In this document: piece after piece, positions 1 through 37,685 of the stretch
Numbering within the stretch: the first letter of the stretch is position 1
Layout of the letters: every line of letters starts with the position of its first letter
Assembly: GCA_027353465.1 (NCBI GenBank)
Contig: DAIEHR010000346.1
Coordinates: 1 to 37,685 of the forward strand
DNA: 37,685 nt
From: Acetobacteraceae bacterium
Lineage (GTDB): Bacteria; Pseudomonadota; Alphaproteobacteria; Acetobacterales; Acetobacteraceae
Reading direction: 5' to 3'
Notes under the pieces: model-generated
The model's database searches: none
What the model saw: the letters and a program-made list of their open reading frames with translations, nothing else
Told to the model about the DNA's origin: nothing
Program-made: the position numbers and the translations under genes

Positions 1-30
1 TCCACCGGCACCGCGACCTTGGTTGTATAG
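1..30 (+). CDS. 3' end of an upstream phage gene (partial)
   Basis: Frame 1 reads nine residues (STGTATLVV) and stops at TAG 28-30, four bases before the ATG of the next gene. The beta-rich, small-residue ending resembles C-termini of phage structural proteins. Two other frames also stay open to stops at 35-37 and 45-47, so the assignment is tentative. Confidence 0.3.
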   Translation, partial: STGTATLVV

Positions 31-33
31 ACG

Positions 34-678
34 ATGAACGGGCGTAAAGCGCAGGACCGCTTCTACCTGGGCCTTGGGGCGTGCGGGCGGCATACGGGCG
101 AAACGGGCGACGCGTTCCGTCCCTACGGATCGTCCGACCCGCTGGATCGCAAGAATCGCTTTCTTCGGCTGCCCGCTGCCTTTGTCTCCGCCAGGGGAAA
201 AAGCAGCCATACCAATGTTTACGGCGAGGTGCTTTGGCATGGACTGTTCGATGCCAGTTACACGCGGCCCGGCGATTATCTTGTTACACCCGCCGGGACT
301 TACTTTATTGCCTCGCAGGCGTCTTTGCTTCCTGTTCTGTGTGTGCGGACCAACCGGACGATCTCGGTTACGCGGGCGAGCATACAGGTGAACCCGGCGC
401 TGAACGGATATGGCGGCTATAATCCGAATGCGCGGCTTACGTTGATGGAGCGATGGCCGGCCAGTTTACTTGGGGAAGGGCTTTCGGGCACCTCCCGGGC
501 GGGGTTGCCAACCGACCAGGCGGTTCAGGTTTGGGAGGTGCTTCTGCCTTCGGTCGCGGAGATTTTTTTAGCTCCGGGCGATATTGTCACCGACGATCTT
601 GGCCGGACCGCGGTAATCGCGGGTTCGGAGCTGACCGATTTGGGATGGCGCATCAGCGCCAAGATGGCGACCACTTAA
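34..678 (+). CDS. Putative phage neck / head-tail connector protein
   Basis: 214 aa, soluble, no signal peptide or membrane segment. I do not recognise a named family with certainty. The C-terminal stretch GDIVTDDLGRTAVIAGSELT looks like the beta-barrel portion of head-tail joining or stopper proteins that mention coordinate/relative positions on a tail interface. Position supports a neck role: it lies directly upstream of a tail-terminator-like gene, which is followed by sheath and tube. The start is the ATG at 34, because an in-frame TAG at 28-30 limits extension. Its stop TAA abuts the ATG at 679, suggesting translational coupling. It could instead be a minor structural protein of unknown role. 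Confidence 0.6.
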   Translation: MNGRKAQDRFYLGLGACGRHTGETGDAFRPYGSSDPLDRKNRFLRLPAAFVSARGKSSHTNVYGEVLWHGLFDASYTRPGDYLVTPAGTYFIASQASLLPVLCVRTNRTISVTRASIQVNPALNGYGGYNPNARLTLMERWPASLLGEGLSGTSRAGLPTDQAVQVWEVLLPSVAEIFLAPGDIVTDDLGRTAVIAGSELTDLGWRISAKMATT

Positions 679-1488
679 ATGGCAGATATTTCCGATGTCG
701 AAAATGCCCTGACCGGCGCTGTTACTTCAATTCTATATCCAAACGGTTCTGCCGAGGCCAGTTTCCCCGGGCCGTTGTGCCGCATCTACCGGGGCTGGCC
801 GGCCCCGGCGACGCTGAACGCGGACCTGACGGCTGGTGTGGCGAACATCACAGTGAACGGCGACAACGATCCCGGGCGAACCACGACGCGATATCTTCAG
901 CAATGGCAGGTCGGCACGACATCGCCTGGCACAGCGGCGGGGGTATCGGGGCAGACCATTACGATTTCCGGAACCCCCGCCGTCGGCGACGTCGTGGGAG
1001 CGATTGTTGACGGAGTGCCTTACGCATACCGAGTTGTGGCCGGGGACAGCCCGGGCCTGATCGCGGCAAATCTGGCCCAGGCAATTCAGACCACACGGAT
1101 CGCCAACTATCAGGGGTTCGCGGTCACTATCCCGGGCGCCCATGCCGTGACCGCGCAAGCCGTCTGCGACAACACCGCGCAGGTTGAAAGCCGCCGCCAG
1201 GAAAAGGACATACGGATCGCCTGCTGGTGTGCGACACCGTCTGTCCGGGATATAATTGCGGCAGCGATCGACAGCGCGTTGAGCGGCCTGGCATTTCTGC
1301 CACTAGCCGACGGGACGCAAGCGCGCCTGACCTATCGCAATACCCAAAGTTACGATCAGTCGCAGAATGCCCTGCTGTACCGCAGGGATATTGTCTATAC
1401 GGCCGAATATGCGACGATCGAAACGGATACGCTGCCGTCGATGTTGTTTGGCGTGTCGAACGTCGGTGATAATACGACATATGTTTAG
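679..1488 (+). CDS. Putative tail-terminator / tail completion protein
   Basis: 269 aa. It begins with MADISDVENALTG, a short helical start typical of tail-terminator (gpU/gp37-type) proteins that cap the tube. A middle insertion rich in beta strands (about residues 60-160) separates it from the C-terminal part, where an IACWCATPSVRD segment and a final strand region (RRDIVYTAEYATIE) resemble proteins that dimerise into a ring. The function is inferred mainly from position between the connector-like gene and the sheath. The ATG directly follows the upstream TAA with no gap. Residues 60-160 could be a decoration domain. Confidence 0.6.
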   Translation: MADISDVENALTGAVTSILYPNGSAEASFPGPLCRIYRGWPAPATLNADLTAGVANITVNGDNDPGRTTTRYLQQWQVGTTSPGTAAGVSGQTITISGTPAVGDVVGAIVDGVPYAYRVVAGDSPGLIAANLAQAIQTTRIANYQGFAVTIPGAHAVTAQAVCDNTAQVESRRQEKDIRIACWCATPSVRDIIAAAIDSALSGLAFLPLADGTQARLTYRNTQSYDQSQNALLYRRDIVYTAEYATIETDTLPSMLFGVSNVGDNTTYV

Positions 1489-1500
1489 GTATTTACAGTA

Positions 1501-1647
1501 ATGCATCATTTAGTGGTTACGAAGGCGTTTCTTGATTACGTGCGGGGAGACATCATCGACGACATGAACAAGATCAGCGAAATACTGTCGGCCGAATACA
1601 GGAAATTCGTGACGAAGGTCGCGCCGCCGAATAGCGGGAGAGGCTGA
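1501..1647 (+). CDS. Small phage protein upstream of the sheath (48 aa)
   Basis: The ORF starts MHHLVVTKAFLDYVRGDII and ends SGRG, with a mixed hydrophobic N-terminus and a charged helical C-terminal half. Mu-like phages carry a comparable small gene (DUF2635/gp38 type) in exactly this slot between terminator and sheath; I infer equivalence from position and the 'hydrophobic strand then RGD-(I/V)I' pattern, not from a confirmed match. It fills the 164-nt space between its neighbours and ends 5 nt before the sheath ATG. The ribosome-binding site is weak (AGG about 12 nt upstream), so it may be translated by coupling. Confidence 0.6.
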   Translation: MHHLVVTKAFLDYVRGDIIDDMNKISEILSAEYRKFVTKVAPPNSGRG

Positions 1648-1652
1648 ATCCG

Positions 1653-3215
1653 ATGCCAATCGCACAACAAGGCAGCGTCAACACAACGTCGCTGATCGTT
1701 CCCGATCTGTATGTCCAGATCGTCTCGCCGCAGAATTTAGTTCTGAATGGGGTTCCCACGAATATCGTTGGGATGGTGGGTACTGCCTCATGGGGGCCGG
1801 TGAACGAGCCGGGGATCGTCGGCACGATGGGGGACTACGCCCAGCAGTTCGGAGCGATCATCCCGCGGAAATACGATCTGGGCACCCAGGTGGCGACCGC
1901 GGTTCAGCAAGGCGCACAGAATTTCCGGTGCGTCCGGGTTACCGACGGCACAGACACCGCTGCTTTTGCGGTGGTACCCGGTTCCAATGCGTCATTCACG
2001 GCGCTTTATACCGGTTCGCTTGGTAACCAAATTACTTTGACGCTTGGGGCCGGGTCGCAGTTGAACTCCTGGAAGCTATCGGTACTGCTGCCAGGGTTCG
2101 AGCCAGAAGTTTATGACGGCCTGACCGGCGATGGCGCGGCCTTCTGGACCGGGCTGGCCGCCGCGGTGAATAGCGGCCAGGGGCCCCAGCGGGGACGCTC
2201 GCAGCTTGTTGTGGCCAGCGCTGGGGGGACAACGGCGTCGCCGGCGGCATTTTCGACTTCGCTGGCATCCTCTGGGGCGGGGACCGATGGGGCATCGCAA
2301 GTCGGCAGTGCCCAGTTGGTCGGCGTCGATGCGCCGGTTCGCAGCGGAATGTATGCGCTGCGGGGCCAAGGTTGCGGCCTGGGACTGCTGGCGGATTGCG
2401 ACGATCCGACCACATGGACCACGCAGGGCGGGTTTGGGCTGCAAGAGGGGATGTATATGATCCTCACCGGCCCGGCGGGCGATACGATTTCAAATGCCGT
2501 CGCAACGGTAGCCGGTGCCGGACTGAACACTTATGCCGCAAAGCTGATGTTCGGGGACTGGCTTTGGTGGTCGGACGCCGCGAACAACACCATTCGGCTG
2601 GTCTCGCCGCAGGGCTTCACCGCCGGCCGTCTGTCCAATCTGTCGCCCGAACAGTCCAGCCTGAATAAGCAGATTTACGGGGTGATCGGCAGCCAGCGGG
2701 CGGGGACGCCTGGATCTGGCCAAAGCTCGACCTATTCGTCGGCGGACCTAGGAGCGCTTTTGAGCGCCGGGATCGATGTCATCTGCAATCCGCAGCCCGG
2801 CGGGTCGTATTGGGGTGTTCGGGGCGGGATCAACACGTCTTCCAATGCGGCGACCAATGGCGACAACTATACGCGGCTGACCAACTACATCGCCGAGACG
2901 CTGGCCGCGGGCATGGGCTTGTATGTTGGTCAGGTGATCAACGCTACGCTGTTTCAGAATATCCGCTCCACGCAACTGTCTTTCCTCAACAACATGTATG
3001 GCCAGGGCCTGCTGGGTAGTTCCGACGGATCGCTTCCATTCAGCGTTATTTGCGATACGACTAACAATCCGTCGTCGCGGACTGGACTGGGTTATGTGCA
3101 GTCCGATGCGCAGGTCCAGTATCAGGCCATCAATGAGCGCTTTATCGTCAATGTGGAAGGTGGGCAGACAGTTCAGGTTTCGCGCCAGACACTTCCGAGC
3201 GGCCAAGTTAATTAG
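1653..3215 (+). CDS. Contractile tail sheath protein
   Basis: 520 aa, the usual length of Mu gpL/P2 FI-type sheaths. The N-terminus reads PDLYVQIVSPQNLVLNGVPT followed by IVGMVGTASWGPVNEP, matching the sheath start in which an N-terminal arm is followed by a GxAxWGPxN segment. The C-terminal third contains the conserved core (NYTRLTNYIAETLAAGMGLY), a stretch ending in SFLNNMYGQGLLG, and a final beta region (NERFIVNVEGGQTVQVSRQ). It polymerises around the tube and contracts to drive penetration. The tube gene follows at 11 nt spacing. This is the strongest evidence that the element makes a contractile tail. Confidence 0.95.
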   Translation: MPIAQQGSVNTTSLIVPDLYVQIVSPQNLVLNGVPTNIVGMVGTASWGPVNEPGIVGTMGDYAQQFGAIIPRKYDLGTQVATAVQQGAQNFRCVRVTDGTDTAAFAVVPGSNASFTALYTGSLGNQITLTLGAGSQLNSWKLSVLLPGFEPEVYDGLTGDGAAFWTGLAAAVNSGQGPQRGRSQLVVASAGGTTASPAAFSTSLASSGAGTDGASQVGSAQLVGVDAPVRSGMYALRGQGCGLGLLADCDDPTTWTTQGGFGLQEGMYMILTGPAGDTISNAVATVAGAGLNTYAAKLMFGDWLWWSDAANNTIRLVSPQGFTAGRLSNLSPEQSSLNKQIYGVIGSQRAGTPGSGQSSTYSSADLGALLSAGIDVICNPQPGGSYWGVRGGINTSSNAATNGDNYTRLTNYIAETLAAGMGLYVGQVINATLFQNIRSTQLSFLNNMYGQGLLGSSDGSLPFSVICDTTNNPSSRTGLGYVQSDAQVQYQAINERFIVNVEGGQTVQVSRQTLPSGQVN

Positions 3216-3226
3216 GATATGAGCCA

Positions 3227-3655
3227 GTGGCACTGACAACATTTTCAATTGGCCGCGATACCCAGCTTGTGGTCATGGGACCGACGGGCCGGGTCGATCT
3301 GAGTCATGTAACGGGGTTTGAAAGCCGGCAGCTCACCAGCGCGGTTCGGGTGAGCCGGATCGACGGAACACAGCTTGCGGCGGAGTTGCCGAAGGGGTGG
3401 GAAGGAAGTTTCGAGGTGGAGCGCGGCACCTCGGCATTGGACGACCTGATCTCTACCATCGAGCAGAACTTCTACAACGGTGGGGTCGTTGCACCCGGAA
3501 CGATGTATCAGTATATCACCGAGGCCGACGGATCAGTTTCCACTTACCAGTTCGATGGCGTTGTCTTCAAGCTGGCGACCGCCGGTGTTTGGAAGGGCGA
3601 TTCCAGTGTCAAACAGAAGCTGGAATTCTACGCCACGCGGAAGCGGCGCATCTGA
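3227..3655 (+). CDS. Tail tube protein
   Basis: 142 aa, single-domain tail tube of the Mu gpM/P2 FII class, forming hexameric rings inside the sheath. It starts at GTG 3227 with AGGA at 3214-3217, nine nt upstream; an ATG at 3219 gives only a five-residue peptide and is rejected. The sequence shows the expected pattern: an early loop (DLSHVTGFES), then DGTQLAAELPKGWEGSFEVE, and a final strand (SVKQKLEFYATRKRRI) with a basic end. The stop overlaps the next start (TGATG), so chaperone synthesis is probably coupled to tube synthesis. Confidence 0.9.
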   Translation: MALTTFSIGRDTQLVVMGPTGRVDLSHVTGFESRQLTSAVRVSRIDGTQLAAELPKGWEGSFEVERGTSALDDLISTIEQNFYNGGVVAPGTMYQYITEADGSVSTYQFDGVVFKLATAGVWKGDSSVKQKLEFYATRKRRI

Positions 3656-4014
3656 TGACGCCGTCGCAGACGATTATCCGTGAGGCCACACGGACGTTCA
3701 CAGTAACCGATATCAATGGGCGGCATTTGCTGATCCGTGGCCTGACCGCGCTGGATACGTTGCGGCTGTTCAAGGCGGCCGGGCCGGAACTGGCGCAGAA
3801 CGAGGCTTGGCTGGCGATGGCTGGACTGGCGTTCTCGGTAGTCGATATCGCGGGTGTTCCGGTCCCTGCCCCAGCCAGCGAATCCCAGATCGAGGGGATC
3901 ATCGATCGGTTGGGCGACGAGGGTCTGGCAGCTATCGCAACCGCGTTGCGAGCCAACGAACCGGCCGCCCCATCGGAAACCGACGTGGGAAACTCGCTCG
4001 GCACCCCGTTCTGA
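3655..4014 (+). CDS. Tail assembly chaperone, zero-frame product (gpG-like)
   Basis: 119 aa, starting at ATG 3655 that shares an A with the tube-protein stop. The sequence has a beta-rich start (RTFTVTDINGRHLLIRGL) and then helical stretches (LDTLRLFKAAGPEL, IEGIIDRLGDEGLAAIATAL), as in phage tail assembly chaperones that hold the tape measure during tube polymerisation. It lies between tube and tape-measure slot, the invariant position of this gene. Near its 3' end is a G GGA AAC heptamer in the correct phase, which leads to a longer fusion product. The family assignment is inferred from position, size and the frameshift design. Confidence 0.82.
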   Translation: MTPSQTIIREATRTFTVTDINGRHLLIRGLTALDTLRLFKAAGPELAQNEAWLAMAGLAFSVVDIAGVPVPAPASESQIEGIIDRLGDEGLAAIATALRANEPAAPSETDVGNSLGTPF

Positions 4015-4178
4015 TCGATTGCCTTTATTTGGTTCGGCATGGGGTGCCGTTCGATGTTGCCTTTTCCCTGTCCGCGTCACAGCGGTCGGCATTTGTTATC
4101 GCGCTTGGGACTCTGGATGGGCACCAATTCGATTGGGCCAGCTTTGCTTGGTCGGACCCTGGATTGTCCTTCCGGTAA
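3655..4178 (+). CDS. Tail assembly chaperone, -1 frameshift fusion (gpGT-like)
   Basis: Predicted product of about 174 aa: the first 113 codons of the zero frame (to 3993), then the -1 frame from CTC at 3993 to the TAA at 4176-4178. The added tail (LIDCLYLVRHGVPFDVAFSL, ending in LDGHQFDWASFAW) has no start codon of its own near the junction and contains the 'fDVAfsLs...alGtLdGhqFDW' pattern seen in small proteins encoded at this location in many contractile phages. Such G/GT pairs are made in a fixed ratio and are both needed for tail assembly in lambda. Production of the fusion here is a prediction from the cassette described separately. Confidence 0.8.
3987..4049 (+). promoter_or_regulatory. 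Programmed -1 ribosomal frameshift cassette (slippery site plus stem-loop)
   Basis: GGGAAAC occupies 3987-3993 and is phased G GGA AAC relative to the 3655 frame, fitting X XXY YYZ. After a 5-nt spacer (3994-3998), CGGCACCCC (3999-4007) pairs perfectly with GGGGTGCCG (4041-4049), extendable by a G-U and U-A pair, around a loop of about 29-33 nt. The lambda G/GT site is the close relative GGGAAAG. Slippage moves ribosomes into an open -1 frame ending at 4178. Confidence 0.88.
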
Positions 4179-4208
4179 TCCAGGATCCGGCCGGAGGGGT
4201 AAGTAGTT

Positions 4209-5060
4209 TTGCCGTTGAAAAAGCGCGTTGCCTGGTTCCGGCAACTGAAATCGATATTTCCGGCCCCGCGACGTTTCCTCGCTCCGACCCGCAACCGGTA
4301 CCGGCGGCCACGACCGGAGACGGACGATGGCGCCGGCGTCGGTGTCGGCGGAGAGAGGCCTGGCCTGAGCGGGATCGCGCGGTACTCAGTGGCGGTTCGT
4401 TCGGCGAAAACCGCTGGGTCTGAGCTGGCCCGTGCGCGAGGCGCCTACCAAGCGCAATCGTCTCCATTGAGGGTGGGGCTTGCTGATCCCGGTCAAGTCC
4501 CGGCACCGAGCGGCAGGACCGTTTCGGTCCCACGGTATTTGCGGCCGCTTACCCGGCAAATCCTGATGGCGGTTTCGGAAGCACGCGGCACATCGGTCAT
4601 TACGGACGTTCTGCCGAACCAGGTGGGCTCAGAGCCGGCGCAGGGGTTCCATGCCGGCCCGGCCGGCTCCGTCAAGCAGCCGTCTGGTTACCGGGCGGTT
4701 GCCAAGGCAGCCGGCCTGCCGCTTTCGCGGCGAGCCGATTATTCGTCGAAGGCTCTCGGGCATGGTGTTGCGCCCTCGGGCACGTCGATGGCGCCGCCAG
4801 CGGTGTCGGCGAACAGCGATAATGCCGCCTCCGCCACGGACCTGGTGGCGCCTGGCGAACGCGGATTTCGGGCCGCCGAACCGCCAGGGCAGGAGACCGG
4901 ACACAAGCCGCCATCCCGCGCCACCCTGCATATCGACGGCCACGCGCTCGGACGATGGACGGTCCAGCATTTGGAAAAGGTCCTCGGGCGGCCATCGGCC
5001 GGCATGACGGGTGTCGATCCGCGGGCCATCACGCCACGTACTCGAATTTCGCCGTTCTAA
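4209..5060 (+). CDS. Short protein in the tape-measure position (283 aa, atypical)
   Basis: It starts at TTG 4209, supported by a strong GGAGGGG at 4193-4199 nine nt upstream; an in-frame TAA at 4200 blocks extension. The protein is rich in Arg, Pro, Gly and Ala, has a basic N-terminus (KKRVAWFRQLKSIFPAPRR) and a low-complexity middle, and shows none of the long helical or transmembrane stretches expected of a tape measure. The end, ATLHIDGHALGRWTVQHLEK followed by RPSAGMTGVDPR, looks like a conserved C-terminal motif, and I believe similar endings occur on tape-measure proteins of related elements. A reduced tape measure, or a separate assembly protein, are both possible. No other gene in the cluster could be the tape measure. 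Confidence 0.6.
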   Translation: MPLKKRVAWFRQLKSIFPAPRRFLAPTRNRYRRPRPETDDGAGVGVGGERPGLSGIARYSVAVRSAKTAGSELARARGAYQAQSSPLRVGLADPGQVPAPSGRTVSVPRYLRPLTRQILMAVSEARGTSVITDVLPNQVGSEPAQGFHAGPAGSVKQPSGYRAVAKAAGLPLSRRADYSSKALGHGVAPSGTSMAPPAVSANSDNAASATDLVAPGERGFRAAEPPGQETGHKPPSRATLHIDGHALGRWTVQHLEKVLGRPSAGMTGVDPRAITPRTRISPF

Positions 5061-5113
5061 GCTGTCTCGCGCTGCTGGCTACACTTTCTTCTTATAACAG
5101 CCGGAGGTCCGCT

Positions 5114-5839
5114 TTGCAGAGTTCCTTTATGTTACTGGGACCAATCATACTTCAGGATTATGAGATACCCTCATCGATCCGCTTCGGCGGCAACCAACAG
5201 GTCGCTGTCCGGACGTTGTCTGGAGGGGGCCGGGCGATCGAACTCCTGGGCCCGAATGACAGTGAAATTCAATTCTCAGGGATAATCTCCGGCCCCGCGG
5301 CTGAAATCCGATCGGCAATCTTCGACGACCTGCGAATGTCCGGGCAAATTGTATGGCTGGCCTGGGAGGGCTTCAGGCGCCTGGTTATCGTCAGGACATT
5401 TGCCGCTGAGTATCAGAGCCCATGGTGGATCCGTTACGAAGTCAGATGCGTTGTCGTCCAGCATGCTCTGCCTGGCACATTGGTGACGTCGATCCTGGCG
5501 GGTACTTTGGCCTCGGATATGAACAGTGCCTTGGCAGCGGCGGTGACGTCTGGTGTTTCGGTTGCGTTGCTGGCATCGGCGCTATCCAACAGTAATGTGG
5601 CGGTTCCGGGCACCGCGGATCAACGCACGGCGCTTGGCACGGTTCAGACGACGTTAGCTGTCCTTGGGACCCAGATCGACGCGCAGTCGCTGCTGGTGGC
5701 CGCCGCGCCACCTTACGGCGCGGGTCCTGGGTCTCTTTCAGACTATGTTACCGGCGTTTCAAGCGCGGCGGGTCTGCTGGCGGCCGCGGCTGCGACGAGT
5801 CCCTATGTTAGCAGGATCGGAGTCAATCTTAATGGCTAA
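5114..5839 (+). CDS. Tail/baseplate protein, gpU-like
   Basis: 241 aa. TTG 5114 is chosen as start because GGAGG at 5103-5107 lies six nt upstream; the internal ATG at 5129 is 21 nt from that site, and the longer open frame to 4955 runs through the preceding gene. The N-terminal half (LLGPIILQDYEIPSSIRFGG, then RAIELLGPNDSEIQFSGII and a WLAWEGFRRLVIVRTF strand) matches small phage tail proteins that recentre coordinates around a 'GP-x-D/N-x-x-I-x-F/W-S-G' core, as in P2 gpU or the gpN-type circularisation domain. The C-terminal 100 residues are an Ala/Ser-rich helical region. Overlaps the next gene by 8 nt. Confidence 0.65.
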   Translation: MQSSFMLLGPIILQDYEIPSSIRFGGNQQVAVRTLSGGGRAIELLGPNDSEIQFSGIISGPAAEIRSAIFDDLRMSGQIVWLAWEGFRRLVIVRTFAAEYQSPWWIRYEVRCVVVQHALPGTLVTSILAGTLASDMNSALAAAVTSGVSVALLASALSNSNVAVPGTADQRTALGTVQTTLAVLGTQIDAQSLLVAAAPPYGAGPGSLSDYVTGVSSAAGLLAAAAATSPYVSRIGVNLNG

Positions 5840-6035
5840 TGCATCTCCCACGGGCTCGATTACAGCGATTGGCGGCAATTTGTTTCAGATCGCCGCCGCA
5901 CAACTAGGGAGCGCGATGCAGTGGGTAAATATCGCCCAAGCCAATGGGCTTCGGGACCCCGATCTGTCAGGCCCGACCGTTCTTATCATACCTGCCCTAT
6001 CCGCCGCTTTCGCCGACGGCATCAGTCCACAGTAA
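5832..6035 (+). CDS. Tail protein X, LysM-like
   Basis: 67 aa. ATG 5832 overlaps the end of the upstream gene by 8 nt. The sequence ITAIGGNLFQIAAAQLGSAM followed by WVNIAQANGLRDPDLSGPTV and a final LIIP strand is the compact LysM pattern (G-x-x-L-x-x-I-A, then W-x-x-I-A-x-A-N-x-L-x-D-P) of P2 gpX-type proteins, which sit at the baseplate and may bind peptidoglycan or stabilise the hub. Stop and next ATG are directly adjacent (TAAATG), implying coupling to the hub gene. Confidence 0.8.
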   Translation: MANASPTGSITAIGGNLFQIAAAQLGSAMQWVNIAQANGLRDPDLSGPTVLIIPALSAAFADGISPQ

Positions 6036-7049
6036 ATGCCCGCGTTTCAAGCACCAGTGATTCAAGTCACCATCGATGGTACGCCGATATACGGACTGCT
6101 TCGGGCGTCTATCGTCGCCACGAATTCCTTTTGCGCGGACACCTATGTCCTAACCTTCGCCATCGGGGCGCAACCGCAAAACGATATCGGCTTCTGGGCA
6201 AGTGTGACATCTGGAATCGTTACGGTCAGCGCGGGGCAGACTTCACCCTATGGGCCAATATACAACCCGCTGATCACGGGCATCATCGACGCGATAGGGG
6301 TCGATCCGGTCCATGGCGTGGCGACGGTCGAGGGGCGCGATCTTTCGGGACGGCTGGTCGATTGCTACAGGCAGCAGGACTTTGTGAACCAAACAGCGTC
6401 GGAAATCGTCGCTACAATTGCGCAGTATCATGGCCTGCCACCTCAGGTCGCGGCGACCGAAGGCAATGTCGGCCGCTATTATGCGGACGGCTATACTAAA
6501 CTGTCGCTGGGTCAATATTCCCGATTACAATCGGATTGGGATTTAATCGTCGAACTTGCCCGCGAAGCTGCCTTCGACGTCTATGTTCAAGGTACGTCGT
6601 TGTATTTTCAGCCACAAACGGTCCCCATGGGTGTCCCGATCGGGTTGTCGTTACACCAAGTACAGGGCCTGTTCATCGAGCGCAACGTCAATGTTTCGCT
6701 GAATGCCACGGCCCAGGTACAGTCGTGGAACTCCCGCGACATGGCGTCTTATTCCAGCCTTCCGAACCAACAGACGGGACCCGCTTCGCTGCCATTCCTG
6801 TTTTCGGGTTCGAATTATACATCCCAGCAGGTCACTAACTCAATGAGTCAGTATGGCGCCGAATTGGCGCGACTTGCGACCACTTTGCGAATCGAAATGC
6901 CTTGGAACCCGGCGTTGACGCCGCGCACGATCATCGTCCTTAGCGGAACCAATTCGGTACTCGATCGGGCTTATCGCATCGATTCCGTGGAAAGCCGGTT
7001 CTCCGGGGCGTCCGGCTCAGAACAGACCATTTTCGCCTGTCAAATTTGA
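6036..7049 (+). CDS. Baseplate hub protein, gpD-like
   Basis: 337 aa, the usual length of P2 gpD/late control D-type hubs, which form the trimeric hub at the distal end of the tube and are structurally akin to the VgrG N-terminus. Visible features are an N-terminal strand (PVIQVTIDGTPIYGLLRASI), the central EGRDLSGRLVDCYRQQDFVN segment, a QSDWDLIVELAREAAFDVYV stretch typical of hub proteins (long-helix 'W-D-x-x-x-x-L-A-x-x-x-G/A-F'), and a final strand region (LDRAYRIDSVESRFS). The start ATG follows the upstream stop immediately. The gene lies between gpX-like and gpV-like genes, as expected. Confidence 0.85.
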   Translation: MPAFQAPVIQVTIDGTPIYGLLRASIVATNSFCADTYVLTFAIGAQPQNDIGFWASVTSGIVTVSAGQTSPYGPIYNPLITGIIDAIGVDPVHGVATVEGRDLSGRLVDCYRQQDFVNQTASEIVATIAQYHGLPPQVAATEGNVGRYYADGYTKLSLGQYSRLQSDWDLIVELAREAAFDVYVQGTSLYFQPQTVPMGVPIGLSLHQVQGLFIERNVNVSLNATAQVQSWNSRDMASYSSLPNQQTGPASLPFLFSGSNYTSQQVTNSMSQYGAELARLATTLRIEMPWNPALTPRTIIVLSGTNSVLDRAYRIDSVESRFSGASGSEQTIFACQI

Positions 7050-7072
7050 TTACTGGATCGAGTCAGGACTTA

Positions 7073-7591
7073 ATGACCAACGCGCTATCGAATATCCTAA
7101 AATCGCATGCGTCCACACTCGACAGAACCATAGGGCAGGTCAAGTTCGGAACCGTTGCGTCGGTTAATCCCAATGATGCGACGGTACGGGTCATTGTCCA
7201 GCCGGAGGGCGTGCTTTCCGGGTGGCTGCCTGTTTTATCCCAATGGGTTGGGAGCGGCTGGGGTATGGTCAGTCCGCCCACGCCGGGCGATCAGGTCGCC
7301 CTGATTCCGCAGGAGGGGGACATCGAACAGGGTATTGTTGTCGGCTCCCTGTTTTCCAGCAAGCAAATGCCTCCACCGGCCCCTAGCGGCGAGTTGTGGC
7401 TCGTGCATGCGGGCGGAACGTCTTTGAAGATTTGTAATGATGGGACTATCCGCATCAATGGCAGTCTGTACGTCTCGGGCGATATTTTCGACCAACATGG
7501 GGCCATGTCCGCACTGCGCGGACATTATAACGCCCATACACACACGGACCCGAATAATCTGACGACAAGCCCCCCCACTCCGCAGGATTAG
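7073..7591 (+). CDS. Baseplate spike protein, gpV-like
   Basis: 172 aa from ATG 7073, which has AGGA at 7065-7068; an in-frame TTG at 7046 overlaps the hub stop but lacks a ribosome-binding site. An OB-fold portion (GTVASVNPNDATVRVIVQPE, then WVGSGWGMVSPPTPGDQV) is followed by a short beta-helix-like region (LKICNDGTIRINGSLYVSGD). The end, HYNAHTHTDPNN, holds an H-x-H motif like that coordinating a metal ion at the membrane-piercing tip of gpV/Mu gp45 spikes. The protein sits at the tip of the tube and is the first to contact the target envelope. Confidence 0.9.
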   Translation: MTNALSNILKSHASTLDRTIGQVKFGTVASVNPNDATVRVIVQPEGVLSGWLPVLSQWVGSGWGMVSPPTPGDQVALIPQEGDIEQGIVVGSLFSSKQMPPPAPSGELWLVHAGGTSLKICNDGTIRINGSLYVSGDIFDQHGAMSALRGHYNAHTHTDPNNLTTSPPTPQD

Positions 7592-7596
7592 CCGCG

Positions 7597-7968
7597 ATGC
7601 TCGATATTTTCCATCATTGGGGCGACGATCTGGCGGTCGGCAACAGCGGCGATCTGGCGCTTTCATCGGGTTCGGACACGACGAACCAGCGGATTCTACG
7701 CAGGCTGTTGACGAACCCGGGCGATTATATTTGGAACCTGGACTACGGAGGCGGCCTGGGGAACTTCGTTGGTAAGCCGGTCAGTCCGAAAGCAATCGAG
7801 GGTGTCATCCGCACTCAGCTTCTTGAAGAGGCCGCCATCCCCGTATCGCCCGCCCCCGGGATTGTGACAACAATCACCGACGCTGCCCAGGGAACCGTGG
7901 CGGTTTCCATCACATATTCCGCCGCGGATTCGCCTGGTGCAGTTACCCTCAACTTCAATGCGGGGTGA
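7597..7968 (+). CDS. Baseplate wedge protein, gpW/gp25-like
   Basis: 123 aa, the size of P2 gpW/Mu gp46/T4 gp25 wedge proteins, which initiate sheath polymerisation. The diagnostic segment is TTNQRILRRLLTNPGDYIWN followed by DYGGGLGNFVG, corresponding to the 'QRI.RRL.T.pG.y...p.YG..L' signature. An N-terminal strand (DLAVGNSGDLALSSG) precedes it. The start ATG at 7597 is 5 nt after the spike gene, and the end overlaps the gpJ start region by 4 nt. Confidence 0.92.
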   Translation: MLDIFHHWGDDLAVGNSGDLALSSGSDTTNQRILRRLLTNPGDYIWNLDYGGGLGNFVGKPVSPKAIEGVIRTQLLEEAAIPVSPAPGIVTTITDAAQGTVAVSITYSAADSPGAVTLNFNAG

Positions 7969-9110
7969 TCATATTGATCCTAAATTTGAAAGGCTTCAGC
8001 CAACTTATTGAGGATATGGCCGCGGCACTGCAGAGTTCGGCCACTGCGCTGATCGACGTGTCGGTCGGTTCGGTCATTCGAGCGATATTCGAAGCCAATG
8101 CGTCGTTGGCATTGTGGATGCAATGGCTTATTCTTCAGGTATTACAGACAACGCGGGCATCAACCTCCTCCGGATCCGATCTTGACTCATGGATGCTGGA
8201 TTTTGGGCTTACCCGCCTGCCCGCGGTACCGGCGTCGGGCATTGCGACGTTTTCCCGATTCACACCCAGCCTGCCGGCCACCATCCCGGTCGGTAGTGTC
8301 GTGAAGACCGGTGACGGCACACTGAGTTTCTCCGTGGCACAAGATTCCACACTATCAATCTGGAATGCCGCGGCATCTGGCTATGTTTTACCGAGCGGGA
8401 TCACCTCTGCCGACTTGCCTGTGGTTTGCGTCACCCCCGGTTCGATCGGGAACGTATTGGCTGGTACCATTACGGTCATTGCCGCATCGCTGCCCGGGAT
8501 CGATCAGGTCGTCAATGGCAACGCGTTGGCGAATGGTATCGATGCGGAGTCCGACATGGCGTTTCGGACGCGGTTTCAGGGCTACCTGACGAGCCGGTCT
8601 CAGGCTACCTTGGGTGCGATCAATAATGCGATCGTGAGTGTGCGCCAGGGTCTCCGGGCGGTCATTGCACCGAACACGGGGGCCAACGGACTGCCACTGG
8701 TTGGCGCGTTCCTGGTCGTGGTCGATGATGGCAGCGGCTATCCGTCCACCCAACTGCTTTCCAGCATCGCGACCGCGGTCGATGCGGTACGACCGGTCGC
8801 GACCACTTTTTCCGTTGTCCCGCCGCAGGTGCTGGCAGTCAACGTGGCGCTAACCGCGGCATTCGGCGGGAGCGTTCCGGCGTCTTCCGATATCGCGGCG
8901 ATCCAGCAGTCGATTGCCGTCTATTTGAACGGCCTTGGGATCGGCGATACGGCTTCGGTTACGCGGGTTGCGCAACAGGCCTATCAAGCGACCCCGATCC
9001 TGGCGAATGTTTCGAATGTACTGCTGAATGGCACGGCCGTGGATATTGCCCCCCCCTCCTACACGGTCATCAAAGCAGGGCAGGTCCAGGTATCGACCAA
9101 TGGTGGGTGA
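7965..9110 (+). CDS. Baseplate protein J-like
   Basis: 381 aa, the typical length of gpJ/Mu gp47 wedge proteins (baseplate_J family). Recognisable features are the N-terminal helix (LIEDMAAALQSS), the SSGSDLDSWMLDFGLTRLPA segment ('G..Ld.wa...G..R..a'), the ATFSRFTPSLPATIPVGSVV strand region, the ITVIAASLPGIDQVVNGNAL region, and GIDAESDMAFRTRFQGYL ('G.d.Esd...R.R'). GTG 7965 overlaps the upstream TGA; TTG 7974 is an alternative start, with GGGG at 7962-7965 eight nt before it. It forms the baseplate wedge with gpW- and gpI-like neighbours. Confidence 0.93.
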   Translation: MIILILNLKGFSQLIEDMAAALQSSATALIDVSVGSVIRAIFEANASLALWMQWLILQVLQTTRASTSSGSDLDSWMLDFGLTRLPAVPASGIATFSRFTPSLPATIPVGSVVKTGDGTLSFSVAQDSTLSIWNAAASGYVLPSGITSADLPVVCVTPGSIGNVLAGTITVIAASLPGIDQVVNGNALANGIDAESDMAFRTRFQGYLTSRSQATLGAINNAIVSVRQGLRAVIAPNTGANGLPLVGAFLVVVDDGSGYPSTQLLSSIATAVDAVRPVATTFSVVPPQVLAVNVALTAAFGGSVPASSDIAAIQQSIAVYLNGLGIGDTASVTRVAQQAYQATPILANVSNVLLNGTAVDIAPPSYTVIKAGQVQVSTNGG

Positions 9111-9762
9111 TATCGCCGATATCGTCGGGCGCCTTGTTGCCGCCCTGCCCGGCCGATGGTTCGGGAGTTCCAGTCCCAACCTGATGGGACTGCTGAGCAG
9201 TATCGGGACATCGTGGGTCTGGCTCTATGACCGTATTACGTATGTCATTCAGCAGACACGGCTGTTGACCGCGACGGAGGAATGGCTCGACCTGATCTCC
9301 AACGATTACTTTGGAGCGGCGATGACGAGGAAGTCGGGCGAGCCTGACAGTTCCTTTCGGACCCGCATCCAGACCGCGCTGCTGGCCGAAGCCGCGACCC
9401 GCGATGCAGTATCCGCCGGGTTACAATCGCTGACCGGCACGATGCCGACGATCTTCGAGCCCGCGAAATGCAGCGACACAGGGGGCTATGGCCTAATCGG
9501 GGGCGGCATGGCATATGGCTCCGCGGGGGGGTGGGAAAGCCTGAGCCTGCCCTTGCAGTGTTTCATCACGGTAACGCGGCCACCTACGCTGGGCGCGAAC
9601 GGGATTGCTGGATATGGCACCCCAGCGGGCGGCTTTGGCGAAGGTTCTATCAGTTATGTGGATCTGGGACTGCTGCCTGGCGAGGTGACGGATCAGGACA
9701 TCCAGGACGCCATTTCCCGCCTAATGCCCATCAACGCCGTCGCGTGGCTTCGCATTATTTGA
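9100..9762 (+). CDS. Tail/baseplate protein I-like
   Basis: 220 aa. ATG 9100 overlaps the gpJ end by 11 nt; an upstream in-frame candidate at 9028 lies entirely inside gpJ and is rejected. N-terminal helices (DIADIVGRLVAALPGRWF, LMGLLSSIGTSWVWLYDRIT) and the WLDLISNDYFGAAMTRKSGE segment, followed by SSFRTRIQTALLAEAATRDA, resemble Mu gp48/P2 gpI-type wedge proteins, and gene order supports this. The C-terminal half is glycine-rich (GGYGLIGGGMAYGSAGGWES), ending with DQDIQDAISRLMPINAVAWL, probably the fibre-attachment side. Confidence 0.8.
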   Translation: MVGDIADIVGRLVAALPGRWFGSSSPNLMGLLSSIGTSWVWLYDRITYVIQQTRLLTATEEWLDLISNDYFGAAMTRKSGEPDSSFRTRIQTALLAEAATRDAVSAGLQSLTGTMPTIFEPAKCSDTGGYGLIGGGMAYGSAGGWESLSLPLQCFITVTRPPTLGANGIAGYGTPAGGFGEGSISYVDLGLLPGEVTDQDIQDAISRLMPINAVAWLRII

Positions 9763-9790
9763 TTCATATTTCAGATCGGTCAAAATAATC

Positions 9791-11044
9791 ATGGATCGGA
9801 CCATTGTTTACCCGGGTAGCATCCCGCTGGACACAGATATCTTAACAATCAATCTCAACACAATGGTTGCGCTCGGCGCGCTCTTGCAGGCGACGCTTGG
9901 CAGCAACAGCGTGGTCGATGGCCTTGGTTGCCAGCCCACCAGTCCGCCATCGATGGGCGTTGTTGTTGGACCCGGCAGTATTACCCAGATCAACGTGGTG
10001 GACACGCTCGCCTATGGGTCGATCGGGGCCAATTCTTCTGCCCAAACGGTCAAAATGGGAATAAATATCGGCCCTACGTCGTTTACCATTGCCGCACCCA
10101 CCAGCGCGGGGCAGTCAGTCAGCTATATTATCGAGGCTGCTTTTCAGGAGTCCGACGGAAACCCGGTACTTCTTCCCTATTACAACGCGAGCAATCCGGC
10201 GCAGTCGTTTTCGGGCCCCGCCAATTCGGGGGCGGCCCAGAATACCTCTCGTATCCAAAGGGTTCAGTTGCAACTGAAGGCAGGGCAGCCAGCGAACACC
10301 GGGACGCAGGTAATGCCCGCGGCCGATAGCGGCTGGATCGGTTTGTATGAAATATCGGCGGCCTATGGGCAAACTCAGATTACCGCCGCGAATATTCAGG
10401 TTATTCCGACGGCCCCGTTTCTGAATTGGAAACTGCCCGCACTTGGGCCCGGCGTGTCGACAGGCGTTCAGAGCTTTGCATCGACTGGCGTGTTTAACGT
10501 TCCCGCCGGGGTCGCTCAGGCCGAGGTCGAGGTTTGGGGCGGAGGGGCCGGGAGTTTCGCGTCGGTGCCGGGCCTGTCCAGCGGCGGCGGATCGGCTGGC
10601 GGATATGCCAAGAAGCTTGTAACCGGACTTGTACCAGGCCAAGCGATAACCGTTACGATTGGGGCCGGCGGCGTTGGCGGTACGACCGCTGGTGGTGCGG
10701 CGGGCCCCGGGGGAACGTCCAGCTTTGGACAAATCGTCAGCGCGACGGGTGGCAGCCTGAATTACCTGTCAACGACGCTTGCACCGGAAAACGGAGCTAC
10801 TCCGCCCGGAATTGGCATAGGGGGCGACTTAAACTTCATGGGATCGGCTGGTGCTGCCGGCATCCTGAACCAGGGCGGACTGGGCGGCGGCGCGCCAATT
10901 GGCGGAGCACAAAATAGCGGCACGAACGGAAATGTTGGGATTTTTCCCGGCGGCGGGGCGGCTGGGGCCGGAACTGGTTCTGGCGGCAACACTGCATTCA
11001 ACGGCGCCGCCGGCGCGGGCGGGTTGGTGGTTGTACGGTGGTAG
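9791..11044 (+). CDS. Glycine-rich tail fibre protein
   Basis: 417 aa. The N-terminal half (to about residue 215) is a beta-rich phage-type domain beginning DRTIVYPGSIPLDTDILTIN, the part likely to anchor to the baseplate. After a linker, residues about 226-417 form a glycine-rich region starting QSFASTGVFNVPAGVAQAEV and passing through GGGAGSFASVPGLSSGGGSA; it ends GAAGAGGLVVVRW, a characteristic end of phage/bacterial glycine-rich domains thought to form polyglycine-II-like packing. The gene starts 28 nt after gpI-like and precedes four further fibre genes, so it is probably one of several receptor-binding parts. Confidence 0.75.
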   Translation: MDRTIVYPGSIPLDTDILTINLNTMVALGALLQATLGSNSVVDGLGCQPTSPPSMGVVVGPGSITQINVVDTLAYGSIGANSSAQTVKMGINIGPTSFTIAAPTSAGQSVSYIIEAAFQESDGNPVLLPYYNASNPAQSFSGPANSGAAQNTSRIQRVQLQLKAGQPANTGTQVMPAADSGWIGLYEISAAYGQTQITAANIQVIPTAPFLNWKLPALGPGVSTGVQSFASTGVFNVPAGVAQAEVEVWGGGAGSFASVPGLSSGGGSAGGYAKKLVTGLVPGQAITVTIGAGGVGGTTAGGAAGPGGTSSFGQIVSATGGSLNYLSTTLAPENGATPPGIGIGGDLNFMGSAGAAGILNQGGLGGGAPIGGAQNSGTNGNVGIFPGGGAAGAGTGSGGNTAFNGAAGAGGLVVVRW

Positions 11045-11135
11045 ACGGTCAACGGAACATTCCCCGCTTTGGGGTCCCCCGGCGGTTTGACCGGTCAGGA
11101 TATCACTTCCACTTGCAACGATTGAAAGGTGTTCC
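11045..11135. other. 91-nt gap with a nested stem-loop between fibre genes
   Basis: CGGTCAA (11046-11052) can pair with TTGACCG (11087-11093), enclosing a small CCCC/GGGG hairpin (11062-11065 with 11071-11074). There is no T-run, so a full terminator is unlikely; it could attenuate or stabilise the fibre transcript. Confidence 0.35.
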
Positions 11136-11621
11136 ATGTCCACGACTTTAAGTCATGTCTGGAAACCAAGCATCGCCCGCTTGGTGACCATCGATTCCTT
11201 TATACCGGTGCCCAGGGGCTCGCTGGCTTCAGCCCCGGCGCCGCTAAACTGGCCGGCGAAGGACCCCGCCGATACACTGGACTACATCCTGGATATTGGC
11301 CCTGCCGTCGTCGGGAATGACGGAGACGCGATCGCGACCGCCAACGTCAGCGTTGCGCCGAATAATCCCGGCGACCTGGTTTTACAGAGTACTACAGCCG
11401 ACGGTTGCAGAGTCGTTATCTGGTTATCGGGTGGACAGGTGGGGACTGTTTATACAGTCACATTTTCCCTCGGCACCGTGAATGGCCGATCTATTCAAAG
11501 AACGGTTCTGCTTCCTGTGCTGTCACTCTCCATGCTGACTGCTCCCGCTACGGCCATCATCACGACCTCTGGGAGCGTTATTACCGACCAGAACGGCAAT
11601 CCGATGTTGTCGTCCGTTTGA
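11136..11621 (+). CDS. Small fibre-associated phage protein
   Basis: 161 aa, no membrane segment. I recognise no named family. It is beta-rich: TLDYILDIGPAVVGNDGDAI, then SVAPNNPGDLVLQST, VVIWLSGGQVGTVYTVTFSL and IQRTVLLPVLSLSML, compatible with an immunoglobulin-like fold whose strands are arranged around a WLSGGQxGTxYTV motif. Proteins of this size commonly sit among tail-fibre genes and form fibre accessory or collar parts; that role is inferred from position. The ATG at 11136 follows an AAGG (11126-11129) at suitable spacing. Confidence 0.6.
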   Translation: MSTTLSHVWKPSIARLVTIDSFIPVPRGSLASAPAPLNWPAKDPADTLDYILDIGPAVVGNDGDAIATANVSVAPNNPGDLVLQSTTADGCRVVIWLSGGQVGTVYTVTFSLGTVNGRSIQRTVLLPVLSLSMLTAPATAIITTSGSVITDQNGNPMLSSV

Positions 11622-11685
11622 TATTTGAGTTTTGCGATTTCCAAGGGCACACCTACTGCTCAGGGCGCCGAAAGGACTTAGTTTC

Positions 11686-14600
11686 ATGCCCACAATTGAC
11701 GAGCTTGCACCAGCTTCTTCCGCCTCCGACTCAGATGAATTTGTCGTCAGCCAAGGGGGTATCGCCAGGAAGATTACTCGCGCTCAGGTCCTTGCGGGCG
11801 TTCAGCCCCAAATCTCGGTAGCTCCGGTATCCCTGCTGGGTAATTTCGGCACTGCCAGCGGTTCACCCGAAGTAATATCCATTGGACAGAATCTGATCTT
11901 ATCCGGTTCCACTCTATCGGCGACGGCAGCACCGTTTGTGATCGGCGACCTGCCGGATGGAACGGTGCCTTCCTCGGGCGATCTGATTTCACTCTCCCAG
12001 GCGGGATCGACAGTTGCTGTTACTTACGGCCAGTTTCTGAATGGTATCGCGGGTGTCGCGAATGTCAATATTTCCGGCGCGCTGGTTACATCGGCCGGCA
12101 GCAATAGCGGCGGCCAGCCATTAAGCACACTGATCGGAACGCTTTTGCCAATTTCCGGCGGGACATTGACTGGTGCTTTGACACTTAGCGGCATTCCCAC
12201 ATTACCATCGCAAGCGGCGAACAAGTCCTATGTGGACCAACAATTCGCGACAGCACTACCGCTGGCCGGGGGATCGCTGACGGGTTCTCTGTCGCTGGCC
12301 GGCCAACCGCAACGGCCGCTCGATGCCGCAAGCAAGAGTTATACGGATGCCCTTGGCGCCGCGATGGTACCGTTGACAGGAGCATCTCTTACGGGCGCTT
12401 TGATATTAAGCGGCGATCCTGCCGTGCCACTTGCTTCCTCCACTAAGCGATATACGGATCTCAAGGTAAGCCGCACTGGCGATACGTTGACTGGCTCGCT
12501 GATGCTGGCCAGTGACCCTGTCTTGGGGGCGCAGGCGGCCACCAAAAACTATGTCGATGTTCAGGTCGCCACCGCCCTGCCACAGGCCGGTGGGACAATG
12601 AGCGGGACACTTATGCTAGCCACCGACCCGACAAGCAGCGCCCAGGCGGCCACCAAGCAGTATGTCGATCAGCGTGTGCTCAGAAACGGGGATAGCCTGA
12701 CTGGGCCGTTGATCTTAGCGGCCGATCCCACGCAGGGGGCGCAGGCGGCCACCAAATCCTATGTGGATTTGCAGGTTTCCAGCTCGATATCGAAGGCTGG
12801 CGGGTCGATGAGCGGCGGCCTGCTTCTCGCGGGCGACCCGTCCGCCGCACTTCAGGCGAGCACGAAACAATACGTCGATTTGCGCGTCACCCGAACGGGG
12901 GACAGCCTAACCGGAGCGCTATATCTGGCCGGCAATCCGACAGCCCCGATGCAGGCGGCGACGAAGCAATATGCGGATGGTCAATTCGCCAATGCGGTTT
13001 CGATTTCCGGGGCCACGCTGACTGGACCGTTGGTTTTATCCGGCGACCCGACATTGAACGAGCAAGCGGCAACCAAACAATATGTGGATACCAAGATATC
13101 CAGGACCGGCGATACGCTAACCGGGATACTGACGCTGGCATCCGACCCTACGTCCGCGGCCCAGGCAGCGACGAAGCGATATGTCGATACCCAGGTGCTG
13201 AGCTCCCTGGGGCTTTCCGGGGGCACACTTACGGGGGCGCTGACGCTCGTTGCCGATCCGGTGACAAGCGGCCAGGCGGCGACGAAACATTATGTCGATA
13301 CCGGGGTCGGGACGGCACTGCCATTATCCGGTGGGTCTCTTGTGGGGGCCTTGTCGCTCTCCGGCCCGCCGCTAGCCGCAGCCAATGCTGCGAACAAACA
13401 ATATGTTGACGGCCAGATCGCGGGCGCGTTGCCGATCGCTGGCGGCACTTTGACCGGTCCGCTGCTGCTGTCATCCGCCCCCTCGGCCCCGCTTCAGGCA
13501 GCGACGAAGTCTTATGTGGATGCCAATCCGAATTCCCAGGGTGTCCTTAACGTCGCGCTGCCGCCGTTTGGAGCCAAACTGGATGGCACGACCGATGACA
13601 CGGCTGCGTTTGCCGCCGCCTATTTGGCAGCTGCGACCGGTGCGACCATCTACGTTCCCAGCGGCACGACAGTTCTCAGGCAACCGGGAACATGGGGTAT
13701 TGCGCTGACCAAGCGCGTTCGCTGGGTCGTTGCCGGTACGATATTGAACGACGGAACGCCGCTAGCCGCGGCGGTTCCAACCGGCGGAGGACCCGCGGCA
13801 TTCGTGCTACCGGGCTTCATTACCGGTAACACGCAGACTGGAAACACGACCTCGCAGGGCGCTTCGCAATCGAGTGATTTTGCTGTCACGCAGTCTTCCT
13901 ATATAGTAAATCATAGTGGAGGACCGAGCAATGTGATCACGAATGTTCGGTCTGATACGATTATCTATAATAGTCCAGGCAACTATGTGTGGAATGGCCT
14001 GGACCGGCTTATTTGGGCGGGGACGCAGACCCCATCCGCTACGGCAGCGGCGCAACACGTGGGACGCTATATCCAAACGCTTCGGCAAGCTGCCTGGACA
14101 GACGCCAACGGATCCTTTTTGCCTCAACCGCAGATGTGGGGTGCCTGTATCGAGTATCGGGATACGACCGGCTATGCATCGAGCGCCACGAATGCGGCGC
14201 TGACGGTTGAGATGGACTGGTTCGGCAACGGCGCGGACGACGCGAACACCCGGACGATCCAAAGCCTGGTGATTGGGCAGCATAATCTGTCGGGGACGCC
14301 GGTCGAACTAGCCAATATCATCGGCGTCTATCTGGCTGGCGGGTCCTCGGGCAGCGCAAAAACTGTATTTGCGATTGGCGTTCCATTTTCGACTGCCGTA
14401 CTCGATACGACGTATGCACAATCGATCAACAACGCGCCTGCGATCAAAATGGCGGCGGGCCAGGCTATCGCGTTTGAGGGAACGAACAGCAATCGGCTCG
14501 CTTACGACGCCACAACCAATACCCTGAGATGGAATCAGGGGACGCTTTCCTATGTGGTTGGAAAGGGCATATCTGTAGGCTGGGTCGATGTTTATGCGGC

Positions 14601-15069
14601 GTCGGCTGTACTGCCGAATAATATTTCTGGCAATCTGATCGTTCTTAACGGATCTGGATCATACTCTATCGCACTTCACGCGGCCAATACGGTTGCAGCA
14701 GGGACAGGGTTTACGTTCTCTGTGACTGGAACAGGCCAGATCAGCATCCAGCCTAACGGCGCCGATAGTATCGACTCCGGCCCCATCGTGCTGAAACCGA
14801 ATGACCGTTATCATATCGTGTCGGATGGGTCTGGCTCGTGGAAAGAAATTTTCTGGACGAACGCTGTCTCCCCCCACTTTCTGGGCCCAATGGTATTAGC
14901 TAACTACACTGTTGCCGGCTTGCCAGGTGGTGTGAGCGCAGGAGCCAAGGCATTTGCGTCGAATGGACGCAAACCGAGTGAAGCAGTCGGGGCCGGGACA
15001 GGTGTTGAAGTGTTTTTCGATGGTCAGCACTGGATTTCATCCTGCAGCGGCTCTGTTGTTTCTGCGTAA
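11686..15069 (+). CDS. Large repetitive tail fibre with beta-helix-like C-terminus
   Basis: 1127 aa from ATG 11686 (AAAGGA at 11671-11676, nine nt upstream); the open frame extends to 11632 but without a site. Residues 1-150 form an N-terminal module (MPTIDELAPASS; DEFVVSQGGIARKITRAQVL) shared with the next gene. Residues about 154-612 hold 13 tandem units of the form G-G-x-L-x-G-x-L-x-L-x-x-D-P-x-x-x-x-Q-A-A-T-K-x-Y-V-D, the classic long-tail-fibre shaft repeat. About residue 626 onward, PPFGAKLDGTTDDTAAFAAA and then TIYVPSGTTVLR match the opening of pectate-lyase-like beta-helix tailspikes, but the remainder is divergent and no catalytic residues could be assigned. The end (VEVFFDGQHWISSCSG) is a common fibre-tip ending. 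Confidence 0.85.
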   Translation: MPTIDELAPASSASDSDEFVVSQGGIARKITRAQVLAGVQPQISVAPVSLLGNFGTASGSPEVISIGQNLILSGSTLSATAAPFVIGDLPDGTVPSSGDLISLSQAGSTVAVTYGQFLNGIAGVANVNISGALVTSAGSNSGGQPLSTLIGTLLPISGGTLTGALTLSGIPTLPSQAANKSYVDQQFATALPLAGGSLTGSLSLAGQPQRPLDAASKSYTDALGAAMVPLTGASLTGALILSGDPAVPLASSTKRYTDLKVSRTGDTLTGSLMLASDPVLGAQAATKNYVDVQVATALPQAGGTMSGTLMLATDPTSSAQAATKQYVDQRVLRNGDSLTGPLILAADPTQGAQAATKSYVDLQVSSSISKAGGSMSGGLLLAGDPSAALQASTKQYVDLRVTRTGDSLTGALYLAGNPTAPMQAATKQYADGQFANAVSISGATLTGPLVLSGDPTLNEQAATKQYVDTKISRTGDTLTGILTLASDPTSAAQAATKRYVDTQVLSSLGLSGGTLTGALTLVADPVTSGQAATKHYVDTGVGTALPLSGGSLVGALSLSGPPLAAANAANKQYVDGQIAGALPIAGGTLTGPLLLSSAPSAPLQAATKSYVDANPNSQGVLNVALPPFGAKLDGTTDDTAAFAAAYLAAATGATIYVPSGTTVLRQPGTWGIALTKRVRWVVAGTILNDGTPLAAAVPTGGGPAAFVLPGFITGNTQTGNTTSQGASQSSDFAVTQSSYIVNHSGGPSNVITNVRSDTIIYNSPGNYVWNGLDRLIWAGTQTPSATAAAQHVGRYIQTLRQAAWTDANGSFLPQPQMWGACIEYRDTTGYASSATNAALTVEMDWFGNGADDANTRTIQSLVIGQHNLSGTPVELANIIGVYLAGGSSGSAKTVFAIGVPFSTAVLDTTYAQSINNAPAIKMAAGQAIAFEGTNSNRLAYDATTNTLRWNQGTLSYVVGKGISVGWVDVYAASAVLPNNISGNLIVLNGSGSYSIALHAANTVAAGTGFTFSVTGTGQISIQPNGADSIDSGPIVLKPNDRYHIVSDGSGSWKEIFWTNAVSPHFLGPMVLANYTVAGLPGGVSAGAKAFASNGRKPSEAVGAGTGVEVFFDGQHWISSCSGSVVSA
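12145..13521 (+). repeat. 13-unit fibre shaft repeat (33- and 37-residue units)
   Basis: Coding repeats within the fibre gene. Thirteen G-x-L-x-G-x-L-x-L strands are each followed by a K-x-Y-[VTA]-D turn. Two unit types are seen: a 37-residue form with LPxxGG and a 33-residue form with R-[TN]-G-D. In the middle (12457 to about 13200) they alternate strictly, giving a 70-residue superrepeat. The DNA copies are diverged, so repeat-driven slippage is not recent. Confidence 0.85.
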
Positions 15070-15107
15070 TATTATTAGACCGTAAGATTTGAGAGTTTAG
15101 AACACAG

Positions 15108-16967
15108 ATGCCGACGATTTCGCAACTGCCCTCTGCCACATCGGTCACAGCCCAGGATGAGGTGCCGGTCAGCCAGGCCGGTATTGCCCGATCTGCGTCG
15201 ATTGGATTGATTCTGGCATCGACCCAGCCAGCGATCGCAATTGGTTCCCCGTCGCTTCTTGGCCGGACCAGTCTGGGACCTGGCATACCGGAGCAGGTGG
15301 ATGTCGGCCTGGGATTAGAGTTAGGGGCCGGTACCCTGGCGGCAAACGGTTTGGATCATGCTTCCTTTCCGTTGCTTGCTCAGGTTTCGCCGCAAACCGA
15401 CGTAGTGGTCTCAAACCAAGGGAACCCTATGCTGATGCAGGCGGCGGTGCTCCGCGGTCTTTTTTCCGCTGGGCAGAATGTCGCAATTGATCCCAACGGG
15501 GTGATATCCAGTTCGGCTGGCGGAGGTGTTGGGTCTGGCAGTTCGATCGGAACCTTGCAAGTCGTTACGAATCTGGCTTCCCAGGACCTTGTCGCGGTCA
15601 GCCAGTCCGGTGCGGACAGGGCAATTTCATATGCCAATTTTCTCGACGGGGTCACCATTGACCAGGCACAGGCCGCATCTGTGGCAACCGACGCGGATTG
15701 GCTATGGGTCGCACAGGGCACGAATGTCATGGCCAGGCAGACATTCAGTGCGATTTGGTCCTGGGCCTCAGGACATATTCCTACCTATAAGGCTCCGGTC
15801 GTCGAGATCACCACGAATACGAATCTGGATACAACAGTACATAATGGGCGAATACTGATCTGTAGCCAACCGGTGACACTCACTCCGCTTACGGCGAACA
15901 TGGGTAGCGGGTTCGAATGTCTGGTCATCAATGCGAGTGGCGGAAACATAGCGCTCGGCACCGGATTTGTAACATCCAGCGGGAGCCTTGCGCTGACGCC
16001 CTGGCAATCTGCGACTTTGTATTGTCTCACATTTTCTGGCGGGACCATCGCCTTTGCGTCCATGCCCACGGCTGGCGCTGCTATCGCGTTACCTGGCCAG
16101 GTTCCGGGCGTCGCCAGTTCCGCCATCACGTCGTCCACGATAGCTGTTTCCTGGCTGGCCCCGACGGCCGGAGGGGCGGTTTCGTCCAATACGGTTGAAT
16201 ATCGGCCCACCGGAACCACCGCATGGACAATGAGCGCGTCTTTAGCCGGTACGTTAAGTTACCTGATCACGGGCCTTCTTCCGGCTTCGAGTTACGATAT
16301 TCTGGTGCAGGCGCAAAACGCCGCTGGCGCCGGGTTGCCCTCGGGAATCCTGACTGTGGTTACATCGGCGGCCTCCGTGTCGGATGTTCCGGGTCAGGTC
16401 ACCGGGCTGAGTGCCACAGCCACGACCAGTAGTGCGGTGCAACTCAGTTGGTCTGGCCAGACAGGAGCGACCGCCGCAACAAGCTTCGCGGTCAATTACC
16501 GGGTAAGCGGGACGTCTGCCTGGACAGTCTCGGCCACTGGCGTAGTCGGCACTTCCAGCACGGTCTCGGGCCTTGTTGCGGCGACAAGCTATGATTTCGA
16601 GGTCGTCGGGACAAATGCATCCGGGTCTGGCCCAGCTTCGGCGATTGTCAGCGCGTCCACGCTTGCTAGCACCCAATCGGTAACCTCGATCACCTGGAAC
16701 CTACTGCCAGCCGGCCCCTACGCCGTCGGTAGCGGTACAATCGGCGTCAATGCGCATGTATCGCCGGCGACGGCGCCAATCCAGTTCGGGGTTTCCTTGT
16801 CGTCAACGACCCCACCGACGAGTTGGACCGCGGCGACACTGGTCAACACTGACCTGTGGGGCGCCTACGTTGCCGTCCCGGTGACCGCCGGTACTTACTA
16901 TGCATGGGCCGAAGGGCTTGACGGGAGTGCTTTGACGCCCGGTTCGACCACGTTTGTGGTCCAATAG
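15108..16967 (+). CDS. Tail fibre with two fibronectin type III domains
   Basis: 619 aa. The N-terminus (MPTISQLPSATSVTAQDEVP, then VSQAGIARSASIGLILAST) is paralogous to the start of the upstream fibre, including the PSLLG...G-x-P-E spacer. Four D-x-x-x-V-[SA]-x-x-G copies occur at residues 17, 98, 160 and 197. From about residue 325, two FN3 domains follow (ITSSTIAVSWLAPTAGGAVS ending ASSYDILVQAQNAAGAGLPS; then SAVQLSWSGQTGATAATSFA ending TSYDFEVVGTNASGSGPASA). The last about 90 residues are an Ig-like C-terminus. FN3 domains are common on phage surface proteins and bind carbohydrate weakly. Expected function is receptor binding or fibre extension. Confidence 0.82.
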   Translation: MPTISQLPSATSVTAQDEVPVSQAGIARSASIGLILASTQPAIAIGSPSLLGRTSLGPGIPEQVDVGLGLELGAGTLAANGLDHASFPLLAQVSPQTDVVVSNQGNPMLMQAAVLRGLFSAGQNVAIDPNGVISSSAGGGVGSGSSIGTLQVVTNLASQDLVAVSQSGADRAISYANFLDGVTIDQAQAASVATDADWLWVAQGTNVMARQTFSAIWSWASGHIPTYKAPVVEITTNTNLDTTVHNGRILICSQPVTLTPLTANMGSGFECLVINASGGNIALGTGFVTSSGSLALTPWQSATLYCLTFSGGTIAFASMPTAGAAIALPGQVPGVASSAITSSTIAVSWLAPTAGGAVSSNTVEYRPTGTTAWTMSASLAGTLSYLITGLLPASSYDILVQAQNAAGAGLPSGILTVVTSAASVSDVPGQVTGLSATATTSSAVQLSWSGQTGATAATSFAVNYRVSGTSAWTVSATGVVGTSSTVSGLVAATSYDFEVVGTNASGSGPASAIVSASTLASTQSVTSITWNLLPAGPYAVGSGTIGVNAHVSPATAPIQFGVSLSSTTPPTSWTAATLVNTDLWGAYVAVPVTAGTYYAWAEGLDGSALTPGSTTFVVQ

Positions 16968-16969
16968 AT

Positions 16970-19036
16970 ATGAGCCTGATGTTTATCCGGCCGGGGGTGC
17001 CCATGGGCATTGGTGCCAACCGGCTTGGTCTTTATGCTCCACTTGCGTCGAGCGTTGGCCCGGCGCAGCAAACCCTGCCACAAGTCGTATCGAATACAAC
17101 GGCTTGGTGGGATTCGAGTGCACCTGGCGGGCTGCTTGGGCCGGGCGGTTCACCGATAACCGTGTGGAACAGTGCGGGCACGGCGCTCATCGATCTGACT
17201 GGGGGGGGCAGGCCGCTCAATCCGTTCTACAGCCCCCTGACTTCAAACCTACCGGTTGGAGCGCCACACCTGTCCGGGTTGCTGGGAGGTGCCGGATTTC
17301 TTGCGGCAGGCCCGACCTTGTTGCAGCCGACACTCGATCCTACCGCGGGCTGGCAGGTTTCGGGCACATCCGTGGCATCCGGGTCCAGTTGGACGTGGTT
17401 TGTGGTGTGGTCCCGGGCAAATTGGCGGCAGGGCACCAACGTGGACGCCCAGCCGATCACACTGATGACAATCGGAGCTCAGCCCCTTCTGCAGATCGAC
17501 AGCAGCGGGGGCAGCAATCGACTTATCCTGTTTCCGGGTAGTGGACAGGTCGTGGCTTCCACCACAATGACCCGGCGCCATACCCATTCGTTTTTACTAC
17601 GCTACTCAGCCGCTTCGGGAGCAGACCTATGGCTGGATAATGTTCAGGTCGCCAAAGGAGTGTCACCGACCGGTGGCGGATTCTCTGGACAGATACTGCT
17701 GCTTCACGATGGTTCAAGTTTAGGTGCGGCGCAATGCTGGCTTCATGAAGCCGCGGAGTGGGACCGGTCGCTGTCGGACAGCGACGCCGCTTTGGTCCTG
17801 GCCTATGCCGGGCGTTGGGTACGGGGTCCAAGGAAAGGAGTCTATTTAATAATCAATGGGCAGTCCAACGCCATCAACTACACCTTAAACGACGGTGGCG
17901 GCAGCATATTGGCCCGGGGGATTGCGTGGTATCTCGGGGCACTCGCCTATAACACACTGGCTACCACCGGCAGCCCGACAAGCTATACGATGCAGAGTGG
18001 CCACGGCATTTATGCGGTCAGCACCGCAGGCTATCCTGGCAGTTTCGTTCAAGACCCAGGAGACGGATCTAACCCATCCGGCTGGCAACTGGGTGCGGAC
18101 GGTCTGGCGGTTCAGCAAGCGGTCTCCGCCTTGCCCGCGGAGGATATCGCCGATCTTTGCGCGTTCATTTGGCCGTGGAATGAAACCGACAGCCTGCGGC
18201 AGTACAGCGAGTATAGCACGTTCGAGGCGGCGGCCCTGCGGTTCCTTAGCCTTCTGCGCGCGATGGTTGGCGATACCGCTAACCACATCCCGCTGGTTTG
18301 GTGGAACGCGATTCCCTATGGGACCGCCGACGGGATCACGATGCATCGTCAGGTGGTGCAGGCCATCGCATCGACCCCGAGCCAAAATGTCGTAGTTGGG
18401 AATCCACAGACAAGTGACAGCAACCCCCGCGGATCGTCATGGGATCCGACAACGGGCATCATTACCGGGGGGGATCCGTCCCACAGGGATGCCGCCGACA
18501 ATCAACGGTTCGCGATGCTTGCCGCGACAGTTATCGCACAGCGGCTTTCCAGCGGCGGATATGCCGATTCCATTATGGCGATCCCAACCGTTATCCCCAA
18601 AGCGGGGGGGCCATTCATCGCGCATGTTTATAGACAAAGCAGCACGACGTTAATTCTGACCATTATCCACGACAGCGGAACTGACCTAAAGGTGCCATTA
18701 CAGGCCGCTCAGGGCGCGGGATTCGCCGTCATGGATGGAGGCGCCCCAGGAAACGCCGGTACGATTGTACCAGCCGTTAGCTGCGTGAGAGTAGATTCGA
18801 CTCATTTGGCGATTACGCTCGCCTCTCCGCTGGTAAATCTCTCCGGCGGATGTCAGTTGTTTTACCCCTATGGTCCCGCGCAAATCGGACGCGGGAACGC
18901 TGTTACCGATAATTTTTCGGCAATACCGATGCCGACCGGGTGGAATATTGGGAACGATCTGGGCGCCAGTTGGACGTTGGACTGCCCGTTGGCCTCGACT
19001 TTTTCGGGTATCACGCTGTCTGACTCACCAACATAA
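16970..19036 (+). CDS. SGNH (SASA-type) esterase tailspike
   Basis: 688 aa, ATG 16970 two nt after the upstream stop. Residues about 120-285 resemble a concanavalin/LamG-like beta-sandwich (SWTWFVVWSRANWRQ; HSFLLRYSAASGADLWLDNV; EAAEWDRSLSDSDAALVLAY). Residues about 290-525 form an SGNH hydrolase: GQSN at 297-300 supplies Ser299 (block I, as in sialate O-acetylesterase-like SASA enzymes), WPWNETDS at about 401-408 corresponds to the W-x-Q-G-E-S-D block, and D502-x-x-H505 supplies the Asp/His pair. A C-terminal beta domain follows. I infer deacetylation of a cell-surface polysaccharide during adsorption. No signal peptide, consistent with assembly into a virion. Substrate unknown. Confidence 0.82.
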   Translation: MSLMFIRPGVPMGIGANRLGLYAPLASSVGPAQQTLPQVVSNTTAWWDSSAPGGLLGPGGSPITVWNSAGTALIDLTGGGRPLNPFYSPLTSNLPVGAPHLSGLLGGAGFLAAGPTLLQPTLDPTAGWQVSGTSVASGSSWTWFVVWSRANWRQGTNVDAQPITLMTIGAQPLLQIDSSGGSNRLILFPGSGQVVASTTMTRRHTHSFLLRYSAASGADLWLDNVQVAKGVSPTGGGFSGQILLLHDGSSLGAAQCWLHEAAEWDRSLSDSDAALVLAYAGRWVRGPRKGVYLIINGQSNAINYTLNDGGGSILARGIAWYLGALAYNTLATTGSPTSYTMQSGHGIYAVSTAGYPGSFVQDPGDGSNPSGWQLGADGLAVQQAVSALPAEDIADLCAFIWPWNETDSLRQYSEYSTFEAAALRFLSLLRAMVGDTANHIPLVWWNAIPYGTADGITMHRQVVQAIASTPSQNVVVGNPQTSDSNPRGSSWDPTTGIITGGDPSHRDAADNQRFAMLAATVIAQRLSSGGYADSIMAIPTVIPKAGGPFIAHVYRQSSTTLILTIIHDSGTDLKVPLQAAQGAGFAVMDGGAPGNAGTIVPAVSCVRVDSTHLAITLASPLVNLSGGCQLFYPYGPAQIGRGNAVTDNFSAIPMPTGWNIGNDLGASWTLDCPLASTFSGITLSDSPT

Positions 19037-19125
19037 GGTTCCATTATCGCGCCTTCACGGCGTTGGGCTTTTCCTCTTCCCTGGCTCCGCCTAGGCTCCG
19101 AACACTAAGCAAGAGGAAATGCCAA

Positions 19126-20778
19126 ATGCGATCCGCGGATGCCATTGTCGAAGTCCTAAAGCGTGAAGGTGTGTCCACGCTATTCTGTTTCCCAACCACT
19201 TCCTTGATCGAGAATGCCGTTGCAGCCGGTATTCGTCCAATCATCTGCCGGCAGGAGCGCGTCGGCGTGGATATGGCGGATGGCTTCGCCCGCGTCACCA
19301 ACGGCAAACCGCCCGGCGTGTTCATGATGCAATACGGACCAGGGTCGGAAAATGCGTTTCCCGGCATCGCCACAACGTACTCCGACAGTGTCCCGGTGCT
19401 TTTCCTGCCACTGGCCCATGCCAGGGATCAATCGCAGGTATTTCCGACTTTCAGGTCCAGCCGCACCTATGCCTCGGTTACAAAGCAGGTCGAGGAGATC
19501 GTGGTACCGGAGGCGACGACCGCTGCTATGCGAAGGGCCTTCAATGCCCTGAAGAACGGCCGTCCCGGGCCAGTTATGGTCGAAGTTCCCCGTGACATCG
19601 TGAATTTGGACGCCGGAGATGAGGCCAACTCTTACAGGCCAATCGCACCGACGATTTCGTTGCCAAATCAAAGCGATGTGGATGCGGCGGCAAGGCTGTT
19701 ACTGGCGGCGTCGCATCCGATGATTCTCGCCGGGCAAGGTGTGCTCTATGCAGAGGCTTCGGAGGAGCTGACCGAACTGGCGGACTTGCTGCAAGCGCCG
19801 GTTATGACGACCGTGGACGGCAAGAGTGCGTTCCCCGAGGATCACCCCTTGGCGCTGGGATCGGGAGGAAACACCTTCAGCGGCCCTGGCCGGCTGTTCC
19901 TTTATACCAAGACGGACCTGATTTTCGGGATCGGGTGCGGCTTCACCAAGCATGCATTGACGACCCCGCCTCTACCGGCGAACGTCCCGATCATTCACGG
20001 CACCAACGACCCACGCGATCTGCACAAATCGTATCAAACTGAAGTGGCGCTGCTTGGCGACGCTAAACTGACCCTGAGTAGCCTGATTGCCGCGGTGAAA
20101 GATCGTCTCGGCGGCAAGCTGCTGAACCGTTCCTCCGCGGCCGAGCTGGCGGCTGAGCGGGAGGCTTGGCTGGGCCGCTGGCACGCTAAGCTGAACAGCG
20201 CCGAAACACCGATGACACCGTATCGCGTGATGTCGGAATTCATTCGCGTAGTGGATCCGGCCGGGGCGATCGTAACCCATGATTCAGGCAGTCCACGCGA
20301 TCAGTTGCTACCATTTTACCGCGCAACGCGGCCCCGTGGGTATCTGGGCTGGGGAAAATCGCATCAGCTCGGAACCGGCCTGGGGCTGATAATCGGCGCC
20401 AAGGTGGCGGCACCGGACAAATTCTGCGTCAACTTCATGGGGGATGCGGCGTTTGGAATGACTGGACTGGACCTGGAGACAGCGGTTAGGGCCAACATCC
20501 CCAGCCTGACAATCGTGCTGAACAACAGTACGATGGCAATTGAAATCCCCCATATGAAACTGTCGCACGAGAAACATAAGGCTCGGGATCTCGGGGGCAA
20601 ATATGCCGACCTGGCCAAAGACCTGGGCGCTTGGTCAGAGCGCGTTTCCGATCCCGGGGACGTTGCCAACGCGATCCTGCGTGCCAAGCGCGCGACCGAG
20701 AACGGTGAGACGGCGTTGCTGGAATTCATGACCAGTGCCGAGACAGATTTTTCTCATCGCGGAGGCGGCCCGGCCTGA
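19126..20778 (+). CDS. Thiamine-diphosphate-dependent enzyme, acetolactate synthase superfamily
   Basis: 550 aa from ATG 19126, with AGAGGA at 19112-19117; the open frame to 19063 is not supported. The three ALS-superfamily domains are visible: an N-terminal PYR domain with the activating Glu44 in ICRQERVGVDMADGFARVT, a central DHS-like domain (HPMILAGQGVLYAEASEELT), and a C-terminal PP domain with GDAAFGMTGLDLETAVRANI (Asp440, a GDA variant of the GDG motif) ending in LNNSTM. The substrate cannot be assigned: acetolactate synthase, glyoxylate carboligase and oxalyl/benzoylformate-type enzymes share this plan. No regulatory subunit is adjacent, which argues against anabolic acetolactate synthase. 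It could be chromosomal or prophage cargo. Confidence 0.88.
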   Translation: MRSADAIVEVLKREGVSTLFCFPTTSLIENAVAAGIRPIICRQERVGVDMADGFARVTNGKPPGVFMMQYGPGSENAFPGIATTYSDSVPVLFLPLAHARDQSQVFPTFRSSRTYASVTKQVEEIVVPEATTAAMRRAFNALKNGRPGPVMVEVPRDIVNLDAGDEANSYRPIAPTISLPNQSDVDAAARLLLAASHPMILAGQGVLYAEASEELTELADLLQAPVMTTVDGKSAFPEDHPLALGSGGNTFSGPGRLFLYTKTDLIFGIGCGFTKHALTTPPLPANVPIIHGTNDPRDLHKSYQTEVALLGDAKLTLSSLIAAVKDRLGGKLLNRSSAAELAAEREAWLGRWHAKLNSAETPMTPYRVMSEFIRVVDPAGAIVTHDSGSPRDQLLPFYRATRPRGYLGWGKSHQLGTGLGLIIGAKVAAPDKFCVNFMGDAAFGMTGLDLETAVRANIPSLTIVLNNSTMAIEIPHMKLSHEKHKARDLGGKYADLAKDLGAWSERVSDPGDVANAILRAKRATENGETALLEFMTSAETDFSHRGGGPA

Positions 20779-20793
20779 AGTCCGATAGATGGG

Positions 20794-21252
20794 CTAGCGG
20801 CGGTATGGAAGCGGCAGCAGCGTCCTGATTGGCAGTTTGATCAGGACGCCGGAGTCCTTGACGATGATCGTCGCATCGGGAGCGTGATCGATAATCATCT
20901 CCCTACAGGCTCCGCATGGCGGCACCACGGCCAGTTCCCGATCGGTTTCCTCGGGCTTGGGATGTCGCACGGCGACTGCTGTCAGGATGGTTCCGTCGCC
21001 GTCTAACACCGCACGACCGAAAGCCACTGCCTCGGCGCATACTGACAGCCGCCCCACGGTAGTTCCAATATGCAGTCCGGTCCAAACGCGACCATCCCGG
21101 GAGCGGATCGCGGCCGCAACCATGTGCCAGAATGGCTGATAATGCTTTGCCAGAACGGCGTTGGCAGCAGCAATCAGTTCATGATCGCCTTCTGTCAGTG
21201 CGATGTCTGGCGCGATAGCGTCATTCAGCGGCTTCGGCTTCCTCGGTATCAT
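20794..21252 (-). CDS. Cytidine deaminase-like zinc hydrolase
   Basis: 152 aa. The zinc-site motifs are in the right order: C-A-E in [14 protein letters not shown] (Cys ligand plus catalytic Glu) and PCGAC-R-E near residue 112 (two Cys ligands). The C-x-E rather than H-x-E form and length fit tetrameric cytidine deaminase/blasticidin-S deaminase-like proteins. The start at 21252 overlaps the recA 3' end by 32 nt, in another frame; the next in-frame ATG falls within the domain, so this start is retained. Co-directional with recA and probably co-transcribed. It converges on the TPP enzyme with 15 nt between stops. Substrate uncertain (cytidine or a nucleoside analogue). Confidence 0.85.
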
Positions 21253-22261
21253 CGGCAGTCGTCAGCATCGTGTTGGCGATGACGCCCGAGTGTTCCCTCA
21301 CTTTTACCTCGATGGCATCGGCGAGAGTCCGATGGTCGCGGAGGAACTGCTTTGCGTTCTCCCGCCCTTGCCCGATGCGCTGACTGTCGTAGCTGAACCA
21401 TGCGCCGGACTTTTCCACAACACCGGCCTTTACGCCAAGGTCTAACAATTCACCGACCTTGCTGATCCCCTCGCCATACATAATGTCGAATTCGACCTGG
21501 CGGAACGGCGGCGCAAGCTTGTTCTTGACCACCTTGACCCGGGTCTGGTTTCCGACGACCTCATCCCGTTCCTTGATCTGGCCGATGCGACGTATTTCCA
21601 GCCGGATCGATGCATAGAATTTCAGCGCATTGCCGCCGGTGGTGGTTTCCGGATTTCCGAACATAACGCCGATTTTCATGCGTATCTGATTCAGGAAGAT
21701 CAGCATGCACTTGCTGCGGCTGACACTGCCGGTGATCTTGCGCAGCGCTTGGCTCATAAGCCGAGCATGCAAGCCCATGTGGCTGTCCCCCATCTCCCCT
21801 TCCAATTCCGCACGCGGAACCAACGCGGCGACACTATCAACGACCAGCACATCGATCGCACCGGAACGCACAAGGGTGTCGGCGATTTCGAGCGCCTGTT
21901 CACCGGCATCTGGTTGGCTGATCAATAGGTTATCGACGTCTACGCCGAGCTTGCGGGCGTATGTCGGATCCAGTGCGTGCTCCGCGTCGACGAAGGCGCA
22001 GGTGCCCCCGCGTCGCTGGGCTTCGGCGATGGCATGCAGCGCCAGCGTCGTCTTGCCCGAACTCTCCGGGCCATAAATCTCGATGATGCGCCCGCGTGGC
22101 ATTCCGCCGATACCCAGCGCCAGATCGAGCCCTAGAGAACCGGACGGAATGACTTCGATCTGCTCGTCCCCGCTGCGGGCACCCATGCGCATGATCGAGC
22201 CTTTGCCGAAAGCCCTTTCGATCTGCGCCATTGCAGCGTCGAGCGCCTTATTTTTTTCCAT
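21221..22261 (-). CDS. recA: RecA recombinase
   Basis: 346 aa, normal length. It catalyses ATP-dependent homologous strand exchange and acts as co-protease for LexA self-cleavage. Visible signatures are the N-terminal [20 protein letters not shown], Walker [10 protein letters not shown] (residues 64-72), [15 protein letters not shown], and the ALRKIT...[20 protein letters not shown] loop 2 region. A typical acidic C-terminus is present ([10 protein letters not shown]). The start ATG at 22261 follows a leader of about 120 nt from a promoter overlapping an SOS box. The 3' end overlaps the deaminase gene. The flagellar operon lies upstream on the same strand, so an intervening terminator would be expected. 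Confidence 0.99.
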
Positions 22262-22307
22262 TCCGCATATTCCCTAACTCGATAACAACGCAGGCCCGAC
22301 GATAGGC

Positions 22308-22330
22308 ATTACACGCAGAGGATGTGTAAT
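22308..22330 (-). promoter_or_regulatory. Inverted repeat in the recA leader
   Basis: ATTACAC (22308-22314) and GTGTAAT (22324-22330) are perfect 7-bp arms with a 9-nt spacer inside the recA 5' leader. It could be a regulator site or a leader hairpin. The rest of the 299-nt recA-flhB interval holds the promoter/SOS box and the hairpin after flhB; I see no gene in it. Confidence 0.4.
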
Positions 22331-22383
22331 TGCAACCTATACGTGCGATCCATGCCCATTTGAATCCGATCTAAGCCGTACTC

Positions 22384-22411
22384 AATATGTTCCAAAAGAA
22401 GCCTAGCGCAA
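22384..22411 (-). promoter_or_regulatory. Candidate recA promoter (-35/-10)
   Basis: On the minus strand, TTGCGC (22406-22411) and CATATT (22384-22389) form a -35/-10 pair with 16-nt spacing. The -35 element lies directly beside the SOS box, so LexA binding would occlude it. The -10 is a moderate match only. Confidence 0.5.
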
Positions 22412-22426
22412 GAACCTCATGTGAAC
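22412..22426 (-). promoter_or_regulatory. LexA-binding SOS box, alphaproteobacterial type
   Basis: Minus strand GTTCACATGAGGTTC is a perfect GTTC-N7-GTTC direct repeat, the consensus SOS operator of alphaproteobacteria. It lies 151 nt upstream of the recA start codon and abuts the candidate -35 element. recA is a core SOS gene in this group, so LexA repression is expected. Confidence 0.88.
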
Positions 22427-22501
22427 ATAGGCTGAGACATGAAGGAGCGCCACTGACCCATATCATGGGCCTAGTAGCCGGATTCGGGAAAGGATTTTAA
22501 C

Positions 22502-22548
22502 AAACGACACGGTTTCGCCGGCGGCAGAGTCGCCGCTGCCGTTCGTTT
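22502..22548 (-). terminator. Hairpin downstream of flhB (candidate terminator)
   Basis: AAACGA-c-ACGG (22502-22512) pairs with CCGTTCGTTT (22539-22548), ten pairs with one bulge, with a smaller GCGGC/GCCGC hairpin inside. On the minus strand it follows flhB and is followed by a short T-containing TCGTTTGTT. It would separate the flagellar operon from recA. Confidence 0.45.
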
Positions 22549-22560
22549 CTATCCACCATT

Positions 22561-23628
22561 TCAAGCGACTGGATGCCTGGATTTCTGGAAGCGCCACACA
22601 TAAGCGACAATCTCCGCCACCACCTTGTAGTAAGCGGGTGGAATTTCGGTATCCAGTTCGAAGCGATACAATGCGCGTGCAACAGGCGGATTGGCGACGA
22701 GCGGAACTCCATGGCGCATGGCAACCTCACGGATACGGGTCGCCACCGCGTCGGTGCCCTTGGCCACGATCCGCGGCGCCGCGTTTTTTGTTCGGTCATA
22801 CGCCAAGGCGACGGCGTAATGCGTGGGGTTGGTAATAACAACCGTCGCGGACGGCACATTTGCCATCATCCGCTTGCGTGCCCGCATGATGCGAATCCCA
22901 CGAATCCGCGACTTGATATGCGGATTGCCATCGGTATCTTTCATTTCATCTCGAATGTCCTGCTTGGTCATCCGAAGATCGCGGGCATGACGAAAGCGCA
23001 CCCACATCATATCGGCGCCCGCGGCGATGGCCTGGACGGACAGTCCGGCCGCAAATAGGTGCAAACTGGGTCCGGTCATTGCCGACAGCGATTTCCGTGG
23101 GTCCGCCCAAGGCAGCCCTATCAAGGCCTCCCAGTCCCCTTTCGTGGCTGCTCTAAGGACCACAAAGAACAATCCCAGTTTAGCAATAGACTTCATTAGC
23201 TCCACAAAGCCGCTAAAGCCAAAGATACGCTTGATGCCCGCGACTGGACTGGCACGTTGCAGTTGTGGCGCCAGCGCCCCGAGATGCAGGAGAAATCGGG
23301 TCTGTAAGAGGACAGCCGCGGCCCCCGCAAATACCGCTGTGATAAGAAACGGCGAAATTGCCATTAACGTCTCGGATAGGAAAAGATGTATCCCGCTTGA
23401 CCCGAGAGCCGCCTTCTGTCCCACGGTTGAGAACGACAGGACCATATATGAAAGAAAATCGCGGATGGTGGCCGGCAACCGCAGCGCCAGGATGCAGGCG
23501 ACCGACGCCATCGTTACAAATGCCGTGAACTCGCGGGAAAGCGGGACCTGTCCCTCGTCACGAGCCTGATCCAGGTGCCTGGCGGTTGCTGTTTCCGTAC
23601 GATCGCCACTTTGATCGTCCCCGGCCAT
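22561..23628 (-). CDS. flhB: Flagellar export switch protein FlhB
   Basis: 355 aa, four-helix inner-membrane component of the flagellar type III export gate. Autocleaving NPTH is at residues 267-270 in ATVVITNPTHYAVAL, the switch that changes export specificity from rod/hook to filament. The N-terminus (RTETATARHLDQARDEGQVP) has the FlhB-typical R-x-x-x-A-R-x-x-G-Q/E pattern, and hydrophobic segments lie near residues 35-55, 85-110, 145-165 and 185-210. Its ATG shares one base with the fliR stop (TGATG). Last gene of a six-gene flagellar operon. Confidence 0.97.
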   Translation of the reverse strand: MAGDDQSGDRTETATARHLDQARDEGQVPLSREFTAFVTMASVACILALRLPATIRDFLSYMVLSFSTVGQKAALGSSGIHLFLSETLMAISPFLITAVFAGAAAVLLQTRFLLHLGALAPQLQRASPVAGIKRIFGFSGFVELMKSIAKLGLFFVVLRAATKGDWEALIGLPWADPRKSLSAMTGPSLHLFAAGLSVQAIAAGADMMWVRFRHARDLRMTKQDIRDEMKDTDGNPHIKSRIRGIRIMRARKRMMANVPSATVVITNPTHYAVALAYDRTKNAAPRIVAKGTDAVATRIREVAMRHGVPLVANPPVARALYRFELDTEIPPAYYKVVAEIVAYVWRFQKSRHPVA

Positions 23629-24401
23629 CAGCCGGCGCTACCGGGAAGCGTATTCATAAAGGCGGCGACCTCGTTGCGCCAAGCCAGGACAATCGCGCCG
23701 GACGTCATGGCAAGCAGCGCCAAACCGTCCATGATCTGCCCCGGCATGGAGACGAAATAGATCTGCATGCGCGGCACAACCCGCGAGATAAGTCCCATCG
23801 CCAGATTCCAGGCGACCGCGGAGACCACAAAAGGCGATGCGAGTTGAACGGCTAAGCCAAACTCGACACCCACGGCATGAATCGCAACCTGGAGATTTTC
23901 CCCGAATGGGGGCATGTGACCGGGGGGAATGATCTGGAACAAACCCGTTAGCGCGATCAGCGGCAAGGTATACAGGCTCGTCGTCAACAGTATGACCGGT
24001 ATGCCTAAGGAGAATAATTTAGCCAGCGCCCCCGACTGTGCGCCCAGTTCGGGATCGGGCTGCAGGATAGAAGAAAGCCCCACCAAATATCCGATAAGTT
24101 GCGCCGCGACTGCGAATGCCAGAACGACGGCACGCGCAATCCAGCCGAAAGAAAGGCCGGTAACAACCTCGCCCGCGATCATCAGTGCCAAGTTCAGGCT
24201 CATCGCTGGCAATGGGGGAACCAAGGGTTGGACCGCCGGCAGCAGCAGGACGGTGAGACCGAGCGCGAGGCCAATTCTGACGATCGCCGGCGATCCTGCT
24301 TCGCCTACACCAGGCAGCAACGCCATGGCAGCACCAACCCTGGCCAACACCAGGACAAAAGCTGGCGCCCAGGCGGAAATCTCCGCGATGTTGAAATTCA
24401 C
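23628..24401 (-). CDS. fliR: Flagellar export gate protein FliR
   Basis: 257 aa polytopic membrane protein of the export gate. GTG 24401 is chosen as start because GTGA overlaps the fliQ stop by 4 nt and because the longer open frame (to 24611) translates to a non-membrane region lying over fliQ. The sequence starts NFNIAEISAWAPAFVLVLAR and continues with FliR features such as IVRIGLALGLTVLLLPAVQP, GEVVTGLSFGWIARAVVLAF and GLSSILQPDPELGAQSGALA. Length matches the family (about 255-260). It forms the export channel core with FliP and FliQ. Confidence 0.94.
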   Translation of the reverse strand: MNFNIAEISAWAPAFVLVLARVGAAMALLPGVGEAGSPAIVRIGLALGLTVLLLPAVQPLVPPLPAMSLNLALMIAGEVVTGLSFGWIARAVVLAFAVAAQLIGYLVGLSSILQPDPELGAQSGALAKLFSLGIPVILLTTSLYTLPLIALTGLFQIIPPGHMPPFGENLQVAIHAVGVEFGLAVQLASPFVVSAVAWNLAMGLISRVVPRMQIYFVSMPGQIMDGLALLAMTSGAIVLAWRNEVAAFMNTLPGSAG

Positions 24402-24670
24402 GAACCACCAATGGCGATAATCCGGTCGAAAACCCGGTTTGCGAACCCCGCCAAAGTCGCCATCATAAACGGTGCAAGCATCATCAGCGTCAGGCCAATC
24501 GCGAATATTTTTGGCAGGAACGCCAGTGTGGACTCGTTTATCTGAGTGACCGCCTGGATAAACGAAATAAGCAGCCCGACTAGCAGAGCCATACCAAGTA
24601 TCGGTACGCACAGCTTCATGGTTACGATCATGCAGTCGTGTATCAATGCGCCGACATCTGCCTCGTTCAT
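24398..24670 (-). CDS. fliQ: Flagellar export gate protein FliQ
   Basis: 90 aa, with two transmembrane helices (about residues 16-37 and 52-75). LLVGLLISFIQAVTQINEST is the family signature: G-L-x-x-x-x-x-Q-A-x-T-Q-I-x-E-x-T-L. The length is standard. It assembles with FliP and FliR in the FliPQR export gate. It starts 3 nt after the fliE stop and overlaps fliR by 4 nt. Confidence 0.97.
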   Translation of the reverse strand: MNEADVGALIHDCMIVTMKLCVPILGMALLVGLLISFIQAVTQINESTLAFLPKIFAIGLTLMMLAPFMMATLAGFANRVFDRIIAIGGS

Positions 24671-24673
24671 CGA

Positions 24674-24982
24674 TCAGATCGGCATCTTGATGATGTCTTG
24701 ATAGGCCTGCACCACACGGTCACGAATAACTGTCGCGGTCTGCAACGTCATCGCAGCATGCGACAGGGCAGTCACGACTTCCGTAAGATTGCCGCCGCCG
24801 CCGATCGCCTGCATAGCTTGACTGTCCGCGGTATGCCCGGTTTGAATCGCCTGATCGATCGCCTGCCGCACAGCCCCGCCGAAGCTTTCCTGCGCGTCCG
24901 CCGTTGCGCCTGTCGGTGCATTTTTCGAATATGCCCGGGCAGCAGCCGACGGCGTAATGACGATCGTCGGGATCGTCGTCAT
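24674..24982 (-). CDS. fliE: Flagellar hook-basal body protein FliE
   Basis: 102 aa, proximal rod/MS-ring junction protein. The C-terminal half, TEVVTALSHAAMTLQTATVI followed by RDRVVQAYQDIIKMPI, matches the conserved FliE helix ('A...l..a..vRnkvveAYqeimrM.i'). ATG 24982 overlaps the flgC stop by 4 nt (ATGA). FliE is the first rod protein exported through the gate. Confidence 0.95.
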   Translation of the reverse strand: MTTIPTIVITPSAAARAYSKNAPTGATADAQESFGGAVRQAIDQAIQTGHTADSQAMQAIGGGGNLTEVVTALSHAAMTLQTATVIRDRVVQAYQDIIKMPI

Positions 24983-25392
24983 TTCAGAAGATCGATGGTT
25001 TTATTGAGCATGCCACGCGTCGCCTGCATAACCGAAAGATTGGCACTATACGAACGCTCGGCTTCTCGCATGTCCATGATTTCCACGAACGTGTTGACGT
25101 TCGGAAGCTTCACGTAACCCTTTGAATCGGCTGCGGGATTCGATGGATCGTAGCGTAACGGCAGATCGCTGTCATCGACACCGATATTCTTCACTTGAAC
25201 GCTGTCCAGGCCGGCCGCACGATCGACCGCACTTTCGAACGTAATTGTCTTACGGCGGTATGGCTCGCCGCCCGGGGAAGAACCGGTCGTGTCCTGGTTC
25301 GCGATATTTTCCGCGATAACCCGAAGGCGCTTGGTTTGGGCATCCATACCGGTCGCGGAAACATCGAGCGCCTGATTAAGATCGTTCGCCAT
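24979..25392 (-). CDS. flgC: Flagellar proximal rod protein FlgC
   Basis: 137 aa. ATG 25392 gives MANDLNQALDVSATGMDAQT, followed by RVIAENIANQDTTG, the conserved rod N-terminus with its A-N-x-x-T motif; an upstream start at 25443 would lie inside flgB. The C-terminal segment (MDMREAERSYSANLSVMQAT, then LNKTIDLLK) is the matching FlgC coiled-coil end. Two nt separate it from flgB and it overlaps fliE by 4 nt, so the genes are coupled. Confidence 0.96.
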   Translation of the reverse strand: MANDLNQALDVSATGMDAQTKRLRVIAENIANQDTTGSSPGGEPYRRKTITFESAVDRAAGLDSVQVKNIGVDDSDLPLRYDPSNPAADSKGYVKLPNVNTFVEIMDMREAERSYSANLSVMQATRGMLNKTIDLLK

Positions 25393-25394
25393 CA

Positions 25395-25784
25395 CTAGCC
25401 CTTGCCCAGGGCGATATTGAACAACAGCGTGTATTTTTTCCACACCGTGGTTACCAACGACTGCGTCGTCTCGGTATCGGCGACCTTGGTCAGTTGCTCA
25501 TCCAGCGCAACTGAATTTCCATCCAGGGCACGCGCGGTCGGAGGATCGCGGGTAAGCGGCGCCGAACCGGCCGGCAGAGTGCCCGCCATGTGCCCCGCCT
25601 GGGTCATGACCGGCTGAACGGGGCTATAGCCGGACAAAACCTTGGCGAACGGGGCAATATCCTGCGTCTGAAATCCGGGGGTGTTTGCGTTGGCGATATT
25701 CGCCGCCAGAACGCCTTGGCGCTGGGCTGCCCAGGCGAGACGCTTTTCCGCCAGGTTAAATAAGCCAATGTCGGTCGGGTCCAT
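25395..25784 (-). CDS. flgB: Flagellar proximal rod protein FlgB
   Basis: 129 aa. ATG 25784 gives MDPTDIGLFNLAEKRLAWAA, and then VLAANIANANTPGFQTQDIA, the conserved rod-protein N-terminal motif; extension to 25856 adds 24 residues through the intergenic region and is rejected. The C-terminal helix (ETTQSLVTTVWKKYTLLFNI) fits FlgB. First gene of the minus-strand flagellar operon. Transcription probably starts in the 132-nt divergent region holding a TTAA-N7-TTAA site. Confidence 0.95.
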   Translation of the reverse strand: MDPTDIGLFNLAEKRLAWAAQRQGVLAANIANANTPGFQTQDIAPFAKVLSGYSPVQPVMTQAGHMAGTLPAGSAPLTRDPPTARALDGNSVALDEQLTKVADTETTQSLVTTVWKKYTLLFNIALGKG

Positions 25785-25807
25785 GCCGATAATCTGACAT
25801 GGACTTC

Positions 25808-25822
25808 TTAACTGAAGGTTAA
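25808..25822. promoter_or_regulatory. Candidate CtrA-binding site in the flgB/fliO divergent region
   Basis: TTAACTGAAGGTTAA fits the CtrA consensus TTAA-N7-TTAA exactly. It lies 24 nt upstream of flgB and 95 nt upstream of the fliO-like start. A separate perfect palindrome, CCGATTAATCGG (25828-25839), is 5 nt away. CtrA controls early flagellar genes in many alphaproteobacteria. Confidence 0.6.
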
Positions 25823-25916
25823 CGGCTCCGATTAATCGGTTGTTCACTTTGTTCAAGAATAAAGGGCGTCATTCCGATCGGTGGTGCCCTATGCAAACCA
25901 ATTCCAATCCGCGCTG

Positions 25917-26171
25917 ATGCCCACCGCTTCCATTCTTTCCGCGCTAGGAATTCTCGCCGGCATTGTCGGGCTGGTTCTGCTCGCCGGTCGGGTTGCTTCC
26001 AGGCTTCACTTGACGGCGAAGGTTGGCGTTGGACGAACTCTAGTGCTGCGCGAGTCCATCGCACTCGACCCGCGGCGGCGCGTTCACCTGTTGCAGTGTG
26101 GCCAACGCCAAGTCGTTCTGCTGACGGGGGGCTCGCAGGACATCGTCATCGGATGGATGAACGAGACATGA
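25917..26171 (+). CDS. fliO: FliO-like flagellar biosynthesis protein
   Basis: 84 aa from ATG 25917; GTG 25881 or 25884 would add about 12 residues. One transmembrane segment (ILSALGILAGIVGLVLLAGR, about residues 5-25) is followed by a cytoplasmic tail with VGRTLVLRESIALDPRRRVH and a final QRQVVLLTGGSQDIVIGW, the FliO pattern ('l...e...ldprrrl.lv..g.r..lll.g...d.vl'). FliO helps assemble the FliP ring. It overlaps fliP by 3-4 nt (ATGA), supporting the assignment. FliO is poorly conserved, so this rests on topology plus context. Confidence 0.82.
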   Translation: MPTASILSALGILAGIVGLVLLAGRVASRLHLTAKVGVGRTLVLRESIALDPRRRVHLLQCGQRQVVLLTGGSQDIVIGWMNET

Positions 26172-26911
26172 GGCGCCTCGGTTGGGCCGTGCTGGCGCTG
26201 TCGATTACGATACCGTCGCTGGTTCACGCACAATCGGTCAATATCGACTTGGGGGCAGCCGGGGAAGCAGGTGCGACTGCCAGGATCGTGCAACTAACCG
26301 CGATGGTCACAGTATTGTCGCTGGCACCCAGTATCCTGGTGATGACAACGGCTTTCACCCGCATCGTCATCGTCCTTTCATTGCTCCGCAATGCGCTCAG
26401 CACGCAGGGAACGCCACCTAACATAGTCGTCGTCGGGCTTGCCCTGTTTCTGTCATTTTTTGTCATGGAACCAGCGATGAACCAAGCCTGGATGCAAGGC
26501 ATTCAACCGATGACAGACGGCCGCATTTCAGAAACCGAAGGATTGCGGCTGGCCGTGGCGCCGTTTCACGCCTTCATGGCCGACACAGCGCGGGAGTCGG
26601 ATGTGCGGTTCTTTATCGGGCTGGGCCACCTCGATACCTCCGACACCGCCGATCCAGCACCGTGGCGGGCACTTGTGCCAGCCTTCATCGTCGGAGAGTT
26701 GCGCCGATCGTTTGAAATGGGATTTCTGATCTTCCTGCCATTCCTCGTCATCGACATTGTCGTCGCGAGCGTACTGATGAGCCTGGGGATGATGATGCTG
26801 CCGCCAAGCGCGGTGTCGCTTCCATTCAAGCTGATTTTCTTTGTCATGATCGATGGATGGCGACTAATCGCCGGCAGCCTTATCCAAAGCTTCATAACGG
26901 GTGGGCCCTGA
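26168..26911 (+). CDS. fliP: Flagellar export gate protein FliP
   Basis: 247 aa. ATG 26168 overlaps the fliO stop. A cleavable signal peptide is present (RRLGWAVLALSITIPSLVHA, cleavage after A-Q or H-A), typical for FliP. The family signatures AFTRIVIVLSLLRNALSTQG followed by TPPNIVVVGLALFLSFFVM and GELRRSFEMGFLIFLPFLVI followed by DIVVASVLMSLGMMMLPP are clear. FliP forms the pentameric core of the export gate. The open frame extends upstream to 26096 but that start lies inside fliO. Confidence 0.97.
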   Translation: MRRLGWAVLALSITIPSLVHAQSVNIDLGAAGEAGATARIVQLTAMVTVLSLAPSILVMTTAFTRIVIVLSLLRNALSTQGTPPNIVVVGLALFLSFFVMEPAMNQAWMQGIQPMTDGRISETEGLRLAVAPFHAFMADTARESDVRFFIGLGHLDTSDTADPAPWRALVPAFIVGELRRSFEMGFLIFLPFLVIDIVVASVLMSLGMMMLPPSAVSLPFKLIFFVMIDGWRLIAGSLIQSFITGGP

Positions 26912-27031
26912 ATTGCACCCAGGGTCACCAACTCGGGAAGTCTCCAGATGGACCCGGGTGTCGCCAAACCCGTAAAGTTCAGTCAGAAAGATTTTGGCAA
27001 TTGTAAACATTTGTTATCGGAGGAATCAGCC

Positions 27032-27466
27032 GTGCTACAGCCCAAAGCGCCTTCCTGGATGTCCGAGTTCCGCAAGTTTATCATGCGGGGCAATGTCGTG
27101 GATCTGGCCGTTGGCATTATAATCGGCGCGGCCTTCACCGGCGTAGTCAGCAGCTTGGTCAAGGACGTGTTCAACCCCCTGCTGGGTCTAGCCACTGGCG
27201 GGGTCGATTTTTCCAATGTTTTTGTCTCGTTGAACGGCCAACACTATTCAAACCTCGCGGAAGCTCAGAAGGCCGGTGCGCCGACCCTGAACTTCGGGCT
27301 GTTCATTAACGCGATCGTCCAATTCCTGATCGTCAGCTTCGCTGTTTTTTGGATCGTCAAGGCGCTAACGAGGCTGAATGTTCGACACGACGAAGCCCCT
27401 CCCCCGCCGTCAAAGACCGAGGTACTACTCGGCGAGATCAGAGATGCCTTGAAGGCAAGGCCGTAA
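27032..27466 (+). CDS. mscL: Large-conductance mechanosensitive channel MscL
   Basis: 144 aa. GTG 27032 is supported by GGAGGAA at 27019-27025, six nt upstream; the longer frame to 26948 is rejected. The signature EFRKFIMRGNVVDLAVGIII followed by GAAFTGVVSSLVKDVFNPLL covers the N-terminal helix and first transmembrane helix; TM2 is NAIVQFLIVSFAVFWIVKAL. It opens under hypo-osmotic membrane tension to release solutes. The C-terminal helix (SKTEVLLGEIRDAL) is standard. Followed by a strong hairpin. Confidence 0.97.
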   Translation: MLQPKAPSWMSEFRKFIMRGNVVDLAVGIIIGAAFTGVVSSLVKDVFNPLLGLATGGVDFSNVFVSLNGQHYSNLAEAQKAGAPTLNFGLFINAIVQFLIVSFAVFWIVKALTRLNVRHDEAPPPPSKTEVLLGEIRDALKARP

Positions 27467-27473
27467 ACGACGG

Positions 27474-27496
27474 TCGGGTGGCCCAGGGCCACCCGA
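27474..27496. terminator. Bidirectional terminator between mscL and the DUF1150 gene
   Basis: TCGGGTGGCC (27474-27483) and GGCCACCCGA (27487-27496) form a perfect 10-bp stem with a CAG loop, in the 42-nt gap between convergent genes. It lies eight nt after mscL and 13 nt after the DUF1150 stop. T-runs are weak, but position and stem support termination on both strands. Confidence 0.75.
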
Positions 27497-27508
27497 GCTT
27501 ACCCATAT

Positions 27509-27775
27509 TTAGTGGACAGAAACCGGCAGCATCTCGTGCTGGACGACCGCCGCAACCGCAACATCCCGATTTTCGGTAATCGCCATTGGGGTTCCGTCAG
27601 CTGCGTGGATAGCGAAGCCCTGGACCCCGTTGATCATCACGGGCTTGACGTAAGCGATATGCGATACTCCAAGCGCAGCCAATTGCTGCTCTGACAGATG
27701 CCGCACGTCGAAGACCACAGCTTCTGGCGGCGTAGCGGAACCGAGGTCGGACGGGTTGCTTGAATCGATATTCAT
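27509..27775 (-). CDS. DUF1150 family protein
   Basis: 88 aa from ATG 27775 (MNIDSSNPSDLGS), with GAGGGA about ten nt upstream; an upstream frame to 27883 overlaps hsp20 and is rejected. The sequence VVFDVRHLSEQQLAALGVSH followed by IAYVKPVMINGVQGFAIHAA and a DGTPMAI...PVSVH ending matches the alphaproteobacterial DUF1150 family, of unknown function, commonly found beside Hsp20 genes. It is co-directional with hsp20, 85 nt downstream, with a hairpin in between. A role in stress response is inferred from association only. Confidence 0.85.
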   Translation of the reverse strand: MNIDSSNPSDLGSATPPEAVVFDVRHLSEQQLAALGVSHIAYVKPVMINGVQGFAIHAADGTPMAITENRDVAVAAVVQHEMLPVSVH

Positions 27776-27798
27776 TGGTTCTGTATCCCTCTTTCTGC

Positions 27799-27822
27799 GG
27801 CAACCTTTCGAAAAGCGTTGCC
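27799..27822 (-). other. Intercistronic hairpin between hsp20 and DUF1150
   Basis: GGCAAC+CTTT (27799-27808) pairs with AAAG and GTTGCC (27812-27822), ten pairs with one bulged C and a CGA loop. It lies just upstream of the DUF1150 ribosome-binding site but does not cover it, and no T-run follows on the minus strand. It may be a processing or stability element. Confidence 0.5.
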
Positions 27823-27860
27823 TGGTTTTAAGGTGGGCCCCCAGAGGCACCCTCCCAATC

Positions 27861-28340
27861 CTATTTTCCCGACCTGCTCTCAACGACGGGAGTTAGGCTA
27901 GAGCCGTTAGGTCGGAGCGCTGGTCCCGACGCGTTTCGCGTAATCGGTATGGTCTTTACGCGGACCTCCGGCTGCGGCTTCGCCAAGTCGATGTGCAAGA
28001 GACCATTGTCTAACCACGCACCCTTCACCTCGATACCTTCGGCCAGAACGAACGACCGCTGGAACTGCCTGGCAGCGATGCCCCGATGAAGAAATATCCG
28101 GCCTTGGCTGTCGTCAGTCTGCCTCCCACGTATAACCAGTTGGTTATCTTCCTGGGTGATTTGCAGGTCATCCATTGTGAATCCCGCAACGGCAAGCGTT
28201 ATGCGCAACCCAGTCGGACTAATCTGCTCGATATTATAAGGCGGATAACCGTCAGATGACGTTTTTGCGGCACGTTCAAGCATCTGCTCGAGATGGTCGA
28301 AACCCAGAAACAACGGCGACGTAAACATTCGGGTGGACAA
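27861..28340 (-). CDS. Small heat shock protein, Hsp20 family
   Basis: 159 aa ATP-independent holdase. Start at TTG 28340, because AGGAGG at 28346-28351 is five nt upstream; the alternative ATG at 28328 is about 17 nt away. An alpha-crystallin domain spans about residues 35-130 (YPPYNIEQISPTGLRITLAV; LQITQEDNQLVIRGRQ; FLHRGIAARQFQRSFVLAEG; AWLDNGLLHIDLAKPQPEV). An I-P-I motif (VKTIPIT) serves as the C-terminal I-x-I used in oligomerisation. It protects unfolding proteins. Divergent from def with 130-170 nt between them. Confidence 0.93.
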   Translation of the reverse strand: MSTRMFTSPLFLGFDHLEQMLERAAKTSSDGYPPYNIEQISPTGLRITLAVAGFTMDDLQITQEDNQLVIRGRQTDDSQGRIFLHRGIAARQFQRSFVLAEGIEVKGAWLDNGLLHIDLAKPQPEVRVKTIPITRNASGPALRPNGSSLTPVVESRSGK

Positions 28341-28347
28341 AGCCCCC

Positions 28348-28364
28348 TCCTACGAGCGAAGCGA
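28348..28364 (-). promoter_or_regulatory. Possible ROSE-like element at the hsp20 ribosome-binding site (low confidence)
   Basis: Read on the minus strand, two tandem UCGCU copies (28360-28364 and 28355-28359) sit immediately 5' of the AGGA (28348-28351) of hsp20. UCGCU can pair with AGGA with a looped G, the pairing used in ROSE thermometers. The outer stem is weak, and no promoter spacing supports a long leader. Confidence 0.25.
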
Positions 28365-28510
28365 ATACCAAGACCCTTTCAAGGCACCTCGGACAAAGAA
28401 ACATCTTGGCACCCGAACTCGTACTTGCAAGAGGGATATGAACCCAACACTACCAAAGAGTTGATACGCCGTTGATTGGCAGCGACCAGAACGCTAGATG
28501 CAGCGTTATC

Positions 28511-29065
28511 ATGAGCATCGACACCACCACAGCGTCCACCGACACACTACCCATCCTGATTGCGCCGCATCAGATCCTGAAAACGCGCGCTCTTCCGGTC
28601 AAGTCCCCGGATACCGAGGTGGTGCGGGACCTGATCCCGCGCCTGTTCGCCACAATGTACAAGGCCCCGGGAATCGGTCTGGCCGCACCGCAAATCGGCC
28701 ACGGTCTCCGGCTCTTCGTCATCGATTTGATGCCGAACGACAAAAAGCAGCCGATATGTCTGATCAACCCGGAGATCGTCGCGGTCAGCGATGAGCTGGC
28801 CACCCGCGAGGAAGGCTGCCTTTCGCTCCCCAACCAATACGCTGACATTACCCGTCCTGCTCGGGTTAAAGTCCGCTACTTCGACGCGGCCGGAGCGAAG
28901 CGCGAGATCGAGGGCGACGGCCTTCTTTCCGCCTGCTTACAACACGAAATTGATCACCTCGACGGGGTTCTGTTCGTCGATCACCTGTCGGCGCTGAAGC
29001 GAAACATGATCATGCGCCGCCTAGGCAAGGAGCAGCGCCAGCTTCAAGATGAGCGAAAGCGATAG
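28511..29065 (+). CDS. def: Peptide deformylase
   Basis: 184 aa from ATG 28511; the frame extends to TTG 28472 without clear support. Motif 1 GIGLAAPQ (residues 54-61), motif 2 EGCLSLP with zinc-ligand Cys103, and motif 3 HEIDH (145-149, ligands His145 and His149, catalytic Glu146) are all intact. It removes the formyl group from nascent N-terminal methionine. The 3' end overlaps the fmt start, so deformylase and formyltransferase are co-expressed, as in most bacteria. Confidence 0.97.
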   Translation: MSIDTTTASTDTLPILIAPHQILKTRALPVKSPDTEVVRDLIPRLFATMYKAPGIGLAAPQIGHGLRLFVIDLMPNDKKQPICLINPEIVAVSDELATREEGCLSLPNQYADITRPARVKVRYFDAAGAKREIEGDGLLSACLQHEIDHLDGVLFVDHLSALKRNMIMRRLGKEQRQLQDERKR

Positions 29066-29978
29066 CGCCATGCGCCTCGCTTTTATGGGCAGCCCGGATT
29101 TCGCCGTTCCCGCGCTGAGGGCCTTGCACCAGGCCGGGCATACGATCGCCGCGGTTTATTGCCAGCCCGCGCGACCGGCGGGTCGCGGCCAGGCATTGCG
29201 CAGGTCACCGGTGCATGTCGCGGCCGACGCCTTGGGCCTTACAGTTCGCACCCCCGCCCGCGTACGAACCGACCCTGATGCACAAGCCGCCTTCAAAGCG
29301 CTCGATCTCGACGCCGCCGTAGTGGCCGCCTACGGCCTGATCCTACCGCAAGCCATGCTGGATGCCCCCAAGCACGGCTGCCTCAATATCCACGCCAGCC
29401 TGTTGCCGCGCTGGCGGGGCGCCGGGCCAATTCAGGCCGCCATCCTTGCTGGAGACACCGAAACCGGCATCACCATCATGCAGATGGAAGCTGGCCTGGA
29501 CACTGGGCCGATGCTGCTGCGCCGAAGCGTCCCAATCACACCGGTCGCCACCACCGCCCTCCTTCACGATACGCTGGCGGACCTGGGGGCCAACTTGATC
29601 CTGGAGGCGCTCTCGTCCTGGCCAACCCCGGTTGCCCAGGCGGATGCCGAGGCAACTTACGCTCCGAAGCTCAGCCGAGAGGATGGACGCATCGATTGGA
29701 CACGCCCAGCCGCGGCGATTGACCGCCAGATCAGGGCGTTCGATCCCTGGCCAGGCACCTTCACGATGCTCGAAGGGCAGCCCTTCAAGGTCATCGCCGC
29801 AACGCCAATCCAAGCCACCGGCATTCCCGGCACCGCACTCGACTCCGCTCTGATGATCGCCTGTGGCGATCAGGCCCTGCGCTTAACCAAAGTCCAGTTA
29901 CCCGGCCGGGGCGTCCTTGAAGCGGGGGCCTTTCTGCGCGGCCACCCGATCCCCCCCGGCACATTGTTTGGATCATGA
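29049..29978 (+). CDS. fmt: Methionyl-tRNA formyltransferase
   Basis: 309 aa, usual length. It transfers a formyl group from 10-formyl-THF to initiator Met-tRNA. The N-terminal Rossmann domain begins RLAFMGSPDFAVPALRALHQ and carries NIHASLLPRWRGAGPIQAAI (catalytic N-x-H-x-S-L-L-P-x-W/R-R-G). LDTGPML holds the conserved Asp. A C-terminal OB-like domain follows. ATG 29049 overlaps def by 17 nt; ATG 29070 is a credible alternative that starts directly at the domain. ATGA couples it to truA. Confidence 0.97.
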   Translation: MSESDSAMRLAFMGSPDFAVPALRALHQAGHTIAAVYCQPARPAGRGQALRRSPVHVAADALGLTVRTPARVRTDPDAQAAFKALDLDAAVVAAYGLILPQAMLDAPKHGCLNIHASLLPRWRGAGPIQAAILAGDTETGITIMQMEAGLDTGPMLLRRSVPITPVATTALLHDTLADLGANLILEALSSWPTPVAQADAEATYAPKLSREDGRIDWTRPAAAIDRQIRAFDPWPGTFTMLEGQPFKVIAATPIQATGIPGTALDSALMIACGDQALRLTKVQLPGRGVLEAGAFLRGHPIPPGTLFGS

Positions 29979-30784
29979 CGCGCTGGGCCCTGTTGCTTGA
30001 ATACGACGGCACCCCGTTCGTCGGCTGGCAGCGGCAGATCAACGGTTTCTCGGTGCAACAGGTGCTGGAACAGGCGGCCGCCAATCTGAACGGCGCCCAG
30101 CCCGTCGCCAGCATCGTGGCCGGGCGAACCGACGCTGGCGTCCATGCGGAAGGTCAGGTCGCGCATATCGACTTGCCCGACGGCCATCGCGCCAAGACCG
30201 TGCGAGATGCCTTGAATTACCATATGAAGCCATACCCAGTCGTAGTGCTGCGGGCCTGCCCCGTCCCCGACGACTGGAACGCGCGCTTCTCGGCCAATCA
30301 TCGGGCTTACCGGTTCCGCATCCTCAACCGGCGCAGCAGACCCGCTTTGATGGCACACCGCGTATGGCACGTCCCGCACCCGCTCGACGCGGCCGCCATG
30401 CATGAAGCAGCCCGTCCGCTGCTCGGACGGCACGATTTCACCTCGTTCCGCGCCGTATCCTGCCAGGCTAAATCCCCAATCCGCACGCTGGACCGGCTGG
30501 ATGTCGTCCGACACGACGATATCGTCGAAATCGTGACCGAGGCCCGCAGCTTCCTTCATCATCAAGTGCGCAATTTCGTCGGCACGCTGAAGCTGGTAGG
30601 TGAAGGCCGCTGGCCCTCGGATCGCGTCCAATCCGCGCTAGAGGCCCGCGATCGCGCCGCCGCGGGTCCAACCGCGCCGCCGGACGGCTTGACGCTAATC
30701 CGCGTCGGCTATCCCGACAATCCGTTCGTGGGTCAAGGTGCCAGCGCGATCGCCAGCGAGGCCAGGAAGATCCCGATCGACTGA
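29975..30784 (+). CDS. truA: tRNA pseudouridine synthase A
   Basis: 269 aa. It isomerises uridines 38-40 in the tRNA anticodon stem. The catalytic Asp53 sits in AGRTDAGVHAEGQVAHID, and the N-terminal RWALLLEYDGTPFVGWQRQ and C-terminal RSFLHHQVRNFVGTLKLVGE segments are conserved. ATG 29975 overlaps the fmt stop by 4 nt. The last 52 nt overlap, tail to tail, the end of a membrane-protein gene on the minus strand. Confidence 0.97.
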   Translation: MTRWALLLEYDGTPFVGWQRQINGFSVQQVLEQAAANLNGAQPVASIVAGRTDAGVHAEGQVAHIDLPDGHRAKTVRDALNYHMKPYPVVVLRACPVPDDWNARFSANHRAYRFRILNRRSRPALMAHRVWHVPHPLDAAAMHEAARPLLGRHDFTSFRAVSCQAKSPIRTLDRLDVVRHDDIVEIVTEARSFLHHQVRNFVGTLKLVGEGRWPSDRVQSALEARDRAAAGPTAPPDGLTLIRVGYPDNPFVGQGASAIASEARKIPID

Positions 30785-31299
30785 TCGAGTACCACCAGCC
30801 AGACAGCGGTCATGACCCCAACGCCCAGGGCCAGCCGGGTAGCATACCATTCCAGCCAAAGCGCCCAGCCAATCATGATCAGGTCGCACGCCTGATCGAC
30901 AACGGCGGGCGCCCCAAGCGTCCCAGGAATGCCGCCAACGATGACCAGCACGCCTTCCACCACATTGCACCAGTTCCACAGCACGATGTAGCGGCCCCAT
31001 CGATCCGCCTTGCCGAGCATCGGCGCCAGTCGGTGTGTCAATTCGACAAACACCAGCCATCCCAGCACGAACACGATCGCCTCGCGCCCAGCCGCATGCA
31101 CCGGGTCCCCTGGCACACCGTCCACCGCCCAGGACATCAGCATCCGAACGATCACCGTCGGCAGCGACAGCGCAATTGCCCAGAAGCTGCGAACTACTGT
31201 TCGATGATCGCCCGACACCAGCGCGACACCGTCAGGACGTCCGCGCGCCAGACGCAATGCCGCGAACAGGCCCGCGGCCACGCTGGGAACCGCGCTCAT
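30733..31299 (-). CDS. Integral membrane protein, paralogue of the upstream neighbour
   Basis: 188 aa from ATG 31299, which overlaps the neighbouring stop by 4 nt (ATGA); a longer frame to 31443 would overlie the neighbour. I recognise no family. About four hydrophobic helices: SFWAIALSLPTVIVRMLMSW, EAIVFVLGWLVFVELTHRLA, NWCNVVEGVLVIVGGIPGTL, and a C-terminal pair (LALGVGVMTAVWLVVLDQSI onward). The N-W-C-x-x-x-E/x motif near residue 105 also occurs in the neighbour. Last gene of the dap operon. Its 3' end overlaps truA by 52 nt on the opposite strand. Confidence 0.75.
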   Translation of the reverse strand: MSAVPSVAAGLFAALRLARGRPDGVALVSGDHRTVVRSFWAIALSLPTVIVRMLMSWAVDGVPGDPVHAAGREAIVFVLGWLVFVELTHRLAPMLGKADRWGRYIVLWNWCNVVEGVLVIVGGIPGTLGAPAVVDQACDLIMIGWALWLEWYATRLALGVGVMTAVWLVVLDQSIGIFLASLAIALAP

Positions 31300-31865
31300 G
31301 CCAGTCCGTGAACCAGTAGACGCGGCCCTACCACCACCGCAACCGTTGCCAGATTCACCAGGAATACCAATGTCGCCGCTTGGATTCGCGACAGCGAAAG
31401 CGCGTTTCGTGCCAGAAACCAATGCAGCCACAAGCCGTAGCATCCCAGACTACCAAGCAGAATCAAGCTTGCCGCGTCCTCTGTCATCCCGAGGGTGATC
31501 GCCACGCTGAGCGGGACCAGGATCAGGCAGGCCAGGATCGGCAGGATCCATTCGCACCAGTTGAATGCGGTAGCAAACCGAAGCCAGGCATCCGTCCGTT
31601 TCCAAACCCTGGCCAACTCGTAAGAGACGACGGCCGGAGTCAGCAGCGCACAGATCGTCATCGCCAAATCCGTCAGCGCCCGCCCTGGGCCCTCGGTGAA
31701 CAGCCCTGCCGCGGCGCCAACCAAGGGGAATGCCACCAAGGGCGCCAAACTGGACAGGAAAGACTGCGCATCGCCGCCAAAGCAAGCGATGCCCGCGGCC
31801 TTCCCGCGGGCGACCAGCCACAACCCAACGAGGACACTTCTCCGAGGCACCGGCCCGCGCCTCAT
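31296..31865 (-). CDS. Integral membrane protein, paralogue of the downstream neighbour
   Basis: 189 aa from ATG 31865, overlapping dapE by 4 nt. Unnamed family. Hydrophobic segments include FLSSLAPLVAFPLVGAAAGL, LAMTICALLTPAVVSYELAR, EWILPILACLILVPLSVAIT, SLILLGSLGCYGLWLHWFLA and ATLVFLVNLATVAVVVGPRL. The RFATAFNWCEWIL stretch aligns with RYIVLWNWCNVVE of the neighbour, and both end with a matching L-x-W-x-x-x-R/A-x-A-L segment, so the two are a tandem duplicate. Their co-translation with dapE suggests a link to cell-envelope or lysine/peptidoglycan precursor metabolism, by inference only. Confidence 0.75.
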   Translation of the reverse strand: MRRGPVPRRSVLVGLWLVARGKAAGIACFGGDAQSFLSSLAPLVAFPLVGAAAGLFTEGPGRALTDLAMTICALLTPAVVSYELARVWKRTDAWLRFATAFNWCEWILPILACLILVPLSVAITLGMTEDAASLILLGSLGCYGLWLHWFLARNALSLSRIQAATLVFLVNLATVAVVVGPRLLVHGLA

Positions 31866-32989
31866 GCCAAGAAGGCCGCGACGATATCCCGGTAGATTTT
31901 CGCCAAATCGCGCAGTTCCGCCACCGGTACACATTCATCGACCTGGTGCATCGTCGTACCGACCAGGCCGAATTCCGCAACCGGGCAATAATTCGCGATA
32001 AACCGGGCATCGGATGTACCGCCGCCGGTGTCCAGCTTAGGATTGATCCCGGTCGCACCCGCGATGGCATCCCGCAGGATATCCACCACAGGCCCCGGCT
32101 TCGTAATGAACGATTCGCCGCTGACTGACGACTCCAGATCGAACCGATCGGCATATCGCGCCACCGTCGCACGCACCCAAGCAGTCAACGAGGCACCCGA
32201 ATGTGCATCGTTGAACCGGATGTTCAATGCGGCACGTGCAGACGACGGTATGATATTCGTCGCGCTATTGCCCACGTCAACGCTAACCACTTGCAGCGAC
32301 GATGGCTCAAACCAGTCTGTCCCCGCATCTATCGGCGCCGACGTCAGTGCGTCCAGTACTCGGATCAGCCGGTGGACCGGATTATCCGCCCGATGCGGAT
32401 AGGCGACATGCCCCTGGGTGCCATGCACCTCGATCGTCATGTTCACGCTGCCGCGCCGGCCGATCTTGACCATGTCACCCAGCTTCACCGGACAAGTGGG
32501 TTCGCCGACCAGGCAAAAATCCGGAATTTGACCGTTGGCCCGCATCCACTCCAGCACTTTAACGGTGCCATCGGTGGCCGGCCCTTCCTCGTCACCGGTG
32601 ATCAGGAAACTAATCGAGCCCTTCGGCGCCCCCTTTTCCAGATGCTGGGCAACGCCCGACACAAAAGCCGCGATCGCGCCCTTCATATCGCAGGCGCCAC
32701 GCCCATACAGGACGCCGTTTCGCACATCGCCGCCAAACGGATCGCTGCGCCAGTTCGCCGCGCCGACCGGCACCACGTCGGTATGGCCCGCGAAGCAGAT
32801 ATGCGGCCCGCCGGTTCCCAACCGGGCGAAGACATTCTCTATGTCGCCAAAGCGCAGCCGGTGGATGGTAAACCCCAGCCGGCCCAGCATATCGGATAGA
32901 GCGTCCTGCGCGCCGCCGTCGGCGGGTGTCACCGAGGCGCAGCGGATCAGCGACTGCGCCAGCGGCAAGGGATCGGTTAAGTCGATCAA
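31862..32989 (-). CDS. dapE: Succinyl-diaminopimelate desuccinylase
   Basis: 375 aa M20-family dinuclear zinc hydrolase. Lysine/meso-DAP pathway, supplying peptidoglycan cross-linking residues. Signatures: [20 protein letters not shown] (zinc His and Asp), [14 protein letters not shown], and [16 protein letters not shown] with the E-E pair; [15 protein letters not shown] near the C-terminus. ATG 32989 overlaps the dapD stop by 4 nt, and its own stop overlaps the next gene. Length normal. Confidence 0.97.
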
Positions 32990-33825
32990 TCGCGCAACAA
33001 CTCGTTGATGGAGGTTTTTGCCCGGGTCTGCGCATCGACCACCTTCACGATAACGGCGCAGTACAGCGACGGACCCGGCGACCCATCGGGCAACGGCTTA
33101 CCTGGCAAGGAACCCGGCACAACCACCGAGTAGGCCGGCACCCGGCCCATGAAAATCTCACCCGTGGCCCGATCGATAATCTTGGTGGACGCGCCGATAA
33201 ATACGCCCATCGACAACACCGCACCGCGCTCCACCACCACGCCCTCCGCGACCTCGGACCGGGCGCCAACAAAGCAATCGTCCTCGATGATGACCGGGTT
33301 GGCCTGCAAGGGTTCCAGCACCCCGCCGATACCCACGCCGCCGGACAAATGGCAGTTCTCCCCGATCTGCGCGCAGCTTCCGACGGTGGCCCAGGTATCG
33401 ACCATTGTGTTGCGCCCGACCCGGGCGCCGACATTGACAAAACTGGGCATCAAAACAGCGCCCGGCGCGATGAACGCGGACTTGCGAACAACAGCGCCCG
33501 GTACCGCGCGGAAACCGGCTTCCTTGAAGCGGTTCTCACCCCAGCCGGTGAACTTCATCGGCACCTTGTCCCAGACCGGCGCCCCGCCGGGGCCTTCCAT
33601 CGGCACCGAATCCGTCAGCCGGAACGACAGCAGCACCGCCTTCTTCAGCCACTGGTTCACGTGCCAGCCGGATTCGCCCTTCTCCGCAACCCGCACCTCG
33701 CCCGTATCAAGCGCTTCCAACGCCGCCTCGACAGCGTCCCGCGCCTCACCCTTGGTGGCGGAAGACAGGGTTTCCCGACGTTCCCAAAGGGTTTCGATCG
33801 GCTGTTGCAGCGTGTGTTGAGACAT
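32986..33825 (-). CDS. dapD: Tetrahydrodipicolinate N-succinyltransferase
   Basis: 279 aa from ATG 33825 ([19 protein letters not shown]); a frame to 33873 is not needed. Left-handed beta-helix hexapeptide transferase that succinylates tetrahydrodipicolinate in DAP synthesis. The repeats are clear from about residue 120 ([80 protein letters not shown]). An N-terminal helical domain precedes them. First gene of the dapD-dapE-membrane protein pair operon; divergent from the FtsB-like gene. Confidence 0.97.
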
Positions 33826-33988
33826 CGTGAGGCCGTTTCCTGGATTGAATCGGCCGGACGATGCGTTCGGCACCGTTTTCTGTCAACGCGAGATCGAACG
33901 GCCCATGCCGCGCGGCAGACCGAAAGTGCGGCGAAGCGGCGCATCGGCCAGAGAAATCACGAAATTCAGCGTCTAAGAGGGTTTTTCG

Positions 33989-34017
33989 TTCACGAGACAC
34001 GGTGGCTGCGCTAGAAT
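33989..34017 (+). promoter_or_regulatory. Candidate sigma-70 promoter for the FtsB-like gene
   Basis: TTCACG (33989-33994) and TAGAAT (34012-34017) form a -35/-10 pair with 17-nt spacing, 5/6 match at -10. The expected start is near 34024, 20 nt before the ATG at 34044, with CTGGAG at 34032-34037 as ribosome-binding site. The rest of the 218-nt divergent gap shows no gene. Confidence 0.5.
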
Positions 34018-34043
34018 TCCACCCGAGAGTTCTGGAGCATGCG

Positions 34044-34373
34044 ATGTCATTTGGCCGAGAAGTTAAGCGACACGCCCGGATCATGATCGCTCCGGCGGTA
34101 TTTTTGTCGATTACCGCCTTTTTTGGCTGGAATGCCACTCAGGGTGACCGTGGTCTGGTTGCCTTTGCGCAGCGCCAGGAACTGCTGAAGCAGGTCCAAG
34201 CCGATCAGGCCGCCGCCAGGGCCGAAAAGGAAGCCTGGGAAACCCGCGTTATAGGGCTTCGGGCTAGCAGGCTAGACCCTGACACCCTGGATGAACGCGC
34301 CCGAGCGATGTTGAACCTCGCCGACCCAAACGACGTCATTGTTAAGCTGGGTTCTCAGGACAAGCTGTTTTAG
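34044..34373 (+). CDS. FtsB/DivIC-like septum formation initiator
   Basis: 109 aa. Start ATG 34044 with CTGGAG six nt upstream. One transmembrane helix (IMIAPAVFLSITAFFGWNAT, about residues 13-32) is followed by a coiled-coil region (QRQELLKQVQADQAAARAEK, then WETRVIGLRASRLDPDTLDE) and a RAMLNLADPNDVIVKL ending, the FtsB pattern ('L...id.d.leE.aR..L.l..p.e.v'). FtsB bridges FtsL and FtsQ in the divisome. In many alphaproteobacteria this gene is placed near enolase or pdh genes; here it stands alone and divergent from dapD. Confidence 0.85.
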   Translation: MSFGREVKRHARIMIAPAVFLSITAFFGWNATQGDRGLVAFAQRQELLKQVQADQAAARAEKEAWETRVIGLRASRLDPDTLDERARAMLNLADPNDVIVKLGSQDKLF

Positions 34374-34377
34374 CGCG

Positions 34378-34408
34378 CGCTTTGGCCCGGGCGAACCGGG
34401 CCAAAGCG
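34378..34408. terminator. Strong hairpin between convergent genes
   Basis: CGCTTTGGCCCGG (34378-34390) and CCGGGCCAAAGCG (34396-34408) make a perfect 13-bp stem with a GCGAA loop, in the 43-nt gap between the FtsB-like gene and the stress protein. No long T-run follows either strand; it likely terminates both transcripts. Confidence 0.7.
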
Positions 34409-34416
34409 GCAGCCTA

Positions 34417-35283
34417 TCAGCGATTCATCATCACCGGCAGCGTTGAATGCTCCAGCACATGCCTGGTAACGCCCCCCAGGATCAACTGCCGCAGCCTGGA
34501 ATGCGAGTAAGCTCCCATCGACAGCATATCGCAGCCGAAATTCGCCGCGGCGTCCAGCAGTCCGGCCCCGACCGAACCACCAACCGATTTGAACGTGACA
34601 ATCTCCGCCCGCACAGCGTGAAGTGCCAGGTAGGACGCCAGATCCGGGGCACCGGGTCCGCGCCGCTGATACCCGTCGGCTGACAAAATGGCCACACCCT
34701 CGGCCCGTTGCATCCATGGCATCGCCGCCAGCACCGACGACGCCGACTCCGCCGTCCCATTCCAGGCGAGGCAAACCCGCGTGCCGATCGCGGCCGGCGT
34801 CACCTGCGGAGAGATCAGCACCGGCCGCCCCGAATCGAACAGCACCGCATGCAACGCGTCCGACGACGACACATCCTCGCCGGCGTCCGGATGCGGAACC
34901 ACGGTCAGATCCGCCAACCGCGCCTGCTGGGCGACAATATCTTCCTCGCGCCCGGTGACCGAAGCGAAGCTGGCCGTCGCGTGATCCGACCCGGGATGCG
35001 CCTCCTGCACCGCGACGTCATGCCGAGCGACAAACCGCTCGAACATCGAGCGAACGGCGTGGGCGCGGTCGTTGCTCTCTTTCTCGGTGGCAGACATCAT
35101 CTCCTCGATCATCGCACCGGACAGGCCTTCTCCAGCCAGCGGGGCGACATCGCGGCTATCCACCCGGACGTGCAATGCCGTTACATGAGCATTCCACCGC
35201 CGCGCGATCGTCAGCGCGGTCGCAAGCGCGGCTTCACCCGCCGCGGTGCCGGTCAGGGGCAGCAATATCTTGCGTATAGCCAT
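34417..35283 (-). CDS. Universal stress protein, two UspA domains
   Basis: 288 aa from ATG 35283, with GGAGGAGC seven nt upstream (an upstream frame to 35409 is rejected). Two UspA-like halves: the first begins IRKILLPLTGTAAGEAALAT; the second, about residues 150-288, ends CDMLSMGAYSHSRLRQLILG followed by GVTRHVLEHSTLPVMM, the ATP-binding G-x2-G-x9-G-S/T pattern of ATP-binding UspA proteins (here G-A-Y-S-H-S...G-G-V-T). The N-terminal half lacks a matching loop, so likely only the second half binds nucleotide. General stress protection role inferred from family. Confidence 0.9.
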   Translation of the reverse strand: MAIRKILLPLTGTAAGEAALATALTIARRWNAHVTALHVRVDSRDVAPLAGEGLSGAMIEEMMSATEKESNDRAHAVRSMFERFVARHDVAVQEAHPGSDHATASFASVTGREEDIVAQQARLADLTVVPHPDAGEDVSSSDALHAVLFDSGRPVLISPQVTPAAIGTRVCLAWNGTAESASSVLAAMPWMQRAEGVAILSADGYQRRGPGAPDLASYLALHAVRAEIVTFKSVGGSVGAGLLDAAANFGCDMLSMGAYSHSRLRQLILGGVTRHVLEHSTLPVMMNR

Positions 35284-35363
35284 TGTCAGCTCCTCCAAAC
35301 GGGTTGCGCATAGAGCAATGCAGGTTTGCGTTGTCGTTGCAAGCGGTGTCCGCGACAGCCGAC

Positions 35364-35960
35364 CTACGGAAAGAGTTTGCTCTGCTCCCAGGTGCCCGCC
35401 GCGGAGCAACGGTACACTGTCCGATCATGCAACCGATACGGCATGTCCTGCCAGAACTCGAACGATTCCGGCAGAACCCGGTAGCCGGACCAATGGCTTG
35501 GCCGGGGAATATCGTCCGGAAAACGAGCCTCCATTTCCGCCAGGCGCTCTTGGAGAATTGTTCGCTGTGCCAACGGTCTGGACTGCTTGGACGCCCAGGC
35601 GCCTAGCCGGGAAATGCGCGGGCGCGAGGCGTAATAGGCATCCGCCTCCGCGTCCGTCACATGTTCGACGACGCCTTCGATTCTGATCTGTCGCCTAAGG
35701 GACTTCCAATGGAACAGCAGCGCGACGTGCGCATTAACCGCCAGTTCCCCGCCCTTGCGGCTTTCCTTGTTGGTATAAAACACGAACCCGCGCTCATCGA
35801 CGCCCTTCAGCAGGATCGCCCGCAGCGATGGCCGTCCGTCCGGCGTTGCTGTCGCAACGACCATCGCGTTCGGGTCGTTCGGTTCGGCCGCTTCCGCCTC
35901 CGCCATCCAGACCTTGAACTGGTCGAACGGGGAATTCGCGAGGGGCTCGCCTGCGGGCAT
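35364..35960 (-). CDS. pdxH: Pyridoxamine 5'-phosphate oxidase
   Basis: 198 aa FMN enzyme making pyridoxal 5'-phosphate. Visible conserved stretches: NAMVVATATPDGRPSLRAIL followed by LKGVDERGFVFYTNKESRKG (FMN-binding core), LLFHWKSLRRQIRIEGVVEH, SRPRISRLGAWASKQSRPLA, and FWQDMPYRLHDR with the R-L-H-x-R substrate motif. The typical C-terminal W-x-x-x-R-L-x-P is W-E-Q-S-K-L-F-P here, with Lys replacing Arg. It lies 80 nt downstream of usp start on the same strand. Confidence 0.95.
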   Translation of the reverse strand: MPAGEPLANSPFDQFKVWMAEAEAAEPNDPNAMVVATATPDGRPSLRAILLKGVDERGFVFYTNKESRKGGELAVNAHVALLFHWKSLRRQIRIEGVVEHVTDAEADAYYASRPRISRLGAWASKQSRPLAQRTILQERLAEMEARFPDDIPRPSHWSGYRVLPESFEFWQDMPYRLHDRTVYRCSAAGTWEQSKLFP

Positions 35961-36132
35961 GAGAACAATCCTTCAAATCAGGGCTCTGACAGGGCCGATA
36001 ACAACACTTTCCCCACATCCGGCAAGCAGGCATCGCGGCCAGATCAGCTATGCACGGCTTTCGCTGCCCCTTGCGGGTTGCCAGGGTCCGGGCAAACACA
36101 ATAAGCAGGTCAGCCTGTTCGCGGAGATCGCC

Positions 36133-37299
36133 ATGAAAGACCAGTTACGCGCCGACCCCCATGCCGAAATCCGCGAGGAAGTCCGCAAGCTGTGCGGCAA
36201 ATTTCCCGGCGAATATTGGCGCAAGCTGGATGAACAACGCGGCTACCCAACCGAATTCGTCCGCGCGCTGACCGAGGGCGGCTACCTTGGCGCCCTGATC
36301 CCCGAGGAATTCGGCGGCGCGGGCCTGCCGCTGTCCGCCGCCGCCGCGATCCTGGAAACCGTCCAGGCCGAGGGCTGTAACGGCGCGGCTTGCCACGCCC
36401 AAATGTATATCATGGGCACGATCCTGCGGCACGGCACCGACGCTCAGAAGAAGACCTACCTGCCGAAGATCGCAACCGGCGAACTGCGCCTGCAGGCGTT
36501 CGGAGTCACCGAACCAACCAGCGGCACCGACACAACATCGCTGCGCACCTTCGCCCGCAAGGAAGGCGACAAATACATCGTCAACGGCCAAAAAGTCTGG
36601 ACCAGCCGCGCCGAACACTCCGACCTGATGCTTCTCCTCGCTCGGACCACTCCGAAAGACCAGACCGTCAAGAAAACCGAGGGACTCTCGACCTTCATCG
36701 TCGATATGCGCGCCGCACTGGGCAACGGGCTGACCATCCGGCCGATCCGCACCATGATGAACCACAATTCGACCGAGGTGTTCTTCGACAACATGGAGAT
36801 CCCGGCCGAGAATCTGGTCGGCATCGAAGGCCGCGGCTTCCGCTACATCCTGGACGGCATGAACGCGGAACGCCTGCTGATCGCCGCGGAGTGCATCGGC
36901 GACGCCAAATGGTTCCTCAACAGAGCCAGCGACTACGCGCGCGAACGCCACGTCTTCGGACGCCCCATCGGCCAGAACCAGGGCATCCAGTTTCCGCTCG
37001 CCCGCGCCTACGCACAGATGCGCGCCGCCGAACTGATGGTCCAGGCCGGGTGTGACAAGTTCGAGGCCGGGGAAACGCCGGGCGAAGAAGCTAACATGGC
37101 GAAGATGCTGGCCGCCGAAGCATCCTGGGCCGCCGGCGAAGCCTGCATTCAGACCCACGGTGGATTTGGCTTCGCCGAGGAATACGACATCGAGCGGAAA
37201 TTCCGCGAAACCCGGCTGTATCAGGTGGCGCCGATCAGCACGAACCTGATCCTGTCGTATATCGCGGAACATGTCTTGGGGCTGCCCCGGAGTTATTAG
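36133..37299 (+). CDS. Acyl-CoA dehydrogenase
   Basis: 388 aa FAD enzyme from ATG 36133 (GGAG at 36122-36125, seven nt upstream); the open frame to 35914 crosses pdxH. Signatures: LQAFGVTEPTSGTDTTSLRT, DKYIVNGQKVWTSRAEHSD (FAD/substrate region) and AWAAGEACIQTHGGFGFAEE near the C-terminus. The usual catalytic Y-E-G-T is Y-Q-V-A at residues 363-366, while Glu246 in LDGMNAERLLIAAECIGDAK sits at the position of the catalytic base in isovaleryl-CoA and long-chain enzymes. The substrate class is thus unlikely to be the medium/short-chain type with a C-terminal Glu. Followed by a candidate hairpin. Confidence 0.93.
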   Translation: MKDQLRADPHAEIREEVRKLCGKFPGEYWRKLDEQRGYPTEFVRALTEGGYLGALIPEEFGGAGLPLSAAAAILETVQAEGCNGAACHAQMYIMGTILRHGTDAQKKTYLPKIATGELRLQAFGVTEPTSGTDTTSLRTFARKEGDKYIVNGQKVWTSRAEHSDLMLLLARTTPKDQTVKKTEGLSTFIVDMRAALGNGLTIRPIRTMMNHNSTEVFFDNMEIPAENLVGIEGRGFRYILDGMNAERLLIAAECIGDAKWFLNRASDYARERHVFGRPIGQNQGIQFPLARAYAQMRAAELMVQAGCDKFEAGETPGEEANMAKMLAAEASWAAGEACIQTHGGFGFAEEYDIERKFRETRLYQVAPISTNLILSYIAEHVLGLPRSY

Positions 37300-37304
37300 G
37301 CTTG

Positions 37305-37341
37305 CCGGTTGGGCCTCTCGCGTTGCGATCGGCCCAAACGG
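37305..37341. terminator. Hairpin after the acyl-CoA dehydrogenase gene
   Basis: TTGGGCC (37309-37315) pairs perfectly with GGCCCAA (37331-37337); CCG (37305-37307) and CGG (37339-37341) extend the stem after one mismatch. No T-run. The 74-nt gap lies between convergent genes, so a terminator is plausible. Confidence 0.4.
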
Positions 37342-37373
37342 CCTGGATGCGGAACCATGCCAACGCCTGTGGC

Positions 37374-37685
37374 CTACCCCCACAATACCGACAGCGGCAC
37401 GGCAAACATTCGATCCCCGAACGGCACGATCTGGTCGTGATCGTACAGCACCATTCCCAGCATAAACCGGTCCCCGCAGGCCTCGGCCAGGCGCCGCATG
37501 CCATGAAAATCCGACCGGGCCACCGTCGAGGCCGCCTTCACCTCAACCCCCACCACCTGCCCCTGACGGTTCTCCATGACGATATCCACCTCGTTCCGCT
37601 CTTTGTCCCGGAAGTAGGAGAATTCTAGCCGCTCATCCTCCCACCCCGCCATTTTCAGCAGTTCAGCCAGCACAAACGTCTCCAG
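37374..37685 (-). CDS. DUF4143-containing ATPase, C-terminal part (runs off the right edge)
   Basis: The coding frame continues to the window edge (LETFVLAELLKMAGWEDERL) and ends at 37374. The visible 103 residues include FSYFRDKERNEVDIVMENRQ followed by VVGVEVKAASTVARSDFHGM and GDRFMLGMVLYDHDQIVPFG, the restriction-endonuclease-like C-terminal domain (E-V-D, V-E-V-K) of the AAA/DUF4143 protein family. The AAA part would be to the right of the window. Family role is unclear; a start codon cannot be assigned. Confidence 0.85.
   Translation of the reverse strand: METFVLAELLKMAGWEDERLEFSYFRDKERNEVDIVMENRQGQVVGVEVKAASTVARSDFHGMRRLAEACGDRFMLGMVLYDHDQIVPFGDRMFAVPLSVLWG

What the first reader, a model, noticed from the sequence alone, without database searches (positions are those of the whole stretch)
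3987..4178. Complete -1 frameshift cassette making a G/GT-type tail chaperone
The heptamer GGGAAAC is correctly phased (G GGA AAC), is followed by a 5-nt spacer and a perfect 9-bp GC-rich stem (3999-4007 with 4041-4049), and the -1 frame stays open to 4178 with a conserved-looking extension (LIDCLYLVRHGVPFDVAFSL ... FDW). All three signals coincide where lambda-type tail chaperones use a GGGAAAG site. Standard gene callers would miss the extension.
Basis: seen in the sequence. Interest (0 to 1): 0.85.

Follow-up and report, generated by a model that had tools for sequence, protein, structure and literature searches.

The report
Conserved frameshift in tail-chaperone gene
A phage-type tail gene in a relative of the purple bacterium Rhodopila carries a well-preserved signal that should make some ribosomes slip back one base and add about 60 residues to the protein, a known trick of tailed phages seen here in a family that databases have not named.

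Summary
It is the only heptamer with such a stem in the window. Of 37 places found with the upstream protein alone (the window among them), 36 have an in-phase GGGAAAC or AAAAAAC. All 157 loci gathered through the extension have the heptamer. In 140 non-redundant loci codon choice is strongly constrained at heptamer and stem and weakly elsewhere. The extension is under purifying selection and is predicted to fold. The upstream protein lies beside sheath and baseplate genes; its best PDB match is the HK97 tail assembly chaperone (weak, E 0.044). So this is very probably a -1 frameshift G/GT-type tail chaperone: a new member of a known kind. More novel is the setting: in one group of relatives the terL-to-fibre cluster sits between tgt and recA, with no integrase seen, which suggests a domesticated, contractile, gene-transfer-agent-like element. 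No frameshift product has been shown.

The parts
3655..4014 (+). G-type tail assembly chaperone ORF (0 frame), 119 aa, phrog_20383 (unknown function)
3987..3993 (+). slippery heptamer G GGA AAC
   Evidence: read directly; in phase in 36 of 37 places and 157 of 157 extension loci
3994..3998 (+). 5-nt spacer (6 nt to the conserved stem core)
3999..4009 (+). 5' arm of the hairpin; conserved core 4000-4008
   Evidence: codon constraint
4039..4049 (+). 3' arm of the hairpin; conserved core 4040-4048
   Evidence: codon constraint
4012..4014 (+). 0-frame TGA stop, 18 nt after the heptamer
   Evidence: spacing classes in relatives
3987..4178 (+). -1 frame T-type extension (63 residues counted from the heptamer, stop TAA)
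   Evidence: predicted fold; dN/dS 0.084 for the part after the 0-frame stop, one pair
1653..3215 (+). tail sheath (phrog_23)
   Evidence: E 1.3e-46
3227..3655 (+). probable tail tube (phrog_12993, unknown function; assigned by position, homologue of phiKX1 gene 570)
   Evidence: tube function inferred
4209..5060 (+). candidate, very short tape measure protein, 283 aa
   Evidence: assigned by position only; no credible family match, no match to the phiKX1 candidate
34..1488 (+). two genes matching phiKX1 genes 520 and 530 (phrog_14605, phrog_13532), which lie between coat and sheath in phiKX1
6036..11044 (+). tail hub-like, baseplate and fibre-assembly genes
11136..19036 (+). fibre-adaptor, tail fibre and two large genes that end the cluster
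   Evidence: order kept in relatives
21221..22261 (-). host recA, the downstream flank in one group of relatives

Best explanation
[quoted passage not shown] Most ribosomes read ORF 3655-4014 and make the G-type chaperone. A minority slip from GGA-AAC to GGG-AAA, helped by the 9-bp hairpin, and continue in the -1 frame to 4178, making a GT-type fusion with a folded C-terminal domain of about 60 residues. By analogy with lambda, G binds the tape measure, the T part recruits tail tube subunits, and the slip rate fixes the ratio of G to GT. Shown here: the sequence elements, their conservation, constraint on codon choice, purifying selection in one pair. Inferred: that slippage happens, its rate, and the chaperone role.
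For: Elements read directly and stable hairpin. 36 of 37 places with a G homologue, in 33 of 98 genomes searched, keep an in-phase heptamer. 157 of 157 extension loci (76 GTDB, 80 IMG/VR, the window): 134 GGGAAAC, 22 AAAAAAC, 1 GGGAAAT. In 140 non-redundant loci synonymous constraint falls at the heptamer (GGG in 118 of 118 loci with Gly there, background 0.19; AAA in 140 of 140, background 0.35) and the stem arms (Arg NGG 127 of 127 loci with Arg; His CAC 135 of 140; Gly GGG 137 of 140; Val GTG 140 of 140, background 0.37), and is 0.26 bits or less in the nine codons looked at after the 3' arm. dN/dS of the extension 0.084 against the nearest relative; AF2 mean pLDDT 86.6. G model: best PDB match HK97 tail assembly chaperone 2ob9, E 0.044, probability 0.93; phrog_508 tail assembly chaperone in 23 of 55 members, best E 0.0017. 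Same cassette in Komagataeibacter phage phiKX1, A AAA AAC TGA.
Against: No product has been detected. The stem lies inside a conserved peptide motif (RHP...GVP) and in its arms each third codon base faces a first codon base, so compensatory change is hardly possible: covariation neither supports nor refutes the stem; codon choice alone carries that argument. One G homologue (L029) has no heptamer and carries the T-like domain in the +1 frame with an ATG of its own, so the domain can be made otherwise. The chaperone assignment rests on position, weak profile hits and a weak fold match; the G homologues have no credible Pfam match, the extension has no credible PDB match and only a weak match to an unnamed PHROG (phrog_21699, 17 of 55 members, best E 0.0024). 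Tube and tape measure are assigned by position.
Confidence: 0.95

Rival explanations
1. The T-like domain is made from a start codon of its own and no frameshift occurs; heptamer and stem are by-products of a conserved peptide.
For: L029 has the T-like domain in another frame with an ATG of its own and no heptamer. In phiKX1 the region is annotated as a separate ORF. The window's -1 frame is open upstream to a TTG at 3807, so a non-ATG start is not formally excluded.
Against: Codon choice at heptamer and stem is far from background while that of neighbouring codons is not. Conservation of the extension begins at the heptamer. The window's -1 frame from 3804 to 4178 holds no ATG.
Confidence: 0.03
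2. The fusion is made by RNA polymerase slippage at the A or G run rather than by the ribosome.
For: 22 of 157 loci use AAAAAAC, a run of six A, on which polymerase could slip.
Against: 134 of 157 use GGGAAAC, which has no run longer than three; the hairpin at constant close spacing and the strict XXXYYYZ phase are what tandem tRNA slippage needs (mechanism recalled).
Confidence: 0.02
3. Chance coincidence of a heptamer and a stem near an ORF end.
For: 44 heptamers of the XXXAAAN/XXXTTTN class lie on the + strand of the window.
Against: Only one has a 9-bp stem at such spacing, against about 0.1 expected in both strands, and the arrangement is conserved in relatives.
Confidence: 0.001

Closest known systems
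Phage lambda gpG/gpGT and the conserved tail-gene frameshift of dsDNA phages (Xu, Hendrix and Duda 2004; not read, known here through passages of PMC2628397, PMC10885494 and PMC5009743)
   Same: -1 slip near the end of a small gene after the major tail gene and before the tape measure; small C-terminal extension; tandem slippery heptamer
   Different: No sequence relation shown; contractile-tail cluster; [quoted passage not shown] in 80 of 157 loci the 0-frame stop follows the heptamer directly
Komagataeibacter phage phiKX1 genes 580/590 (LC644975)
   Same: Homologous G (31% identity over 66% of the query), heptamer A AAA AAC, like hairpin arms, homologous -1 extension
   Different: Lies in a 53-kb temperate phage sequenced in PMC8566455 (passages seen: integrase named for these phages, phiKX1 predicted incomplete by PHAST); larger gene in tape-measure position (742 aa); stop directly after the heptamer; annotated as two hypothetical proteins; its terminase finds no match in the relatives' regions
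HK97 tail assembly chaperone (PDB 2ob9)
   Same: Best PDB fold match of the G model
   Different: Weak: E 0.044, TM 0.46/0.51, 17% identity; a siphovirus protein
Gene transfer agents of Alphaproteobacteria (RcGTA type, BaGTA)
   Same: Head-to-tail cluster at a fixed chromosomal site in one group of hosts, no integrase seen, short tape measure candidate
   Different: Contractile tail genes; neither particles nor DNA transfer shown; no sequence comparison with RcGTA or BaGTA was made here

Membership tests
[quoted passage not shown]
   36 of 37 places with a homologue
G/GT-type tail assembly chaperone with programmed -1 frameshift | -1 frame extension conserved and under purifying selection | tested here: met
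   dN/dS 0.084 in one pair
G/GT-type tail assembly chaperone with programmed -1 frameshift | Lies between major tail protein and tape measure gene | tested here: inconclusive
   sheath upstream is clear; tube and tape measure are assigned by position, without a named family match
G/GT-type tail assembly chaperone with programmed -1 frameshift | Fold or family of known tail assembly chaperones | tested here: inconclusive
   best PDB match HK97 chaperone, E 0.044; phrog_508 in 23 of 55, best E 0.0017; no credible Pfam match
G/GT-type tail assembly chaperone with programmed -1 frameshift | Both G and GT proteins are made, at a fixed ratio | not testable with these tools
   needs a reporter or mass spectrometry
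Gene transfer agent (viriform) | Structural cluster kept at one chromosomal site in related hosts | tested here: met
   between tgt and recA in 8 of the 10 genomes that hold all three on one contig; the 2 others (G054, G057) are of other genera with weak hits. G001, G003 and G016 share another site
Gene transfer agent (viriform) | Divergence follows that of the host | tested here: inconclusive
   tube-RecA r 0.76 in 27 genomes, sheath-RecA r 0.58 in 25, 0 of 2000 permutations each; within the tgt-recA group r 0.73 and only 0.38
Gene transfer agent (viriform) | No integrase or replication genes in the cluster | tested here: inconclusive
   none among the cluster ORFs given to Pfam or PHROGs; small ORFs and several head-region ORFs were not scanned; terL starts about 270 nt from tgt in L034
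Gene transfer agent (viriform) | Particles package and transfer host DNA | not testable with these tools
   needs particles and sequencing of the packaged DNA

The most novel reading that the evidence does not exclude
The frameshift cassette belongs to a domesticated contractile-tail element, a gene-transfer-agent-like particle of Rhodopila and related Acetobacteraceae: a terL-to-fibre cluster without integrase, fixed between tgt and recA in one group, with synonymous divergence close to that of recA for sheath, tube and G, a very short tape measure, and an intact frameshift still under selection.
Probability: 0.45. Interest if true: 0.75.

Novelty: new member of a known kind. Interest (0 to 1): 0.45.

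Why it matters
It adds a clear, widely conserved frameshift family in contractile-tail elements that the family libraries searched do not name (PHROG of unknown function, no credible Pfam match), with a simple rule for annotation: heptamer, about 6 nt, GGCACCC hairpin arm. If the cluster is a contractile gene transfer agent, the intact frameshift would be evidence that hosts still select for working tails. In the two passages of the classification paper PMC9662315 where the word occurs, tails are called non-contractile.

Tried and rejected
Chance: rejected and by conservation. Pseudoknot with sequence 3' of the hairpin: not supported, since synonymous constraint is 0.26 bits or less in the nine codons after the 3' arm. 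Covariation as proof of the stem: no use, because the paired positions hardly vary; the outermost pair (16 of 2000 shuffles as high) and one inner pair (48 of 2000) exceed chance pairing, but the outermost is paired in only 67 of 140 loci. An inner helix in the loop appears in many loci in alternative registers; Arg16 next to it also shows 1.3 bits of constraint; not explained further. Rfam: no match in the window. An ordinary prophage at a hot spot is not excluded: no integrase seen and distances follow RecA, but sheath follows less well (r 0.58; 0.38 within the tgt-recA group), 12 of 32 same-genus relatives had no G homologue (some are incomplete), and synonymous divergence of the extension (1.19) and baseplate J (1.42) exceeds that of recA (0.86) (near saturation, one pair). 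A recA in two pieces in one relative looked like an intron and was searched in Rfam without result; the gap proved to be unread bases, so it was dropped. Literature: (tail assembly chaperone + Acetobacter) found 0 papers. Searches showed no contractile gene transfer agent in the titles and abstract starts listed (20 of 51 and 12 of 486 papers listed); the library is open-access only.

My slips: the script did not turn minus-strand loci round; one search did, except L010, set right. In one search the sheath comparison failed because of short hits; one search repeated it without 2 of 27 genomes. Dropped rows: of 157 loci, 1 lacked 120 nt upstream and 16 of the remaining 156 were over 95% identical to another, leaving 140. 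IMG/VR gave 466 relatives, of which the tool kept 80. Alignments A2 and A3 hold 55 of the 80 diverse loci. The extension loci were chosen by two peptide patterns, one covering residues of the heptamer, so 157 of 157 leans towards the peptide, not towards its codons; the set of 37 is free of that.

Full report
The observation. ORF 3655-4014 (119 aa) contains GGGAAAC at 3987-3993, phased G GGA AAC, then 5 nt, then nine Watson-Crick pairs 3999-4007/4041-4049; the -1 frame is open to TAA 4176-4178. The stretch 3980-4060 folds at -35.2 kcal/mol, z -3.42. A scan of both strands for such a heptamer with a 9-bp stem finds only this site; 40 simulated windows average 0.1.

The neighbourhood. Upstream is a tail sheath (phrog_23, E 1.3e-46) and a 142-aa probable tube gene; downstream are a 283-aa gene in the tape-measure position, then hub-like, baseplate injector, wedge and fibre genes. 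The ORF itself belongs to phrog_20383, of unknown function. The window's extension matched no Pfam or PHROG family (at E 0.1; at E 1). Ten of the window's genes match phiKX1 genes in the same order; the phiKX1 tape-measure candidate does not match. phiKX1 is one of six temperate phages sequenced in PMC8566455, of which I saw the start of the abstract and passages: mitomycin C-inducible, contractile tails of 156 nm, phiKX1 predicted incomplete by PHAST.

The host. So the window very probably comes from a Rhodopila relative.

Conservation, unselected. A search with the upstream protein in 98 genomes found 37 places in 33 genomes, the window among them. Of these 37, 36 have an in-phase GGGAAAC or AAAAAAC leading into a -1 extension. 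The exception, L029, has the T-like domain in the +1 frame with an ATG of its own and GGAG a few bases before it. phiKX1 has A AAA AAC TGA and like hairpin arms.

Conservation, wide. An alignment of 15 extensions found 76 loci in GTDB contigs, whose titles name Rhodopila, Acetobacteraceae, Rhodospirillales, Acidisphaera, Acidisoma, Komagataeibacter and others or only Proteobacteria, and in one case Solirubrobacterales; and 80 kept of 466 in IMG/VR. With the window that is 157 loci: 134 GGGAAAC, 22 AAAAAAC, 1 GGGAAAT, all in phase. The 0-frame stop follows after exactly 18 nt in 77 loci and directly in 80.

Codon-level test. In 140 non-redundant loci the first 30 codons from the heptamer were compared with codon usage in long ORFs of the same loci. 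Constraint is strong at Gly and Lys of the heptamer (2.4 and 1.5 bits) and in the stem arms: Arg 1.7, His 0.65, Pro 1.1, Gly 2.2, Val 1.4 bits. Arg16, just before the 3' arm, shows 1.3 bits; the others 0.43 or less. So bases, not only residues, are kept. The stem core 4000-4008/4040-4048 pairs in 127 to 140 of 140 loci at each position, the outer pair 3999-4049 in only 67. Covariation could not be tested, since the paired positions hardly vary.

The proteins. Between the window and its nearest relative (G005), dN/dS is 0.143 for G, 0.084 for the part of the extension after the 0-frame stop, 0.035 for sheath, 0.045 for the tube gene. AF2 gives the extension three helices and short strands, mean pLDDT 86.6, and G 82.7. 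The best PDB match of G is the HK97 tail assembly chaperone 2ob9 (E 0.044, probability 0.93). phrog_508, tail assembly chaperone, matches 23 of 55 homologues (best E 0.0017). The extension has no credible PDB match (best E 2.4); its best match among viral models is an uncharacterised phage protein, E 0.23, probability 0.99.

Mechanism. The simplest reading is the lambda scheme: mostly G, some GT by -1 slippage, with a hairpin as stimulator. The passages of PMC5009743 that I saw describe gpG and gpGT as binding the tape measure and the T part as binding the major tail protein. Slippage, ratio and binding are inferred here.

A surprising setting. Ten of the 33 genomes hold a G homologue, tgt and recA on one contig. 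In eight (G005, G006, G008, G010, G012, G013, G024, G029) the cluster lies between tgt and recA; in two of other genera with weak hits (G054, G057) the three are far apart. The window and G015 each show one flank. G001, G003 and G016 share a different site with each other. In the rest tgt and recA, where found, are on other contigs or over 60 kb away; for G002 the contig is too short to tell. Portal and coat lie upstream in 14 of 14 upstream regions fetched; a terminase was identified by Pfam in G005, and the corresponding G052 protein matches 12 of 13 other regions. No integrase was seen among the ORFs scanned. Tube distances follow RecA distances (r 0.76, 27 genomes), sheath less so (r 0.58, 25 genomes), each with 0 of 2000 permutations as high; within the tgt-recA group r is 0.73 and 0.38. 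Between the window and G005 synonymous divergence of sheath, tube and G (0.87-0.98) is like that of the first 204 codons of recA (0.86), while the extension (1.19) and baseplate J (1.42) are higher. This looks like vertical inheritance of a phage-derived particle. Against it: 12 of 32 same-genus relatives had no hit, more than one site is used, and a distant relative sits in an inducible phage. Whether it is a gene transfer agent is open.

Verdict. The frameshift cassette passes the computational tests run here and is a new member of a well-known kind. The setting is the more novel part and deserves a study of its own.

Noticed in passing
window 34-19036 and 21221-22261; L032-L047: Head-to-tail cluster, no integrase seen, between tgt and recA in 8 of the 10 genomes that hold all three on one contig; gene-transfer-agent-like, with contractile tail genes.
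   Followed up: partly
window 4209-5060: Gene in tape-measure position is only 283 aa, against 742 aa for the candidate in phiKX1; short open frames at the same place in many relatives carry a like C-terminal motif (LHIDG..LGRW).
   Followed up: partly
L029 1501-2160: One homologue lacks the heptamer; the T-like domain is in the +1 frame with an ATG of its own after GGAG, perhaps a change from frameshift to separate gene.
   Followed up: partly
loci: Two discrete positions of the 0-frame stop, 0 nt or 18 nt after the heptamer, in about equal numbers (80 and 77 of 157).
   Followed up: no
L031 20342-20521 (phiKX1 gene 590): The public phage record annotates the -1 extension as an independent hypothetical protein.
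   Followed up: yes
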